Notes: a model not told the origin generated them from the letters alone. A DNA stretch of 64,000 bases from Allofranklinella schreckenbergeri (GCF_003703475.1 NZ_RDQM01000011.1:1-64000), one strand, 5' to 3'. Counted from the first letter of the stretch, positions 1-64,000 are shown. Numbers and translations are program-made.

Positions 1-288
1 CAACCTGCATGCAAGCGCGTACAAGGCCTGCTGTGTGACAGCGGCTATGTGGGCAAACCTTTTGCACAGGGTGTGCAAGCCATTTTGGGCGGGCACGTCA
101 ACGTGCAGATCGCCAAGCGCAGTCAGTCGCACACCTTCAAGGTGATGCCCAAGCGCTGGGTTGTGGAGCGCAGCTTTGCCTGGCTGGACAAGAACAGACG
201 GTTGTGGAAGAACTGCGAGCGCCTGCTCAATACCAGCTTGCAGTTCATCCACTTGGCTTTCCTGGCGCTCATCCTCAAAAGATTTTGA
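1..288 (+). CDS. IS5-family transposase, 3' fragment (cut by window edge)
   Basis: The frame is open from base 1, so the gene starts outside the window. The visible 95 residues contain CDSGYVG, matching the second catalytic Asp region of IS5/IS1031-type DDE transposases (family form ADKGYDG), and RWVVERSFAWL followed by RRLWKN, matching the Y/R..E region that carries the catalytic Glu. It ends at a TGA that overlaps the element's terminal inverted repeat. The protein would cut and rejoin the ends of its insertion sequence. Whether the copy is intact cannot be judged without the upstream sequence. Confidence 0.85.
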   Translation, partial: QPACKRVQGLLCDSGYVGKPFAQGVQAILGGHVNVQIAKRSQSHTFKVMPKRWVVERSFAWLDKNRRLWKNCERLLNTSLQFIHLAFLALILKRF

Positions 289-300
289 ACAGGTTCTCAG
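1..300 (+). mobile_element. 3' end of an IS5-like insertion sequence
   Basis: The element's right terminus appears to be TTTTGAACAGGTTCTC (about 283-298), directly at the transposase stop. The same terminus, TTTGAACAGGCTC, recurs at 46800 and at both ends of the small element at 48517-48677. This supports it as a true IS end and suggests that related non-autonomous elements exist. The outer boundary is accurate to a few bases only. Confidence 0.6.
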
Positions 301-464
301 CAGTAGATGGCCCGGCGCAATCCTAAATCGCACAGCCGCCCGTAGTCGGCTGGAGTCCTTTGGGGATCAATAAATACAGCTTTCGCTTTCGTGCCCTCAC
401 GCAACCCAGCAGCAGCCCAAGGCTTGCTCTCACAAACAATCAATCAGCTTTTGCGGGCAGTATT

Positions 465-808
465 TCAGCAGCCTGCCAAAGCTCTGGCGGACTTGCGTGT
501 CACCAAATTCACTGCACCGCCCAGCGTGCTGGGGCCATACAGCAGCGAGGTGCCGTACTGGCCGCGCACTTCGGCCAGATCAAACGTGGTGAAGCGGTCG
601 AAATCCACATAGCGTCATAAGGTACATACGGCTGGATGCCATCCACATACACTGGCGTCTTGCGCGAATCGAAACCGCGCACGTTCAGCATGGCCACATT
701 GCGGCTGTTGGCCCCAAAACGCAACCCCGGCAACAGGTGCACGGTATCGGCCACGGTGTTGTATTGGCGCTCTTCAGCGTTTCTTCGCCGAACAATTATT
801 TCAATCAA
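465..808 (-). pseudogene. TonB-dependent receptor remnant (plug domain, frameshifted)
   Basis: Read on the minus strand, the sequence gives a plug-domain stretch (VADTVHLLPGLRF, NVRGFDSRKTPVYVDGIQPY), then needs a one-base frame change near 617, and continues as FDLAEVRGQYGTSLLYGPST and LGGAVNLVTRK before a TGA at 465. These are typical plug motifs of outer-membrane siderophore/metal receptors. The signal peptide and the N-terminal part are missing, the break falling at the repeat at 801; the whole beta-barrel is missing, with the IS end some 165 bp beyond. It is a dead fragment. I see nothing recognisable between 300 and 465. Confidence 0.8.
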
Positions 809-872
809 AGAAAATTCATATTATATATATCAAGCCAAAACAATGAGATTTTATTTCTTTTTGATTTATAAA
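801..872 (-). repeat. Intergenic hairpin repeat, copy 1
   Basis: Arms CAATCAAAGAAAA (802-814) and TTTCTTTTTGATTTA (855-869) flank a core reading ATCAAGCCAAAAC on the plus strand, a diverged reverse form of the family core. The copy lies between the ilvC terminator and the truncated receptor remnant and marks the remnant's broken 5' end. Confidence 0.7.
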
Positions 873-887
873 ATAAGTAGATCATAT

Positions 888-918
888 AAAAAAACGGCCC
901 TTTACAGGCCGTTTTTTT
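888..918 (-). terminator. Rho-independent terminator of the ilv operon
   Basis: A 12-bp perfect stem (AAAAAAACGGCC / GGCCGTTTTTTT) has a 7-base loop and gives a T-run in either direction. It lies 60 bp beyond the ilvC stop on the minus strand. Confidence 0.85.
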
Positions 919-977
919 ATGCATCAGTCTGTCCGACTGCGTCGGATCAGTGCGTCAAGCGCCAGCAGGCAAGCGCA

Positions 978-2030
<1,053 letters not shown>

Positions 2031-2189
2031 TCATTACGCGTTTTCAGCGCGACCAATGGTTGGGTGGGGGTGGGGGTGGCTGGTTTGGCCGCTCGGTCGC
2101 CGCTTCGCGCTACGCCATCCCGGGCGCGCCTTGCGCGCTGTGCGATTGTTCACAAGGCCGACCGGAATGGCGCATGATCGGGCAGAGAT

Positions 2190-2681
2190 TTACAGCCGCA
2201 AGATGCGCTCGCCACGGCCGATGCCGCTGGGGCCGGTGCGCACGGTTTCAAGGATGGCGCTGCGGTCGATGGCGTTGAGGAAGGCATCGATCTTGCCCTG
2301 ATCGCCCGTCAGCTCAATGGTGTAGCTCTTGTCGGTCACATCAATGATGCGGCCACGGAAGATGTCCGTGGTGCGTTTGATTTCCTCGCGCTCTTTGCCC
2401 GAAGCGCGCACCTTGACGATCATCAGCTCGCGCTCGGTGTAAGCGCCATCGGTGAGATCGACGACCTTGACCACTTCAATCAAGCGGTTCAGATGCTTGG
2501 TGATTTGCTCAATGGTGTCATCCGAGCCGACGGTCTGGATGGTCATGCGCGAGAGCGAAGGATCTTCCGTAGGCGCAACCGTGAGCGATTCGATGTTGTA
2601 GCCGCGCGCAGAGAACAGGGCCACGACGCGCGAGAGCGCGCCGGGTTCGTTTTCAAGCAAAACTGCGATGATGTGTCGCAT
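2190..2681 (-). CDS. ilvH: Acetolactate synthase small (regulatory) subunit
   Basis: This is the regulatory partner of the catalytic subunit encoded upstream; the family senses valine and stimulates activity. The 163 residues are of the usual length. An N-terminal ACT domain starts HIIAVLLENEPGALSRV, followed by GYNIESLTVA, and a C-terminal dimerisation domain follows (residues about 80-160). GGAG lies 8 bases before the ATG. It is about 200 bp from both ilvI and ilvC on the same strand, which suggests one transcript. The symbol ilvN would be equally acceptable. Confidence 0.96.
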   Translation of the reverse strand: MRHIIAVLLENEPGALSRVVALFSARGYNIESLTVAPTEDPSLSRMTIQTVGSDDTIEQITKHLNRLIEVVKVVDLTDGAYTERELMIVKVRASGKEREEIKRTTDIFRGRIIDVTDKSYTIELTGDQGKIDAFLNAIDRSAILETVRTGPSGIGRGERILRL

Positions 2682-2899
2682 GGGTGGGACTCCTCATTTC
2701 GCCCGCCCTCCCCCGGCAACGGCAATCGCCGGGCTTGGCAGGCAATGGATTCATCAGAAAAAAAATGGTTGCCGCAAACCGCCTTCTGCCGCAAGGCGGC
2801 TGGTGTGCCGCCCTGCTTCGGTCAGCCCCGCAAGCCGTAAGGTGGCGGCATGCAAAGCCAAGCGTTCAGGCGCCTGCGGGTTCGCGCAACGCGCAGCAA

Positions 2900-4696
2900 T
2901 TAAAGATCGTCGGGGCCCAGCAGCATTTCGGTAATGCCCTTGCCCGCCTGCACCATGGGAAAAACGTTCTCCGTCGGATCGGTGCGGAAATCGAGAAACA
3001 CCGTCCTGTCCTTCAGCCGACGTGCTTCACGCAGCGCGCCTTCCACGTCCTGAGGCCGCTCAATCAGCATGCCGACGTGACCATAGGCTTCGGCCAATTT
3101 CACAAAGTTCGGCAGCGACTCCATATAGGTGTGGCTGTAGCGGCTGGAGTACTCAATTTGCTGCCATTGGCGCACCATGCCCAGGTAGCGGTTGTTGAGC
3201 GCGCAGATGATGATGGGCGTTTCGTACTGCTTGCAGGTCGAAAGCTCTTGAATGCACATCTGCACCGAGCCTTCGCCCGTGATACAGAACACCTCGCTTT
3301 GTGGTTTGGCGCGCTTGATACCCATGGCGTAAGGAATGCCCACGCCCATGGTGCCCAAACCGCCCGAGTTGATCCAGCGGCGCGGCTCGTCAAAGCGGTA
3401 ATACTGCGCAGCCCACATTTGGTGCTGCCCCACATCGGAGGTGATGTAAACATCATCGCCCTTGGTCATATTCCACAAGGTCTCGACGACAAATTGCGGC
3501 TTGATGACCTCCTGGTTATCACGGTCGTAATCCAAGCAGCGGGTGGAGCGCCATCCCTCAATGGTGGCCCACCAGGCCTTAAGGGCCTCGGCATCGGGCC
3601 GTTCCTGGGTTTCACCCAGCATGTTCAGCATTTCGGTGAGCACATCTTTGCAGTCGCCCACAATGGGCACCTGCACCTTCACACGCTTGGAGATGACGGA
3701 TGGATCCACATCAATATGGATGATCTTGCGTTCGCGCTGGGTAAAGTGCTTGACGTTGCCAATCACGCGATCGTCAAAACGCGCGCCAATGGCGATCAGC
3801 ACGTCACACTCTTGCATGGCGTTGTTGGCTTCTACCGTGCCATGCATGCCCAGCATGCCCACAAACTTGGGATCGGATGCGGGGAAAGCGCCCAGCCCCA
3901 TCAATGTGCTGGTGACCGGGTAGCCCAACTGCTCAGCCAGCGCGCGCACCTCTCCAGTGGCATTGCCCAAAATCACACCACCGCCGATGTAGATGTATGG
4001 GCGCTTGGCCGCCAGCAAGTATTGCAAAGCCTTGCGAATCTGCCCCGTATGGCCTTTGCGCACGGGGTTGTAGGAGCGCATCTCGCAAGTTTCCGGATGA
4101 CCGGTGTAAAGCACCTTTTTGCAGGAAATATCCTTGGGCAAATCAATCACCACCGGGCCGGGGCGGCCGGTGCGAGCGATATGAAAAGCCTTCTTGACGA
4201 TCATCGGAATTTCCTCGACGCTTTGCACCAGGAAATTGTGCTTGACCACCGGGCGCGTAATGCCCACCGCATCGCACTCCTGGAAAGCGTCCTGTCCGAT
4301 CAAGGGCGCAGGCACCTGGCCGGAAATCACCACCATGGGGATGCTGTCCATATAAGCCGTGGCCAGCCCCGTGACCGCATTGGTCAGACCCGGACCGGAT
4401 GTAACCAGCGCCACCCCCACTTCGCCAGTGGCACGTGCATAGCCATCGGCGGCATGCACAGCGGCTTGCTCGTGGCGCACCAAGATGTGCTCGATCGCAT
4501 CGGGCTGGGTCTGGCACATGCGATAGATCGCATCGTAGATATAAAGCACGGCACCGCCGGGATAGCCCCAGATGTGCTTGACGCCCTCGGCGACCAAAGA
4601 GTGCAACAAAACGTCCGACCCCATCATTTCGGCGGACGCGGCTGAGGCTTGCTCGGCCTGGGCGGCAGAGCGGATTTCGGCTTGGGATATTTCCAT
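2900..4696 (-). CDS. ilvI: Acetolactate synthase large (catalytic) subunit
   Basis: This is the ThDP-dependent enzyme that condenses two pyruvates, or pyruvate and 2-oxobutyrate, as the first common step of branched-chain amino acid synthesis. The 598-residue form starts MEISQAEIRS; GSDVLLHSLVAEGVKHIWGYPGGAVL is the usual start of the PYR domain, with the catalytic Glu in VRHEQAAVHAADGYARA. The ThDP/Mg motif (ITGEGSVQM...NNRYLGMV) is in the C-terminal third. The open frame continues 212 codons further upstream, but that part is antisense to the sigma-factor gene and lacks family similarity, so the ATG at 4696 is chosen. Confidence 0.95.
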   Translation of the reverse strand: MEISQAEIRSAAQAEQASAASAEMMGSDVLLHSLVAEGVKHIWGYPGGAVLYIYDAIYRMCQTQPDAIEHILVRHEQAAVHAADGYARATGEVGVALVTSGPGLTNAVTGLATAYMDSIPMVVISGQVPAPLIGQDAFQECDAVGITRPVVKHNFLVQSVEEIPMIVKKAFHIARTGRPGPVVIDLPKDISCKKVLYTGHPETCEMRSYNPVRKGHTGQIRKALQYLLAAKRPYIYIGGGVILGNATGEVRALAEQLGYPVTSTLMGLGAFPASDPKFVGMLGMHGTVEANNAMQECDVLIAIGARFDDRVIGNVKHFTQRERKIIHIDVDPSVISKRVKVQVPIVGDCKDVLTEMLNMLGETQERPDAEALKAWWATIEGWRSTRCLDYDRDNQEVIKPQFVVETLWNMTKGDDVYITSDVGQHQMWAAQYYRFDEPRRWINSGGLGTMGVGIPYAMGIKRAKPQSEVFCITGEGSVQMCIQELSTCKQYETPIIICALNNRYLGMVRQWQQIEYSSRYSHTYMESLPNFVKLAEAYGHVGMLIERPQDVEGALREARRLKDRTVFLDFRTDPTENVFPMVQAGKGITEMLLGPDDL

Positions 4697-4963
4697 GAGA
4701 AAAACCTGCTGTGATTTTCGAAACTGAAAAACCTTCGGTGCCCCTTGCTCTCGCCCTTGTGAGGCCGGCTTAGGACTTAAGCATGTGATCGGGGACGCAT
4801 CGGAGGCAAACTGCCCGCCCCGGCCACACGCCGTTTGCGAACTGGCTGAGAAAGATAAGGGGTGTATTATTGCATCGAATAGTCTCGCCTCGACGGCGGA
4901 TACAGGTCGGGCAAGCCCGCCAGGCTTGCATTTGAAGCGTTTTTCCACCTTTCGCGTTGCACC

Positions 4964-5533
4964 TTGGCATCTGAAAAAGAGTTTGCAGACTTCCTGCAAG
5001 AAATCGAAAAGCGTGCGTTCAAACGTGCGCTTTTTCACGTCAAGGATGAAGACGTGGCGCTGGACATCGTGCAAGACAGCATGATGCGCCTGGCCGAACA
5101 CTACGCAGACAAGCCCATTGAGGAAATCCGCATGCTGTTCAACCGCATTTTGGCCAACAGCACGCTGGACTGGTTTCGCCGCCAAAAAACCCGCAATGCG
5201 GTTTTGAGCAACTTCAGCGACTTTGAACGCAGCGACGAAGCGGGCGACACCTTCTCCCTGCTCGAAAACTACGCAGGCCCCGATGGCGGCGGCTTGGTGG
5301 AAAGCGCCGAAACCGCCACCGAGCGCAAGCAAACCTTTGAGCTCATTGAGGCGGCCTTGAAAAAGTTACCAACTCGTCAACGCGAGGCTTTCATCATGCG
5401 TTACTGGGAGGATATGGACGTGGCGGAAACGGCTGCGGCGATGGGTTGCTCGGAAGGCAGCGTCAAAACCCATTGCCACCGCGCCGTGCAAGCGCTGAGC
5501 AACATGCTTGGCGCACTTGGGGTGAAGTTATGA
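4964..5533 (+). CDS. ECF-type RNA polymerase sigma factor
   Basis: The 189-residue protein has sigma region 2 (FKRALFHVKDEDVALDIVQDSMMRLAEHY, residues about 19-47) and region 4 (LPTRQREAFIMRYWEDMDVAETAAAMG, with HTH CSEGSVKTHCHRAVQAL near 150-180). It would direct RNA polymerase to an unknown regulon. The most plausible start is the TTG at 4964 (MASEKEF), because no upstream ATG is in frame. Its TGA overlaps the ATG of the next gene, so the two are translationally coupled, as expected for a sigma factor and its regulator. It is divergent from ilvI across a 267-bp region in which I could not place promoters with confidence. Confidence 0.9.
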   Translation: MASEKEFADFLQEIEKRAFKRALFHVKDEDVALDIVQDSMMRLAEHYADKPIEEIRMLFNRILANSTLDWFRRQKTRNAVLSNFSDFERSDEAGDTFSLLENYAGPDGGGLVESAETATERKQTFELIEAALKKLPTRQREAFIMRYWEDMDVAETAAAMGCSEGSVKTHCHRAVQALSNMLGALGVKL

Positions 5534-6027
5534 GGACACACAACACAAACGAAACACCACCATCGGGGCAGAGCTGCCCCGATGGCAATTGGGGGCCTGA
5601 AAACGCCCACGAAGCGGCGACCGACCTTGCGGGCGCCGCTTTTGCACGCGCCCTGCGCCAAGGCGAGCAGGCTGTGCCCCACGACATCCGCGAGCGCCTG
5701 CGCGTAGCCCGGCTGGCTGCTGTGCACGCCCACCAGCGCGCACTGGCGCGCCAAGCTGCGCAAGACGAAGCCTCCACCGTCGCCCGCCGTCGTCAATCGC
5801 CCTTCAGCGGTTGGCGCAAAGCGTTGGCCGCCTTGCCCATTGCCGCTGCGGCTGGCATCGGCGCCATCTTCATGCAAGGCGCTGTCAGTGAAGACGTACC
5901 CCATCAGCAGGTGGAAACCGACTTGCACATCCTCTCCAGCGAAGTGCCGCCCTCGGCCTTTGCCGACCCCGCTTTTGGGGAATACCTCAAACGCCAAAAG
6001 CTGGACGCACCCCACGCCAGGCCATAA
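5530..6027 (+). CDS. DUF3619 family protein (probable sigma-factor partner)
   Basis: The 165-residue protein starts at the ATG at 5530, which overlaps the sigma-factor stop as ATGA. An N-terminal soluble part with RLRVARLAAVHAHQRALARQ (a helical segment near residues 57-76) is followed by one membrane segment, WRKALAALPIAAAAGIGAIF (about 96-115), and a short outer tail ending PAFGEYLKRQKLD. This layout and the coupling resemble small single-pass anti-sigma proteins. That role is inferred; the family itself is uncharacterised. Confidence 0.8.
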   Translation: MRTHNTNETPPSGQSCPDGNWGPENAHEAATDLAGAAFARALRQGEQAVPHDIRERLRVARLAAVHAHQRALARQAAQDEASTVARRRQSPFSGWRKALAALPIAAAAGIGAIFMQGAVSEDVPHQQVETDLHILSSEVPPSAFADPAFGEYLKRQKLDAPHARP

Positions 6028-6059
6028 CCCACACCCGTCGGCAATACAGCATCCACAAG

Positions 6060-6089
6060 AGGTGGCCTATACTTTTGGCCACCTTTTTT
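6060..6089 (+). terminator. Rho-independent terminator after DUF3619 gene
   Basis: An 8-bp perfect stem, AGGTGGCC (6060-6067) and GGCCACCT (6077-6084), is followed by six T. It ends the sigma/DUF3619 transcript before the DUF3106 gene, which therefore needs its own promoter. Confidence 0.85.
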
Positions 6090-6165
6090 GTTGCCGGATT
6101 CAGGCGCCTTCCGGCCTACTCCTGCGGTTGCAGAACAACGCTTTTGTAGAGCACTTCCCCCCAAC

Positions 6166-7059
6166 GTGTCCTCTCCCGCCTCCAACACTTCCCGCCTGCC
6201 CTCCACAGAGGGAGTCACCTCCGCCAGCTTGGCCGGTTGCTTAGCCGCATGTTCGATATTGGCCGCCTTGCTAGGCCACTGGTGGTTGCAGCAACGCCCT
6301 TTGCTGACCCCGTCGCTGCCGCCTGGCATTGCTTATGCCGGGCCGCTCGTCCTCTTTGGCGAGCCACAGCCCGCGCCCGATCTCACTCGGCCAGAGCCGT
6401 GGCGGCCGCCTACAGGCGTACACATCACTCGGCCAACGTGGGACGATTTGTCAAAAGAGCACCAACATCTGCTGGCCGGGCTGGAAACCACTTGGCCCTA
6501 CATCAGCAGCGCAGAAAAACGCCGCTGGCTGGCACTGGCCAGGCAGGCACGCGATTTGAATGCAAGCGACCGCCAGCGCCTGATCCAGAACATCACCGCC
6601 TGGGGCCAACTCGACGAAGGCCAGCGCCTGCAAGTGCGCCAGGAATACCGTGAGCGCGGCCCCGATGAATGGCTGCGCCTGGGCCAAGCGTGGCGCGATT
6701 ACAGCGCCCTCCCCACCACCGAGCGCCTCGCGCTCGCTCAGGCGGCCCAGGCTGCACCCGTTGCCGACGCGCCCCCCGCCAAACGCGCCATGCCGCGCAA
6801 AAATCTGGTGCGCATTGCGGCGGCCAAGCAGGCCAAGCCGGGGCTGGCCAACCTGCCCAAGGTACCGCTGCAACCTGTGCGCTTTACGCAGCCTTCGGCA
6901 GCGCAAGATGCCGCTGCCAGCGCCCGCGCAACCAGCGCCATCACCACCGTGCGCGTGCCCGATGCACCCGCCCCGGCCACGCCACCGCCTGCGCGGGTGC
7001 GGTATTGGTATGGCGTGCCCATCACGCCGCCCGATCCAGCGCCGATTTACGCCAATTGA
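6166..7059 (+). CDS. DUF3106 domain protein, single-pass membrane
   Basis: One membrane segment (LAGCLAACSILAALLGHWW, about residues 22-40 from this start) precedes a DUF3106 region of repeated helical units, TWDDLSKEHQHLL, WPYISSAEKRRWLALARQ, LNASDRQRLIQNITAW and LDEGQRLQVRQEY. A Pro/Ala-rich tail ends in YWYGVPITPPDPAP. The function is unknown. The frame is open back to a TTG at 6088, but that lies in the T-run of the preceding terminator, so the GTG at 6166 is preferred. Neither start has a clear ribosome-binding site and the true start is uncertain. Confidence 0.7.
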   Translation: MSSPASNTSRLPSTEGVTSASLAGCLAACSILAALLGHWWLQQRPLLTPSLPPGIAYAGPLVLFGEPQPAPDLTRPEPWRPPTGVHITRPTWDDLSKEHQHLLAGLETTWPYISSAEKRRWLALARQARDLNASDRQRLIQNITAWGQLDEGQRLQVRQEYRERGPDEWLRLGQAWRDYSALPTTERLALAQAAQAAPVADAPPAKRAMPRKNLVRIAAAKQAKPGLANLPKVPLQPVRFTQPSAAQDAAASARATSAITTVRVPDAPAPATPPPARVRYWYGVPITPPDPAPIYAN

Positions 7060-7080
7060 GCGTTCCAAACCCTAAAAATA

Positions 7081-7150
7081 CCAATCAAAAGGCAAAAAAA
7101 TATCGCCATTTTGGCATGATAGGCAATACATTCTTTTTACATTGAAATAA
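7081..7150 (+). repeat. Intergenic hairpin repeat, copy 2
   Basis: The left arm is CCAATCAAAAGGCAAA, the core TTTTGGCATGAT (7110-7121), and the right arm CTTTTTACATTGAAAT. The copy lies between the convergent DUF3106 and hisD genes, just beyond the hisD terminator. Confidence 0.8.
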
Positions 7151-7176
7151 AAAATGCAGCCGATATGCAGGCTGCC
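7145..7176 (-). terminator. Rho-independent terminator of hisD
   Basis: On the minus strand, a GCAGCC / GGCTGC stem (7070s arms at 7070-7075 and 7056-7061 plus 100: that is 7170-7175 and 7156-7161) with an 8-base loop is followed by ATTTTTTATTT. It lies 25 bp past the hisD stop and abuts repeat copy 2. Confidence 0.75.
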
Positions 7177-7199
7177 TTTGCGCAGGCTCTGACGCCCCT

Positions 7200-8522
7200 T
7201 CAAGCGTCCTTCAAACGCATCTCTGCCGCCCGGGCGTGGGCCTGCAAGCCTTCGCCGTGGGCCAGCACGCTGGCAATGCGGCCCAGGGTTTGTGCGCCTT
7301 GCTCGCTCACTTCGATCAGCGAGCTGCGTTTCTGGAAATCCATCACGCCCAGCGGCGAGGAAAAACGCGCCGTGCCGCTGGTGGGCAGCACGTGGTTGGG
7401 GCCCGCGCAATAGTCGCCCAGGCTTTCACTGGTGTAAGCGCCCAGGAAAATCGCTCCTGCATGGCGCAGCAGTGGCTCCCACTGGTGCGGCTCGCGGCTG
7501 GAGACTTCCAAATGCTCGGGCGCGATGCGGTTGCTGATGGCGCAGGCTTCTTCCATGTCGCGGGTGAGGATGAGCGCACCGCGCCCGCCCAGGCTTTTGG
7601 CAATGATCTCGGCGCGCGGCATCTCGGGCAGCAGGCGGTCGATCTCGCGCTGCACGGCATCAAGGTAAGCGGCATCGGGGCACAGCAAAATCGATTGCGC
7701 CAGCTCATCGTGCTCGGCCTGGCTGAACAAATCCATCGCCACCCAATCGGGCGGCGTGCTGCCATCGGCGAGCACCAGAATTTCGCTTGGCCCGGCGATC
7801 ATGTCGATGCCGACCTGGCCGAACACATGCTTTTTCGCGCTGGCTACGTAGGCGTTGCCCGGGCCGGTGATTTTGTCCACCCTGGGGATGCTGGCCGTGC
7901 CGTAGGCCAGTGCCGCCACGGCCTGCGCGCCGCCGATGGTGAATGCGCGCGTGACGCCGGCCACGTAGGCAGCGGCCAGCACCAGCGGGTTTTTCTCGCC
8001 GCGCGGCGTGGGCACGACCATCAGGATTTCCGCCACTCCAGCCACATGGGCGGGGATGGCATTCATCAGCACGCTGGAGGGGTAAGCCGCCTTGCCGCCC
8101 GGCACGTAAATGCCCACGCGATCGAGCGGCGTGACTTTTTGCCCCAGCAGGCTGCCGTCCTCGTCGCGGTACGACCAGCTTTGGCCTGCGGCTTGTTTTT
8201 GCGCCTCGTGGTAGCGGCGGATGCGCTCGGCCGCTTGCTGCAAGGCTTGGCGCTGCTGGCTGAGCAGGCTTTCGAACGCGGCGGCCAGCTCGGCCTGCGT
8301 CAACTCCAACTGCGCCATGCTCTCGGCCTGCACGCCGTCGAGCTGCTGGGTCAGGCGCAGCACGGCGGCATCGCCCTCTTGCTGCACGGCTTGCAAAATT
8401 TCGGCCACGCGCTGCTCGATTTGCGCATCGGCATCGGCCGACCAGTGCAGGCGCTGCTGGAAGCGGCTTTCAAAATCGGCATCGGCCGTGGACAGGCGCA
8501 GAGGACGGGCTTGGAGGGTCAT
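7200..8522 (-). CDS. hisD: Histidinol dehydrogenase
   Basis: This Zn-dependent enzyme catalyses the last two steps of histidine synthesis, oxidising L-histidinol to L-histidine with two NAD+. At 440 residues the length is normal. Recognisable are [42 protein letters not shown] followed by [25 protein letters not shown] with metal/catalytic residues, NRIAPEHLE, and [14 protein letters not shown]. It stands alone here, away from other his genes, flanked on both sides by intergenic repeats. Confidence 0.97.
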
Positions 8523-8621
8523 GGCAGGCGGGTGCGTAAAGATTGCAAATGAACAAAGCGCCGATTATCGAATACCGAACGCCTGCGCCCACCGCGCCGC
8601 CGCGCGCCGCTGCTACAAATG

Positions 8622-8660
8622 ACACATCAAAGGAATGGAAACCGCCCTATTTCGGCACGC
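8622..8660 (+). repeat. Partial intergenic hairpin repeat, copy 3a
   Basis: Only a left half is recognisable: ACATCAAAGGAATGGAAA, then CCTATTTCGGCACGCC, where the core has changed from GGCATGAT. It lies about 65 bp from the intact copy at 8725 in the hisD-cobO interval. No right arm is visible. Confidence 0.5.
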
Positions 8661-8724
8661 CAGCAAAGACGCCGCTTTGCCGGGTGTTCTGCAATGGCAA
8701 GAACACGGAAAGGGTAAAAAAATT

Positions 8725-8793
8725 CCAATTCAAAGGAAATGAAATGACGTTATTTCGGCATGATGGTAAATAAGCCCTATTTCCCTTGAATTA
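8725..8793 (+). repeat. Intergenic hairpin repeat, copy 3b
   Basis: The arms AATTCAAAGGAAAT (8727-8740) and ATTTCCCTTGAATT (8779-8792) are complementary at 13 of 14 positions and flank TTTCGGCATGAT (8753-8764). The copy ends 8 bp before the cobO stop codon on the opposite strand. The changed outer bases (AATTCAA/TTGAATT) still pair. Confidence 0.85.
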
Positions 8794-8800
8794 AACAGCC

Positions 8801-9370
8801 TCAATCCTCAATCCCCCGCTGCGCGGGCACGCCCGCCTGGTAGGCGTGCTTGACCAGCTCCATCGACGTGACCGTATCGGCCACATCGATCAGCTCCTGC
8901 GGGCAGCGCCGCCCGGTGAGCGCGACGTGAACATGCGCCGGGCGCTGGCGCAAGCAGTCCAGCACCTCATCCAGCGGCAGCCAGCCGTAAATGAGCGGGT
9001 AGGTGATTTCATCGAGCACGACGAGGAAAAACTCCCCGCCCAAAATCGCCTCGCGCGCCTTGGCCCAGCCTTGGCGCGCCAGCTCGGCCGAATGCTCCAG
9101 ATCGCGGCTTTTCCAGCTAAAGCCATCGCCCAGCCCTTCGATGGGCACGCCCAGCTTTTCAAACGTGCGGTGCTCGCCAAAACGCGCCGAAGGCACTTTG
9201 ACGAACTGAAAAATCTTCACCGGCTTGCCTCTGCCATGCGCGCGCAGCGCCAGGCCAAAGGCGGCCGTGCTCTTGCCCTTGCCATTGCCGGTGTTAATGA
9301 GGATGAGGCCGCGGCGCTCGCCCTCGGGCTTTTGGCGCACGCGATCCACGGGCGGTTGTTCGATTTGCAT
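8801..9370 (-). CDS. cobO: Cob(I)yrinic acid a,c-diamide adenosyltransferase
   Basis: This ATP-dependent enzyme adenosylates the corrinoid cobalt in coenzyme B12 synthesis or salvage (CobO/BtuR family). The 189-residue protein has the P-loop [17 protein letters not shown] (near residues 29-45), [15 protein letters not shown] (Walker B region) and [18 protein letters not shown]. The start [10 protein letters not shown] is chosen because the frame's upstream extension runs into the end of the neighbouring gene. The upstream thioesterase stop is 11 bp away, so the two are probably cotranscribed. No other cobalamin genes are in the window. Confidence 0.93.
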
Positions 9371-9381
9371 GCGAAAAATCC

Positions 9382-9804
9382 TCAGCGGCTGTCCAGCACC
9401 ACCATCGTCAAGCGCGAAGCGCACACCATCGCCCCTTGCTCATCGACGATGTCGATTTGCCACACCTGGGTCGAGCGCCCGATGTGCACCGGCCTGGCCG
9501 TGCCCGACACCCAGCCCGACGTGGCCGCGCGCAGGTGATTGGCGTTGATATCCAGCCCCACCACATGCTGGCCTTCGGGCGCGGCCATGTAGGCGGCCAT
9601 GGAGCCCAGCGTTTCCGCCAGCGCCACGCTGCAACCGCCGTGCAGCAGGCCAAAGGGTTGCTTGGTGCGCGCATCCACGGGCATGCGCGCACTCAGGAAA
9701 TCATCGCCAATGGCCGTCATCTCAATGCCCAGATGGGCCACCGCCGTGTTTTGCGCCATGGCGGTGATGGCCTCCAGGCTTAAAGCCTTTTTCCAAATCG
9801 ACAT
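9382..9804 (-). CDS. PaaI-type hotdog acyl-CoA thioesterase
   Basis: The 140-residue hotdog-fold thioesterase of the PaaI/MenI/YdiI group hydrolyses aryl- or acyl-CoA esters. The motif [21 protein letters not shown] carries the HGG and catalytic acidic position, and [21 protein letters not shown] forms the next strands. The ATG at 9804 is chosen over a TTG five codons upstream. It sits between the thiolase gene and cobO on the same strand. The substrate is unknown; clearing dead-end aryl-CoA from the catabolic pathway is possible. Confidence 0.85.
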
Positions 9805-9894
9805 AGAAGAAAAATCCAACGCAGAGAAGTCAAAACGCCGCGCATTATCGCGGCGTCGCCCCGGATGCAGCCGCGCGCGCCGGGTGCAGTGGCT

Positions 9895-11100
9895 TCACAC
9901 GCGCTCCATCAGCAAGGCGATGCCCTGCCCCACGCCGATGCACATGGTGCAAATGGCGTAGCGCCCGCCGCTGGCCTGCAATTGCCGCGCGGCGGTGGTG
10001 GCCAGGCGCGCGCCGCTGGCGCCCAGCGGGTGACCCAACGCAATCGCGCCGCCCAGGGGGTTGACGCGCGGGTCGTCATCGGCCAGCCCGAGCTGGCGCA
10101 GCACGGCCAGGCCTTGCGCGGCAAAGGCTTCGTTGAGTTCGATGAGGTCGATTTGCGCCAGCGTCAGGCCGGTTTTGGCCAGCAGTTTTTGCACCGCAGG
10201 CGCGGGGCCGATGCCCATGACGCGCGGGGCCACGCCGACGCAGACGCTGGCGAGCACGCGCGCCAGCGGGCGCAGGCCCTGGCTTTGCATGCCCGCCTCG
10301 CTGGCCAGCAGCAGCGCGCAGGCGCCGTCGTTGACGCCGCTGGCGTTGCCCGCCGTCACCGTGCCGTCGGGACGCACCACGGGTTTGAGGCGCGCGAGCG
10401 CCTCCAGCGTGGTGGCGCGCGGGTGCTCGTCCTGGGCGAAGACCAAAGGCTCGCCTTTTTTCTGCGGCAGCGTCACGGGGGTGATTTCGACCTCGAAGCG
10501 CCCGGCCTGCTGCGCCGCCTGCGTTTTGCTCTGGCTGGCCAGGGCGAAGCGGTCTTGGTCCTCACGGCTGATGCCGTAGTCTTGCGCCACGTTTTCCGCC
10601 GTTTCGGGCATGGAGTCCACGCCGTAGGCGGCGCGCATGGCCGGGTTGATGAAGCGCCAGCCGATGGTGGTGTCGTAAACGGCGTTGTTGCGGCTGAAGG
10701 CGGCATCGGCCTTGGGCATGACGAAGGGGGCGCGGCTCATGCTTTCCACGCCGCCGGCGAGCACGACATCGGCCTGGCCTGCCTGAATGGCCCGCGCGGC
10801 GACGGCCACGGCGTCCAGCCCCGAGCCGCACAGGCGGTTGAGGGTGGCGCCGGGCACGCTCTCGGGCAGGCCTGCGAGCAAGGCGGCCATGCGCGCGACG
10901 TTGCGGTTGTCCTCGCCAGCCTGGTTGGCGCAGCCCAGCCATACGTCGTCGATGGCGGCGGGGTCGAGCTGGGGGTTGCGCGCCAGCAGCGCCTTGAGCG
11001 CGATGGCGGCCAAATCGTCGGTGCGCACGCCCGCCAGCGCGCCGCCGTAACGCCCAAAGGGGGTGCGGATGGCATCGCAAATAAAGGCCTGGGCTGTCAT
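9895..11100 (-). CDS. pcaF: Acetyl-CoA acyltransferase, 3-oxoadipyl-CoA thiolase type
   Basis: The 401-residue thiolase cleaves 3-oxoacyl-CoA with CoA. The nucleophile Cys is in NRLCGSGLDAV (residue about 90), the His in GHPLGASGARL, and the second Cys in CTMCIGVGQG. Length and motifs match the PcaF/PaaJ group, which splits 3-oxoadipyl-CoA to succinyl-CoA and acetyl-CoA. A textbook AAGGAGG lies 6 bases before the ATG. It follows the FadB-like gene across a hairpin repeat and fits the end of the aryl-CoA route. The exact chain cleaved is inferred. Confidence 0.85.
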   Translation of the reverse strand: MTAQAFICDAIRTPFGRYGGALAGVRTDDLAAIALKALLARNPQLDPAAIDDVWLGCANQAGEDNRNVARMAALLAGLPESVPGATLNRLCGSGLDAVAVAARAIQAGQADVVLAGGVESMSRAPFVMPKADAAFSRNNAVYDTTIGWRFINPAMRAAYGVDSMPETAENVAQDYGISREDQDRFALASQSKTQAAQQAGRFEVEITPVTLPQKKGEPLVFAQDEHPRATTLEALARLKPVVRPDGTVTAGNASGVNDGACALLLASEAGMQSQGLRPLARVLASVCVGVAPRVMGIGPAPAVQKLLAKTGLTLAQIDLIELNEAFAAQGLAVLRQLGLADDDPRVNPLGGAIALGHPLGASGARLATTAARQLQASGGRYAICTMCIGVGQGIALLMERV

Positions 11101-11136
11101 GAAATCCTCCTTGGCTTTCGGGTGTTTCAATTTTTC

Positions 11137-11207
11137 TATTTCAAAAGGAAACAAAATCAACCTGTTTCGGCATGATTGTCAATCAATCAAATTTACTTTG
11201 ATTTGAT
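11137..11207 (+). repeat. Intergenic hairpin repeat, copy 4
   Basis: The left arm is ATTTCAAAAGGAAACAAAA, the core GTTTCGGCATGAT (11164-11176), and the right arm TTTACTTTGATTTGAT. The right end is 3 bp from the stop codon of the FadB-like gene, within an otherwise continuous minus-strand gene series. Confidence 0.85.
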
Positions 11208-11209
11208 TC

Positions 11210-13369
11210 TCAAGCAGCGGCACGGTTCAGGCTGTCGAAATCGCGCCCTTGCGCCACCAATTGCTCCAGCAAGGCGGCGGGCTGCCAGAACAGCGGGTCT
11301 TGCCGGGCGAAGGCCTGGATGTCGGCCAGCACCTGGGGCAGGCCCTGCATGTCGGCCCACTTCATGGGGCCGCCGCGCCAGCGCGGAAAGCCGTAGCCAA
11401 AGAGAAAGACCGCATCCACATCCAGCGGCCGCAAGGCGATGCCTTCTTGCACCACCTTGGCGCCTTCGTTGACCATCGCGGCCATGTAGCGGCGCATGAT
11501 CTCCTCGGGCGTGAAGCTGCGCGCTGCGATACCTTTGCGCTGGCGCTCGGCGTCGATGATTTCCAGCACCTGCGGGTCAACCTGGCCGCTGCGCGCGCCG
11601 TCGGGGTAGAGGTAAAAGCCGCGCCCGGTTTTTTGCCCGAACCAGCCGCGCTCGCACAGGCGATCGGCGATCTCCACGTAGCGCGCACGCGGGTCGCGCG
11701 TGGCGGCGCGGCGCTTGCGCGTGGCCCAGCCGATGTCGCCACCGGCCAGGTCGATGACCTGAAACGGCCCCATGGCAAAGCCGAAGTCGCGCACGGCGGC
11801 GTCGATTTCGTAAGGGCTGGCACCGTCTTCCATCAGGTAATCGGCCGCCTGCTTGTAGGCGGCCAGGATGCGGTTGCCGATAAAGCCGTCGCACACGCCC
11901 GCGCGCACCGGGATTTTTTTCAGCCGCTGCGCCAGGGCAAAGGCGGTGGCGACCACATCGGCCGCCGTGCGCTCGGGCACGACGATTTCCAGCAGCTTCA
12001 TGATGTGCGCCGGGCTGAAAAAGTGCAGGCCGATCACGTCCTGCGGCCGCGCGGTGACGGCGGCGATGGCGTCGATGTCCAGATACGAGGTGTTGGTGGC
12101 CAGCACCGCGCCGGGTTTGCAGACGCGATCGAGCGCGCGGAACACGTCTTGCTTGACTTGCAGGTCTTCAAACACGGCCTCGATCACCAAATCCACCTCG
12201 GCCAGGGCCTGGTAATCGGCGCCGGGGACGTAACGCGCCAGCAGCTCGTCCCTGGCCTGGGGCGTGAGGCGGCCTTTGGCCACCTGGCCATCGCAGATTT
12301 TTTCCACATTGGCCTGGCCGCGGGCGATGGCCTGGGCGTCGCGCTCGATCATGTGCACGTGCAGGCCCGCTTGCAGCGCCGCCACGGCTATGCCTGCGCC
12401 CATGGTGCCGCCGCCGATCACAGCCAGGCGCTCCACGCGGCGCGGCGCGGCTTCACGCGCCTGGGGCACTTTCAGCACTTCGCGCTCGGCCCAGAAGGCG
12501 TGCAGCAGGCCCTGGCGCTGCGGGCTGTCCATGCACTCCAGAAACAGCTCGCGCTCGCGCGCCAGCCCTTGCTCGAATGGCAGTTGCAGCGCCGCGCGCA
12601 CGGCTTCGATGATTTTCAGCGGCGAGAACAGGCCACGGGTTTTTCTGGCCGTTTCCTGCTCCAGCGCTTGCAGCGCCGCCTGGGCAGTGTCGGCATCGGG
12701 CACGGGCAAATCGCACGTGCGGCGCGCTGCTGCGCCCTGAGCCAGCAGCGCGCTGGCCCAGGCCAGACCGGCGGCCACGGGGTCGTCCGCCGCATCCAGC
12801 CGATCCGCCAACCCAGCGGCCAGCGCCGCTTGGGCTGAGAGCGGCTTGCCACTGAGCATCAGCTCGGCGGCGGCTTTCGCGCCCATGAGGCGCGGCGCGC
12901 GCTGCGTGCCGCCCGCGCCGGGCAGCAGGCCCAGATTCACCTCAGGCAGCCCCAGCTTGGCCTGCGGCAGCAACAGCCGGTAGTGCGCTGCCAGCGCCAC
13001 TTCCAGCCCGCCGCCCAGCGCTGCGCCGTGCAGCACGGCAATCACGGGCTTGGCGCAAGCCTCGATGCGGTTGCAGACATCGCGCAGCACGGGCGCTTGT
13101 GGCGGTTTGCCGAATTCGCGGATGTCGGCCCCGGCAATAAAGGCCTTGCCCTTGCCAACCAGCAGCACGGCCTGGATGGCGGGGTCTTGCTCGGCTTGCT
13201 CCAGCGCGTGCAGCAAGCCTGCGCGCACTGCCTGGCTCAGGGCGTTGACGGGTGGATGGTCGATGCGCAGCACGCGCACGCCACCGTGGGTTTCGGCCAC
13301 GACGACGCCAGCAGGCGCAGCGGCAGCAGCGGTAGAAGGGGCAGCGTTGGAAGGAGCGGCAGATGTCAT
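11210..13369 (-). CDS. FadB-like enoyl-CoA hydratase / 3-hydroxyacyl-CoA dehydrogenase
   Basis: The 719-residue bifunctional beta-oxidation enzyme has an N-terminal crotonase domain (about residues 20-200: GKGKAFIAGADIREF, HGAALGGGLEVALAAHYRLL, GLLPGAGGTQRAPRL), the dehydrogenase NAD domain from LAVIGGGTMGAGIAVAAL (about 320), IEAVFEDLQVKQDVF and HFFSPAHIMKLLEIV with the catalytic His, then a C-terminal dimer domain (FGYGFPRWRGGPMKWAD). GGAGG precedes the ATG at 13369. In this operon it probably hydrates and oxidises ring-opened CoA esters from 2-aminobenzoyl-CoA; general fatty acid use is not excluded. Confidence 0.9.
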   Translation of the reverse strand: MTSAAPSNAAPSTAAAAAPAGVVVAETHGGVRVLRIDHPPVNALSQAVRAGLLHALEQAEQDPAIQAVLLVGKGKAFIAGADIREFGKPPQAPVLRDVCNRIEACAKPVIAVLHGAALGGGLEVALAAHYRLLLPQAKLGLPEVNLGLLPGAGGTQRAPRLMGAKAAAELMLSGKPLSAQAALAAGLADRLDAADDPVAAGLAWASALLAQGAAARRTCDLPVPDADTAQAALQALEQETARKTRGLFSPLKIIEAVRAALQLPFEQGLARERELFLECMDSPQRQGLLHAFWAEREVLKVPQAREAAPRRVERLAVIGGGTMGAGIAVAALQAGLHVHMIERDAQAIARGQANVEKICDGQVAKGRLTPQARDELLARYVPGADYQALAEVDLVIEAVFEDLQVKQDVFRALDRVCKPGAVLATNTSYLDIDAIAAVTARPQDVIGLHFFSPAHIMKLLEIVVPERTAADVVATAFALAQRLKKIPVRAGVCDGFIGNRILAAYKQAADYLMEDGASPYEIDAAVRDFGFAMGPFQVIDLAGGDIGWATRKRRAATRDPRARYVEIADRLCERGWFGQKTGRGFYLYPDGARSGQVDPQVLEIIDAERQRKGIAARSFTPEEIMRRYMAAMVNEGAKVVQEGIALRPLDVDAVFLFGYGFPRWRGGPMKWADMQGLPQVLADIQAFARQDPLFWQPAALLEQLVAQGRDFDSLNRAAA

Positions 13370-13391
13370 GGGGCCTCCTGCAATCACGGCC

Positions 13392-13784
13392 TCAATCGGG
13401 CACCACGGCGGTGACTTCGATTTCCACCTTGGCGCGGTCTTCCACCAAATCGGCCACCTGCACAGCCGTCATGGCGACGTTGAAGTTGCCGATCAGCTCG
13501 CGGTAGGCTTTGCCGATTTCAGGGTAGGCGGCAACGTATTCCTTCTTGTCCTTGACGTACCAGGTCATGCGCACGATGTGCTGCGGGCCAGCGCCGCCTT
13601 CGGCCAATACGTCCACGATGTTTTGCAGCGCCTGGCGCACTTGGCCAGCCAGGTCGTCGGTGTGGAAAACGCCTTGGCCATCCCAGCCGATCATGCCGGC
13701 GACGTAGATTTGCGTGCCGCGCACGGCCACGCCGTTGGCATAACCTTTGGGACGGGGCCAGCCTTGGGGGAGCAGGACTTGCAT
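13392..13784 (-). CDS. RidA-family protein (enamine/imine deaminase-like)
   Basis: The 130-residue YjgF/YER057c/UK114 trimer-type protein contains YANGVAVRGTQIYVAGMIGWD, the strand QVRQALQNIVDVLAEGGAG, and VEIEVTAVVPD at the end. The family hydrolyses reactive enamines and imines, releasing ammonia. In an operon for 2-aminobenzoyl-CoA breakdown, it is an attractive candidate for removing the amino group once the ring is dearomatised to an enamine. That role is inferred. The family Arg that binds the carboxylate is not obvious at its usual C-terminal position (VRMTWYVKDKKEY carries one). Confidence 0.85.
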   Translation of the reverse strand: MQVLLPQGWPRPKGYANGVAVRGTQIYVAGMIGWDGQGVFHTDDLAGQVRQALQNIVDVLAEGGAGPQHIVRMTWYVKDKKEYVAAYPEIGKAYRELIGNFNVAMTAVQVADLVEDRAKVEIEVTAVVPD

Positions 13785-13849
13785 GGATTCTCCTTTGCTT
13801 CAAAAAAAGGCCAAAAAAGGCAAAAAAGTTCGGAACAAAACGGCCAACT

Positions 13850-14344
13850 CTACACACCAGCATCCGGCGCAGTCGGCGCGGCCGTCGGCGGCAGCGCTTG
13901 CAACGCGGCGCGCACGTCTTCGGGGATGGCGATGGCCTGGTGCGTATCCAGATTGGTAAAGACCAGCACCTTGCGCGCCTGCACGCGCAATTGCGCGCCA
14001 GCGCGGCATTGCATCTGCAAGGTCAGGGATTTGCCGCCTGCGCGCTCAACCCACAGGCCAAGCTGCACGTCATCGCCCATGCGGCTGATGGCGCGGAAGT
14101 CGCACTCCAGCCGCACGATGGGCAGGCCGATGCGGCGCGGCCCCAGCATGTGCGCGTAGCCAATACCCAGGCCGTGGTCGAACCAGTCTTCCACCAATTG
14201 GTTGAACAGCACCAGGTACTGCGGGAAGAAGACGATGCCAGCAGGGTCGCAGTGCGAGAAGCGGATGCGCAGCGGGCGCTCGAAGTGCATGGGCCGGGGC
14301 GCGTGCGCGGCGGCGGCGGCGGAAGTTTCGGGGGGCGTGGGCAT
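13850..14344 (-). CDS. 4-hydroxybenzoyl-CoA thioesterase-like protein
   Basis: The 164-residue hotdog thioesterase has the signature FSHCDPAGIVFFPQYLVLFNQ (about residues 30-50), which in 4-hydroxybenzoyl-CoA thioesterases contains the catalytic Asp, followed by LECDFRAISRMGDDVQLG. It would hydrolyse an aryl-CoA. It sits between RidA and livF. It may rescue CoA from stalled intermediates, or regenerate the free aromatic acid. The C-terminal Pro/Ala stretch is low complexity. Confidence 0.85.
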   Translation of the reverse strand: MPTPPETSAAAAAHAPRPMHFERPLRIRFSHCDPAGIVFFPQYLVLFNQLVEDWFDHGLGIGYAHMLGPRRIGLPIVRLECDFRAISRMGDDVQLGLWVERAGGKSLTLQMQCRAGAQLRVQARKVLVFTNLDTHQAIAIPEDVRAALQALPPTAAPTAPDAGV

Positions 14345-14381
14345 GAAGTTTTTTCCTTGTCAAACAACGCGCAGAGCCTTC

Positions 14382-15092
14382 TCAAACGCCGATATAGCGC
14401 TGCCATAGCGCAGGCTCTTGCGCCAACTGCGCCGAGCTGCCCTGCCAGACGGGCTGGCCGCGCTCGATGATGGTGTGGCTGTCGGCCAGCTCGATCAGGC
14501 GCTGCACGTATTTGTCGATCACCAGGATGGTCTGGCCCTGCGCGCGCAGCGCGGCCAGGCATTGCCAGATTTCCTCGCGGATCAGGGGCGCCAGGCCCTC
14601 GGTGGCCTCGTCCAGGATCAGCAGATGGGGGTTGGTCATCAGCGCGCGGCCAATGGCCAGCATTTGCTGCTCGCCGCCCGAGAGCTGGTTGCCCATGTTG
14701 TGCTGGCGCTCTTGCAGGCGCGGGAACAGGTGGTAGACGCGCTCGAGCGTCCAGGGCTGCTCGCTGTGGCAGCGGTTGGCGGCAAAGGCTTGCAGGTTCT
14801 CGCGCACGCTGAGGTTGGGGAAGATTTGCCGCCCTTCGGGCACCACGGCCAGGCCCATGCGGGCGATGCGCTCGGGCGGCAGGCGCTCGATGCGCTCGCC
14901 GCGAAAGCGGATGCTGCCGCCAAAGGCGGGCGTCAGGCCCAGGATGGCGCGCACCGTGGTGGTCTTGCCCATGCCGTTGCGCCCCAGCAGCGTGGCCACG
15001 CTGTGCGGGGCAATGGCGCAGTGCATGCCAAACAACACCTGGCTTTGGCCGTAGCCGGCTTGCACGTCTTGCAGTTCCAACAGGGCGCTCAT
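14382..15092 (-). CDS. livF: Branched-chain-type ABC transporter, ATP-binding protein (LivF)
   Basis: The 236-residue ATPase has Walker A GRNGMGKTTTVRAILG (about 37-52), Q-loop VPEGRQIFPNLSVRENL, signature LSGGEQQMLAIGRAL (about 138-152) and Walker B LLILDEATEGLAP. It energises uptake together with LivG, LivM, LivH and the binding protein upstream. Its ATG overlaps the livG stop (ATGA at 15089-15092). The gene context points to an aromatic acid as substrate rather than an amino acid. Confidence 0.93.
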   Translation of the reverse strand: MSALLELQDVQAGYGQSQVLFGMHCAIAPHSVATLLGRNGMGKTTTVRAILGLTPAFGGSIRFRGERIERLPPERIARMGLAVVPEGRQIFPNLSVRENLQAFAANRCHSEQPWTLERVYHLFPRLQERQHNMGNQLSGGEQQMLAIGRALMTNPHLLILDEATEGLAPLIREEIWQCLAALRAQGQTILVIDKYVQRLIELADSHTIIERGQPVWQGSSAQLAQEPALWQRYIGV

Positions 15093-15937
15093 GCGGTGCT
15101 CTCCATCGGGGCGGCGGTTGCTGCGGTTGCGGTGGAGGGTGGAGCGGCGGAGGGGGCGCTGGCGTGCTCATCGCCCAAATAGGCGCGCTGCACCTCGGGG
15201 TGGCGGCGGATGTCTTGCGGCGCTCCGGTGGCGATGACCTTGCCGAACACCAGCGCCGAAATCCGGTCGGCCACGCGAAACACCGCGTCCATGTCGTGCT
15301 CGACCAGCAAGATGGTGACCTGCTGCTCTTTGAGCGCCAGCAGCAGTTGCACCATGCGCTCGGATTCCTCCGGCCCCATACCGGCCATGGGCTCATCGAG
15401 CAGCAGCAGCTTGGGCGAGAGCGCCAGCGCCATGCCCACTTCGAGCTGGCGCTGCTCGCCGTGCGACAAGTCGCCCGCCAGGCGGGCCAGGCGCGCGCCC
15501 AGGCCGACGCGCTGGGCGATCTGCGCGGCCTGCTCGTAGCGCGAGCGCTCGGCGCGTGCGGCGCGCCAGAAGGCAAAGCTGCTGCCGCTGCGCGATTGCA
15601 GCGCCAGGGCCAGGTTGTCCAGCACCGGCAGGCGCTTGAAGATGCTGGTGATCTGGTAGGAGCGCACCAGCCCCAGGTGCACGCGCCGGTGCATGGGCCA
15701 GGCGGTAACGTCCTGCCCATCGAACAGGATGCGGCCGCTGCTGGGCGCCAGCGCCCCGGCAATCTGCGCGATCAGCGTGGTCTTGCCCGCGCCGTTGGGG
15801 CCAATCAGCGCGTGCAGCTCGCCGGGGCGCACGTGCAGGTGGGCGTGGTCGGTGGCCGTCAGCCCGCCAAAGCGCTTGACCAGATCGTCCACGTGCAGCA
15901 GGGCCGGGGGATGGGAAGTCTGCGTCGCGCCCGTCAT
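15089..15937 (-). CDS. livG: Branched-chain-type ABC transporter, ATP-binding protein (LivG)
   Basis: The 282-residue ATPase starts MTGATQTSHP; its ATG overlaps the livM stop. Walker A is GPNGAGKTTLIAQIAG, the signature is the shortened LSHGEQRQLEVGMALA, and Walker B is KLLLLDEPMAGMGPEE, followed by LVEHDMDAVF. The extra Ala/Pro/Thr tail after GDEHA is low complexity. An upstream in-frame extension lies inside livM and is rejected. Confidence 0.93.
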   Translation of the reverse strand: MTGATQTSHPPALLHVDDLVKRFGGLTATDHAHLHVRPGELHALIGPNGAGKTTLIAQIAGALAPSSGRILFDGQDVTAWPMHRRVHLGLVRSYQITSIFKRLPVLDNLALALQSRSGSSFAFWRAARAERSRYEQAAQIAQRVGLGARLARLAGDLSHGEQRQLEVGMALALSPKLLLLDEPMAGMGPEESERMVQLLLALKEQQVTILLVEHDMDAVFRVADRISALVFGKVIATGAPQDIRRHPEVQRAYLGDEHASAPSAAPPSTATAATAAPMESTA

Positions 15938-16953
15938 GCCGCCCTCCTGTAAGCCCATTGGCGCAGCCGCGCAGGCAGGCTGAGCACGCCGTTGGGCGCG
16001 GCCAGCACCACGGCCAGCAGCAGCGCGCCCAGGTAGAACTGCCAGTGGATGGTGTAGCTCACCAGCACCTCCTCCAGCAGCAAGAACACCACGGCCCCGG
16101 CAAAGCCGCCGTACAAATAGCCCACGCCGCCCAGGATCACCATGATGAGCAGCATGCCCGACTGGTTCCACTGCATCAGCGCCGGGCTGACGAAGCTGGC
16201 CTGGTTGGCCAGCAGCGCGCCGGCCAGCGCGGCCATGGCACCGGCCAGCGTGAAGGCGGCCAGCTTGTAGCGGTAGGTGGCAAAGCCCAGCGCCTGCATG
16301 CGCGTTTCGTTCTCGCGGATGCCTTGCAGCACATGGCCAAAGCGCGCATTGAGCAGGCGCTGCACCAGCACGAAGGCCAGCGCCGCGAGGGCCAGCACGA
16401 CGTAATAAAAATGCGTGTCCGAGGCCAGGTCGATGCCCAGGCCCAGCTCCGAGCGCTGCATCAGCGACAGGCCATCCTCGCCGCCGTACTGCTTGAGCGA
16501 GACCATCAGATAAAACAGCATTTGCGCAAAGGCCAGCGTGATCATGATGAAGTACACGCCCTGCGTGCGCAGACTGATGGCGCCAATGGCCAGGGCAAAC
16601 AGCGCGCCCAGCGCCATCGCCAGTGGCCAGGTCAGCCAGGCCGAGGCCCAGCCCTCTTGCATCGCAATGCCCACGGTGTAGGCCCCGATGCCCAGAAAAG
16701 CCGCATGGCCCAGGCTGACCATGCCGCCATAGCCCAGGATGAGGTTCAGGCTGGTGGCCGCCAGCGTGAAGATCAGGATGCGGCTGGCCACGGCGATGTA
16801 GAAATCGCTCTCCAGCGCCGTCAATACGGGCGGCAGCGCCAGCAGGCCCAGCAGCAGTGCAGCGCTGACCGCGCGCGGCAGGCGCTGGTCCAGCAAGCTG
16901 GTGATGGCCGGGGCGGCAGGGGTGGTGGCAGAGGTGGCAGATGGGGTGGTCAT
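15934..16953 (-). CDS. livM: Branched-chain-type ABC transporter permease (LivM)
   Basis: The 339-residue inner-membrane permease has about nine hydrophobic segments. The LivM motif SLNLILGYGGMVSLGHAAFLG lies near residues 69-89, and the cytoplasmic coupling region RFGHVLQGIRENETRMQALGF near 210-230. The first 25 residues are a Thr/Ala/Pro-rich leader. It is 4 bp from livH and overlaps livG, so all are one operon. Confidence 0.93.
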   Translation of the reverse strand: MTTPSATSATTPAAPAITSLLDQRLPRAVSAALLLGLLALPPVLTALESDFYIAVASRILIFTLAATSLNLILGYGGMVSLGHAAFLGIGAYTVGIAMQEGWASAWLTWPLAMALGALFALAIGAISLRTQGVYFIMITLAFAQMLFYLMVSLKQYGGEDGLSLMQRSELGLGIDLASDTHFYYVVLALAALAFVLVQRLLNARFGHVLQGIRENETRMQALGFATYRYKLAAFTLAGAMAALAGALLANQASFVSPALMQWNQSGMLLIMVILGGVGYLYGGFAGAVVFLLLEEVLVSYTIHWQFYLGALLLAVVLAAPNGVLSLPARLRQWAYRRAA

Positions 16954-16957
16954 GGCA

Positions 16958-17878
16958 TCAGCCTCGCGCGGGGAACAGGCCGCTGGGCTTGAAAAACAGC
17001 ACCACGGCCATGAGCAGGTAAATCAGGATGGAGGCCACCGCCGGGCCAGCGTTGGCGGCCAGCTCGGCGTCCATGAGTTGGCGAAACAGCAATGGGATCA
17101 GCGTGCGCCCGGCCGTATCGACCAGCCCCACCAGCAAGGCCCCCAGCAACGCGCCACGGATGGAGCCAATACCGCCGATGACGATGACCACAAAGGCCAG
17201 AATCAGAATGCTCTCGCCCATGCCCACCTGCACGGCCAGCAGCGGCCCGAGCATGCCGCCAGCGAGCGCGCACAGCGCGGCGGCAAAGGCAAACAAGGCG
17301 GTGAACAGCAGCCGCACGTTGGCCCCCATGGCCAGCGCCATCTCGCGGTTGGACGCGCCCGCGCGCACCTGCATGCCGATGCGCGTGCGCGTAATCAGCC
17401 AGTACATGCCCAGCGCCACCAGCAGCCCCACGCCGATGATGAACAGCCGGTAGGCCGGATAGCTCAAGCCCGGCGCCAGCGTGATGGGGCCTGCCAGCGC
17501 CGCCGGCGGGTTGAGCTGGATGGGCTGCGGCCCCCAGAGCATGCGCACGGCCTCGTTGGCCATGAGCATGATGGCGAAGGTGCCCATGACCTGCGAGAGA
17601 TGATCGCGCCGGTAAAAGCGTTGCAGCACCGTGCGCTCCAGCAGCACGCCCACCAGCACCGTCGCGCCGATGCCGCCCAGCAACCCGAGCCAGAACGAGC
17701 CGCTGGCAGCCGCGATGCTGGCAATCAGGTACGCGCCAATCATGTACAGCGAGCCATGCGCCAGGTTGATCATGCCCATGATGCCGAACACCAGCGTCAG
17801 GCCAGCGGCCAGCAGGAACAGCATCAGCCCGAATTGGAGGCCGTTGAGCAGTTGCTCCAGAACCAGGGTGGTTTGCAT
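16958..17878 (-). CDS. livH: Branched-chain-type ABC transporter permease (LivH)
   Basis: The 306-residue permease has LivH motifs LQFGLMLFLLAAGLTLVFGI and GMINLAHGSLYMIGAYL near the N-terminus and the coupling sequence TRIGMQVRAGASNREMALAMG near 165-185. It would form the channel with LivM. It lies 98 bp after the binding-protein gene on the same strand. Confidence 0.93.
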   Translation of the reverse strand: MQTTLVLEQLLNGLQFGLMLFLLAAGLTLVFGIMGMINLAHGSLYMIGAYLIASIAAASGSFWLGLLGGIGATVLVGVLLERTVLQRFYRRDHLSQVMGTFAIMLMANEAVRMLWGPQPIQLNPPAALAGPITLAPGLSYPAYRLFIIGVGLLVALGMYWLITRTRIGMQVRAGASNREMALAMGANVRLLFTALFAFAAALCALAGGMLGPLLAVQVGMGESILILAFVVIVIGGIGSIRGALLGALLVGLVDTAGRTLIPLLFRQLMDAELAANAGPAVASILIYLLMAVVLFFKPSGLFPARG

Positions 17879-17976
17879 GAAAGGGAAGAAGAAAAGAGGG
17901 CAGCGGCGAGGCCGCCCGCCAGGGGGCCGCGCAGCGCCGGTGCAAAAAAGCGATCAGATCCAATCCGGCCAGCCCC

Positions 17977-19194
17977 TCAACCGGGCATCTTGCAATCGCC
18001 CACGTAGGCATCGCTGTGGTTCTCGAAGGCCTTGCCGATCAGCTTGTTGGTGACCTTGCCATCTTCGCCCTTGACCACTTCGCGCATGTAGTAGTGCTGG
18101 ATCGGGAAGTGGTTGGTGTTGAAGCGGAAATCGCCGCGCACCGAGTTGAAGTTGGCCGCCTGCAAGGCTTTGCCGATGGCGGCCTTGTCCTTGAGGTTGC
18201 CGCCCGTGGCCTTGACGGCCGAGTCGATCAGCATGGCTGCGTCGTAGCCCTGCGAGGCATACAGCGTGGGCGTGCGGCCGTATTCCTTGCGGAAGTCCTC
18301 GACGAAGCGCTTGTTGGCGGCGTTGTCCAGATCCCAGGCCCATTGCGAGGCGTTGTAAATGCCCACGGTGGCCTCGCCCACGGCGCTGATGACGTCCTCA
18401 TCGGCGGAAAAGCCCGGGGCGAACAAGGCCATGCTGTCCTTCAGGCCCGCGCCGTGGAACTGCTTGATGAAGTTGATGCCCAGCCCGCCAGGCAGGAAGA
18501 AGTACACCGCCTCGGCGCCGGAGGCGCGAATCTGCGACAGCTCCGCGCCATAGTCCAGTTGCGACAGCGGGGTGTAAAGCTCCAGCGCCACCTCACCCTT
18601 GTAGAAACGCTTGAAACCGGCCAGCGCATCCTTGCCGCCGGGGTAGTTGGGGGCGATCAGCGCCACTTTCTTGACGCCCTTGTCCTGCACGGCCTGGCCC
18701 ACGGCCTCGTGCTGGTTGTCGTTCTGGTAAGCGGCGCTGAAGAAATAGGGATTGCACTGCTTGCCCGCCAGTTGCGAGGGGCTGGCATTGGCGCTGACGT
18801 AGTAGGTCTTGTTGGCAAAAATGGCCGGGGCCACGGCCAGCATGATGTTGGAGAACACCACGCCGGTCATGAAGTCCACCTTCTCGCGCTTGAGCAGGCG
18901 GTCGGTGGTTTGCTTGGCCGCGTCGGGGCTTTGCTGGTCATCGACGATCACCACCTTGGCCGGCAGGCCGCCGAGCTTGCCCTCGGTGTGCTTGAGCGCG
19001 AGCTGAAAGCCGTCGCGGATGTCGATGCCCAGCGTCGAGCCTGGGCCCGAGAGCGTGCTGAGCAGGCCGATCTTCACCTCCTCGGCGGCCGAGGCGGCCT
19101 GGGCCAGGCACAGCGCCGCCGCACCGGCCACGGCGGCCAGGGTGTGGGAGCGAAGGCTGGGAAAGCGGATGCTGGGGCGGGTGGTGCGGGTCAT
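17977..19194 (-). CDS. ABC transporter substrate-binding protein (LivK-like, aromatic-type)
   Basis: The 405-residue periplasmic receptor has a signal peptide ending AQAASAAEE (cleavage near residue 37). It then starts VKIGLLSTLSGPGSTLGIDIRDGF, typical of type I binding proteins of the Liv family; VVIVDDQQSPDAAKQTTDRLL and YGAELSQIRASGAEAVYFFLPG follow. GGAGG lies 8 bases before the ATG at 19194. As the first gene of the transporter block, next to an aryl-CoA ligase, it most likely binds an aromatic acid such as anthranilate; this is inferred. Confidence 0.9.
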   Translation of the reverse strand: MTRTTRPSIRFPSLRSHTLAAVAGAAALCLAQAASAAEEVKIGLLSTLSGPGSTLGIDIRDGFQLALKHTEGKLGGLPAKVVIVDDQQSPDAAKQTTDRLLKREKVDFMTGVVFSNIMLAVAPAIFANKTYYVSANASPSQLAGKQCNPYFFSAAYQNDNQHEAVGQAVQDKGVKKVALIAPNYPGGKDALAGFKRFYKGEVALELYTPLSQLDYGAELSQIRASGAEAVYFFLPGGLGINFIKQFHGAGLKDSMALFAPGFSADEDVISAVGEATVGIYNASQWAWDLDNAANKRFVEDFRKEYGRTPTLYASQGYDAAMLIDSAVKATGGNLKDKAAIGKALQAANFNSVRGDFRFNTNHFPIQHYYMREVVKGEDGKVTNKLIGKAFENHSDAYVGDCKMPG

Positions 19195-19320
19195 GCGGGT
19201 GCCTCCTTGAATGTCATGAATGGGGTGGAGCAAAGGGCCTGCTGCATTTGCAGGGCGAAAAAGTATCGCATCCAGAACCGGGCAATCGGGCGCTTGGGCC
19301 AGGCTTTGGTCTAGGCACTT

Positions 19321-20991
19321 TCACCCATGCTGCTCGCCCATGCGGCGCTTGAGCGCGCTGCGCTGGAGCTTGCCGGTGGTGGTGCGCGGCAGCGCGGCGA
19401 TGAACTCCACGGCGCGCGGGTATTTGTAGGGCGCCACGCTCTGCTTGACGAACTCCTGCAAGGCAGCGACCAGCTCGGCATCGGCGGCCACGCCCTCCTT
19501 GACGACGACGAAGGCCTTGACGATCTGGCCGCGCTCCTCATCGGGCGCGCCGATGACGGCGCATTCGGCCACGGCCGGGTGCTGCATCAGCGCCTCCTCC
19601 ACCTCGGGCGCGGCAATGTTGTAGCCCGCCGAGATGATCATGTCGTCGGTGCGCGCCTGGTAGAAGAAGTAACCGTCCTCATCCATCAAATAAGCGTCGC
19701 CGGTGAGGTTCCAGCCATCCTGCACATAGGTTTTCTGGCGCTCGTCGCGCAGGTAGCGGCAGCCCGTGGGGCCTTTGACGGCCAGCTTGCCCACGGTGCC
19801 CGGCGGCAGCTCGTTGCCGTCATCGTCCTGCACGCGGGCGCGGTAGCCGGGCACGGGCTTGCCGGTCGCGCCCGGGCGGGCGCTGGCCTCGTCGGCGGAG
19901 ATGAAGATGTGCAACAGCTCGGTCGCGCCAATGCCATCGATCAGCTCGATGCCGCTGGCCTGCTTCCACAGCGCACGCGTGGACGCGGGCAGCGCCTCGC
20001 CCGCGCTGACGCACTTGCGCAGCCGCGCCTGGGCCAGCAGCTCGGGCATGGCCGCCATGTGGCGGTAGGCCGTGGGCGCGGTGAACACCACGGTGGCGCC
20101 AAATTGCGCACAGGCCTCAAGCAACTGCTGCGGCCCGGCCTTTTCCAGCAGCACGCTGCTGGCGCCAATGTCCATGGGGAACAGCACCAGCCCGCCCAGG
20201 CCGAAGGTAAAGCCCAGCGGCGGGCTGCCAATGAAGACGTCGTCCGCATCGGCGCGCAGCACGTGGCGCGGCCAGCACTTGCAAATGGCCATCACGTCGC
20301 GGTGGTAGTGCATGGTGGCCTTGGGCACGCCGGTGGTGCCGGAGGTAAAGCCCAGCAGGCACACGTCGTCGCTGGCCGTGTCCACGTTGCTGAAATCGGG
20401 CGCGGCCTGCTGCATGGCGCGGTGCAGGCAAGGCAGCTCGGCCCCGCTCGATGGCGCGGCCAGCGCGGTGTTGAAGTAGCGCACCTGCGCCAGTTGCGCC
20501 AGTTGCGGCGCTGAAGATGGCATCGCGCGCGCGGCCTCCAGCTCGCCGGCCAGGCGCGCATCGCACAGCGCGTGGCTGATCTGGCCGATGTCGATGATGG
20601 TGCGCAGCTCCTTGGCGCGCAGCAGCGGCATCACCGCCACGGCAATGCCGCCGGCCTTCATCACCGCAAACCAGCAGGCCACCATCCAGGGCGTGTTGGG
20701 CGCAAACAGCAGCACGCGGTTGCCCGGCTGCAAGCCCATGTCCTGCACCAGCACGTTGGCGATGCGATTGGCGTGGGCCTGCAAGTCGGCGTAGCTCCAG
20801 CGCGTGCCGTCCGGCGCGCGCAGGCACAGGCGATCGCCGCGCCCTTGGGCCACGTGGCGGTCGAGCAATTCGGTGGCGCAGTTGAGCTGCGCGGGAAATT
20901 GCAGCTCGGGCAGCTCGAACAGGTATTCGGGCTGCTGCTCCAGCGGCGGCAGGTTGTCGCGCGCAAAGGTGTCGATATGGGCGCTGGGCAT
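19321..20991 (-). CDS. abmG: Benzoate-CoA-ligase-family AMP-forming ligase, probable 2-aminobenzoate-CoA ligase
   Basis: The 556-residue adenylate-forming ligase has GFTSGTTGVPKATMHYHRD (the P-loop-like A3 motif), DGIGATELLHIFIS (A5), LTGDAYLMDEDGYFFYQARTDDMI (A7/A8) and the Lys motif RTTTGKLQRSALKRR at the end. The GATELLHIF signature is typical of benzoate/2-aminobenzoate-CoA ligases. The start at 20991 follows AGGAGA by 8 bases; an ATG six codons upstream is less well placed. The clustered 2-aminobenzoyl-CoA monooxygenase (24630) makes anthranilate the likely substrate. The gene symbol is assigned by analogy with Azoarcus evansii. Confidence 0.8.
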   Translation of the reverse strand: MPSAHIDTFARDNLPPLEQQPEYLFELPELQFPAQLNCATELLDRHVAQGRGDRLCLRAPDGTRWSYADLQAHANRIANVLVQDMGLQPGNRVLLFAPNTPWMVACWFAVMKAGGIAVAVMPLLRAKELRTIIDIGQISHALCDARLAGELEAARAMPSSAPQLAQLAQVRYFNTALAAPSSGAELPCLHRAMQQAAPDFSNVDTASDDVCLLGFTSGTTGVPKATMHYHRDVMAICKCWPRHVLRADADDVFIGSPPLGFTFGLGGLVLFPMDIGASSVLLEKAGPQQLLEACAQFGATVVFTAPTAYRHMAAMPELLAQARLRKCVSAGEALPASTRALWKQASGIELIDGIGATELLHIFISADEASARPGATGKPVPGYRARVQDDDGNELPPGTVGKLAVKGPTGCRYLRDERQKTYVQDGWNLTGDAYLMDEDGYFFYQARTDDMIISAGYNIAAPEVEEALMQHPAVAECAVIGAPDEERGQIVKAFVVVKEGVAADAELVAALQEFVKQSVAPYKYPRAVEFIAALPRTTTGKLQRSALKRRMGEQHG

Positions 20992-21031
20992 GTCGCTTGT
21001 CTCCTGCATGGGCGCTTTGCGCCTCTTTTTT

Positions 21032-21110
21032 TACATTTCAAAGGCAAATAAAATGCCTTGTTTTGGCAGCATATGCAAGAAACGATTTTTACATTGATTT
21101 ATAAATATCG
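21032..21110 (+). repeat. Intergenic hairpin repeat, copy 5
   Basis: The left arm is CATTTCAAAGGCAAATAAAA, the diverged core GTTTTGGCAGCATAT (21060-21074), and the right arm TTTTTACATTGATTTATAAA. It ends 13 bp from the stop of the acyl-CoA dehydrogenase gene and lies between it and the ligase gene. Confidence 0.8.
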
Positions 21111-21122
21111 TTCCCAGCCATA

Positions 21123-22292
21123 TCAAGCCTTGAGGGCCTTGAGCAGCTCACGGCCGATGATGAGTTGCTGCACTTCGCTGGCGCCTTCGTAGATGCGCAG
21201 CGCGCGGATCTCGCGGTACAGCGACTCGACCGGCTGGCCGCTGACCACGCCCAGGCCGCCGAACATCTGCACCGCCGCGTCGATGACCTGCTGGGCGTTC
21301 TCGGTGGCGGTGAGCTTGGCCATGGCCGCTTCCTTTGTGACGCTGTGGCCGCCATCGCGCAGCCAGGCGGCGCGGTAGGTGAGCAAGGCGGCGCTGTCGA
21401 TGGCCGTGGCCATTTGCGCCAGCTTGGTCTGGGTGATCTGGAAGTCGGCCAGCACACCGCCGAACATCTGCCGCGAGGTGGCGCGCAGCAAAGCCTCTTG
21501 CAAGGCGCGACGCGCAAAGCCCAGTGCAGCGGCGGCCACCGAGGTGCGGAACACGTCCAACGTGCGCATGGCGACCTTGAAGCCCTCGCCCGCCTCGCCC
21601 ACGCGGCAACTGGCGGGGATGCGGCAACCCTCGAACTTCAGCCGCGCCAGCGGGTGCGGGGCGATGACGTCGATGCGCTCGGCAATCGTCAGGCCCGGGG
21701 TGTCGGCATCGACGATGAAGGCGCTGATGCCGCGCGCGCCGGGCGCTTCGCCGGTGCGGGCGAAGACGACGTAAAAATCGGCAATGCCGCCGTTGGAGAT
21801 CCAGGTTTTCTCGCCGTCGAGCACGTAGTCATCGCCCTCGCGGCGCGCAGCGCAGGCCATGGCGGCCACGTCCGAGCCAGCCTGCGGCTCGGACAGCGCA
21901 AAGGCCGCAATGGCCTGGCCCGCCGCCACGCGCGGCAGGTAGCGCTGGCGCTGCTCGGGCGTGCCGTGCAGGCTGATAGCGCCGCTGCCCAGGCCCTGCA
22001 TGGCAAAGGCGAAGTCGGCCAGGCCGCTGTGGCGCGCCAGCGTCTCGCGGATCAGGCAGATGGCGCGCGCGTCCATGCTCTGGGCCGATTCGCCCACGGC
22101 ATGGCGCAGCCAGCCCGCTTCGCCCAGGGCCTGGACGAGCTGGCGGCAATGCGCGTCCACATCGCTGCCGCTGCCGTGCGGTTCATGGCCGATGTGGGCG
22201 CTGGCCCAGGCATCGAGCTGTTGCGCCAGCTCGGCGTGGCGCGCTTCGAAAAACGGCCATTGCTGGTAAGAGGTGTCCAGACCGCGCTGCAT
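21123..22292 (-). CDS. Acyl-CoA dehydrogenase
   Basis: The 389-residue FAD enzyme has [20 protein letters not shown] (FAD-binding, about residues 135-154), [21 protein letters not shown] and, near the C-terminus, [20 protein letters not shown], where the family's catalytic Glu lies. It would introduce an alpha,beta double bond into a CoA ester, here probably an alicyclic or ring-opened product of 2-aminobenzoyl-CoA. The stop of the upstream hydratase gene is 1 bp before its ATG, so they are cotranscribed. Confidence 0.9.
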
Positions 22293-22293
22293 G

Positions 22294-23154
<861 letters not shown>

Positions 23155-23194
23155 GCCAAAGTCTCCGGGGTGTGTTTTGCAGTTGAAAGGGGCC

Positions 23195-23271
23195 TAAAAA
23201 TCAAAGAAAAATGATCTCAATACCATCATGCCGAAATAGCCATAAAACTTTTCCTTTGATTTATAAATTTA
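23195..23271 (-). repeat. Intergenic hairpin repeat, copy 6
   Basis: AAAAATCAAAGAAAAATG and CTTTTCCTTTGATTTATAAA form the arms. ATCATGCCGAAAT (23225-23237) is the core in reverse orientation. It ends 11 bp from the marR stop and separates the marR operon from the downstream hydratase gene. Confidence 0.85.
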
Positions 23272-23281
23272 AGCAGGCGAT

Positions 23282-23827
23282 TCAGGTTCGCGCCTCCTGC
23301 GCGGCCAGCAGCACGCGCAATTGGCCCAGTTGTTCGTAGAGCAAGTCCTTGTCGCGCTTGCCCAGGCCAGCCAGCAGCGTGCCCAGCAATTGCTCGTGGG
23401 CCTGGGCCATCTTGCGAAACTGCCGCCGCCCCTTGGGCGTGAGCTTGACGTAGAGCGAGCGGCGGTCCTGCGGGTCGGGGATGCGCTCGACCAGCCCATC
23501 CTTGACGAGCTGGTCGGTCAGCCCGGTGACGCTGCCGCCGGTGACCATCAGATAGCGCGAGAGCGTGTTCATGCGCAGCCCTTGCGGATGGCGGTCGAGC
23601 TGGGCCAGGTAGTCAAAACGCGGCAGCGTGGTGTCGAACTGCTGGCGCAGCATCTGGCGGATGCGCTGCTCGATTTGCTGCGTCAGCGAGAACAGGCGCA
23701 GCCACAGCCGCGTGTCCATGTGGTCGTCCTGCTGGGCGCGCGCCTCCAGGCCGATGTGCTCCTCGCCCAGCAATTGGCTCAGGCCAAAACGGCTTTGCGC
23801 GCTGCCGCCTGCGGCGCTGCGGCTCAT
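23282..23827 (-). CDS. MarR-family transcriptional regulator
   Basis: The 181-residue winged-helix regulator has RFDYLAQLDRHPQGLRMNTLSRYL with the HTH, VTGGSVTGLTDQLVKDGLVERI as recognition helix and wing start, and PQDRRSLYVKLTPKGRRQF as the wing. An N-terminal segment (LWLRLFSLTQQIEQRIRQMLR) forms the dimer helix. Its ATG overlaps the SDR stop (ATGA, 23824-23827), so it is the last gene of the monooxygenase operon and presumably senses a CoA ester or aromatic acid. MarR proteins control auxin-degradation loci in related bacteria; the link here is inferred. Confidence 0.9.
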   Translation of the reverse strand: MSRSAAGGSAQSRFGLSQLLGEEHIGLEARAQQDDHMDTRLWLRLFSLTQQIEQRIRQMLRQQFDTTLPRFDYLAQLDRHPQGLRMNTLSRYLMVTGGSVTGLTDQLVKDGLVERIPDPQDRRSLYVKLTPKGRRQFRKMAQAHEQLLGTLLAGLGKRDKDLLYEQLGQLRVLLAAQEART

Positions 23828-24629
23828 GGCATCACCTCCCCGCCGGCCACGGCAATGGCCTGGCCGTTGATGGCGCCCGCGCCTGCGCTGCACAGCCAAG
23901 CCACGGTTTCGGCCACTTCAGCGGGCTGCACCAAGCGGCCCTGCGGGTTGCTTTTGACGAACTCGGCCCTGGCCTGCTCGGCGCTGCGGCCAGTCTTGGC
24001 GACGATGTTTTCGATGGCTTCGCGCACGATGTCGGTTTCGGTGTAGCCGGGGCAGACGGCGTTGACGGTGATGCCCTTGCGCGCCAGCTCCAGCGCCAGC
24101 GCGCGCGTCAGGCCGATGACGCCGTGCTTGGCCGCGCAGTAGGCGCTGACGTAGGCGTAGCCGATCTGCCCGGCCGTGCTGGCCACGTTGACGATGCGGC
24201 CCCAGCCAGCGGCCAGCATGTCCGGCAGCGCCGCCTGGGTGCACAGCATGGTGCCGGTGAGGTTCACGGCCAGCATTTGCTGCCACAGCGCCAGCTCCAT
24301 CTTGGCAAAGGGCGCGGTCTGCGCCTGCCCGGCGTTGTTGATGAGGGTGTCGATGGGGCCAAAGCGCTGGCGCGCCTGGGCCAGCGCGGCCTGCAATTGG
24401 GCCGGGTCGCTGACGTCGGCGCTGACGGCCTGCATGGCCTCGGGCCGCTCATCGGCCACGGCCTGCACAGCCGCCAGCCGCCGCCCCAGCAGGGTGACGC
24501 GAAAGCCATCGGCCAGCAGACGGCGGGCGATGGCCGCGCCAATGCCGCTGCCGCCGCCTGTGACCAGCGCATGGCGCAGCGCGGGCGCGCTGGCCGCTGC
24601 GGGGGGTGCGGTGTTGCCCTGCGCCATGC

Positions 24630-24633
<4 letters not shown>
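23824..24633 (-). CDS. SDR-family oxidoreductase (3-oxoacyl reductase-like)
   Basis: The 269-residue NAD(P) short-chain dehydrogenase has [16 protein letters not shown] (cofactor), [13 protein letters not shown] (NNAG), and catalytic Ser, Tyr and Lys in [33 protein letters not shown] follows. It starts at 24633, overlapping the monooxygenase stop, and its stop overlaps the marR start. It probably oxidises or reduces an alicyclic CoA intermediate after ring reduction. Confidence 0.88.
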
Positions 24634-27026
<2,393 letters not shown>

Positions 27027-27089
27027 GTCTTCTCCTGCTTCCTGGGTTTTGTGTATCTGGGGGAGCCTGGGGTGCCGGCTTGGGCTTAA

Positions 27090-27875
27090 TCAACCTTCGA
27101 CCAGCGCCAGCACGCGCAGCGGGCTGCCCGAGCCATCCTCGATCTTCAGCGGCGCCGACAGAATCAGCGCCCCTTGCGGCGGCAACTGATCCAGGTTCTT
27201 CAGGCATTGCAAGCCGTAGCGGCCCGCGCCGTGCATCAGCGTGTGGCAGGGATAGGCAACAGGCCATTGGTAGGACTGGCCCGCATCGGTGTTGATCGTC
27301 TCCACGCCAAAGCCATGCACCTGGCGCTGGTGGATCATCCATTCCACGGCTTCCTGCGTCGGGCCGGGCGTGTGCGCGCCATCCTCACGCATGTTCAAGA
27401 AAGCATCGGCATCGCCCGCCTTGAGCGACCAGTCGGTGCGAAACAGCACCCAGGCCCCTTGCGGGATGCGGCCGTGGCGCTGCTCCCAGGCTTCGAGAAA
27501 CTCCACCGTCAGCAGCCAGTCTGGGTTGGCCGCCACCTCGGCGCTGGCGTCCACCACCACGGCCGGGGCAATGAAGTTCTCCACCGGGATGCTGTCTACC
27601 GTGCCTTTTTCGTACTCTCGCCCGGTAATCCAGTGCGCGGGAGCATCGAAATGCGTGCCGGTGTGCTCGCCACAGGAAAAGTTGTTCCAGTACCAGCCCG
27701 GGCCGTTGTCGTCATAGCGCGAAATGCGTTCGATGCGAAACGGCTGCACCTGCCCGAATTGCGGCGGCAATTGCAGCGTAGGGAAGGACTCGGAGAGCGT
27801 TTGCGTCAAATCAATCACGCGCACGCTGCGATTTTGCAGCGCCGCATACAGGGTGTTCAACGTGGTGTTGCTCAT
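27090..27875 (-). CDS. Cyclase-family metal-dependent hydrolase (isatin hydrolase / formamidase-like), first copy
   Basis: The 261-residue cyclase-family (PF04199-type) protein has the metal signature GEHTGTHFDAPAHW (about residues 66-79). Further conserved parts are RVIDLTQTLSESFP, GWYWNNFSCGEHTG, GFGVETINTDAGQ and YPCHTLMHGAGRYGLQCLKN. The family includes kynurenine formamidase and isatin hydrolase. No kynureninase or tryptophan dioxygenase gene is in the window, so opening of a lactam such as isatin is the better guess. AAGGAGA precedes the ATG. The gene lies between the TRAP genes and the monooxygenase. Confidence 0.75.
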   Translation of the reverse strand: MSNTTLNTLYAALQNRSVRVIDLTQTLSESFPTLQLPPQFGQVQPFRIERISRYDDNGPGWYWNNFSCGEHTGTHFDAPAHWITGREYEKGTVDSIPVENFIAPAVVVDASAEVAANPDWLLTVEFLEAWEQRHGRIPQGAWVLFRTDWSLKAGDADAFLNMREDGAHTPGPTQEAVEWMIHQRQVHGFGVETINTDAGQSYQWPVAYPCHTLMHGAGRYGLQCLKNLDQLPPQGALILSAPLKIEDGSGSPLRVLALVEG

Positions 27876-27905
27876 GGTTTTGTCTCCTTGGGGTAAACGG
27901 CAAAT

Positions 27906-28931
27906 TTATTGGGAACTCAAGGCTTTGATCTGCTCGCGAAAATAGGCCAGCACTGCAGGCCCGTCGATTTTTTTCTTGGCTGCAGCAGCCAGCCAATCTT
28001 TTTCGACGAAAGCCAGTTTGTCTTGAAACCGCTGCAACTGCTGCCCTTCAAGGCGCAAAGTCTTCAAACCCGCCTGCGCCAAGCGCTGCTGAGCCGCCAC
28101 TTCACCAGTCTGCCATTTACTACCAAAGTTGCGTGCAATGACTTCGCCCGATACTTTTTCAATGGCTGCGCGATCCACCTCCGAAAGACTTTGCCACTTG
28201 CGCTCGTTCATCATCAAGTACTGGCTGGTCTTGCCAAAGCCGCCTGGCACGCTCACCGCCGTCTTGATGAGCTTGTCCAACCGCCAACCCTCAATCTGGT
28301 CGTACTGGAAGTACATGCCATCAATCACGCCACGCGAGAGCATTTCGTAGCCCTCGGAAGCTGGCGCATTGACCGTGACGATGCCCAGCGCCTTGCCAAT
28401 GGCGTCAAACAGCGGGCTGGGCGAGCGCAGCTTCAAGCCCTGCAAATCCTCCATGCGGCCAATGCTCTCGCGCGAGGTGAAGATGGCCGTGGCCGGGCTG
28501 GTCCACAGGCCCAGCAGCTTCACGCCCTTGTGCTCGTTGGCCTGCGCCATGAATTTCTCGTAAGTGCGCCAGTAGGCTACCGAGTTAACGCCTCCATCAT
28601 CGGTCGTGAAGGGCAGCTCGGCAAACTCAGTCAGGGGAAAGCGGTTGGCCGTATAGCTATGCACCGACATGCCAAGATCGGCCACGCCATTGCGTACCAA
28701 GTCCAGATGCGCCTGCGGCTTGCCCAGCGCGTTGATGAACTCGATCTTGACGCGCCCTTCGGTTACCGTCTCCACCTCCTTGGCCCAGGGTTGCAGCATC
28801 TCGGTGACGATGTAATGCGCAGGCGGCAACCAGTTGGAAAAACGCAAGGTGGTCTGCGCCTGGGCCACCGATGCCGTCAGCACCAATGCCACACCAGCGG
28901 CGGCAATCACTTGTTTGAATACAACACGCAT
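27906..28931 (-). CDS. TRAP transporter substrate-binding protein (DctP), first system
   Basis: The 341-residue periplasmic receptor has signal peptide VIAAAGVALVLTASVAQAQT (cleavage near residue 25). TRAP features are TLRFSNWLPPAHYIVTEMLQPW, LVRNGVADLGMSVHSYTANRFPL, LQGLKLRSPSPLFDAIGKALGI with the conserved Arg contacting the carboxylate, and SRGVIDGMYFQYDQIEGW. AAGGAGA lies upstream of the ATG. It belongs to the DctQ-DctM-DctP set and presumably binds an organic or aromatic acid. Confidence 0.9.
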   Translation of the reverse strand: MRVVFKQVIAAAGVALVLTASVAQAQTTLRFSNWLPPAHYIVTEMLQPWAKEVETVTEGRVKIEFINALGKPQAHLDLVRNGVADLGMSVHSYTANRFPLTEFAELPFTTDDGGVNSVAYWRTYEKFMAQANEHKGVKLLGLWTSPATAIFTSRESIGRMEDLQGLKLRSPSPLFDAIGKALGIVTVNAPASEGYEMLSRGVIDGMYFQYDQIEGWRLDKLIKTAVSVPGGFGKTSQYLMMNERKWQSLSEVDRAAIEKVSGEVIARNFGSKWQTGEVAAQQRLAQAGLKTLRLEGQQLQRFQDKLAFVEKDWLAAAAKKKIDGPAVLAYFREQIKALSSQ

Positions 28932-29046
28932 GGGATGTCTCCTTTTTTTGTGGCGGCGCCGAACCGACAGCGCCGGGTTGAGAACGCGGGTCAGCGGCCC
29001 GCTGCTTGTTTTTGCTCTCGCGCTTGCCCTTGCTCCCGCTTGCGCA

Positions 29047-30336
29047 TCACATGCTCTGCGGCACGACCAGCACCAGCCAAGGCACCAGAATCAGCAGCAG
29101 CAGGCGCAGGATGTCGGTCACTACAAAGGGCGTCACCCCGCGGACGATCGCGCCGAGCTTCATGTCCGGGATGACGCTCTTGATCATGAAAATATTCAGC
29201 CCCAAAGGCGGCGTGATCAGGCTGATCTCGGCAGCCACCACCACGATGATGCCGAACCAGACCAGATCAAAGCCCAGCGAGGCCACCACGGGATAAAAAA
29301 TCGGCACCGTCAGCAACACCATGGACATGGTTTCCAGAAAGCAGCCCAGCACCAGATAAACCAGGCAGATCATTAGAATCACTGCCAGGGGCGGCACGTC
29401 CAGCCCCTGAATGAAGGCCATCAGCGCATTGGGCAGGCCCGCCACCGTCAGGAAATTGGTGAACACCAGCGCGCCAATGATGAGGGCAAACATTACGGTG
29501 CTGGTCTGGGCTGCCTCCACCAGCACCTTGAGGTACATGCGCGGCTGCCAGCCCCGGCGCTTTAGGGTCATCACAAACGTGGCCGCCACGCCAATGCCCG
29601 CCGCCTCGGTGGGCGTGAATACGCCGCCGTAAATGCCACCCATGATGAGGAGAAACAGCGCCGCAATCGCCACCACCCCTTTGGCCGCCTGCCAGCGCTC
29701 GGCCCAGCTTGCAACCTCACCCGCTCGCCCTAGCTCGGGCCGCCAGGCCGTCACTAGCACCACCGCCAGCAGGTACATGAAAATCGCCACCGTTCCCGGC
29801 AACATGCCCGCGGCGAACAGCTTGCCGATGTCTGTCTCGGTCAAGATGCCGTAGACCACCAGCATGACGCTGGGCGGGATGAGAATGCCCAGCGTGCCGC
29901 CAGCGGCGATACTGCCAGCGGCCAGGCGGTCGTCATAACCGTATTGCCGCATGTTGGGTAGGGCCACCCGGCCCATGGCCGCCGTGGTCGCCATGCTGGA
30001 GCCGCACAGCGCGCTGAAGGCTGCGCAGGCCAGAATCGTCGCCATCGCCAGGCCGCCGCGCAAATGGCCGATAAAGGCATAGGCCACCCGGTACAAATCG
30101 CGCGCCAGACCCGAGGCATTGACCAGATTGCCCATCAGGATGAACAGCGGCAGCACCGTGAAGTGGTAGTTCATGGCCGTGTCAAAGCCGGTTTGCGCGG
30201 CCATCGTCAGGCCCGCCTCCAGGCTGACCAGGTAGCCAAACCCGGCCACGCCCACCAGCAGCATGCCCCAGGCGATGGGCAACCCCAGAAACAGCAAGGC
30301 CAGCAAGGCCAGCAAACCGATGAGAGAGACCAGCAT
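29047..30336 (-). CDS. TRAP transporter large permease (DctM), first system
   Basis: The 429-residue protein has about 12 hydrophobic segments and TRAP-L motifs: LFILMGNLVNASGLARDLY, CAAFSALCGSSMATTAAMGRVALPNM, AGGTLGILIPPSVMLVVYG, and a C-terminal ITPPLGLNIFMIKSV. It is the sodium-coupled translocating subunit. It begins 10 bp after the DctQ stop; DctP follows after 115 bp. Confidence 0.92.
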   Translation of the reverse strand: MLVSLIGLLALLALLFLGLPIAWGMLLVGVAGFGYLVSLEAGLTMAAQTGFDTAMNYHFTVLPLFILMGNLVNASGLARDLYRVAYAFIGHLRGGLAMATILACAAFSALCGSSMATTAAMGRVALPNMRQYGYDDRLAAGSIAAGGTLGILIPPSVMLVVYGILTETDIGKLFAAGMLPGTVAIFMYLLAVVLVTAWRPELGRAGEVASWAERWQAAKGVVAIAALFLLIMGGIYGGVFTPTEAAGIGVAATFVMTLKRRGWQPRMYLKVLVEAAQTSTVMFALIIGALVFTNFLTVAGLPNALMAFIQGLDVPPLAVILMICLVYLVLGCFLETMSMVLLTVPIFYPVVASLGFDLVWFGIIVVVAAEISLITPPLGLNIFMIKSVIPDMKLGAIVRGVTPFVVTDILRLLLLILVPWLVLVVPQSM

Positions 30337-30345
30337 GTACGCGCC

Positions 30346-30894
30346 TTAGCCTTTCTGCCCAGCAGGCGCTGCTACCTGTTGTTGCACAGGCGCGCCCAGA
30401 GCGTGCACGAACAATCCCTGCAAAGCCGCCAATGCCGCCAGGGCGGTCAGGCAGGCTGCTGCATAGGCAAAGGGCGCAATGGGCAATTGCAAGGCATTGC
30501 TCATGTCGCCGTAAGAGGCCAGTTGCGCGGCATGCCGCCAGAGGTAATAGGCCAGCGTGCTCAGCACCAGCACCGAAACCAGCGCCACGGCAACCTGCTG
30601 GATGCGGCGCCCGGCGTGGCCCAGCAGGCCATCGATCATGCCGACCGTCAAATGCTGGCGGTGCCAGGTCACCCGAGGCAGGGCGGCAAACACCAGCACG
30701 GCCAACAACAGCTCGCTGCTCTCGTAAGCACCCTGCAAAGGGGCATTGAACACGTAACGTCCCACCACATCAAGGCTCGTGATGCCAGAGAGCAGCGCCA
30801 GCGCCGCCACACACACCGCATCGAGCAGCCACTCCGCCACGCGCGCCAGACCGCGGGCATGCACACGGGGGATATCGGGCAAGTCTTGGTTCAT
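30346..30894 (-). CDS. TRAP transporter small permease (DctQ), first system
   Basis: The 182-residue protein has four hydrophobic segments and the DctQ pattern around LDVVGRYVFNAPLQGAYESSELLLAVLVFAAL, followed by TWHRQHLTVGMIDGLL. AAGGAGA precedes the ATG. It is the first gene of the probable operon DctQ-DctM-DctP-cyclase-monooxygenase-SDR-marR. A TTTAGG-type motif lies 50-70 bp upstream. Confidence 0.85.
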   Translation of the reverse strand: MNQDLPDIPRVHARGLARVAEWLLDAVCVAALALLSGITSLDVVGRYVFNAPLQGAYESSELLLAVLVFAALPRVTWHRQHLTVGMIDGLLGHAGRRIQQVAVALVSVLVLSTLAYYLWRHAAQLASYGDMSNALQLPIAPFAYAAACLTALAALAALQGLFVHALGAPVQQQVAAPAGQKG

Positions 30895-30944
30895 CGTGTC
30901 TCCTTGCTGGCCTGGCGAAAGGCTTGTTTTTATTTCTTCATAAA

Positions 30945-30965
30945 TAGTTTAGGTTAAAAATAATT
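30945..30965 (-). promoter_or_regulatory. Candidate shared operator upstream of first TRAP operon
   Basis: The plus strand reads TAGTTTAGGTTAAAAATAAT. TTTAGGT and the following AAA match the sites at 43525 and 46578. The distance to the start codon (about 51-69 bp) is similar in all three. The match rests on inspection of three sites only. Confidence 0.4.
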
Positions 30966-31036
30966 TCACCCAATAGAACAAACCCTGATGGGCTGGTCAT
31001 CCAGAGCCACCCGCTCAAACAGCTCCTGGGGCAGGC

Positions 31037-31801
31037 CTACAAGGCCAGGCTGCCCACGCTGGTGCCCCCGCAGACGTAGAGCACCTGCCCGGTCACGAAG
31101 CTGTTGTTAGGGTGAGCAAAAAAGGCAACGGCCCGCGCCACGTCCTGCGCCGTGCCCAGGCGGCGCACTGGCACGGCGGCGGCGAGCTGGCGCTCTTGCT
31201 CGCTGCCTTGGGGCACCACGTCATAGAACATGTCGGTGCGGATGGGACCTGGCGCCACGACGTTGACCGTGATGCCCTCGGGGGCCAGCTCCAACGCCCA
31301 GGTGCGGGCCATACCAAGCATGCCGGCCTTGGTGGCCGAATAACTGGTGCGCGTAGCCAGCCCCAAGGCTGCGCGTGAGGACAGCAGCACCACCCGGCCC
31401 ATGCCCGCAGCGCGCATAGCCGGCAGCGCGCCTTGCACCAGTTGGATGGCGCAGCCCAGGTGCAAGTCCACCAGCGCGTCCAGATCGCTCAATTGCACCT
31501 CGGGCAGCAGCGCGGCGCGGATGACCCCGGCGTTGTGGACGATGGTGGTGGGCGCAAAGCGTTGGCACAGCGCCTGCACGGCCTGGGCCGTGGCGGCGCG
31601 GTCCATCAAGTCCACCTCGATGCTGTGCATGCGCGCATGCGCAATGTCGCTGGGCCGCCGCGCCAGGCTGACGACTTCGTGGCCGTCTTGCAGCAGTTGC
31701 TGGCAAATGGCTTTGCCAATGCCCGCGCTGCCGCCGGTGACGACGGCCACGCCGCGCCGGGCGTCGGGTTGGGCATCTGGTTGCATGGGACTGACTGGCA
31801 T
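31037..31801 (-). CDS. SDR-family oxidoreductase
   Basis: The 254-residue short-chain dehydrogenase has VVTGGSAGIGKAICQQLL (cofactor loop), IVHNAGVIRAALLP, the catalytic set in VVLLSSRAALGLATRTSYSATKAG (Ser, Tyr, Lys all present), and APGPIRTDMFYDV. GGAG lies 9 bases before the ATG. It is the last gene of the second catabolic series, 33 bp after the second cyclase gene. The substrate is unknown; a hydroxy-oxindole alcohol is possible. Confidence 0.87.
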   Translation of the reverse strand: MPVSPMQPDAQPDARRGVAVVTGGSAGIGKAICQQLLQDGHEVVSLARRPSDIAHARMHSIEVDLMDRAATAQAVQALCQRFAPTTIVHNAGVIRAALLPEVQLSDLDALVDLHLGCAIQLVQGALPAMRAAGMGRVVLLSSRAALGLATRTSYSATKAGMLGMARTWALELAPEGITVNVVAPGPIRTDMFYDVVPQGSEQERQLAAAVPVRRLGTAQDVARAVAFFAHPNNSFVTGQVLYVCGGTSVGSLAL

Positions 31802-31833
31802 GAACAGTTCTCCGTTGAATGGTCAGAGGGGCC

Positions 31834-32643
31834 TCAAGGCGTTGCAGGCACCAGCGCCAGCACGCGCAGCGGGCTGCCGCTGCCTTGGATGATTTTCAGC
31901 GGCGGGCAAATCAGCACGCTTCCGGCCGGCGGGAGCTGATCGAGGTTGCACAGGCATTGCAGGCCATAGCGCCCTGAGCCGTGCATGAAGTAGTGGCAGG
32001 GATAGGGCGGGCGCAGGTGAGCGGCCTGGCCCGCATCCGTGCCAATGGCCTCCGAGCCAAAGCCCAGTACGTCGCGCTCGATCAAGGCCTGCACGGCTTC
32101 GGCGCTGGGGCCGGGGGTGTGCTGGCCGGTGTCGTCGAAATTCTGGTAGGCCACCGGGTCGCGGCGCCGCGACCAGTCGGTGCGCATCAGCACCCAGGCC
32201 CCGGCGGGGATGCGCCCGTGGGCGGCCTCATAACGCTCGATGTCGGCCAGGCTCATCAGGTAGTCCGCATCGTGCGCGGCCTGTTCGTGGCAGTCGATGA
32301 CGCAGGCCGGGGCCACGAAGTGCTGCACGGGGATGGTGTCCACCGAGTTGTTGGGCAGGTCGCGGCCGGAGATCCAGTGAATGGGCGCATCAAAGTGCGT
32401 GCCCGTGTGCTCGCCGCAGGAGAAGTTGTTCCAGTACCAAGCCGGGCCGCGCTCGTCGTAGCGCGAGATTTCTTCCAGGCGAAAGGGCTGGCATTGCCCC
32501 ATTTCGGGCGGCAGCGCGATTTGCGGAAATTCCGGCGTGAGGGTTTGCGTCAAGTCCACCACGCGCACCGTGCATTGGCGCAATGCCTGCGCCAGTTGCC
32601 CCAGCAGTTCGGCCGCGTTCAGGGTGGGAGAGGAAGCATTCAT
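31834..32643 (-). CDS. Cyclase-family metal-dependent hydrolase (isatin hydrolase / formamidase-like), second copy
   Basis: The 269-residue paralogue of the protein at 27090 has metal signature GEHTGTHFDAPIHW (about residues 71-84), VRVVDLTQTLTPEFPQIALP, GPAWYWNNFSCGEHTG, LGFGSEAIGTDAGQ and CHYFMHGSGRYGLQCLCN. It lies 15 bp after the DUF35-SDR gene. If the upstream genes produce isatin, this enzyme would hydrolyse it to isatinate (2-aminophenylglyoxylate). That activity is inferred from context and family membership. Confidence 0.75.
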   Translation of the reverse strand: MNASSPTLNAAELLGQLAQALRQCTVRVVDLTQTLTPEFPQIALPPEMGQCQPFRLEEISRYDERGPAWYWNNFSCGEHTGTHFDAPIHWISGRDLPNNSVDTIPVQHFVAPACVIDCHEQAAHDADYLMSLADIERYEAAHGRIPAGAWVLMRTDWSRRRDPVAYQNFDDTGQHTPGPSAEAVQALIERDVLGFGSEAIGTDAGQAAHLRPPYPCHYFMHGSGRYGLQCLCNLDQLPPAGSVLICPPLKIIQGSGSPLRVLALVPATP

Positions 32644-32658
32644 GGTGGGTGCCTTTCT

Positions 32659-33927
32659 TCAGCCGCCGTTGAGGGCCAGTTCGCGCTCCAGCACTTTGGG
32701 GTCGTCCCGCCAGCGCTCCAGCCAGTCTTGCGCCACGTCGCCGGGGTAAATGTCCTCCAGGCCCTCGCGCAGCGCGCGCACCACGGCCTGGGCCAGCACT
32801 TGCGGCGCGAGTTTGGGCGGCATGAAGTTTTGGTTCCATTCATCGTCCATCGGACCGGGAAAGCAGTTGAGCACGCGAATGCCCCCCGGGCGCAGCTCGG
32901 CGCGCAGGCACTGGGCCAGCGAGTGGGCGGCGGCCTTGCTGGCGCTGAAAGTGCCTTGCGGCGGGAAGTTGCTCAGCGCGTAGATGGACAGGATGTTGAC
33001 CCAGGCGCAGGCATGGGCTTGGCCGTCGGCGGAGCGTGCCATCAGGGCGGGGGCGAATTCCTGCGCCAGGCGCAGCAGGCCGAAGTAGTTGACCTCCATC
33101 TCGGCGTGCGCCACGTCGGTGCCGCGCCGCGCGGCAATGCCAAAGCCCCGGTGCAGCTCGGCGTTGTTGATGAGGATGTCCACCTTGCCGCCAATGGCAC
33201 CGGCCAGGGTGCGTACCGAGCGGCCATCGGTCACGTCCAGCGCCACCAGGCTGACTTGCGGCAAGGCGGCGATGGCCTGCAAGCCCGCTTGCGGCTTCCA
33301 GGGCTCGGCATGGCCGACCCAGACCATTTCCGCGCCGGCCTTGACCAGCGCAGTCACCAGCGCCTGGCCGACGGCGCTTTTGCCGTCGGTGACCAGCACT
33401 TTGCGCCCCTGCGGGTCGCAACCCATCTCGCGCAGCATGTTGTCGCTTGCCATGTCCGGCTCTCCTTGCTCAGGGAATGCAATCAATACCGCCTGCCCGC
33501 TGCGGTCCAGCCGCGCGCCCACACGCACGCGGCATGGCGCCTGGCCAACGGCGGCGTGCACGTGCGCCATGACGCTGGGGCCGGCATCGAGCTGCACCAT
33601 GCCCACCCGCCAGGGCAGGCGCTCGCGGAAAAACAGGTCGTTGCTGTGGTGCAGCGTGGTCGTGGCCAGCAATTGCCCCAGCCCGCTTTGCTCGCGCCAG
33701 GCCAGCCGGGGCGAGAGGCAGTGCTGGCAGGCTTCGCGGGGCGGGTATTGCACGGCGGCGCAGTCGGCGCAGCTTTGCAGGGCAAAGCTGCCCTGGGCCG
33801 CAGCGGCGGTCAGCCCCAGCGCCACGCGCCCGCGGCTTGCGGGCGGCAGGTTCAGCCGGGGCGTGCGCAACAGGGGGTTTTTGCGCTTGGGGGTCGCTGG
33901 CGTTGGGGGCATTGCAGGCATGCTCAT
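32659..33927 (-). CDS. DUF35 zinc-ribbon/OB-fold protein fused to a degenerate SDR domain
   Basis: This is a 422-residue two-part protein. Residues about 35-160 form a DUF35 module: zinc ribbon cysteines C53, C56, C67 and C70, then an OB-fold (LGQLLATTTLHHSNDLFF, WRVGMVQLDAGPSVMAHV). Residues about 173-410 form an SDR domain, but the cofactor loop reads TDGKSAVG (180-187) instead of TGxxxGIG and the catalytic Tyr is Phe (TFSASK, 326-331); Ser314 and Lys331 remain. DUF35 proteins serve as partners of thiolase-fold enzymes. Its ATG overlaps the thiolase-fold gene's stop (ATGA, 33924-33927), so they probably form a complex. Confidence 0.85.
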   Translation of the reverse strand: MSMPAMPPTPATPKRKNPLLRTPRLNLPPASRGRVALGLTAAAAQGSFALQSCADCAAVQYPPREACQHCLSPRLAWREQSGLGQLLATTTLHHSNDLFFRERLPWRVGMVQLDAGPSVMAHVHAAVGQAPCRVRVGARLDRSGQAVLIAFPEQGEPDMASDNMLREMGCDPQGRKVLVTDGKSAVGQALVTALVKAGAEMVWVGHAEPWKPQAGLQAIAALPQVSLVALDVTDGRSVRTLAGAIGGKVDILINNAELHRGFGIAARRGTDVAHAEMEVNYFGLLRLAQEFAPALMARSADGQAHACAWVNILSIYALSNFPPQGTFSASKAAAHSLAQCLRAELRPGGIRVLNCFPGPMDDEWNQNFMPPKLAPQVLAQAVVRALREGLEDIYPGDVAQDWLERWRDDPKVLERELALNGG

Positions 33928-35105
33928 TGGGCGCTCCCCAGCAAAACGGCGCCGGTGCACAGGCAGCGGTCGTAGGTGACCATGCCAAAACCGGCCACCA
34001 GCCCCAGCCTGGCATCTTTGACGCTGCGCCCTGCGGCGCCCCCCGTCAGTTGGCGGATGGCCTCGGTCATGCCCAGAAAGCCCCCCGCCGCGCCAGCCTG
34101 CCCTGCCGAGAGCTGGCCGCCGCTGGTGTTGTTGGGGAAGCTGCCATCACAGGTCAGGGTGTGCGACTGCACGAAGGCCGGACCTTCGCCTTTTTCGCAA
34201 AAGCCCAGATCCTCAAAATGCATCATGACGATGACGGGGTAGTCGTCGTAGGTCTGGATGAAGTCCACGTCCTGCGGCCGCGCTGCGGCCTGGGCATACA
34301 GCTCCTCGCGATCCATGCGCCAGCCGCCGCGCTCCATGATGGGGTCAGCCCCGTAGGCGTTGTGGCGCTCGATGGCGCCGCGGATTTCGCAATAGGCCAG
34401 ACCCAGGTCGCGGGCGCGCTCGGCCCGCATCACCAAAAAGGCTTCGCCGCCCGCGCAGGGCATGACGCAATCGAACAGGTGCAGCGGCTCGGAGACCACG
34501 CGCGCCTGCATGTACTCCTCCAGACTCAAGGGTTTTTTGAACATGGCGTGCGGATTGCCCAGGGCGTTATGGCGCTGGGCCACGCAGATGCGCCCGAAGT
34601 CCTCGCGGCGCGCGCCGAAGCGCTGCATGTAATGCGCCGTGATCATGGCAAAGATGGAGTTGGGCCCGCCCGCACCGTAGGGATAAACGGCGTCGCGCGA
34701 GAAGCCGCTGAAGCTGCCCAGCGTCTGGCGAAACGAATCGACGTGGTTGGTATCGGCGGCCACACAGGCGACCACCTGCGCATCGCCGGCCTGCACGGCC
34801 CGGGCGGCGCGGCGCAGGCACATCACGCCCGAGGCTCCGCCGGTGGGCACGTGGTCCAGCCAGCGCGGCGACAGGCCCATGTACTGCGTCATGCCCACGG
34901 CCGTATCGGGCGCGAGCGAGAAGCTGCTCATGCACAGGCCGTCGATGTCCTCCTTAGCGATGCCACTGTCCTGAATCAGCAGCCGCAGCGCCTGCGCGGC
35001 GAACCAGGCCGCGCCCTGGGTGGCGTAGCGCTGGTAGGGCACCGTCACCGGCACGGCCACGGCCACGCCTTCGTAGGACATGCGGGGGCGTTGGATGTAG
35101 GCCAT
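33924..35105 (-). CDS. Thiolase-fold protein (SCP-x/Ltp2 type), probable CoA-ester aldolase
   Basis: The 393-residue protein has the thiolase fold of the SCP-x group but not the thiolase catalytic residues. The nucleophile loop reads GGASG (89-93) without Cys, the HDxF position reads TYDDY (285-289), and the GHPxGA position reads AGQAGAAGG. Such losses, with a DUF35 partner, are the mark of Ltp2-type retro-aldolases that cut tertiary beta-hydroxyacyl-CoA. The likely substrate here is 3-hydroxy-2-oxindole-3-acetyl-CoA, giving isatin and acetyl-CoA; this is inferred. It starts 3 bp after the CoA-ligase stop. Confidence 0.8.
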   Translation of the reverse strand: MAYIQRPRMSYEGVAVAVPVTVPYQRYATQGAAWFAAQALRLLIQDSGIAKEDIDGLCMSSFSLAPDTAVGMTQYMGLSPRWLDHVPTGGASGVMCLRRAARAVQAGDAQVVACVAADTNHVDSFRQTLGSFSGFSRDAVYPYGAGGPNSIFAMITAHYMQRFGARREDFGRICVAQRHNALGNPHAMFKKPLSLEEYMQARVVSEPLHLFDCVMPCAGGEAFLVMRAERARDLGLAYCEIRGAIERHNAYGADPIMERGGWRMDREELYAQAAARPQDVDFIQTYDDYPVIVMMHFEDLGFCEKGEGPAFVQSHTLTCDGSFPNNTSGGQLSAGQAGAAGGFLGMTEAIRQLTGGAAGRSVKDARLGLVAGFGMVTYDRCLCTGAVLLGSAQ

Positions 35106-35108
35106 GGG

Positions 35109-36773
35109 TCAGTCCTGCCGTTTCTTCAGGCTGCGCGTGTCGATGCAGTGCGCCTGGCCGAGCAATTGCTGCGCCAGCGCGCGCAATTGGCCGCGCTGGA
35201 TTTTTTGCGATGGCGTCAGCGGCAGGGCCTCGACGAAGGCCACGTAGCCCGGCGCTTTGTAGTAGGCCAGTTGCGCCAGCGCGTGGGCCACGATGCTGTG
35301 CGCCAGCGCCTGGCGGGCCTGCGCATCGGCTGGCGCTGGCGCGTGCAGCACGATGCAGGCCAGCACTTCGTCGCCGCGCACGGCATCGGGCGCAGCGGCC
35401 ACGGCCGAGGTTTTGACGGCGGGGTGCTGGTTGAGCACGCTCTCGACCTCGACGGCGGAGATGTTCTCCCCGCTGCGGCGGATCACGTTCTTTTTGCGAT
35501 CGACGAAATGCAGCTGGCCCTGTGCATCGCGGCGCACCATGTCGCCGGTGTGGAACCAGCCGCCCTCCCACGCCTCCTCAGTGGCTTTTTCATCCTTGAG
35601 GTAGCCACGGAAGAAGTAGCGCCGCGGGTCATCGCCTGCCGAGCGCACCCACAGTTCGCCCGGCGTGTCGTCGGGCACGTCGGCCCCGTCCTCGCCCACC
35701 AGGCGCACTTGCACGAACAATTCGGGGCGGCCAAAGCAATGGGTGCCCACTTGCCGCGGCTCGTGGTTGGCCATGATGCAGGCGGCAGCGCCTGTCTCTG
35801 TCATGGCCCAGGCCTCCACCAGCGGAAAGCCAAAGCGCGCCTCGAACACCGCGTGGTTTCTATTGTCCACCCCCGCGCCAAAGCCCCAGCGGATCTGGTG
35901 CTGGCGATCGCCCTCTTCTTCTGGCGCGGCCAACAGCATGGCGGGCATGACGCCCAGGTAGTGCACAATGGTTGCGCCGCTTTCGCGCGCGCTTTGCAAC
36001 CAGGTCTTGGGGTGAAAGCGATCGAGCTGCACCAGGCAACCGCCCACCGTCAGCACCACCATGGCCGAGCAGGCCATGGCGTTCATGTGCGTGAGCGGCA
36101 GCGGGGTCATCACCCGCTCCTGATCGGGGCGCACGGGGCTGATGCCGCCCAAGTCCGCATACCAGCGGCCCGCGCGCAGGAAGTAGGCGTTATCGAGCAT
36201 GCAGCCTTTGGGGCGGCCCGTGGTGCCGGAGGTGTAGAGCAGCGCGCATTCGGTTTGCGCATCCACGGTCCGACCTGCATGGGGGGCGGGCGTGGGAGCG
36301 GGGGGCACTGCTGCATCGAGGGGCGCTGGCGAATCGGCCTGCCACTCCAGCAAAGCCAGGCGGTGGCCGATGGCCTGGGCCGCGGCCTGCAAATCTGCGT
36401 GGCGCTGCGGCAAGGTAACGGCCAGGCAGATTTCGCTATGGCCGATCAGGTATTGCAGCTCGGCGGCGCGCATTTCGATGTTGATGGGCACCACGCTCAC
36501 ACCCAGGGCATTGAGCGCAAACCAATGGTAGAAAAAATCGGGGCGGTTCTCCAGCAGCAGGCCCACGCGGTGGCCGTGCCCGTAGCCTGCGGCTGCGTAG
36601 GCTTGGCGCAGTGTTTGCACGGCCGCTGCCGCTTGCTGCCAGGAGATCGCCCCCGCCGCGATGCCATAGACCTGCGCCGTCACCGTTTCCGTGTAAAGAA
36701 AATCGGCCCCGGGCGTGCGCGCCGCGCTGGCGGCAAAAGCGTCAAAAACGCTCTGTGGGTGCAAATTGGGCAA
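35109..36773 (-). CDS. AMP-forming acyl/aryl-CoA ligase
   Basis: The 554-residue adenylate-forming ligase has LYTSGTTGRPKGCMLDNAYF (A3), AWAMTETGAAACIM (A5), HTGDMVRRDAQGQLHFVDRKKNVI (A7/A8), RRSGENISAVEVE and the end Lys motif LTPSQKIQRGQLR. The start is set at a TTG (36773) because GGGGGAG lies 6 bases before it and family similarity begins there (PNLHPQSVFDAFAAS); the frame remains open into the repeat upstream. It is followed after 3 bp by the thiolase-fold gene, so it probably makes that enzyme's CoA substrate. Confidence 0.82.
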   Translation of the reverse strand: MPNLHPQSVFDAFAASAARTPGADFLYTETVTAQVYGIAAGAISWQQAAAAVQTLRQAYAAAGYGHGHRVGLLLENRPDFFYHWFALNALGVSVVPINIEMRAAELQYLIGHSEICLAVTLPQRHADLQAAAQAIGHRLALLEWQADSPAPLDAAVPPAPTPAPHAGRTVDAQTECALLYTSGTTGRPKGCMLDNAYFLRAGRWYADLGGISPVRPDQERVMTPLPLTHMNAMACSAMVVLTVGGCLVQLDRFHPKTWLQSARESGATIVHYLGVMPAMLLAAPEEEGDRQHQIRWGFGAGVDNRNHAVFEARFGFPLVEAWAMTETGAAACIMANHEPRQVGTHCFGRPELFVQVRLVGEDGADVPDDTPGELWVRSAGDDPRRYFFRGYLKDEKATEEAWEGGWFHTGDMVRRDAQGQLHFVDRKKNVIRRSGENISAVEVESVLNQHPAVKTSAVAAAPDAVRGDEVLACIVLHAPAPADAQARQALAHSIVAHALAQLAYYKAPGYVAFVEALPLTPSQKIQRGQLRALAQQLLGQAHCIDTRSLKKRQD

Positions 36774-36812
36774 GGTGGTCTCCCCCGTCAACACGGCTTG
36801 CGCGGACAAAAT

Positions 36813-36881
36813 TACCAATCAAAAGAAACAAAATATTTCCTTTTAGGCATGTCATGGATAAAAAAAATTTCACTTTGATCT
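36813..36881 (+). repeat. Intergenic hairpin repeat, copy 7
   Basis: The left arm is CCAATCAAAAGAAACAAAAT, the core CCTTTTAGGCATGTCAT (36839-36855, diverged), and the right arm AAATTTCACTTTGATC. It lies 20 bp after the stop of the dioxygenase beta gene and 40 bp before the ligase start, so inside the operon. Confidence 0.8.
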
Positions 36882-36900
36882 GCCATTTCTGGCGTGCGCC

Positions 36901-37380
36901 TTAAATAAACAACTGGATGCTGCCCAGCGGCGCATCGCAGTTGAGCAAGTCCACCCGCTTCAGGCGCATGCGTAGCGCACCATCGACCTGCACCAGATGA
37001 AAGCTGCTCCAGCCCGCATACAGGGTTTGCGCCTCATCGCGCTGTTCCACGTAATGCCAGGCGCAGCGCACCACGTACTGGCCGCCAGCCTCGTCGCGCG
37101 AAATCACGCGGGGGTGCTGCAACAGGTGGTGGCAGCGGCTTTTGGGCTGTTGCGAGAAGGTGCGCTGACCGTTGAGGCGCTCGATGCGCACTTGCAGCAG
37201 CAGGCGGTCTTCGTACATCAGCGATGCGTGCAGGCGCGCATCCTCTTGTCCGGGCGCCAGCGGCATCCAGTAGTGGCCGTCCTCGGTGAACAGTGCCAAC
37301 CATTCATCAAAACGCTGCTCGTCCAGCAGCTGCGCCTCGGCATAGACGAACTCGATCAGGTCTTCGTTGCTGGGGTACAT
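36901..37380 (-). CDS. Aromatic-ring-hydroxylating dioxygenase, beta subunit
   Basis: The 159-residue small subunit of a Rieske non-haem iron oxygenase contains LIEFVYAEAQLLDEQRFDEWLALFTEDGHYWMP near the N-terminus and RVERLNG-type (here RIERLNGQRTFSQQPKSR) family motifs, ending YAGWSSFHLVQVDGALRMRLKR. It has a structural role in the alpha-beta hexamer. It starts 1 bp beyond the alpha stop. In auxin-degrading relatives this pair corresponds to the indole-acetate-attacking dioxygenase; the assignment here is inferred. Confidence 0.92.
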   Translation of the reverse strand: MYPSNEDLIEFVYAEAQLLDEQRFDEWLALFTEDGHYWMPLAPGQEDARLHASLMYEDRLLLQVRIERLNGQRTFSQQPKSRCHHLLQHPRVISRDEAGGQYVVRCAWHYVEQRDEAQTLYAGWSSFHLVQVDGALRMRLKRVDLLNCDAPLGSIQLFI

Positions 37381-37381
37381 G

Positions 37382-38698
37382 TCACTGCTCCATGGATGCG
37401 GTCATGAAACGGGCCCAGGCGCGGTATTGGCCGCGCATTTGCCATTCGTTGGTACCGTTGGTCACGGCGCTGTCCTGCTGCAATTCGGCCGGGTCGAACA
37501 GGCGCGCCACGTTGACCCATTCGCGCCCGCGCGAGTGCAGGGCCTGCTGGGCCCGCTCATACATTTCCAGATCGTCGTGGCCGACCACGGAGGTCGGTGC
37601 ATTGATCAGGCGGTTGTACATCAGCGTGCGCTCCAGCAGCAGATCAGGCGCACCCATGAGGCGGAACGTCCAGGATTCGACCAGCGTCTTGTTGGCGGCA
37701 ATGGGTTTGAACAGGCGCAGGGTCTGGATTGGCCCCTTGACCATGATGTTAGGGAAGTACACGGTGTTGTGCCGCACGTCGCCCAGAATCTGCCGGGCGC
37801 GCTCCTCGCCGTAGGCGGCCACCATTTGCTCGTGATAGCCGGGCACGGGCGAGTAGTCGGCGTGGATGGAGTCGGCCACGCCCGTGTGGCCGTGACCATT
37901 GCGCCAGACGCGAATGCCCATGTTCTCGAAAAACTCGTATGGGCTGACAAACGGAGCGAACAGCTCCACCGCCATCGGCTTGGGCGTGCCCGGCGGGGCG
38001 TTTTCCCACACCTTGACGGCCGTGCCCGCGGAGGACTCGTGCGCCACCATGGGGTGGCAGGTGTCGGTCTGGTTGTCCACCAGCATCTTCCAGTTGCAAT
38101 CGTGCATGTAGCGGATCACGCCGCCTGCGACCTCCAGCTTTCCTTCGGGCGAGCGATCGACCATGTTGTCCAGCGTGCTGAGCGATTCGCCGAAAAACTC
38201 CTCAAAGCCGATGCCCTCGGGGTTGAGGCGGGCGAAGACGAAGTCGCGATACACCTCTACCGCGCCCACGCTGGCCATGCCGCCCTTGGCCTCGCAGTTT
38301 TCGAAACCCGTGTTGTCGTAGCCTTTTTTCAGCGGGATGGACAGCAGGCTGCCATCGGTTTTGAACGTCCAGGCGTGGTAGGGGCAACGGAAGAACTTGC
38401 CGGTACTGCCATAAGTTTCCCCGGTGATGCGCACCCCCTTGTGCGGGCAGCGGTTGTGCAGCACCCGGATGCTTTGGTCGCTGTGGCGCACCATGACTAC
38501 GGGCTGATCACCAATGGTGGTGGCGTAGAAATCGCCCGGCTTGGGCACCTGGCTGGCATGGCCGACGTAGATCCAGACATTGGCAAAAAGGTGCTTCATC
38601 TCCAGCTCGAAAAGCTCCTGGTCGATGAACAAATCGCGGTGCACTTCCAGGTCGCGCACCAGGGCTTGAATGGCTTTGGGCTGCGCATAGCGGCTCAT
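37382..38698 (-). CDS. Aromatic-ring-hydroxylating dioxygenase, alpha (Rieske) subunit
   Basis: The 438-residue catalytic subunit has Rieske [2Fe-2S] ligands C84, H86, C105 and H108 (CPHKG and CPYHAW), and the mononuclear iron site with the bridging Asp in DNQTDTCHPMVAH (D212, H215, H220). AGGAGA precedes the ATG at 38698. It receives electrons from the reductase gene directly upstream. With IorAB and the ligase/aldolase genes nearby, the substrate is probably an indole such as indole-3-acetate, but a benzoate-type ring cannot be excluded by sequence. Confidence 0.93.
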   Translation of the reverse strand: MSRYAQPKAIQALVRDLEVHRDLFIDQELFELEMKHLFANVWIYVGHASQVPKPGDFYATTIGDQPVVMVRHSDQSIRVLHNRCPHKGVRITGETYGSTGKFFRCPYHAWTFKTDGSLLSIPLKKGYDNTGFENCEAKGGMASVGAVEVYRDFVFARLNPEGIGFEEFFGESLSTLDNMVDRSPEGKLEVAGGVIRYMHDCNWKMLVDNQTDTCHPMVAHESSAGTAVKVWENAPPGTPKPMAVELFAPFVSPYEFFENMGIRVWRNGHGHTGVADSIHADYSPVPGYHEQMVAAYGEERARQILGDVRHNTVYFPNIMVKGPIQTLRLFKPIAANKTLVESWTFRLMGAPDLLLERTLMYNRLINAPTSVVGHDDLEMYERAQQALHSRGREWVNVARLFDPAELQQDSAVTNGTNEWQMRGQYRAWARFMTASMEQ

Positions 38699-38730
38699 GG
38701 CTGTCTCCTTCGGTAGTGTGAACAGAGGCC

Positions 38731-39720
38731 CTACATGTCCAGCACCAGCCGGGGGCTTTTGGCGCGGGAGATGCAAATCTGGATGACCTTGTTCGAGTCC
38801 TTCTCGCTTGGCGAGAGCACGTAATCACGGTGATCGACCTCGCCTTCGAGTACGTCCACCGCACACACGCCGCATTCGCCGCGCTGGCAATCGAACATGG
38901 GGTCATGGCCGTTGGCCAGCAGGCAATCCAGAATGGTCTGGCCCGCCTCCACGGTCAGGGTCTGGCCGCTTTGGGCCAGAACGATTTCAAACGCGCCGTC
39001 ACCCGCTTCGCCCGCAGGCGCGGCAAACAGTTCGAAGTGCACGCGCTCGCGCGCCATGCCCTGGGCCTGGGCGGCGGCCAGCACGGCATCAAGCATCACT
39101 TGCGGACCGCAGACGTAGAGGTGCTCATCGGCCGTGCACGCGGCCACCAGCGCCCGCGCATCCAGCGCCGCGCCGCGCTCGTCGTCGGCATGCACCTCCA
39201 GCGCATCGCCCAGTAGGGCTTGCAGCTCGTCCAGAAACGCCATTTGGCTTCGCTGGCGGCCCGCATAGACCATGCGCACGGGCTGGCCAGTCGCCCGTCG
39301 CGCGGCAGCCATGCTGGCCAGCGGGGTAACGCCGATGCCGCCTGCCGCCAGCACCGCGCCAGGCGCGCCGTCGTGCATCGGAAAGTCGTTGCGCGGCGGC
39401 AGCACCCGCACCACGCTGCCCTCCTGCAAGCCCTCGTGCATGAAGCGCGAGCCGCCCCGGCCCGCCTCCTCCAGCCGCACGGCAATGGTGTAGCTGGCGG
39501 GCGTCTTGCGGGCCTGCTCATGCCCGGTGAGTTCAATGAGCGAGTAGTGACGCCAGTCCTCACGCCCATCGGCCAGGCTCACGCGCACCTGGATGTGGGC
39601 GCCGGGCGTGTAGCCGGGCAGGGCCGCGCCGTCTTGTGCTTGCAGGCAGAGCAGGCGAATCAGCGGGCTGAGCTGGCGCGTGTGCGCGACCCGCAACGTG
39701 AGTGGGGTGACATCAGGCAT
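38731..39720 (-). CDS. Dioxygenase reductase (PDR/VanB type, FMN + [2Fe-2S])
   Basis: The 329-residue electron-transfer protein has a flavin site in WRHYSLIE, NAD-binding in GGIGVTPLASMAAA and YVCGPQVMLDAVLAA, and a C-terminal plant-type ferredoxin with DCQRGECGVCAVDVLEGEVD and a final ICISRA cysteine. It moves electrons from NAD(P)H to the Rieske dioxygenase. The ATG at 39720 overlaps the end of the iorB-like gene by 8 bp, which indicates coupling. The alpha gene begins 32 bp downstream. Confidence 0.92.
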   Translation of the reverse strand: MPDVTPLTLRVAHTRQLSPLIRLLCLQAQDGAALPGYTPGAHIQVRVSLADGREDWRHYSLIELTGHEQARKTPASYTIAVRLEEAGRGGSRFMHEGLQEGSVVRVLPPRNDFPMHDGAPGAVLAAGGIGVTPLASMAAARRATGQPVRMVYAGRQRSQMAFLDELQALLGDALEVHADDERGAALDARALVAACTADEHLYVCGPQVMLDAVLAAAQAQGMARERVHFELFAAPAGEAGDGAFEIVLAQSGQTLTVEAGQTILDCLLANGHDPMFDCQRGECGVCAVDVLEGEVDHRDYVLSPSEKDSNKVIQICISRAKSPRLVLDM

Positions 39721-41287
39721 GGTGGTGCTCCTCAATCGCTGGTTGGACGATGGCGATGCCACTGGCAGCCAGCGCCTCGCGCAGCTTGTGGCCGTGTTCG
39801 TCGGCCAGAGCAGCTTTGCGCCAGCTCTCCAGCAGGGTGGGGGTGAGGCTGCCCTGGGCTTGCGCGGTATCGATGGCTTGCATCAGCGTGCGGTAATTGC
39901 GCTGGCCCCGCTCGTGGGTGTCGCTATAGCCTTTGACGAGGTTTTGGCAACGGGCGATTTCCAGGGCCAGGGCTGGTTGCTCCGGGACGGCGGCTGTGAT
40001 GCGGGCCAGCCAGTCTTCGATCATGGCGTTTTCGCGTGCGTAGCGCGTGGTGCGCTGACGCCAGCGCGCTGCCCAAGCCACGGCGCGCAGCAGCAGGTAG
40101 CCGTGTAACGAGTTGGTGTGCACGACACGCCCTTTGCGGGTGAGGCGCTCGACGATGCGCCGGGGCAGGCCCGATTGCATCAGCCAGTGACCGGCCGGGG
40201 CGGGCAGGGTTTCACACACTTCCTGCAAGCGCGGGTGCATGAATTCGTGGATGTGCAGCATCTGCTCACCCGCCTGCGATTCGGCGCGCACACGCTCGAA
40301 ACGGCTGGCGCGGGTTTTCAGATCGGCCACGCGCGGCGTGTCTTCGTAGGACATCCACAGGGCCAGATAGCGGGCGGTTTCGTGCAGCACTTCGCTGCCG
40401 CCCTGCCCGCCACTTTGACCGACTTGTGCCTGCAAGGCCTGCAAGCGCTCCAGATACAGACGGGCATAGGCCGGGTCCTGGTAATCCACCAGACGGCGCA
40501 AGCCCTGGTACAGCCGTGCGTGCTGGGCCGGGGGAAAGTCGCGCTGCACCTGATCAATGAGCGCACGCAGCTCTGGCTCATCGCTGTGCGGTGGCGGCTC
40601 CACTGGCTCGACAGGAGCCGAACCGGCCTCGGCGGCGCCAGCATCATTGCCCTCTGCTGCACTTTGCGCCTTGGCATAGGCCGCGCCAAAGGCCTTGAGG
40701 CTGGCCTTGACGCCAATGCCGCCGCGCTCGATGGTGGCTTCGAACTGCTCACGCGTAAAAGGCAGCACGCCGCTGCCAGCCAAGGCGCCAAACAGCACGG
40801 CGCTGATGACGCTGCCGGCTTGCTGGGCCGCCTCGGCCATGTCGAAATGGATGAAGCGCTGCGCCGCCGCATCGGCATGGGCCAGCAGTTGGCGGCTGTC
40901 CACCCGGCCATCGCCCATGGCGCTTTTTTCCGCGATGGAATAAACGCGGTGGGTAGAGGCAATCAAGGTGGTGCGATCGGGCGTGACCAGCCCGCGCTGC
41001 ACGGCGCGTCCGGCCTCCATCAACTCCGAGGCCAGCACCACGTCCACATCGCCGGGCAGAGGCATCAGCGCCAGCACGGGCTGTTGGCCTGCGCGCTCGG
41101 CTTCCGCCTTGGGGAATAGCTCGACGTAGTAAATCGTCGCCCCCGTGCGCTGGGCCACACCCGGCACCGAGGTGGTCTGGGCTATGTAGTCCTGGTGCTC
41201 GCCCAGATTCACGATCCAGTCGGCCAGTACGCCCCCGCCCTCGCCGCCCATGGCGAGGATGGCAATTTTGATGGCTTGCGCTCCCAT
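39713..41287 (-). CDS. iorB: 2-oxoacid (indolepyruvate-type) ferredoxin oxidoreductase, beta subunit with C-terminal extension
   Basis: The 524-residue protein has a gamma-type 2-oxoacid oxidoreductase domain in its first 200 residues (KIAILAMGGEGGGVLADWIV, TTSVPGVAQRTGATIYYVEL, VLASELMEAGRAVQRGLVT). A DUF6537-like helical extension of about 300 residues follows, with RYLALWMSYEDTPRVADLKT and GYSDTHERGQRNYRTL. Classical IorB has only about 200 residues. It starts 13 bp after iorA. The pair decarboxylates a 2-oxoacid to its CoA ester; in this setting isatinate to 2-aminobenzoyl-CoA is proposed. An upstream in-frame extension overlaps iorA and is rejected. Confidence 0.85.
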   Translation of the reverse strand: MGAQAIKIAILAMGGEGGGVLADWIVNLGEHQDYIAQTTSVPGVAQRTGATIYYVELFPKAEAERAGQQPVLALMPLPGDVDVVLASELMEAGRAVQRGLVTPDRTTLIASTHRVYSIAEKSAMGDGRVDSRQLLAHADAAAQRFIHFDMAEAAQQAGSVISAVLFGALAGSGVLPFTREQFEATIERGGIGVKASLKAFGAAYAKAQSAAEGNDAGAAEAGSAPVEPVEPPPHSDEPELRALIDQVQRDFPPAQHARLYQGLRRLVDYQDPAYARLYLERLQALQAQVGQSGGQGGSEVLHETARYLALWMSYEDTPRVADLKTRASRFERVRAESQAGEQMLHIHEFMHPRLQEVCETLPAPAGHWLMQSGLPRRIVERLTRKGRVVHTNSLHGYLLLRAVAWAARWRQRTTRYARENAMIEDWLARITAAVPEQPALALEIARCQNLVKGYSDTHERGQRNYRTLMQAIDTAQAQGSLTPTLLESWRKAALADEHGHKLREALAASGIAIVQPAIEEHHHA

Positions 41288-41300
41288 ACATCTGCCCCCT

Positions 41301-43478
41301 TCAGAACGAATAACGCGCACGACGGCGAGCCTGGGCGGCTTGCATGCGGCCAATCAGGGCCTGGCGCAGGCGCGCGCGCAGGCGCTCCCACCAGCCGGGA
41401 TTGCTGACCACGCGCGCCCGGTAGAAGGAGGGGCAGAGCACCGCCGCATGCGACACATCGCCGCAGTGGCCGCAGCCCACGCAACTGTCGAGCACGGTGG
41501 CCACCGGATCGGTGCGCAGCGGGTCGGGATGGCTTTTGATGGACAGCGAGGGGCAGCCCGAAATGCGGATGCAGGAGTGGTCGCCCGTGCAGGTATCGTG
41601 ATCCACGCCGAATTTGTCGCGCACGACGCGCCGCCCCTCGGCGGCGGCCTTGCGCATCAGCGGTTTTTCGCGCCGCTGGCGGTTGAGCATGCACTCGGAC
41701 TGGGCGATCACCACTTTGGGGCCTTTGTCGGGCGTGGTCAGCGCCTCCTTCATGGCGTCGCGCATGGCGGCCACATCGTAGGTGCGCCGCACCGTGCGCA
41801 CCCATTGCACGCCCACGCCGCGCACGGCCTGCTCGATGGCGTGCCCCGTGCTGCGCGAGGGGTTGAGCGCCTTGGACGAGAGGATGTCCTGCCCGCCCGT
41901 GGCCGAGGTGTAGCTGTTGTCCACCACCACGATCAAGTTGTCGCTGCGGTTGAAAACAGCGTTGGCGACGCCGCTGGTCAAGCCGTTGTGCCAAAAGCCG
42001 CCGTCGCCCATCATGGAAATGGCGCGCTTGCCGCCGGCCGTGTTGAGCGCGGCAGAGCCTGCGCTGCCCAAACCGTAGCCCATGGTGGTATTGCCCAGGT
42101 TGAAGGGCGGCAGGATGGAAAACAAGTGGCAGCCAATATCGGCGCTGACGTGCTGCGGGCCGATTTCGCGCTCCAGCAGCTTCATGGCGCTGAAGATGGG
42201 GCGCTCGGGGCAGCCTGTGCAAAACCCTGGCGGGCGGGCGTGCACGCTTTGCGCCAGCGGCGCCAGCTCGCCTTGCGGCAGGATGGGAATGACCTTGCGC
42301 GCGGGTTGCGGCGATGGCGCTGCCTGACTTTTGGGCTGCTCGGCGGGCAAGCGCCCATAGCGCTGGGCAAAGCTGCGCACCCCTTGCATCAGCACCTGCG
42401 CTGCGTATTCGCCCGCCATGGGCAGCATGTCCTTGCCGTGCAGCGCGCAATCGCTGCCGTGCTGGCGCAGGATGGCGGCCATGTTCTGCTCGATGAAGTT
42501 GGGTTGCCCTTCCTCCACCATCAGCACCGCCCGCTTGCCCTGGCAAAAGCGCAGCACTTCCCTGTCCACCACCGGGTAGGCCACGTTCATCACGTACAGC
42601 GGAATGCGGCTGTTGCCGTACACATCGGCCAGGCCCAGGCGCTCGAGCACGCGCAGCAGGGTGTTGTAGGTGCCGCCCTGCACGATGATGCCGATGTCGT
42701 CGGCATCGGCGGCGAAGAATTCATTGAGGCCGTTGGCTTCAATGAATTCCAGCGCGGCAGGCCAGCGCTGCTGGATTTTTTCCTGCTCGTGCAAAAAGCT
42801 CGCCGGTGGCAACACGATGCGTTGCACATCGCGCTGGGGCTGCTCCAGCGCGTCCTGCACGGTAAAGCGCGGGCGCTGGTTGTCCGAAGCCACAAACTGC
42901 CCATGCACGTGGCAGGCGCGGATGCGCAATTGCAGCATCACCGGCGTATGACTGGCCTCGGAAAGCTCAAAGCCTTGCTTGACGGCCTTGACGATGCTCT
43001 CCAGATTGGGGCGCGGATCGAGCAGCCACATCTGCGACTTCATGGCAAACGCATGGCTGCGCTCTTGCATGATGGAAGAGCCTTCGCCGTAATCCTCGCC
43101 CACGATCACCAGCGCCCCGCCCTTCACCCCGCCCGAGGCCAGGTTGGCCAGCGCATCCGAGGCGACGTTGGTGCCCACCGTGGCCTTGAACGTCACGGCG
43201 CCGCGCAGCGGGTAGTTGACCGAGGCCGCCAGCATGGCCGCCGCCGTGGCCTCGCTGGCGCTGTTTTCGAAGCGGATGCCGTATTCGGCCAGGATGTCCT
43301 GCGCATCGGCCAGCACATCCATCAAGTGCGAGATGGGCGAGCCTTGGTAGCCCCCAACGTAGGCCACGCCCGATTCCAGCAAGGCCTTGGTCACCGCCAG
43401 AATGCCCTCGCCGCGAAAAACCTCGCCATCGCTCAATCGCAGCTTTTTGACTTCTTCAACAAAAGATCGCTCTGCCAT
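41301..43478 (-). CDS. iorA: 2-oxoacid (indolepyruvate-type) ferredoxin oxidoreductase, alpha subunit
   Basis: The 725-residue subunit has an N-terminal pyrimidine-binding domain (GNEA-like region GGYQGSPISHLMD, FENSASEATAAAMLAA), a ThDP domain with FCTGCPERPIFSAM and MGDGGFWHNGLTSGVANAVF, and a C-terminal iron-sulphur region CTGDHSCIRISGCPS followed by SCVGCGHCGDVSHAAVLCPSF. It oxidatively decarboxylates an aryl 2-oxoacid to acyl-CoA. It is the first gene of the dioxygenase series. A TTTAGG-type motif lies 47-67 bp upstream. Substrate choice between indolepyruvate and isatinate is undecided by sequence. Confidence 0.88.
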   Translation of the reverse strand: MAERSFVEEVKKLRLSDGEVFRGEGILAVTKALLESGVAYVGGYQGSPISHLMDVLADAQDILAEYGIRFENSASEATAAAMLAASVNYPLRGAVTFKATVGTNVASDALANLASGGVKGGALVIVGEDYGEGSSIMQERSHAFAMKSQMWLLDPRPNLESIVKAVKQGFELSEASHTPVMLQLRIRACHVHGQFVASDNQRPRFTVQDALEQPQRDVQRIVLPPASFLHEQEKIQQRWPAALEFIEANGLNEFFAADADDIGIIVQGGTYNTLLRVLERLGLADVYGNSRIPLYVMNVAYPVVDREVLRFCQGKRAVLMVEEGQPNFIEQNMAAILRQHGSDCALHGKDMLPMAGEYAAQVLMQGVRSFAQRYGRLPAEQPKSQAAPSPQPARKVIPILPQGELAPLAQSVHARPPGFCTGCPERPIFSAMKLLEREIGPQHVSADIGCHLFSILPPFNLGNTTMGYGLGSAGSAALNTAGGKRAISMMGDGGFWHNGLTSGVANAVFNRSDNLIVVVDNSYTSATGGQDILSSKALNPSRSTGHAIEQAVRGVGVQWVRTVRRTYDVAAMRDAMKEALTTPDKGPKVVIAQSECMLNRQRREKPLMRKAAAEGRRVVRDKFGVDHDTCTGDHSCIRISGCPSLSIKSHPDPLRTDPVATVLDSCVGCGHCGDVSHAAVLCPSFYRARVVSNPGWWERLRARLRQALIGRMQAAQARRRARYSF

Positions 43479-43524
43479 CGTGGTTCTTTCCCGCTAGTTT
43501 TGCATGCCTCATGCTTTGGATTCA

Positions 43525-43545
43525 GTTTATTTAGGTCCAAACATT
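43525..43545 (-). promoter_or_regulatory. Candidate shared operator upstream of iorA operon
   Basis: The plus strand reads GTTTATTTAGGTCCAAACAT. It matches the site before the second TRAP operon (46578) at 16 of 21 positions and lies at a similar distance from the start codon. It overlaps a possible -10 (TAAATA on the minus strand). Confidence 0.45.
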
Positions 43546-43601
43546 TTCGAATCCTGTAAAACCCTAGTGCGCTGGGAAAGGGAGATTTCCAAAAATCTGA
43601 A

Positions 43602-43682
43602 TTTCCAATCAAAGTATTTTTCAATACCAATGAAATCATGCCGAAATGCCATTGTTTTATTTCCTTTGATTTGTAATCAAAG
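43602..43682 (-). repeat. Intergenic hairpin repeat, copy 8
   Basis: TTCCAATCAAAGTATTTT and ATTTCCTTTGATTTGTAA form the arms around ATCATGCCGAAAT (43635-43647). It ends 4 bp from the stop of the second DctM gene, between that gene and the iorA promoter. Confidence 0.85.
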
Positions 43683-43685
43683 CAT

Positions 43686-45008
43686 CTAACGCATCAACCC
43701 GGGTAAACCCGTGGCAATACCCGGCAGCATGAATACCAGCGCCAGCAGCAGCAATTCCAGCAACACAAACGGCAGCGCGGCGCGATACACCTGCGCCAGC
43801 TCTATGCCCTTGGGCGCCACGCTTTGCATCACCAGCAGCAGCAGGCCAAACGGCGGCGTAAGCAGGCCAATCTCCATCGCCACCAGCATCATCACGCCCA
43901 GCCAAACGGTGTCGATGCCAGCGCTTTGCGCCAGCGGCATGAAAAACGGCAGGGTCAGCATCATCATGCTGATCTGGTCCAGCACCATGCCCAGCACCAG
44001 CAAAATCAGCAGCATGCCCAACACCAGCATGGCGGGCGAGAACTCCATGGCATGGATCAAGCCCAGCAGCCCCGCACTGGCGCCAGAGAAGCTGAGCAAT
44101 TGGGCAAAGGTCGTGGAAGCCGCCAGCACGAACAGGATGACCACCGAAACCTTGGCCGTTTCCACCAGGCTTTTGCACAGCGCCTGCCAGCTCAGCGCGC
44201 GGTAGGCCAGCGCCGCCGCCAGCGAGGCCATGGCGCCAATGGCAGCCGATTCGGTCGGCGAGGCCCAGCCCGCAAACATCGAACCGACCACCGCCAGAAA
44301 AATCCCCAGCAGCGGCAACACATGAACGAAAAACGGCTGCCAGCGCGCCCAGCCGCGTACATCCGGCTCGTCGTGCTCTTGCGCAATGGGCGCATCCTGC
44401 GCACGCCAGTAGCTGCGCGCCACGACGTACAGCAAAAACAAGGCCGCCATCAGCAGCGCCGGCACGATGCCGCCAATCAGCAACCCCTCAATGGAAATAC
44501 CCGCCAGGCTACCCAGCATCACTGCCAGGGCCGACGGCGGGATCAGCATGGCAATGCCGCCCACGGCCATGATCGGCCCCATCGACATGGAGGGGTGGTA
44601 GCCCCGGCGCAGCATCTCCGGCAGCATCACGCTGCCCATCATGGCGGTATTGGCAATGGACGAGCCCGATAGCGTGGCAAACGTGGTGCCGCCCAGGATG
44701 GTGACGATGGAGAGCTTGCCCGGCACGCGGTGGATCACACGCTCGATCGCCCCGATGGCCTTGAAGGCCAAACCGCTTTGCAGCAGGATTTCACCCATCC
44801 AGACGAACAGCGGAATCGGCGTCAGCGAAAAATTCACCAGCGCCGACGAGGTATTGCGCACCCATTGCGCCAGGCCCGCCTCGCCACCCAGGAAACACCA
44901 GGCGCCAATCAGGTTCACGCCCAGAAAGGCGAACACGACGGGCAGACCAATGCCCATGAAGAAAAACAAGCAGCCCAGCATCAGGGCCAGCGCCCACTGC
45001 CATTCCAT
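43686..45008 (-). CDS. TRAP transporter large permease (DctM), second system
   Basis: The 440-residue membrane protein has TRAP-L motifs LFVWMGEILLQSGLAFKAI, GTTFATLSGSSIANTAMMGSV, AVGGIAMLIPPSALAVMLG and LLTPPFGLLLLVMQSV. About 12 hydrophobic segments are visible. GGGTAGGGG precedes the ATG at 45008, 4 bp after the DctQ stop. The frame's upstream extension lies inside dctQ and is rejected. It acts with DctQ and DctP of the same operon; it may import an indolic acid. Confidence 0.92.
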   Translation of the reverse strand: MEWQWALALMLGCLFFFMGIGLPVVFAFLGVNLIGAWCFLGGEAGLAQWVRNTSSALVNFSLTPIPLFVWMGEILLQSGLAFKAIGAIERVIHRVPGKLSIVTILGGTTFATLSGSSIANTAMMGSVMLPEMLRRGYHPSMSMGPIMAVGGIAMLIPPSALAVMLGSLAGISIEGLLIGGIVPALLMAALFLLYVVARSYWRAQDAPIAQEHDEPDVRGWARWQPFFVHVLPLLGIFLAVVGSMFAGWASPTESAAIGAMASLAAALAYRALSWQALCKSLVETAKVSVVILFVLAASTTFAQLLSFSGASAGLLGLIHAMEFSPAMLVLGMLLILLVLGMVLDQISMMMLTLPFFMPLAQSAGIDTVWLGVMMLVAMEIGLLTPPFGLLLLVMQSVAPKGIELAQVYRAALPFVLLELLLLALVFMLPGIATGLPGLMR

Positions 45009-45012
45009 GCCC

Positions 45013-45552
45013 CTACCCTCCCGTGCGCGCCAGCATGCGCCAGGCGCGCAGCGCACGGCGCGCAAATTCCATCGCCAGCAACACCGCCCCCAGCAGCAAG
45101 GGCACACTCAGCCACCACTCGGGGAACATCCATTCCTTGAACACCATCGCCCCCTGCTGCGCCGCATCCCGGGCCACGCGCACCGATTGCCAGGCCAGCA
45201 CCGCACAGACGGCAAACGCCAGCGCATCGCACAACAACTCCAGGCGCAAGGCCCAGCGCAAGGGCAGCTTTTGCACCAGCAGGTCGATGCGGATATGTCC
45301 GTTGTGATAGAGCAGCCAGGGCGCGGCGATGAAGGTCGCCACCATCAGCATGTACTCTGAAATTTCCGTGCTCGCCACAATCCAGTGCAAGCCCAGATTG
45401 CGCAGCACCACATCGCTGGCAATCAATACGCCCATTGCGCCGAACAGCATCGCCGCCACAGCGCCGCAGACCTGCATCAAACGGCCATACCAACCGCGCA
45501 CAGCAGGCGCGGGCGGGTTGTGCGCCTGCGGCGCAGGCATTTGCATCGCCAT
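45013..45552 (-). CDS. TRAP transporter small permease (DctQ), second system
   Basis: The 179-residue protein has four hydrophobic segments and the DctQ pattern SDVVLRNLGLHWIVASTEISEYMLM followed by LYHNGHIRIDLLVQKLP. The ATG at 45552 is preferred to the GTG one codon upstream. The DctP stop is 12 bp before the start, so the order is dctP-dctQ-dctM, different from the first system. Confidence 0.87.
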   Translation of the reverse strand: MAMQMPAPQAHNPPAPAVRGWYGRLMQVCGAVAAMLFGAMGVLIASDVVLRNLGLHWIVASTEISEYMLMVATFIAAPWLLYHNGHIRIDLLVQKLPLRWALRLELLCDALAFAVCAVLAWQSVRVARDAAQQGAMVFKEWMFPEWWLSVPLLLGAVLLAMEFARRALRAWRMLARTGG

Positions 45553-45564
45553 CACCGCCCCTTG

Positions 45565-46539
45565 TTATGGCTTGCCCGTGCGAAAGAGCTTTTCAATCTC
45601 CGGCGCATCTTTGGGATTGACTTTTTTGATCGCCGCCCAGCCCGCGCCATAGGCCGCCTCCCGCAACGCCTCGGCCTGTTCCGGCGCCCATTGCAGGATT
45701 TGCACGCCCGCTTGCTGCAAGCGCTGTTTTTCCTCTGCTGCCAGAGCCGGATCGCGGGCGTTATCGGCCTCCACCCACTGCACCATCTTGTCCAGGAACT
45801 GGCGCTGCTCGGGCGTCAAACCCTCCCAACTGCGCTTGTTCATGAACAGGCTGACCTCCACGTTGTAAAAGCCCGGATCGATGCGGTAACGGGTTTTTTC
45901 CTGCCAGCCTAAATCCATCACCCCCACCGACGGCCAGCCATAGCCATCGACCACACCCCGCTCCAGCGCGGTATACACCTCGCCGGGGGCCACTTGCAGC
46001 GCCGATGCGCCCAGCGCGCGGAAAAACGCCAGGTAAATGGGCGTGCTGCGCAGCTTCAAACCCTTGAGATCCTCGAGCTTGTCCACCTTCTTGTTGCTGT
46101 AGATGTGGTAATCGAGCCCGTCGCTGACACGCGCCAGCCACACCATGTTGGCCTTTTGCTGGTGCAGCCGATTCATCAACTCGTGGCCGCCATTGGCGCG
46201 CAGGGCCTGGATAGGCTGGTCGGTAAACGTCATCGCCAGCGCCTCGGGCACCAAATTGGCATGGAACACCGCTGAGGTATTGGCCAAATCCACCACGCCC
46301 GCGCGCACCGCATTGCCAATCTCAAAGACCGGAATCGCCTCCGGCCCGCCCACGACCTTGATTTGCACCAGGCCCTTGCCTTCCTCATTGACCTTCTGAA
46401 CAAAAGCCTCGAAACGCCGGGCAAAAAACGTATCCGCCACAAACGCATTGACCGCCTTCAAGGTCACTTCCCCTGCCGTGGCAGCGCCTGCCGCCACCAA
46501 CAACACACCCGCTATCGCCCACGCGCCCAATCGCTTCAT
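45565..46539 (-). CDS. TRAP transporter substrate-binding protein (DctP), second system
   Basis: The 324-residue receptor has a signal peptide (GAWAIAGVLLVAAGAATAGE, cleavage near residue 22). TRAP features include IPVFEIGNAVRAGVVDLANTSAVF, LEDLKGLKLRSTPIYLAFFRAL with the conserved Arg, and YTALERGVVDGYGWPSVGVM. AGGAGG is 5 bases from the ATG. Only distant similarity is seen to the first system's DctP, so the two importers probably differ in substrate. Confidence 0.9.
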   Translation of the reverse strand: MKRLGAWAIAGVLLVAAGAATAGEVTLKAVNAFVADTFFARRFEAFVQKVNEEGKGLVQIKVVGGPEAIPVFEIGNAVRAGVVDLANTSAVFHANLVPEALAMTFTDQPIQALRANGGHELMNRLHQQKANMVWLARVSDGLDYHIYSNKKVDKLEDLKGLKLRSTPIYLAFFRALGASALQVAPGEVYTALERGVVDGYGWPSVGVMDLGWQEKTRYRIDPGFYNVEVSLFMNKRSWEGLTPEQRQFLDKMVQWVEADNARDPALAAEEKQRLQQAGVQILQWAPEQAEALREAAYGAGWAAIKKVNPKDAPEIEKLFRTGKP

Positions 46540-46560
46540 AACGCCTCCTGTTCATGCAAA

Positions 46561-46580
46561 AAATGGTTTTCCAACCATTT
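46561..46580 (-). promoter_or_regulatory. Leader hairpin of the second TRAP operon
   Basis: AAATGGTT and AACCATTT form a perfect 8-bp stem with a 4-base loop, followed by TTT on the minus strand. It lies 22-41 bp before the dctP start. It resembles a weak terminator or attenuator; its role is unknown. Confidence 0.4.
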
Positions 46581-46598
46581 TGTTTAAGCCTAAACATT
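46578..46598 (-). promoter_or_regulatory. Candidate shared operator upstream of second TRAP operon
   Basis: The plus strand contains GTTTAAGCCTAAAC (46582-46595), a perfect 5-bp dyad with a 4-base spacer, within the block similar to 43525-43545. It lies about 39-59 bp before the dctP start. Confidence 0.45.
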
Positions 46599-46791
46599 GC
46601 AGCAATCATGAGAAACCCTGAACCACCCCCCTTGCGAAAAGCCTTTTACTTTAGAAAATTCATTTGAAAATCAATATGTTGCAATACATCCGCAATCACA
46701 TTACATGCAGCCATTCATGGCGCTGCGAGCGCACCGCCTGCGCTTTTCGTCGCTGTCGCACGCAAGCCATGCTTTGCCCATTGGTCGGCTG

Positions 46792-46815
46792 TGCAGAGGC
46801 TTTGAACAGGCTCTC
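46792..46815. repeat. Solitary IS5-type terminus (remnant)
   Basis: GGCTTTGAACAGGCTCTCA matches the IS end at 283-299 and the ends of the element at 48517-48677. No partner end or transposase is seen nearby. The 46600-46790 stretch holds nothing else I recognise. Confidence 0.4.
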
Positions 46816-46825
46816 ACGCACGCCA

Positions 46826-47716
46826 TCAACCCCGTGCCGGTTGCGCCCTGAACAAGGCCACGCCCATACCCAGCATGACCAGCAGCAGCCCAGCGATGGT
46901 GGCCAGCGCCGGTTGCTCGCGCAAGAACAGGGCCGCAATCACCGTAGCCAGACCCGGCACCAGCGCGGCAAACAAGCTGCCCACGGCTGGCCCCAGCAGC
47001 AACACCGCCTGGCTGTACAGATATAAAGCCAAGATGGAAACGAAAAAACCTTGATAGACGATGTGCGGCAGCAGCACGGGCAATGGCTGCGCCAGCAGTG
47101 CCAAGCCCTTGCAATAAAAGTACAGCGGCGCGAACAGCAGCATGGAGAGCACCGACACAATGGCCGTGGCATGCAAAGCCGAGCGGCACAGCGCCTTGGC
47201 AGTGACGGTGTACACGGCCCACAGCAAGCCACCAAGCAGAAACAGCCCATAGGCCCGCGCCGCGCCCAAGCCAGCCGCGCCCATGCTGTGCAACGCCACG
47301 GCGGACATGCCGAGGACGATCAGCGCAATGCCCAGCCATTCGTTGCGGCGCAGCCGGGTGCGCAGCAGCAGCATCGAAATGGTCAGCGAGAACACGATCA
47401 TGCTGGCCGGGACGATGGCAGCAAACTGCTCCACCGGTGCCTGGCGCAACCCTTGCGCCACCACCAGCATGTAAGGCGCGCCTATCCCCAGCACCATCAG
47501 CGCCAGCCCCCACCATGGGATGCCGCCCAGGCCCTTGCGCAGCAGAAAGGGCGCCAGCAGCAGGCCGGAGAAAAAGTAGCGAATGAAGACAATATCCAGC
47601 ACATCCAGCGGCGCATAGGCCACACTCAGGCGGGTCATGACCGGGAAGGCGCCCCATATCAGCGCAGAGCCGACGCCACAGGCCGCGCCCAGCCAGAAAC
47701 GCTTGGTTTGCATCAT
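46826..47716 (-). CDS. EamA/DMT-family transporter
   Basis: The 296-residue inner-membrane protein has ten hydrophobic segments in two EamA repeats; the first begins WLGAACGVGSALIWGAFPVMTRL and the second GLFLLGGLLWAVYTVTAK. Family members export amino acids or other metabolites. The ATG at 47716 is chosen over a TTG one codon upstream. It is divergent from a TetR gene with two operators between them, so TetR probably controls it. The substrate is unknown. Confidence 0.88.
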   Translation of the reverse strand: MMQTKRFWLGAACGVGSALIWGAFPVMTRLSVAYAPLDVLDIVFIRYFFSGLLLAPFLLRKGLGGIPWWGLALMVLGIGAPYMLVVAQGLRQAPVEQFAAIVPASMIVFSLTISMLLLRTRLRRNEWLGIALIVLGMSAVALHSMGAAGLGAARAYGLFLLGGLLWAVYTVTAKALCRSALHATAIVSVLSMLLFAPLYFYCKGLALLAQPLPVLLPHIVYQGFFVSILALYLYSQAVLLLGPAVGSLFAALVPGLATVIAALFLREQPALATIAGLLLVMLGMGVALFRAQPARG

Positions 47717-47799
47717 CAAAGCCTTTCGTCCAGGCCGCCTCAGCGGCGCTTGTTAGCATGGCTCGGGGCGTTTTGCAGAACCCGGCCCGGTTTGAATGT

Positions 47800-47833
47800 T
47801 TGACAGTGTTGTCAATTTTGACAGGTATGTCAA
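47800..47833. promoter_or_regulatory. Tandem TetR operators
   Basis: Two perfect palindromes of the form TTGACA-N4-TGTCAA lie at 47800-47815 (spacer GTGT) and 47818-47833 (spacer GGTA), 18 bp apart centre to centre, in the eamA-tetR intergenic region. They are the probable binding sites of the adjacent TetR protein. Confidence 0.75.
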
Positions 47834-47847
47834 GAAAGGAAATTTGC

Positions 47848-48438
47848 GTGAGCGGCGTACGACAATTCGACGAGGCGGCCATCGTGCCCAAGATGCTGGA
47901 GGTATTTCGCGCCAAGGGCTGGCAAGGCAGCTCCATGCAGGATCTGGCGCAGGCCAGCCAGGTGCAGCGCGGCTCGCTCTACCACGCCTTTGGCAGCAAG
48001 CAGGCACTGTTTTTGCGCGCCTTCGATCTGTACGCGCAGCGCTTCGAGCGCAAATTGCAAACTGCCTGGCGCACTGCGGATGGCGCGAGCGACGCTGACG
48101 CAGCCGCCGTGTTGCAAGGCTTTTTCGATGTGGCGCTATCCAACATGTGCGGCCGACCGGCCCACGGCTGCCTGACCACCCGCACGGCCATGGAGCTGCA
48201 AGCCGATGACGGCCCGATCCGCCAGCGTTTGCAGCAGTTTCTGCAAGGTTTGCAAGCGCAGTTGGCCCTGCGGCTGGACAGACCAGATGCGCGCGCGCAA
48301 TTGCGCCTGCCGCCGCAGGCCACGGCCCAGACCGTGCTGACCTTCACCCGAGGGCTGGCGGTCATGGAGCGCATCCAGCGCGATCGCGCACAGTTGCACA
48401 CGCAAACACAGGCTTTCGTGCAGTTGCTGCTGCGCTAG
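47848..48438 (+). CDS. TetR-family transcriptional repressor
   Basis: The 196-residue regulator starts at the GTG (SGVRQFDEAAIV), which has AAAGGA 7 bases upstream; an open frame continues to 47758 but would cross both operators. The HTH lies in SSMQDLAQASQVQRGSLYHAFGSKQALFLRAFDLY (about residues 27-61), with the usual LYHAFGSK core. The ligand domain contains CGRPAHGCLTTRTAMEL, as in the AcrR/NemR-like group with a conserved Cys. It probably represses itself and the divergent EamA transporter. Confidence 0.87.
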   Translation: MSGVRQFDEAAIVPKMLEVFRAKGWQGSSMQDLAQASQVQRGSLYHAFGSKQALFLRAFDLYAQRFERKLQTAWRTADGASDADAAAVLQGFFDVALSNMCGRPAHGCLTTRTAMELQADDGPIRQRLQQFLQGLQAQLALRLDRPDARAQLRLPPQATAQTVLTFTRGLAVMERIQRDRAQLHTQTQAFVQLLLR

Positions 48439-48516
48439 ACGCACCGCCTTAGCGCAAAGGGGCCGAAAGCGATCTGAACGGAGATCGCCGCGCCCCCCCA
48501 ATCCGGCAAACCCCTA

Positions 48517-48677
48517 GAGCCTGTTCAAAGTCTCGGCACGAGCGGGCAAGAAGCGGTTTGGGATGGGCTGCAAGGCGCAAAACGCAGCCATAGCCCCCGC
48601 TATGGCGAGGCTTTGCAACGCCGCAGGCCGCCCCAATCCGTTCTCTTGACCGCCGTGTAGAGACTTTGAACAGGCTC
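48517..48677. mobile_element. 161-bp MITE-like element with perfect 18-bp terminal inverted repeats
   Basis: The left end GAGCCTGTTCAAAGTCTC (48517-48534) and right end GAGACTTTGAACAGGCTC (48660-48677) are exact reverse complements. The interior has no coding capacity but a CCATAGC/GCTATGG inverted repeat. The ends match the IS5-type terminus at the window start, so mobilisation in trans by that family is plausible. The flanks are CTA and TTA, so no exact target duplication is seen. The right end abuts the stop codon of the next gene. Confidence 0.75.
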
Positions 48678-50261
48678 TTACGCCGCGCCGTAAGGGCTGA
48701 AGTGGCTGTGGTGCTCATCCACTGCCAAGGTGCTGCCCAGAAACGGGAAGGCGCGCTGGCGGCAGTCTTGGCGCTCGCAGACTTTGCAACCCATGCCGAT
48801 GGGCGTGGCCGCTTGCGGGTCTTTGCAGTCCAGGCCGCGCGAATACACCAGTTGGCTGGCATGGCGCACATCGCAGCCCAGACCGATGGAGAACATGGTG
48901 CGCGGCGCGCCCCAGCCGCCCGCGCCGCTGGCGCCCAGATCGCGGCGTGTGACGGTGCGGGCAATCCAGAGGTAAATGCGCCCATCGGGCATGCTGGCCA
49001 GTTGGGTGAGCACACGGCCGGGCTGCTCGAACGCCTCATACACCTTCCACAGCGGGCAGGTGCCGCCGGTGCGGCTGAAGTGAAAGTGCGTGGCCGACTG
49101 GCGCTTGCTGATGTTGCCCGCGCGGTCCACACGCACGAAGAAGAACGGCACGCCGGGCGCGCCGGGGCGTTGCAAGGTGCTGAGGCGGTGGCAGACGGTT
49201 TCAAAGCCCACGCCAAAGGCATCGGCCAGCAGGTCGATGTCGTAACGCAGCGCCTGAGCCTGGGCGAGAAAGCGCTGGTAGGGCAGCAACCAAGCGCCCG
49301 CAAAGTAATTGGCCAGGCCGATGCGCGCCAGCCGCCGCGCTGGCTCGTCGTGGGCCAGGGGCGCAGCTTCGGTGAGGGCGTCGAGCAGCGGGGCGTGTTC
49401 GATCAAGGCCCATTGCGTGGCCATTTGAAAGCTGCGCTGGCTGGCGTCCAGCCGCCGATCCAGCAACAAGGTGCGCGCGGCCGGGTCGAAGCGGCGCTTG
49501 CTGCCGCTGCCCGGCGGGGCGGGCAAGACGGTGATGCCATGCGCCTGTGCCAGACGGCGCGCCAGCCATTGGGCGTTGGCCGAGGCAGGTGTGGCGAACG
49601 GGCTGCTGGCGTGGTGGGCGCTGGTCTGGGCGCTTTGCTCCTGCCGGGCTTGTTCGGCCAACGCTTCGGCGGCGCGGTCGATGGCGTCGAAATGGTTTTG
49701 ATGGGCGTAGAAAAAATCACGCACGGCTTCAAACGGCGTGGTGCGCGGCGCGGCAATGCCTGCGGCGGCGGCCGCGATGCGCTGGGCGGGGCGGCGGCCT
49801 GCGCGGGTGGCATCAGCCGTGGGAGTTTTTGCGCTGTCGCCAGCGGCTTCGTCCTGGGGCGCAGCGCCACGGCCATCGCCCAGTTGCAAGGCCAGGGCTT
49901 CGAGTTTGTCCAGCGCGTCCTGATGGCGGCGGTGCAGCGCCAGCAGCGCGCGGCCCAGAGCGGGCATTTGCGTGGCGACTTCTTGCAGCTCCGGCAGGCT
50001 GATCGGCTCGGGCGCATCGACCAGCGCCTCGCGCAAGCTGGCGATCAGGCGCGCCTGCTCGTCTTCGGAAAACTGCTGGATGTCCACCCCCAGCGCGCGG
50101 TGGATTTTCAGCAGCACAGCCACCGTCAAGGGGCGCTGGTTTTGCTCGATCTGGTTGAGGTAGCTGGTGGAGATGCCCAGCGCCTGGGCCAGCGCCGCTT
50201 GTGTGAGGCCGCGCTCATCGCGCAGGCGGCGCAGCTTCACGCCCATAAAGACTTTTTTCAT
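48678..50261 (-). CDS. Short-chain acyl-CoA regulator, XRE/ImmA type (RamB/PrpR-like)
   Basis: The 527-residue regulator has an N-terminal HTH (KLRRLRDERGLTQAALAQALGISTSYLNQIEQ), a long Ala/Arg-rich linker near 140-180, an ImmA/IrrE-like middle (GLANYFAGAWLLPYQRFLAQAQ, DAFGVGFETVCHRLSTLQRP), and a C-terminal Cys cluster (GLGCDVRHASQLVY, GMGCKVCERQDCRQRAFP). Related proteins RamB and mycobacterial PrpR control acetate/propionate use. It is divergent from the 2-methylcitrate genes and probably their regulator. Its stop codon directly touches the MITE-like element, so the native C-terminus may have been altered. Confidence 0.85.
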   Translation of the reverse strand: MKKVFMGVKLRRLRDERGLTQAALAQALGISTSYLNQIEQNQRPLTVAVLLKIHRALGVDIQQFSEDEQARLIASLREALVDAPEPISLPELQEVATQMPALGRALLALHRRHQDALDKLEALALQLGDGRGAAPQDEAAGDSAKTPTADATRAGRRPAQRIAAAAAGIAAPRTTPFEAVRDFFYAHQNHFDAIDRAAEALAEQARQEQSAQTSAHHASSPFATPASANAQWLARRLAQAHGITVLPAPPGSGSKRRFDPAARTLLLDRRLDASQRSFQMATQWALIEHAPLLDALTEAAPLAHDEPARRLARIGLANYFAGAWLLPYQRFLAQAQALRYDIDLLADAFGVGFETVCHRLSTLQRPGAPGVPFFFVRVDRAGNISKRQSATHFHFSRTGGTCPLWKVYEAFEQPGRVLTQLASMPDGRIYLWIARTVTRRDLGASGAGGWGAPRTMFSIGLGCDVRHASQLVYSRGLDCKDPQAATPIGMGCKVCERQDCRQRAFPFLGSTLAVDEHHSHFSPYGAA

Positions 50262-50305
50262 CGTTGGCAGGCTCGCAAGGGGCGCGACACAGCGCGCTTT
50301 TTGTT

Positions 50306-50399
50306 ATTCGCAAAATTTGCAAAATTTGGCATTTTGATTCGCAACATTACGCTTTTTCAGCTCTTATGCGGCCCAGAATTTTTGCGTACATTGCGAATC
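50306..50399. promoter_or_regulatory. RamB/PrpR-type operator region
   Basis: The divergent region has ATTCGCAAAATTTGCAAAAT (50306-50325) with the TTTGCAAA core known for RamB-type regulators. A 9-bp perfect inverted pair, GATTCGCAA (50336-50344) and TTGCGAATC (50391-50399), is also present; the second member touches the start codon of the thioesterase gene. Confidence 0.55.
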
Positions 50400-50804
50400 A
50401 TGACAAGCTTTGACAGTGCTACCGAGGTGCAAGAAATCGTGCTTGCACAAGATGCCAACCACCGCCAAACCCTGTTTGCCGGTCATGGCCTGCGCATGCT
50501 GGCCAAGAGCGCTTATTTATGCGCCCGCCAATTTGCCCATAGCGAAGTGGTGATGGCCCGCGTGGTGGATGTGCAATTTCTCGCCCCCGTGGCCGTGGGC
50601 AGCGCGCTCAGCCTGCGCGCCTGGGTTGCGCGCGTGGGCCGCAGCTCCATGACGGTGTGCGTGCACGGCCTGGCCGAACAAGCGCCGGGCATCCCCGCCG
50701 AGCTGGCCTTGCAAGGCTTGTTTGAGATGGTCGCCGTCGATGCCCACGGCAGACCCAAGGCCGTGCCCCAGGCCGTCAATCCCAATCAGGAGAAAACCCC
50801 ATGA
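50400..50804 (+). CDS. Acyl-CoA thioesterase-like hotdog protein
   Basis: The 134-residue protein has the YciA-like pattern [45 protein letters not shown] spread over residues 18-62. [29 protein letters not shown] follows. It would hydrolyse an acyl-CoA, perhaps excess propionyl-CoA. Its TGA overlaps the prpC ATG (50801-50804), so it is the first gene of the prp operon. Confidence 0.8.
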
Positions 50805-52009
50805 ACCCCACCGCCACCGCCCAGGAAAGCCCACCTGCCGCATCTGCCACCTGTGCCACATCGGCCGCCCCGGCCACCGCCAAGCCCAAGAAATCCGTCG
50901 CCCTCTCGGGCGTGGCGGCGGGCAATACCGCGCTGTGCACCGTGGGGCGCTCGGGCAACGATTTGCACTACCGTGGCTACGACATTCTGGATGTGGCCGA
51001 GCGCTGCACTTTTGAAGAAGTGGCGCATTTGCTGGTGCACGGCAAGCTGCCCAACCCGGCCGAGCTGGCGGCCTATCTGGGCAAGCTGCGCGGCCTGCGT
51101 GGCCTGCCCGCGCAGGCGCGCGCGGTGCTCGAGGCCCTGCCCGCCAGCGCCCACCCGATGGATGTGCTGCGCACCTACGTCTCCATGCTGGGCACGGTGC
51201 AGCCGGAAAAAGAGGAGCAAAGCCTAGCCGGCGCGCGCGACATTGCCGACAAGCTGCTAGCCTCGCTGGGCTCGGCGCTGCTGTACTGGTACCACTTCGC
51301 CCACAACGGGCGGCGCATCGAGGTGCTGACCGATGACGACTCCATCGGCGGCCATTACCTGCACCTGCTGCACGGCCAGCGCCCCAGCGACTCTTGGGTG
51401 CGCGCCATGCACACCAGCCTGATCCTGTACGCCGAGCACGAATTCAACGCCAGCACCTTCACCAGCCGCGTCATCACCGGCACGGGCAGCGACATGTATT
51501 CGGCCATCGCCGGGGCCATTGGCGCGCTGCGCGGGCCCAAGCACGGCGGGGCCAATGAGGTGGCCTTCGACATCCAGAGCCGCTACGCTGACCCGGACGC
51601 GGCCGAGGCCGACATCCGCCGCCGCGTCGAGGCCAAGGAGGTGGTGATCGGCTTTGGCCACCCGGTCTACACCATTGCCGATCCGCGCAACCAGGTCATC
51701 AAGAAGGTGGCGCGCCAGCTCTCGCAGGAGGCCGACTCCATGCGCCTGTTCGATGTGGCCGAGCGCGTCGAAGCGGTGATGTGGCAGGCCAAGCGCATGT
51801 TCCCCAATCTGGACTGGTTCAGCGCCGTGAGCTACCACATGATGGGCGTGCCCACGGCGCAGTTCACGCCGCTGTTCGTGCTGGCGCGCACCGCGGGCTG
51901 GAGCGCGCACGTGATCGAGCAGCGCCAGGACGGCAAGATCATCCGCCCCAGCGCCCACTACACCGGGCCGGAGAACCTGGCTTTCGTGCCCATCGAGGCG
52001 CGCGCCTGA
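50801..52009 (+). CDS. prpC: 2-methylcitrate synthase
   Basis: The 402-residue citrate-synthase-fold enzyme condenses propionyl-CoA with oxaloacetate. Family motifs are [21 protein letters not shown], the catalytic His region [45 protein letters not shown] with the second His, and [16 protein letters not shown] with the Asp/Glu region. The first 33 residues are an unusual Ala/Thr/Pro-rich extension. AGGAGAAAA precedes the ATG. A double hairpin repeat follows the stop. Confidence 0.95.
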
Positions 52010-52020
52010 CCCCTCCCCTT

Positions 52021-52087
52021 CCACTTCAAGGGAAACTTCGCAGCATATCCACCATGCCGAAATGCCGCGCTTTTCTTGCCGATTGAT
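52021..52087 (-). repeat. Intergenic hairpin repeat, copy 9a (GC-richer variant)
   Basis: CACTTCAAGGGAAACTT and TTTTCTTGCCGATTGAT form weakened arms around CCATGCCGAAAT (52052-52063). It starts 12 bp after the prpC stop and precedes a second copy. Confidence 0.6.
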
Positions 52088-52109
52088 CCGCCATTTCTCG
52101 CAACAACAA

Positions 52110-52186
52110 TACCAATCAAAAAGAAAACCATGCGCTTATACATCATGCCGAAACAAGGCAGTTTTCTTTCTTTTTGATATGGAATA
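52110..52186 (-). repeat. Intergenic hairpin repeat, copy 9b
   Basis: ACCAATCAAAAAGAAAAC and TTTCTTTCTTTTTGATATGG form long arms around ATCATGCCGAAAC (52142-52154). It is the second of two adjacent copies between prpC and acnD. Confidence 0.85.
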
Positions 52187-52244
52187 AAACCCGCGCAAGC
52201 CCCGCCTGGGCTTGACGCCACCACCCACACCCCACGACCTGCCC

Positions 52245-54878
<2,634 letters not shown>

Positions 54879-55027
54879 ATGCCCCACCCGAATGCCTTGC
54901 CTTTTCCCCCCTCTCCCGCTGGCGGGAGAAGGCCGGGGTGAGGGTGTGCGCCCGCCAGGGCGCGATCCCTGCTCAGGCATGACAGAAACATCCCCCCATT
55001 CACCACTTCTTCCCCCGAAAGCCCCCC

Positions 55028-56266
55028 ATGCTCCCTGCCCCGCCACTCCCCGCCCCGCTGCGCATCCCCGCCACCTACATGCGCGGCGGCACCAGCAAGG
55101 GCGTGTTTTTTCGTCTTGCGGATTTGCCGCCCCAGGCGCAGCAGCCCGGCGCGGCGCGCGATGCCTTGCTGATGCGCGTGATCGGCTCGCCCGACCCCTA
55201 TGCCCAGCACATCGACGGCATGGGCGGGGCCAGCTCCAGCACCAGCAAGTGCGTCATCATCTCGCCGTCAAGCCGGCCCGGCCACGACGTGGACTACCTC
55301 TACGGCCAGGTCGCCATTGGCGAGGCGCTGGTCGATTGGAGCGGCAACTGCGGCAACCTCTCCAGCGCCGTCGGGCCGTTTGCCATTGCCAACGGCTTGA
55401 TCCCGCCCGAGCGGCTGCGGGATGGCATGGTGGAAGTACGCATCTGGCAGGCCAACATCGGCAAGACCATCCTCGCCCGAGTGCCGGTGCAGGGCGGGCA
55501 GGTGGTGGAAGGCGGTGATTTCATGCTCGATGGCGTGGCCTTCCCGGCGGCGGAAATCGTGCTCGAATTCATCGACCCGGTGGACGAAGGCGAAGGCGCG
55601 ATGTTCCCCACCGGCCAGCTCGTCGATGAACTCGACGTGCCCGGCCTGGGCCGCCTGCCCGCCACGCTCATCAGCGCCGGCATCCCCACCGTCTTCGTCA
55701 ACGCCGCCGACATCGGCCTGACCGGCAGCGAGCTGCAAAAGGACATCAACGCCGACGCGCAAAAGCTGGCCATGTTCGAGGCCATCCGCACCGCAGGCGC
55801 GCTGCGCATGGGCCTGATCCAGCGCCCGGAAGAAGCCGCCCAGCGCCAGCACACGCCCAAAGTGGCCTTTGTCGCCCCGCCCGCCGACTACACCGCTTCC
55901 AGCGGCAAGACCATTCATGCTGCCGACATCGACCTGCGGGTGCGGGCGCTGTCCATGGGCAAGCTGCACCACGCCATGATGGGCACGGCCTCGGTCGCCA
56001 TCGCCGCCGCCACCGCCGTGCCCGGCACGCTGGTGAACCGCGCCGCTGGCGGCGAACCGCGCGAGAGCGTGTGCTTTGGCCACCCCTCAGGCAGCTTGCG
56101 CGTGGGCGCGGCAGTGGAAAACGCCAGCGGCCGATGGACGGTGAAAAAAGCCGTGATGAGCCGCAGCGCCCGGGTGCTGATGAGCGGCTGGGTGCATGTG
56201 CCCGTCGACACCCTCGCGCCCACGCAGAACTTGCCGGAAAACACGCCGGAAAACCGCCCGGCGTAA
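55028..56266 (+). CDS. prpF: 2-methylaconitate cis-trans isomerase
   Basis: The 412-residue diaminopimelate-epimerase-fold isomerase converts the AcnD product to the isomer used for 2-methylisocitrate formation. Family motifs are ATYMRGGTSKGVFFR with the catalytic Lys, IDGMGGASSSTSKCVI, GNCGNLSSAVGPFAI and GKLHHAMMGTASV. It follows acnD by 149 bp that look non-coding. A hairpin repeat lies 42 bp after the stop. Confidence 0.95.
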   Translation: MLPAPPLPAPLRIPATYMRGGTSKGVFFRLADLPPQAQQPGAARDALLMRVIGSPDPYAQHIDGMGGASSSTSKCVIISPSSRPGHDVDYLYGQVAIGEALVDWSGNCGNLSSAVGPFAIANGLIPPERLRDGMVEVRIWQANIGKTILARVPVQGGQVVEGGDFMLDGVAFPAAEIVLEFIDPVDEGEGAMFPTGQLVDELDVPGLGRLPATLISAGIPTVFVNAADIGLTGSELQKDINADAQKLAMFEAIRTAGALRMGLIQRPEEAAQRQHTPKVAFVAPPADYTASSGKTIHAADIDLRVRALSMGKLHHAMMGTASVAIAAATAVPGTLVNRAAGGEPRESVCFGHPSGSLRVGAAVENASGRWTVKKAVMSRSARVLMSGWVHVPVDTLAPTQNLPENTPENRPA

Positions 56267-56307
56267 CACCAAAGCAAGGCCAGCGACCGCCCCGGCCAAC
56301 AATCCAA

Positions 56308-56386
56308 AATTACAAATCAATGTGAATTCCACTTTATATATAACAAGCCTAAAACAGAATTTTTTATTTCCTATTGATTTGTAAAA
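56308..56386 (-). repeat. Intergenic hairpin repeat, copy 10
   Basis: The arms TTACAAATCAAT (56310-56321) and ATTGATTTGTAA (56373-56384) are exact 12-bp reverse complements and differ from other copies in a compensated way. The core reads AAGCCTAAAAC (56345-56355), diverged. It lies between prpF and prpB. Confidence 0.85.
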
Positions 56387-56418
56387 ATTCAAACCAAAAC
56401 CTCAGGAAAGCCACACTC

Positions 56419-57285
56419 ATGTCCGCTCCCCCTCGCCAGCAACTGCGCACCCTCATCCAGGCCCGCCGTGGCGCCCTCGTGCCCGGCGCCTTCAATGCCT
56501 TGTCGGCCAAGGTCGCCGAAGACCTGGGTTTTGAAGCCATTTACGTCACCGGCGCGGGCGTGACCAACATGTGGCTGGGCCTGCCCGACCAAGGCTTCAT
56601 GGGCCTGCACGAAATCGCCGAGCACACCGCCCGCATCCGCGACGCCGTGGCCCTGCCGCTGATCGTCGATGCCGACACCGGCTTTGGCAACGCCCTCAAC
56701 GTCTACCACAGCGTGCGCACACTCGAGCGCGCCGGAGCCGACTGCATCCAGCTCGAAGACCAGCTCGCGCCCAAGCGCTGCGGCCACTTCAGCGGCAAGC
56801 AGGTCATCAGCACCGAGGAGGCCGTGGGCAAGATCAAGGCCGCCGCCGATGCCCGGCGCGACGCCGACCTGCTCATCATGGCCCGCACCGACGCCGCAGC
56901 CGTGCACGGCTTCGAAGCCGCCGTTGAGCGCGCCCAGCGCTTTGCCGAAGCCGGGGCCGATCTGCTGTTCGTCGAAGCCGTCACCAGCGCCGAGCACATC
57001 CGCGCCCTGCCCGGCCTGCTGCCCGTGCCGCAACTGATGAACATGGTCATCGGCGGCAAAACCCCCATCGTCGGCGCCGACGAGCTGGCCGCGCTGGGCT
57101 ACGGCGTCGTGCTCTATGCCAACGCCGCGCTGCAAGGCGCGCTCACCGGCATGCAAAACGCCCTGGGCGCGCTGCGCCGCGACAAGCAGCTGCTCGAATC
57201 CAGCGGCCTGGTCGCCCCCTTCGCCGAACGCCAGCGCCTGGTCGGCAAACCGGCCTGGGATGCATTGGAGCAGCGTTACGGCTGA
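56419..57285 (+). CDS. prpB: Isocitrate lyase/PEP mutase-family lyase, probable methylisocitrate lyase
   Basis: The 288-residue TIM-barrel enzyme has metal ligands in LIVDADTGFGN (D85, D87) and the catalytic KRCGHFSGKQ (119-128). Position after prpF suggests cleavage of 2-methylisocitrate to succinate and pyruvate. However, CGHFSGK and NMVIGGKTPIV resemble broader family members such as 2,3-dimethylmalate lyase or oxaloacetate decarboxylase more than classical PrpB (CGHRPNK). AGGAAAG lies 9 bases before the ATG at 56419. Confidence 0.75.
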   Translation: MSAPPRQQLRTLIQARRGALVPGAFNALSAKVAEDLGFEAIYVTGAGVTNMWLGLPDQGFMGLHEIAEHTARIRDAVALPLIVDADTGFGNALNVYHSVRTLERAGADCIQLEDQLAPKRCGHFSGKQVISTEEAVGKIKAAADARRDADLLIMARTDAAAVHGFEAAVERAQRFAEAGADLLFVEAVTSAEHIRALPGLLPVPQLMNMVIGGKTPIVGADELAALGYGVVLYANAALQGALTGMQNALGALRRDKQLLESSGLVAPFAERQRLVGKPAWDALEQRYG

Positions 57286-57289
57286 GGGG

Positions 57290-57450
57290 CGGGTACATGC
57301 CGCCTTTCGTTCTCGCCCGTTTCAGCATGCCGTGCCAGCGTTGCATCGGCTTGCAGGTACTGGCCGGGCGTGGCGCCGAAGGACGGGCGAAAGCTTCGAT
57401 GAAGGCGCTGACGTTGCCGTAGCCAGCCTGCGCTAGCAGTGGTAGGCGGG
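57290..57450 (-). pseudogene. AraC-family regulator remnant (C-terminal HTH end)
   Basis: The minus strand reads AGYGNVSAFIEAF, then, after a one-base frame change near 57395, RPSFGATPGQYLQA and a stop. This is the second HTH of AraC/XylS regulators (family form GYGSxSAFxxAFRRxFGxTP). The rest of the gene is absent. It is a decayed fragment between prpB and the DUF4926 genes. Confidence 0.7.
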
Positions 57451-57492
57451 CAACCTGGAAACAAACGCCCCATCGAGAGGCCAAGCCCAAAC

Positions 57493-57520
57493 AACCAACC
57501 CGCCTTCCGGCGGGTTGGTT
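57493..57520. terminator. Strong hairpin, bidirectional terminator
   Basis: AACCAACCCGCC (57493-57504) and GGCGGGTTGGTT (57509-57520) form an exact 12-bp stem with loop TTCC. It abuts the stop of the DUF4926-like gene and separates it from prpB. T-runs are short on both sides. Confidence 0.65.
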
Positions 57521-57858
57521 CATTCTGCGGCAATCAAATCTTCCTCTTTGACGCAGTGCAAAGCCACTGTGTATCCCTGGTCGTCCAGAAATTCGACGAA
57601 GTAACCGTATCCCGTCTCAGCGCAGCCGCATAGATCGACCACTGTTCCTATCGCCCCCGGCGCAATGGCGGCTTCGGGCCCAGCGCCGCTGTCGTCACTT
57701 GCAGACCGCGCCTGCGCGGCCTGGGCGCACATGTCTTCCAATGTACCTGCCTCCCCCTGAGCGCTGGCTGCCACGGGCCAGCCATCGTCCCCATCACCTT
57801 CGGCGGGCAGCGCCCGCACGGTCTGGACGATTTGAAATTCCCGAAACTTATGCGCCAT
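57520..57858 (-). CDS. DUF4926-like protein with acidic insertion
   Basis: The 112-residue protein starts FREFQIVQTVRAL and ends GAIGTVVDLCGCAETGYGYFVEFLDDQGYTVAL followed by VKEEDLI, the halves of the DUF4926 fold (a small SH3-like barrel). An Ala/Gly/Asp-rich insert of about 45 residues separates them. The function is unknown; such proteins often sit next to toxins or immunity genes. Its ATG lies inside the end of the previous gene (11-bp overlap). Confidence 0.65.
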   Translation of the reverse strand: MAHKFREFQIVQTVRALPAEGDGDDGWPVAASAQGEAGTLEDMCAQAAQARSASDDSGAGPEAAIAPGAIGTVVDLCGCAETGYGYFVEFLDDQGYTVALHCVKEEDLIAAE

Positions 57859-58126
57859 GCTCGTTTGCTTTCTGCCCGTCATGGGGGCGTTGGTTGGGGA
57901 GAAATTTCCAGTGCAACCGTAAGTGCTGCGGCTCTATCCACGGTGTCGCCAAGGCTCGCCCCGCATCATCGGCGAACTCCACCAGACAGGCCGGATAAGG
58001 CTTGGATACCAGCGCCAATACCGTGCCCAGACAGCCCTTGGCAATGGCTTCTTCACCACCTTGTGCGGGAATGTCCAGCAGGGTTTGGACTACGTCCAGC
58101 TCGTTGAATGCTTGACGGGAATTCAT
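57848..58126 (-). CDS. DUF4926-like protein
   Basis: The 92-residue protein FNELDVVQTLLDIPAQGG ... GCLGTVLALV ... PACLVEFADDAGRALATPWIEPQHLRL has the same plan as its downstream neighbour but without the insert, so the two are probably tandem paralogues. The ATG overlaps the preceding stop (ATGA, 58123-58126). The function is unknown. Confidence 0.65.
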   Translation of the reverse strand: MNSRQAFNELDVVQTLLDIPAQGGEEAIAKGCLGTVLALVSKPYPACLVEFADDAGRALATPWIEPQHLRLHWKFLPNQRPHDGQKANEHGA

Positions 58127-58389
58127 GAGGATGTGCGGCGTTTGGGCGCCATGCGCAGCAACAACTCGTCGGGATCGAACGCATCCAGATCGTTGCCAAA
58201 GCGATAGCCACACACCTGCACTTGCTCCTTGATGACATCCAGCGCATCGTAATAGGCCAGCGCCAGCCCGGCCGGGCACTCCTTGCCTTGGGCCGCATCG
58301 TCGGCGGCTTGGCGGCCGGCTTTGAGCATGGCTCGGGTGACCTGTTCGAGCACCAGGGCCGCCAAGGCGTTGGAGTCGTTTGCAGACAT
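58123..58389 (-). CDS. Hypothetical protein (first gene of DUF4926 operon)
   Basis: The 88-residue acidic helical protein (SNALAALVLEQVTRAMLKAGRQ, ALAYYDALDVIKEQVQVCGYRFGND, DPDELLLRMAPKRR) is not a family I recognise. It is real by its overlap with the next gene and normal codon use. GAGAGGAAA precedes the ATG. Cotranscription with two DUF4926-like genes suggests a joint role. Confidence 0.6.
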   Translation of the reverse strand: MSANDSNALAALVLEQVTRAMLKAGRQAADDAAQGKECPAGLALAYYDALDVIKEQVQVCGYRFGNDLDAFDPDELLLRMAPKRRTSS

Positions 58390-58435
58390 TTTTCCTCTCC
58401 ATCTTCATGCGAGGCCGATCTGGCCAAGCCACGCT

Positions 58436-59062
58436 TCAAACGCCTTTGCCGCTTTCGCCCTCGCCGGGCGCGAGGGCGACAGGCGCAAAGCAGCCCAGGG
58501 CTTGCACGCCGGACAGGCCCAGGGCTTCCAGCGTGGCGATGTTGCGCTCGAAGATGGCGCTGGCGTCGGGCACGGCTTGAACGGCTTGCTCAATGCTGTC
58601 TTCGCGCAGCAGATGCAGCGTGGGGTACGGCGCGCGGTTGGTGTAGTTGCTCACGTCGTCGGCCTCGGTGCCCGCAAACTGGTAGTGCGGGTGGAAATCG
58701 GCGATTTGCAACACCCCCTCCAGCCCCAGGCGCTCCAGCAGGGCGTCGGCTTCATCGAGGAAGTCGTTGAAGTCGGCAAAGTCCTCCAGCATGTCCGGCA
58801 CCATCAGCAAGGTGGTGTCGCGCTGCGCGGGGTCGCTGTCGGCCAGCGCCAGCAACTGGCGCGCCAAATCCTTGAGCAAGGCGCTGTGGTCCTGCGCGTG
58901 GCTGACGGCGTAGTGCACCTGGCCTTTAACCTGCACGGCCTTGGCAAACGGGCACAAATTCAGGCCGATCACAGCCGCATCCACCCAGCGGCGGGTGGCG
59001 GCGATGATGGCTTCGTCATTCGCGCCAGCAGAGGGCGCTGCGGATGTGGGGAATGAGGTCAT
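58436..59062 (-). CDS. DUF1415 family protein
   Basis: The 208-residue cytoplasmic protein starts ATRRWVDAAVIGLNLCPFAKAVQV (Cys in the LCPFAK motif) and contains TLLMVPDMLEDFADFNDFLD and FHPHYQFAGTEADDVSNYTNRAPYPTLHLLRE. These are the conserved blocks of DUF1415. The biochemical function is unknown. It stands alone, 62 bp after nsrR on the same strand. Confidence 0.88.
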   Translation of the reverse strand: MTSFPTSAAPSAGANDEAIIAATRRWVDAAVIGLNLCPFAKAVQVKGQVHYAVSHAQDHSALLKDLARQLLALADSDPAQRDTTLLMVPDMLEDFADFNDFLDEADALLERLGLEGVLQIADFHPHYQFAGTEADDVSNYTNRAPYPTLHLLREDSIEQAVQAVPDASAIFERNIATLEALGLSGVQALGCFAPVALAPGEGESGKGV

Positions 59063-59124
59063 TTTTTTGAAAGCATGCTTTTGCTTTGGGCTTCAGCCCG
59101 CCATTGTGCGATGCCTGCGCTGTC

Positions 59125-59574
59125 TCAGCGGCTTTGCACAGGCCCTCTGGGCGGCACCAGGCTCTTGAACGGGCAGGCATCGAGCTCGGCCAGGAATGCC
59201 TGCAATGCGCGCCCCAATACACCTTGCAGACGGCACTGCCCCGCCAGGACGCACAGCGGCCCTGCCAGCTCTGCGCCATCGGCAGGCGCGGGTTTGAAGC
59301 ACTCCACCAGGGCGAAGTCCTCCTCCATCGCCCGCACGATTTCGCCCACGCTGACTTCCCACGTGCGCGGCGCGATGCGGATGCCGCCGCCTTTGCCGCG
59401 CAGGGTTTCGATATAGCCGTGTTTGCCCAGCGCGTGCACGACCTTGACCAGATGGTTTTCAGAGATGCCGTGGCGCTTGGCCACTTCGGCGATGGAGCAC
59501 AACTGTGGCGCAGGCGTTTGCGCCAGATACAGCAGCGTGCGCAGGGCGTAATCGGTTTTCAGGGTCAATTTCAT
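59125..59574 (-). CDS. nsrR: Rrf2-family nitric-oxide-responsive regulator (NsrR-like)
   Basis: The 149-residue winged-helix protein starts MKLTLKTDYALRTLLYLA; the recognition helix is in IAEVAKRHGISENHLVKVVHAL, and the wing is RGKGGGIRIA. Cluster cysteines are C92, C108 and C114. The C108-C114 spacing equals that of known NsrR, but about 11 extra residues (PAPADGAELAGP) separate C92 from C108. A near-consensus NsrR palindrome lies 60 bp upstream. It would bind NO at a [4Fe-4S] cluster and derepress the divergent genes. Confidence 0.82.
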   Translation of the reverse strand: MKLTLKTDYALRTLLYLAQTPAPQLCSIAEVAKRHGISENHLVKVVHALGKHGYIETLRGKGGGIRIAPRTWEVSVGEIVRAMEEDFALVECFKPAPADGAELAGPLCVLAGQCRLQGVLGRALQAFLAELDACPFKSLVPPRGPVQSR

Positions 59575-59633
59575 GGCAGGGCTGAGAGTGCGCTGAACCG
59601 CTCGATTGTGCCGGTTTTCGGCCGGGCAACTTA

Positions 59634-59656
59634 AAGGTATATGTAGAATGCACCTT
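59634..59656. promoter_or_regulatory. Probable NsrR operator
   Basis: The arms AAGGTATATGT (59634-59644) and GAATGCACCTT (59646-59656) flank a central A. The 11-1-11 layout and AAGGT..AT / AT..ACCTT ends follow the known NsrR consensus (AAGATGYATTT arms). The site lies between nsrR and the PAS gene, 71-93 bp before the latter's ATG. Confidence 0.7.
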
Positions 59657-59726
59657 CACAGCATCATCCAAGGTGCTGTTTTGTTTGTGCCATTTTTTGG
59701 CTCTTTCGCATAGGAAACCTCCCGAC

Positions 59727-60152
59727 ATGAGCAATACCCTGGACAAAGACCAACTGCTGGCCGCGCTGGAAAACGTGGCCGTGATCTCCACCACCGACCT
59801 GCAAGGCAACATCACCTACGCCAACGATTTGTTTTGCAAGCTCACCGGCTACGCCCGCGAGGAGTTGCTGGGCCAGCCCCACAGCATCGTGCGCCACCCC
59901 GCCGTGCCCAAGGCCGTTTACAAGGACATGTGGGACACCATCAAGGCCGGCAACATCTGGACGGGCATCGTTCCCAACATCGGCAAAGGCGGCGGCGTGT
60001 ATGTGGTGGACACCACCGTGCAACCGCTGCGCGACGCGCAAGGCCAGATCAATGGCTACATCAGCATCCGCCGCGTCATCAACGATTTGATGCAGGACTT
60101 TGAATCGGTCGAATTCTCCAAAGAGCAATTCGACGCCTACTACGACAAGTAA
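59727..60152 (+). CDS. Single PAS-domain protein (Aer-type sensor domain)
   Basis: The 141-residue protein is a single PAS domain: VAVISTTDLQGNITYANDLFCKLTGYAREELLGQ, HSIVRHPAVPKAVYKDMWDTIKAG and WTGIVPNIGKGGGVYVVDTTVQPL match the FAD-binding PAS of aerotaxis receptor Aer. No output domain follows, so it must signal through a partner or act as a redox/NO-sensing switch. TAGGAAA precedes the ATG. The diflavin reductase gene follows after 25 bp. Confidence 0.85.
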   Translation: MSNTLDKDQLLAALENVAVISTTDLQGNITYANDLFCKLTGYAREELLGQPHSIVRHPAVPKAVYKDMWDTIKAGNIWTGIVPNIGKGGGVYVVDTTVQPLRDAQGQINGYISIRRVINDLMQDFESVEFSKEQFDAYYDK

Positions 60153-60177
60153 GCAGCCCGCTGCGCAAGGAGAAAAG

Positions 60178-61737
60178 ATGCCACCAGCCATTGCCAAGCG
60201 GCTCATCATCGGCTTCGGGTCGGAGTCGGGCAACGCCCGCGCGCTGGCCCAGCAACTGGCCGCCCTGCCTGGCTTGCAATCCTTTAGCCCCCAGGCCCTG
60301 CCCTTGAACGAGGTCAGCCTGGCGGCCTGGGACGCGCAAGATGTGCTGGTCATCCTCTCCAGCTCGTTTGGCGATGGCGAGCCACCGGCCAATGCAGAGG
60401 GCTTTCTCGCCAACGTGCAGCAGGCCCAGGCCCTGCCGGGGCTGCGTTACGCCCTCTTTGGCCTGGGCGACACGGGCTACCCGCAGTTTTGCGGCTTCAC
60501 GAAAAAGCTCGATGGCGCCTTGCAGCAACGCGGCGCGCAGCCGCTGCTGCACCGCGTCGATGCCGATGCCTGCTACCCCGCCTTCTTCGCCCAATGGGCG
60601 CCTGTGCTGCAGGCCGTTTTGCAAGGCCAGCCGCACGCCGGGCAGGATTTGAAGCTGCAAGTCAAAGCCTATGGCGAGGAAAACGCCTACGCCGCGCGCA
60701 TTCTCGAATGCCGCCAGCTCAACCAGGGCGCGCCCGGTGCCTTCCACGTGCGCCTGGCCAGCGAAGGCAGCGGCATGCACTGGCGGGCGGGCGACACCCT
60801 GCACGTACTACCCGAGAACGACCCCGCCCTGCTCGACGCCATTGCCCAGTGGTATGGCGAGCCCGCCGCCGCCGATTTGCTGCGCCACAAGGAGCTGCGC
60901 CAAATCAGCAAAACCGTGCTGCGCGAACTGGCCCGCGCCAGCGGGCACGAGCGGCTGAAAGCCCTGCTCAAATTCAGCCAGCGCAAGGAGCTGGAAGCCT
61001 ACCTCTGGGGCGCCGACCTGCTCGATTTGCTGCAAGACTTTTGCACCCCCGCCCAACTGCCGCTGGCCGAGCTGGCCGAGCTGCTCTCGCCCCGGCTGCC
61101 GCGCGCCTACTCCATCGCCTCGCACGGCCAGGCAGGCCATCTGGATTTGTGCATCCGCGAAGTGCAGCACGAGCGCCAGGGCCGCCAGCGCTACGGCATG
61201 GCCACACGCTGGCTGCGCGCATCGCCGCCCGCAGTCAAAGTCTATTGCCGCTCCAACCCCGGCTTTCACCTACCCGCCGATGCGCAAGCGCCCCTGCTGC
61301 TCATCGGCACCGGCACCGGCATCGCCCCGCTCATGGGCCTGCTGCGCGAGATGCAACACAGCGGCCAGCAGCGCAGGACCTGCCTGATCTTTGGCGAGAA
61401 GCAGCGCGCTTGCGACTTTTTATATGAGGACGAACTCACCGCCCTGCACCAGCAAGGCCAGCTGGGCACGCTCATCACCGCCTTCTCGCGCGACGGCCAG
61501 AGCAAGTACTACGTCCAGCACGCCATCGCCGACCACGCCCTGCACATCCGCCAACTGCTGACCGATGGCGCGCACATCTACCTGTGCGGCAACAAGGCCC
61601 ACCTGGAAGACGCCATCGCCCAAGCCATCAACGCGCTGGACGAGGCCTCGCAAACCGATGCTAAGGCCGACACCCAAACCCAAACCCTGTGGCAACGCCT
61701 GCAAGCGCAAGGCCGCCTGCACCAGGAGCTGTACTAA
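60178..61737 (+). CDS. NADPH-dependent diflavin reductase (CysJ/CPR-like)
   Basis: The 519-residue protein has a flavodoxin domain (LIIGFGSESGNARALAQQLA, SSSFGDGEPPANAEGF, residues 9-150), a connecting/FAD domain (RAYSIASHGQAGHLDLCIREV) and an NADP domain (LIGTGTGIAPLMGLLREMQ, IYLCGNKAHLEDAI). It transfers electrons from NADPH through FAD and FMN. No sulphite reductase haemoprotein gene is near, so assimilatory CysJ is doubtful. AAGGAGAAAAG precedes the ATG at 60178. The NsrR/PAS context suggests a redox or NO response. Confidence 0.87.
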   Translation: MPPAIAKRLIIGFGSESGNARALAQQLAALPGLQSFSPQALPLNEVSLAAWDAQDVLVILSSSFGDGEPPANAEGFLANVQQAQALPGLRYALFGLGDTGYPQFCGFTKKLDGALQQRGAQPLLHRVDADACYPAFFAQWAPVLQAVLQGQPHAGQDLKLQVKAYGEENAYAARILECRQLNQGAPGAFHVRLASEGSGMHWRAGDTLHVLPENDPALLDAIAQWYGEPAAADLLRHKELRQISKTVLRELARASGHERLKALLKFSQRKELEAYLWGADLLDLLQDFCTPAQLPLAELAELLSPRLPRAYSIASHGQAGHLDLCIREVQHERQGRQRYGMATRWLRASPPAVKVYCRSNPGFHLPADAQAPLLLIGTGTGIAPLMGLLREMQHSGQQRRTCLIFGEKQRACDFLYEDELTALHQQGQLGTLITAFSRDGQSKYYVQHAIADHALHIRQLLTDGAHIYLCGNKAHLEDAIAQAINALDEASQTDAKADTQTQTLWQRLQAQGRLHQELY

Positions 61738-61789
61738 GCGCCTGTTCAAAGGCCCTCCAAGCCGCCCGGACCAAGCGACGAGGGAAAAT

Positions 61790-61858
61790 TCCCAATCATC
61801 AGGAAACAAAAATATCCTATTACGGCATGGTACACAAGCCATGCCGTTTTTTTTTGAT
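61790..61858 (+). repeat. Intergenic hairpin repeat, copy 11 (terminator-bearing)
   Basis: The left arm is CCCAATCATCAGGAAACAAA, the core CTATTACGGCATGG (61817-61830), and the right arm TTTTTTTTTGATCT. The core now pairs with a downstream complement to give the terminator at 61822-61855. Confidence 0.75.
61822..61855 (+). terminator. Rho-independent terminator of the diflavin reductase gene, built within a repeat
   Basis: ACGGCATGG (61822-61830) and CCATGCCGT (61839-61847) form an exact 9-bp stem with an 8-base loop, followed by at least nine T. It lies 85 bp past the stop and uses the repeat core GGCATG as one strand of the stem. Confidence 0.85.
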
Positions 61859-61881
61859 CTAAAAATCCGACTCAAATCATT

Positions 61882-61956
61882 CCATATCAAGGAAACAAAA
61901 AACACCCCTATTTCGGCTTGAAGCAACTCAAGCAATATTCCTTTTGATATGAAATA
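61882..61956 (+). repeat. Intergenic hairpin repeat, copy 12
   Basis: The arms CATATCAAGGAA (61884-61895) and TTCCTTTTGATATG (61938-61951) pair with a compensated ATA/TAT change relative to most copies. The core is TATTTCGGCTTGAA (61909-61922). It is the second of two adjacent copies upstream of the GMC gene. Confidence 0.85.
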
Positions 61957-62090
61957 AAGCCCTACCCCATCCTGCTGGCAAATGCGCCTGGCAAACACGC
62001 CTGACACAAGCCCCCCGTTCGGCGCCCCCAAAGCGCCCTATGCTTGCGCGCAACAATCCAGACAAAAACCAGCCAACAGGAGACACCGCC

Positions 62091-63821
62091 ATGACCACCC
62101 CTGCCAGCCCCGCTGCGGCCACCGCCGAGTTCGACGCCATCGTCATCGGCGCAGGCACCGCAGGCGCCTTGATGGCCAACCGCCTCAGCCGCGACGGCGC
62201 GCGCCGCGTGCTGCTCATCGAAGCGGGCGGGCGCGACGATTACCACTGGATTCACATCCCCGTGGGCTACCTCTACTGCATCGGCAACCCGCGCACCGAC
62301 TGGCTCTACTTCACCGAAGCCGATGCCGGCCTCAACGGCCGCCGCCTGCGCTACCCGCGCGGCAAAGTGCTGGGCGGCTGCTCCAGCATCAACGGCATGA
62401 TTTACATGCGCGGCCAGGCGCGCGATTACGACCAATGGGCCGCCCTCACCGGCGACGACTCCTGGCGCTGGGATGCCGTGCTGCCCCTGTTCATCCAGCA
62501 CGAAGACCATTGGCGGCTCGACAACGACAACCCATCACCCCCCGAAGGCTTTGCCCGCTGGCACGGCGGCCAGCGCCACCCCGGGGCCGCCCGCCTGGGC
62601 CGCGAATGGCGCGTGGAAAAACAGCGCCTGCGCTGGCCGCTGCTGGACGCTTTCGCCCAAGCCTGCGTGCAAGCGGGCATCCCCGCCAGCGACGACTTCA
62701 ACCAGGGCGACAACGAAGGCGTGGGCTACTTTGAAGTCAACCAACGCCGCGGCTGGCGCTGGAACAGCGCCAAAGCCTTTTTGCGCCCCGCGCTGGGGCG
62801 GCGCAATCTGACGCTGTGGACCCACAGCCCCGTCCAGCGCCTGCTCATCGAGCGCAACGCCCACGGGCAATGGCAATGCAACGGCGCGCTCGTGCTCCAA
62901 AACGGCCACAGCGTGCAAGCGCGCGCCCACCAAGTCGTGCTCTGCGCCGGCAGCATCGGCTCGCCACACCTGCTGCAACTCTCCGGCATCGGGCCAGCGG
63001 CGCTGCTGCAACAGCACGGCATCGCCCCGCTGGCCGATCTGCCCGGCGTCGGCGGCAATCTGCAAGACCATTTGCAAATCCGCTCCGTCTACAAAGTGCG
63101 CGGCGCGCAAACCCTCAACACCCGCGCCGCCACCCTGTGGGGCAAAGCCCAGATCGCGCTGGAATACGCCCTGCGCCGCAGCGGCCCCATGAGCATGGCC
63201 CCCTCGCAACTGGGCGCCTTCACCCGCTCCGACAGCGAACAGCCCCACCCCAATTTGCAATACCACGTCCAGCCCCTGAGCCTCGACGCCTTTGGCGAGC
63301 CGCTACACACCTTCGACGCCTTCACCGCCAGCGTCTGCAACCTCAACCCCAGCTCGCGCGGCAACGTGCGCCTGCAAAGCAGCGACTTCCGCCAGCCCCC
63401 CGCCATCGCCCCCAACTACCTCAGCACCGAGCAAGACCGCCACATCGCCGCCCAAAGCCTGCGCCTGACCCGCCGCATCGTCGCCCAAAGCGCCCTGGCC
63501 CCCTACGCGCCCGAAGAATTCAAACCCGGCCCCCAATACCAAAGCGACGAAGAACTGGCCCGCCTGGCAGGCGACATCGCCACCACCATCTTCCACCCCG
63601 TAGGCACCTGCAAAATGGGCCGCGACGACGACCCGCACGCCGTCACCGACAGCCAACTGCGCGTGCGCGACGGCCAAGGCGGGCGCATCCTCGGCCTGCA
63701 CGTAGCCGACGCCAGCATCATGCCCACCATCACCAGCGGCAACACCAACAGCCCCACGCTGATGATTGCCGAGAAGGCCGCACAAACCCTGGGAACCCAC
63801 CCATATAACAATTCAAAGTAA
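62091..63821 (+). CDS. GMC-family FAD oxidoreductase (choline/alcohol dehydrogenase-like)
   Basis: The 576-residue flavoenzyme has FAD-binding IVIGAGTAGALMANRLSRDG near the N-terminus, GMC signature 1 in PRGKVLGGCSSINGMIYMRG (about residues 86-105), signature 2 in CAGSIGSPHLLQLSGIGP, and the active-site end with HPVGTCKMGRDDDPHAVTDS and SGNTNSPTLMIAEKA. CAGGAGA is 6 bases from the ATG at 62091; a TTG-type extension upstream is rejected. The substrate is probably a primary alcohol or aldehyde hydrate. Its stop codon lies inside a hairpin repeat. Confidence 0.92.
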   Translation: MTTPASPAAATAEFDAIVIGAGTAGALMANRLSRDGARRVLLIEAGGRDDYHWIHIPVGYLYCIGNPRTDWLYFTEADAGLNGRRLRYPRGKVLGGCSSINGMIYMRGQARDYDQWAALTGDDSWRWDAVLPLFIQHEDHWRLDNDNPSPPEGFARWHGGQRHPGAARLGREWRVEKQRLRWPLLDAFAQACVQAGIPASDDFNQGDNEGVGYFEVNQRRGWRWNSAKAFLRPALGRRNLTLWTHSPVQRLLIERNAHGQWQCNGALVLQNGHSVQARAHQVVLCAGSIGSPHLLQLSGIGPAALLQQHGIAPLADLPGVGGNLQDHLQIRSVYKVRGAQTLNTRAATLWGKAQIALEYALRRSGPMSMAPSQLGAFTRSDSEQPHPNLQYHVQPLSLDAFGEPLHTFDAFTASVCNLNPSSRGNVRLQSSDFRQPPAIAPNYLSTEQDRHIAAQSLRLTRRIVAQSALAPYAPEEFKPGPQYQSDEELARLAGDIATTIFHPVGTCKMGRDDDPHAVTDSQLRVRDGQGGRILGLHVADASIMPTITSGNTNSPTLMIAEKAAQTLGTHPYNNSK

Positions 63822-63882
63822 AAATCAATAAATAACCATCAAACCAAAAATAGGTTATTTTTTATCCTATTGAATTGTAAAA
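63806..63882 (-). repeat. Intergenic hairpin repeat, copy 13, overlapping a stop codon
   Basis: The arms ACAATTCAA (63808-63816) and TTGAATTGT (63870-63878) are exact reverse complements, again with changed bases that still pair. The core reads ATCAAACCAAAAAT (63838-63851). The left arm supplies the last codons (Asn-Asn-Ser-Lys) and the stop of the GMC gene. I see no gene in the remaining 63883-64000. Confidence 0.8.
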
Positions 63883-64000
63883 ATTCACCTGCAAACTTGC
63901 CAGTCATTTGCTACCATCGCGCCCGCCGCGCCCCCTGGCCCGGCGGGTCTGCCCCTTGAGCGCCTCAGGCCAAGAACCAAAGAACACCAAGGGGCCGACC

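Follow-up and report, generated by a model that had tools for sequence, protein, structure and literature searches.

The window, a 64,000-nt stretch of Allofranklinella schreckenbergeri DNA, carries ten genes, iadA to iadJ, on its minus strand between 43478 and 31037, as identified from gene calls and family profiles:

41301..43478, minus strand, iadA: TPP-binding subunit, indolepyruvate-oxidoreductase alpha type, putative isatinate (2-aminophenylglyoxylate):CoA oxidoreductase (TIGR03336, 290 bits, under the cut-off of 651)
39713..41353, minus strand, iadB: IorB-like, DUF6537, true start probably internal (PRK08312, 704 bits, cut-off 348)
38731..39762, minus strand, iadC: flavin/2Fe-2S reductase for the oxygenase, true start probably internal (families, position beside iadDE)
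37382..38776, minus strand, iadD: Rieske oxygenase alpha subunit, predicted indole-3-acetate oxygenase, true start probably internal
36901..37380, minus strand, iadE: oxygenase beta subunit (PF00866)
35109..36818, minus strand, iadF: AMP-forming acid-CoA ligase with dioxindole-3-acetate as its proposed substrate (PF00501, PF13193)
33924..35105, minus strand, iadG: SCP2-thiolase-fold protein, proposed retro-aldolase (Y286-D-D-Y289, Gly90)
32659..33960, minus strand, iadH: fusion of DUF35 (zinc Cys4), the proposed partner of IadG, with a degenerate SDR
31834..32643, minus strand, iadI: cyclase-family hydrolase, predicted isatin hydrolase (Mn type)
31037..31801, minus strand, iadJ: SDR with intact catalytic residues, predicted dehydrogenase giving dioxindole-3-acetate

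All genes that a first-pass annotation had read on one strand, from the IorAB-like pair to the SDR, were recovered on the minus strand at the positions it gave. Judged by sequence, they represent the known iad auxin operon gene by gene, from iadA through iadJ, which bears out the resemblance to iad-type loci of Variovorax and Bradyrhizobium noted there. The markers iotA/iadA and iorB/iadB are present with the Rieske genes iadDE and the reductase gene iadC. The locus is of a kind already on record, as Variovorax paradoxus CL14, Achromobacter and Bradyrhizobium have the same ten genes and order; that published order was assembled from the available parts of the literature. Among 80 loci of relatives, found by IadD and with genes scored within the fetched flank, 28 have all ten genes ordered on one strand inside that flank and eight have only A-B-C-D-E-J within it; the detected iad genes on that strand are in order in 70 loci and out of order in ten. 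Since the order recurs, the gene set is not a product of chance.

The same-strand run begins upstream with a TRAP transporter at 46539 and extends past 31037 to about 9382, taking in a further TRAP transporter, one more predicted isatin hydrolase and the genes of a 2-aminobenzoyl-CoA cluster:

43686..46539, minus strand: TRAP transporter 1 (DctP 46539-45565, DctQ 45555-45013, DctM 45107-43686)
27906..30894, minus strand: TRAP transporter 2 (DctQ 30894-30346, DctM 30336-29047, DctP 28931-27906)
27090..27875, minus strand: predicted second isatin hydrolase (80.5% identity to R. solanacearum 5nmp, 11/11 checked residues identical)
24630..27026, minus strand: 2-aminobenzoyl-CoA monooxygenase/reductase homologue (FAD_binding_3 and Oxidored_FMN)
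23824..24633, minus strand: SDR between the monooxygenase and MarR genes (ORF, exact start uncertain)
23282..23827, minus strand: MarR-type regulator of the 2-aminobenzoyl-CoA part (start uncertain; weak match to FabT, 42 bits)
22294..23154, minus strand: crotonase (NF006107, 503 bits, cut-off 330)
21123..22292, minus strand: acyl-CoA dehydrogenase (family matches under cut-offs)
19321..21009, minus strand: probable 2-aminobenzoate-CoA ligase (TIGR02262, benzoate-CoA ligase family, 364 bits, cut-off 375)
14382..19233, minus strand: liv-type ABC transporter (gene calls)
13850..14344, minus strand: thioesterase-like (gene calls)
13392..13784, minus strand: RidA-like (gene calls)
11210..13387, minus strand: FadJ-like (family match)
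9895..11160, minus strand: 3-oxoadipyl-CoA-type thiolase (family match)
9382..9819, minus strand: hotdog thioesterase (family match)

Whereas the V. paradoxus iad locus has the ABC binding proteins IadK2/K3, the iad genes here are flanked by two TRAP transporters and, unlike that locus, run on into the 2-aminobenzoyl-CoA cluster. The solved binding proteins nearest to the two DctP proteins are 4mnc (transporter 1, E 1.5e-86) and 4p56 (transporter 2, E 5.9e-68), and loci L003 and L004 and five Alcaligenes-type loci likewise have DctM and/or DctP homologues (71% or more) after iadJ. MarR regulation, noted earlier for the known iad-type loci, finds no support in this copy: no MarR gene was called inside or beside 31037..43478, the nearest lying at about 23827-23282, and IadR was not found next to iadA; the protein of this genome most like an Alcaligenes iad-linked MarR is 34% identical to it. 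The assignment as iad rests on the enzymes, and MarR regulation is not part of the claim.

Orthology and pocket residues of IadD point to indole-3-acetate (IAA) as the substrate, as had been proposed. IadD is 58.7% identical to the crystallised V. paradoxus enzyme (9o71), its Rieske and iron ligands are conserved and eight of nine auxin pocket residues (as in PMC10374108) are kept, the exception being Leu211, a position that holds Gln in the window's protein and in each of 80 relatives. For V. paradoxus, the available parts of PMC12633357 give IAA as the substrate and IadCDE as acting first, with C10H9NO3 as its product and C10H9NO4 as that of the dehydrogenase IadJ. This speaks against the oxygenase alone forming 3-hydroxy-2-oxindole-3-acetate, as the first-pass annotation had it; the last SDR gene was correctly listed there and given no role. 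In IadJ the SDR residues G23, G27 and G29 (TGxxxGxG), Y154 and K158 are present in 71 of 71 sequences. The same parts of PMC12633357 report that IadF, G, H and I are needed and that iadF deletion causes the strongest accumulation of C10H9NO4; the two domains of IadF mark it as a likely AMP-forming CoA ligase, in line with the CoA activation already suggested.

The closest solved relatives of IadG are aldolases (Sal 9myr and 6ok1; residue numbers agree with TcLtp2) of the Ltp2-ChsH2(DUF35) and Sal-Shy(DUF35) systems, which like IadG have a base Tyr and no thiolase Cys. The Tyr of these steroid side-chain aldolases sits in YDDY in 63 of 63 IadG sequences, and Gly90, aligned with the nucleophilic Cys of thiolases 7pxp and 7yvy, is equally invariant (63/63), so an SCP2-type thiolase, with its nucleophilic Cys in the N-terminal half, was rejected. 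Because the third motif position is Asp288 (63/63), neither the His of Ltp2-type (YDHF) nor the Cys of Sal-type (YDCY) aldolases, IadG is filed as aldolase-like and as neither Ltp2 nor Sal. In the Ltp2/Sal systems and iad alike, the neighbouring gene encodes a DUF35 protein with zinc Cys4 fused to another enzyme fold, a MaoC hydratase in the steroid aldolase systems and a degenerate SDR in IadH. The former act on steroid side chains, whereas the proposed substrate of IadG is 3-hydroxy-oxindole acetyl-CoA.

The zinc Cys4, a sequence motif, occurs in 56/56 and 25/25 IadH fusions, two samples that combine to 76 distinct sequences. In the SDR half the first Gly of TGxxxGxG, the Tyr and the Lys are found together in 0/56 and 0/25, with Tyr and Lys lacking the first Gly in 2/56 and 2/25, and the C-terminal half was rejected as a working SDR; in the control, IadJ, the set is intact in 71/71 versus 0/76 distinct IadH fusions. 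DUF35 stands alone, without SDR, in seven of 62 loci having a DUF35 gene, and three of the family draw's 29 iad genomes gave no IadH match at E 1e-30. Three fusions with Phe for Tyr come from genomes whose IadD is 56-58% identical to that of the window, a distance resembling that between the window's IadD and V. paradoxus IadD. The earlier reading had recognised the DUF35-SDR fusion and missed the degeneracy of its SDR half. The state of both active sites agrees with its retro-aldol to isatin and acetyl-CoA, a reaction that we infer. With no nucleophile in IadG and a degenerate SDR in IadH, cleavage would be redox-neutral rather than the published "reductive removal", and the annotations of IadG as thiolase and IadH as alcohol dehydrogenase are, as they stand, unlikely.

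IadI, 60.9% and 61.6% identical to crystallised isatin hydrolases, showed no difference from LaIHA and RsIHA (61%) in 11 of 11 checked residues, including the metal motif, the catalytic Asp and His and Gln219 in place of the KynB Glu (residue roles from the available part of PMC6117287). It is confidently predicted to be an isatin hydrolase, the isatin-opening role earlier given to the cyclase-family protein.

IadA and IadB match the IorA and IorB families of 2-oxoacid:ferredoxin oxidoreductases (IorAB), IadB above and IadA below the curated cut-offs, and a sequence comparison of IadA with solved chains gave no match at E 1e-3. Phenylglyoxylate oxidoreductase is a 2-oxoacid:ferredoxin oxidoreductase, and isatinate, an aryl 2-oxoacid, would fit the substrates of these enzymes as a putative substrate of IadAB. 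IadAB would plausibly form 2-aminobenzoyl-CoA.

The best support for this end product is the downstream 2-aminobenzoyl-CoA cluster, which favours it and which the first-pass annotation had left unmentioned. The monooxygenase/reductase, an FAD monooxygenase fused to an old-yellow-enzyme domain, scores 1381 bits (cut-off 1078) against NF006101, a family named salicylyl-CoA 5-hydroxylase/oxidoreductase; a preference for salicylyl-CoA or 2-aminobenzoyl-CoA is predicted only. Of 29 genomes with iad, 28 encode it, compared with 145 of 270 lacking iad; in at least nine of the 29 its gene lies no more than 35 kb from an iadD copy on one contig, and in Alcaligenes the gene stands between iadB and iadC. 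The solved chain nearest to the probable ligase is the anthranilate-CoA ligase 4wv3 (E 1.3e-86). As in the 2-aminobenzoate CoA pathway of the Azoarcus evansii type, likened here by gene content rather than sequence, the genes for monooxygenase/reductase, ligase, acyl-CoA dehydrogenase, crotonase, thioesterase-like and RidA-like proteins are clustered; unlike that type, they are joined to iad. The ligase and monooxygenase/reductase steps are described in the available parts of PMC6221969 and PMC3534580.

We favour, and hold to be probable, the explanation that the iad operon is complete and serves aerobic IAA catabolism by way of retro-aldol and IadAB steps, feeding the adjacent 2-aminobenzoyl-CoA cluster. 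IadCDE would oxygenate IAA at C2/C3, IadJ would dehydrogenate the hydrated product to dioxindole-3-acetate, and IadF would convert this to the CoA thioester. IadG, held by the IadH DUF35 domain, would then cut the C3-CH2 bond to release isatin and acetyl-CoA, as modelled on the cleavage of steroid side chains by Ltp2/ChsH2 and Sal/Shy. IadI would open isatin to isatinate, which IadAB, as a 2-oxoacid:acceptor oxidoreductase, would decarboxylate onto CoA, the resulting 2-aminobenzoyl-CoA being consumed by the downstream monooxygenase/reductase and beta-oxidation-like enzymes. Orthology, the IadG/IadH active sites, the isatin-hydrolase residues and the genomic coupling are read directly from the sequences, and we infer two steps within this explanation, the retro-aldol cleavage and the one by IadAB. 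The chemistry first proposed, which goes beyond published assignments, is in this predictive sense largely supported, and the first reading as a whole partly so.

The published scheme appears quite improbable here. It makes IadG a ketothiolase and IadH an alcohol dehydrogenase, which with IadF reductively remove the acetyl chain to give C8H7NO2, takes IadI for a broad amidase and has free anthranilate as the end product, with IadAB accessory. It draws on the build-up of C8H7NO2 (isatin plus 2 H), and not isatin, in V. paradoxus lacking IadI and in the iadCDEFGH plus iadJK2 strain, interpreted by the authors as reductive side-chain removal, and on the anthranilic acid restored by an iadC-K2 segment in the locus-deletion background. 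However, the same available parts of PMC12633357 rely on annotated function for the steps after dioxindole-3-acetate, and the missing Cys of IadG, the incomplete SDR set in all 76 fusions, with Phe for Tyr in three at about V. paradoxus distance and no SDR at all in seven loci, and the 61% identity of IadI to assayed isatin hydrolases, whose active-site residues it shares, argue against it. Very improbable is an operon that merely resembles iad and acts on another indolic or aromatic acid: IadD has moderate identity to the V. paradoxus enzyme (59%) and the Leu211 change, TRAP transporters replace auxin-binding ABC proteins and no iadR was found beside the operon, but the remaining pocket residues are kept, Gln211 is shared by the relatives, including the published iad-carrying genera Achromobacter, Alcaligenes and Bradyrhizobium, and two predicted isatin hydrolases with a 2-aminobenzoyl-CoA cluster suit indole chemistry.

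Rather unlikely, though less so, is a route in which retro-aldol and isatin opening hold but isatinate, by decarboxylation and oxidation, yields free anthranilate, CoA being joined by the adjacent ligase instead of IadAB, as the probable anthranilate-CoA ligase in the window would allow. The iadC-K2 strain, which from gene numbering should lack iadAB, makes anthranilate, so IadAB is not required for it in V. paradoxus; 48 of 50 iad genomes, and 27 of the 29 from the family draw, have a ligase homologue, and in the window it lies beside the monooxygenase. This route leaves unexplained why 49 of the 50 iad genomes examined have an iadA match and why C8H7NO3 and C7H7NO strongly build up in the strain carrying iadC-K2 (available parts of PMC12633357), two formulas that fit isatinate and 2-aminobenzaldehyde; moreover, Zoogloeaceae G21618-S1 has iad and the monooxygenase cluster but no ligase above 37% identity. 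For IadAB as the source of 2-aminobenzoyl-CoA, favoured by genomic context, the ligase-neighbour test was positive in one sample, with a ligase beside four of 11 iad-linked versus 31 of 36 unlinked monooxygenase copies (p 0.003; few lineages, four of the seven ligase-less iad-linked copies being Alcaligenaceae), and non-significant in the second, partly overlapping family draw, with a ligase within about 14 kb of six of nine versus 14 of 15 (p 0.13).

Chances are about even that iad adds a third type to the thiolase-fold aldolases (YDDY, with DUF35 on a dead SDR that may dock live IadJ), one that cleaves dioxindole-3-acetyl-CoA into isatin and acetyl-CoA, and has an ATP-free aerobic isatinate:CoA oxidoreductase, IadAB; as IadAB would then make 2-aminobenzoyl-CoA without ATP, anthranilate would be a leak product and not the true end product. 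Relative to the published pathway, our analysis suggests that two middle steps differ and that the operon runs directly into a neighbouring finishing pathway, and it names testable replacements for the IadG and IadH annotations. If true, thiolase-fold aldolases would extend beyond steroids. Root bacteria such as Variovorax use iad to shield plants from excess auxin, and the pathway is being engineered into other commensals (available parts of PMC12633357); a link from iad to the CoA route would allow the cell to use the ring rather than spill anthranilate.

All ten gene families named by the first-pass annotation are present on the minus strand at 43478..31037, and gene calling over the whole window places them in a one-strand array running from 46539 to about 9382, laid out as follows.

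43686-46539, minus strand: TRAP transporter (array start)
43478..31037, minus strand: iadA-iadJ, ten genes (gene calls and family matches)
27906-30894, minus strand: second TRAP transporter
27875-27090, minus strand: second cyclase-family hydrolase
then, minus strand: 798-residue FAD monooxygenase/old-yellow-enzyme fusion, SDR, MarR-type gene
then, minus strand: crotonase, acyl-CoA dehydrogenase, CoA ligase
then, minus strand: liv-type ABC transporter, thioesterase-like gene, RidA-like gene (all three read from sequence)
array end, minus strand: FadJ-like protein, thiolase, hotdog thioesterase

The 798-residue fusion matches NF006101 at 1381 bits, above the cut-off of 1078. The nearest solved binding proteins of the TRAP transporters on either side of iad are 4mnc (43686-46539) and 4p56 (27906-30894), with ligands that we take to be benzoylformate and mandelate, respectively, aryl acids close to isatinate. 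Two weak inverted-repeat pairs (43575-43606 and 43657-43689) were detected in the dctM-iadA gap, and none were found as regulator sites in four other gaps. Elsewhere in the window (48678-57285), an ScfR-type regulator (PF09856) adjoins a plus-strand gene set that reads as methylcitrate-cycle-like; the host genome is 2.82 Mb.

Published iad loci are marked by iadA and iadB (IorAB-like), then the reductase gene iadC, the Rieske oxygenase genes iadD/iadE and iadF-iadJ (PMC9613470, PMC10374108, PMC12633357). Confirmed IAA degraders in Achromobacter and Variovorax carry iad-like operons (PMC11630574), and the name iad has also been applied to an iac-type cluster (PMC8383072). Judged by its sequence, the window locus is an iad operon. 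Among solved structures, its Rieske alpha subunit, IadD, is closest to the V. paradoxus IadD chains 9o71 (58.7% identity) and 7yls; the four Rieske ligands and three iron ligands are conserved, as are eight of the nine auxin-pocket residues of PMC10374108, two of the nine being iron ligands. Leu211 is replaced by Gln in the window and in 80/80 relatives among the matches listed. This auxin-pocket conservation makes a non-IAA substrate unlikely.

The 80 relatives are the loci of IadD matches listed in one genome-contig scan (at least 80 exist) and include Achromobacter, Alcaligenes and Bradyrhizobium, the nearest named relative at the locus among them being a Comamonadaceae MAG (IadD 93% identical). 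Among these listed matches, all ten iad genes were ordered on one strand within the fetched flank at 28 loci, the detected iad genes were in order at 70 and not in order at ten, and only A-B-C-D-E-J was seen in the fetched flank at eight. The gene at the iadF position was only a 33–37% match in several listed loci, so that the ligase varies more than any other part of iad. A second IadD paralogue, 48–53% identical to the window IadD and ~6–9 kb from the first, was present in 12 of 29 iad genomes (G149, G171, G193, G242, G243, G261, G263, G278, G315, G316, G333 and G343).

In V. paradoxus, IAA is converted to C10H9NO3 by IadCDE, followed by hydration and formation of C10H9NO4 by IadJ, for which the authors propose an epoxide and then dioxindole-3-acetate (PMC12633357); the IadCDE product was named 2-oxindole-3-acetate in an earlier paper (PMC10374108). 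The more recent of these accounts requires an SDR dehydrogenase. The SDR motif of IadJ (three Gly, Tyr, Lys) is intact in the window and in 71/71 sequences overall (window plus 70 loci, among the matches listed). The first-pass annotation had the dioxygenase form 3-hydroxy-2-oxindole-3-acetate and left out the IadJ dehydrogenase step.

Dioxindole-3-acetyl-CoA would then be cleaved to isatin and acetyl-CoA by a redox-neutral retro-aldol, with no reductant needed. The closest solved structures to the window IadG, an SCP2-thiolase-fold protein, are the steroid aldolase Sal (9myr) and 6ok1, whose residue numbering fits Ltp2 of the Sal paper (PMC12329534). That paper gives the Ltp2 motif as YDHF, with Tyr as the base, and the Sal motif as YDCY; in Sal, which is incapable of thiolysis, a Gly replaces the nucleophile. 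In IadG, the motif Y286-D-D-Y289 was invariant and Gly occupied the thiolase-nucleophile position (located from alignments to 7pxp and 7yvy) in 63/63 sequences (the window's and those of 62 of the 80 loci, among the matches listed; 18 loci were left out for want of a usable full match). IadG is like Sal in its Gly but differs from both aldolases in the Asp at motif position 3, seen in neither. A thiolase function for IadG is rejected, as the nucleophilic Cys is absent.

The N-terminus of IadH is a DUF35 zinc domain of about residues 1-165; such domains bind steroid aldolases (PMC11321319). The same paper describes DUF35 as irrelevant to Ltp2 activity, while for Sal cleavage persists when DUF35 is the only partner, at a rate reduced about two- to threefold. 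Among the matches listed, 64 loci with a usable match comprised 55 DUF35-SDR fusions, seven with DUF35 alone (five Alcaligenes-type loci, Achromobacter aestuarii and Schauerella) and two on short or cut contigs where IadG was present with no DUF35 match; 16 of the 80 loci gave no match. In a first set of 56 fusions (window plus 55 loci, among the matches listed), the catalytic Tyr position held Trp (n = 27), Phe (n = 18) or Tyr (n = 11), the catalytic Lys was kept in 35, and the cofactor motif had Asp (n = 55) or Asn (n = 1) in place of its first Gly; none kept all three residues and two kept Tyr and Lys. In a draw of 299 genomes from the window's family (the family draw), 26 of 29 iad genomes had an IadH match, one of which is that of the window itself; the other 25, all fusions, showed Phe (n = 22) or Tyr (n = 3) at the Tyr position and Gly to Asp throughout, with all three residues kept in 0/25 and Tyr and Lys in 2/25. 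As the two sets share five sequences, 76 fusions are distinct, and the incomplete catalytic set in 76/76 rejects a dehydrogenase role for the SDR half as its general function. On this residue evidence the SDR half is degenerate, and it could serve as a dock for IadJ. Pseudo-SDR partners have a precedent in anaerobic toluene breakdown.

The retro-aldol put forward by the first-pass annotation fits the IadG motif and Gly, the DUF35 domain and the degenerate SDR half. Against a redox-neutral step, C8H7NO2 (isatin plus two hydrogens) accumulates without IadI in V. paradoxus (PMC12633357); we infer that this build-up is a side reduction of unprocessed isatin. No word beginning 'aldol' turned up in the text of that paper.

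The same paper lists IadI under the annotation kynurenine formamidase and proposes that it is a broad amidase (PMC12633357). Identity to solved isatin hydrolases reaches 61.6% for IadI and 80.5% for the second hydrolase (27875-27090), and in both proteins 11/11 checked residues are identical to those enzymes, including the Gln that distinguishes isatin hydrolase from kynurenine formamidase (PMC6117287). Identity and residues together reject both the formamidase and the amidase, and this relationship answers the assignment of PMC12633357; the proposal that the cyclase-family protein opens isatin is likewise supported. The two isatin hydrolases of the array (27090-27875 and 31834-32643) are 59% identical to each other.

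As an aryl 2-oxoacid, isatinate could be decarboxylated onto CoA by an enzyme of the IorAB type, and IadAB would in this way produce 2-aminobenzoyl-CoA, a conversion we regard as fairly probable. An iadA match was found in 49/50 iad genomes (hand-chosen, from 50 of the 80 listed loci), the exception being a MAG with a cut iad contig. In V. paradoxus, C8H7NO3 and C7H7NO, formulas which we read as matching isatinate and 2-aminobenzaldehyde, accumulate strongly only in a locus-deletion strain with the segment iadC-K2 (PMC12633357); from the gene numbering, this strain should be without iadAB. Against the IadAB step, iadC-K2 still yields anthranilic acid (PMC12633357), and a ligase homologue is encoded in the window, in 48/50 iad genomes and in 27/29 of the family draw. 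In PMC6221969 and PMC3534580, the source of 2-aminobenzoyl-CoA is anthranilate, through a ligase.

The downstream 2-aminobenzoyl-CoA monooxygenase/reductase homologue (hereafter, monooxygenase) was present in 50/50 iad genomes (one as a contig-edge fragment) versus 17/58 relatives without iad. As those 50 genomes were hand-picked from 80 loci, this comparison is superseded by the family draw, with 28/29 iad genomes versus 145/270 without iad (iad and monooxygenase listings taken to cover one draw; p 1e-6 by a one-sided Fisher test, uncorrected for relatedness). At least 9/29 iad genomes carry the monooxygenase and an iadD copy on one contig, within 35 kb.

Were the CoA ester to come from IadAB, monooxygenases linked to iad should more often be without an adjacent ligase. 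In the first set (51 copies from 50 genomes, four contig-edge copies dropped; linked, within 15 kb of iadA; ligase near, within 12 kb), a ligase was near 3/10 linked versus 32/37 unlinked copies (p 0.001), or 4/11 versus 31/36 (p 0.003) with G087 (L044) reassigned to linked, its monooxygenase lying behind iadJ and its iadA on a different contig. Four of seven ligase-less linked cases came from one lineage, and one such copy (G073) lies 6 kb from a contig end. The family draw, with the monooxygenase place listed for 25 of 28 iad genomes with the enzyme, gave no significant difference, either with all copies (6/9 versus 14/16, p 0.31) or with G165 set aside as unjudgeable, since its monooxygenase opens a contig and iadH follows at 5.6 kb (6/9 versus 14/15, p 0.13). 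As genomic proof of the IadAB step, ligase absence is only suggestive. A Zoogloeaceae genome (G21618-S1) has iad and the monooxygenase cluster with a best ligase match of ≤37% identity. In Alcaligenes, the candidate ligase is encoded at a distance from iad and may be a genuine anthranilate or benzoate ligase.

Between iadB and iadC, Alcaligenes faecalis AU14 (L105:1457-16994, genome of L034) has a thioesterase-like gene, its homologue of the monooxygenase/reductase (60%), a gene resembling gentisate 1,2-dioxygenase (317 bits against a cut-off of 442) and genes of the FAH and nitrilase families. These are candidates for the anthranilate-to-gentisate route, for which a 2018 review states that the gene is not yet revealed (PMC6221969). 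In L102, L108 and L109 (genomes of L023, L011 and L015), the monooxygenase cluster adjoins genes that read as iif-type indole oxygenase-like, and in L102 an isatin hydrolase homologue immediately precedes iadA. The lower pathway may be common to indole and auxin breakdown.

The iad locus type itself is already known; our literature search, with subscription papers mostly outside it, found no iad paper with the retro-aldol, a DUF35 partner or conversion of isatinate to 2-aminobenzoyl-CoA in the text available. Its connection here to a 2-aminobenzoyl-CoA cluster, the TRAP transporters and the mechanism newly proposed for IadG and IadH mark this locus as a variant that merits testing.
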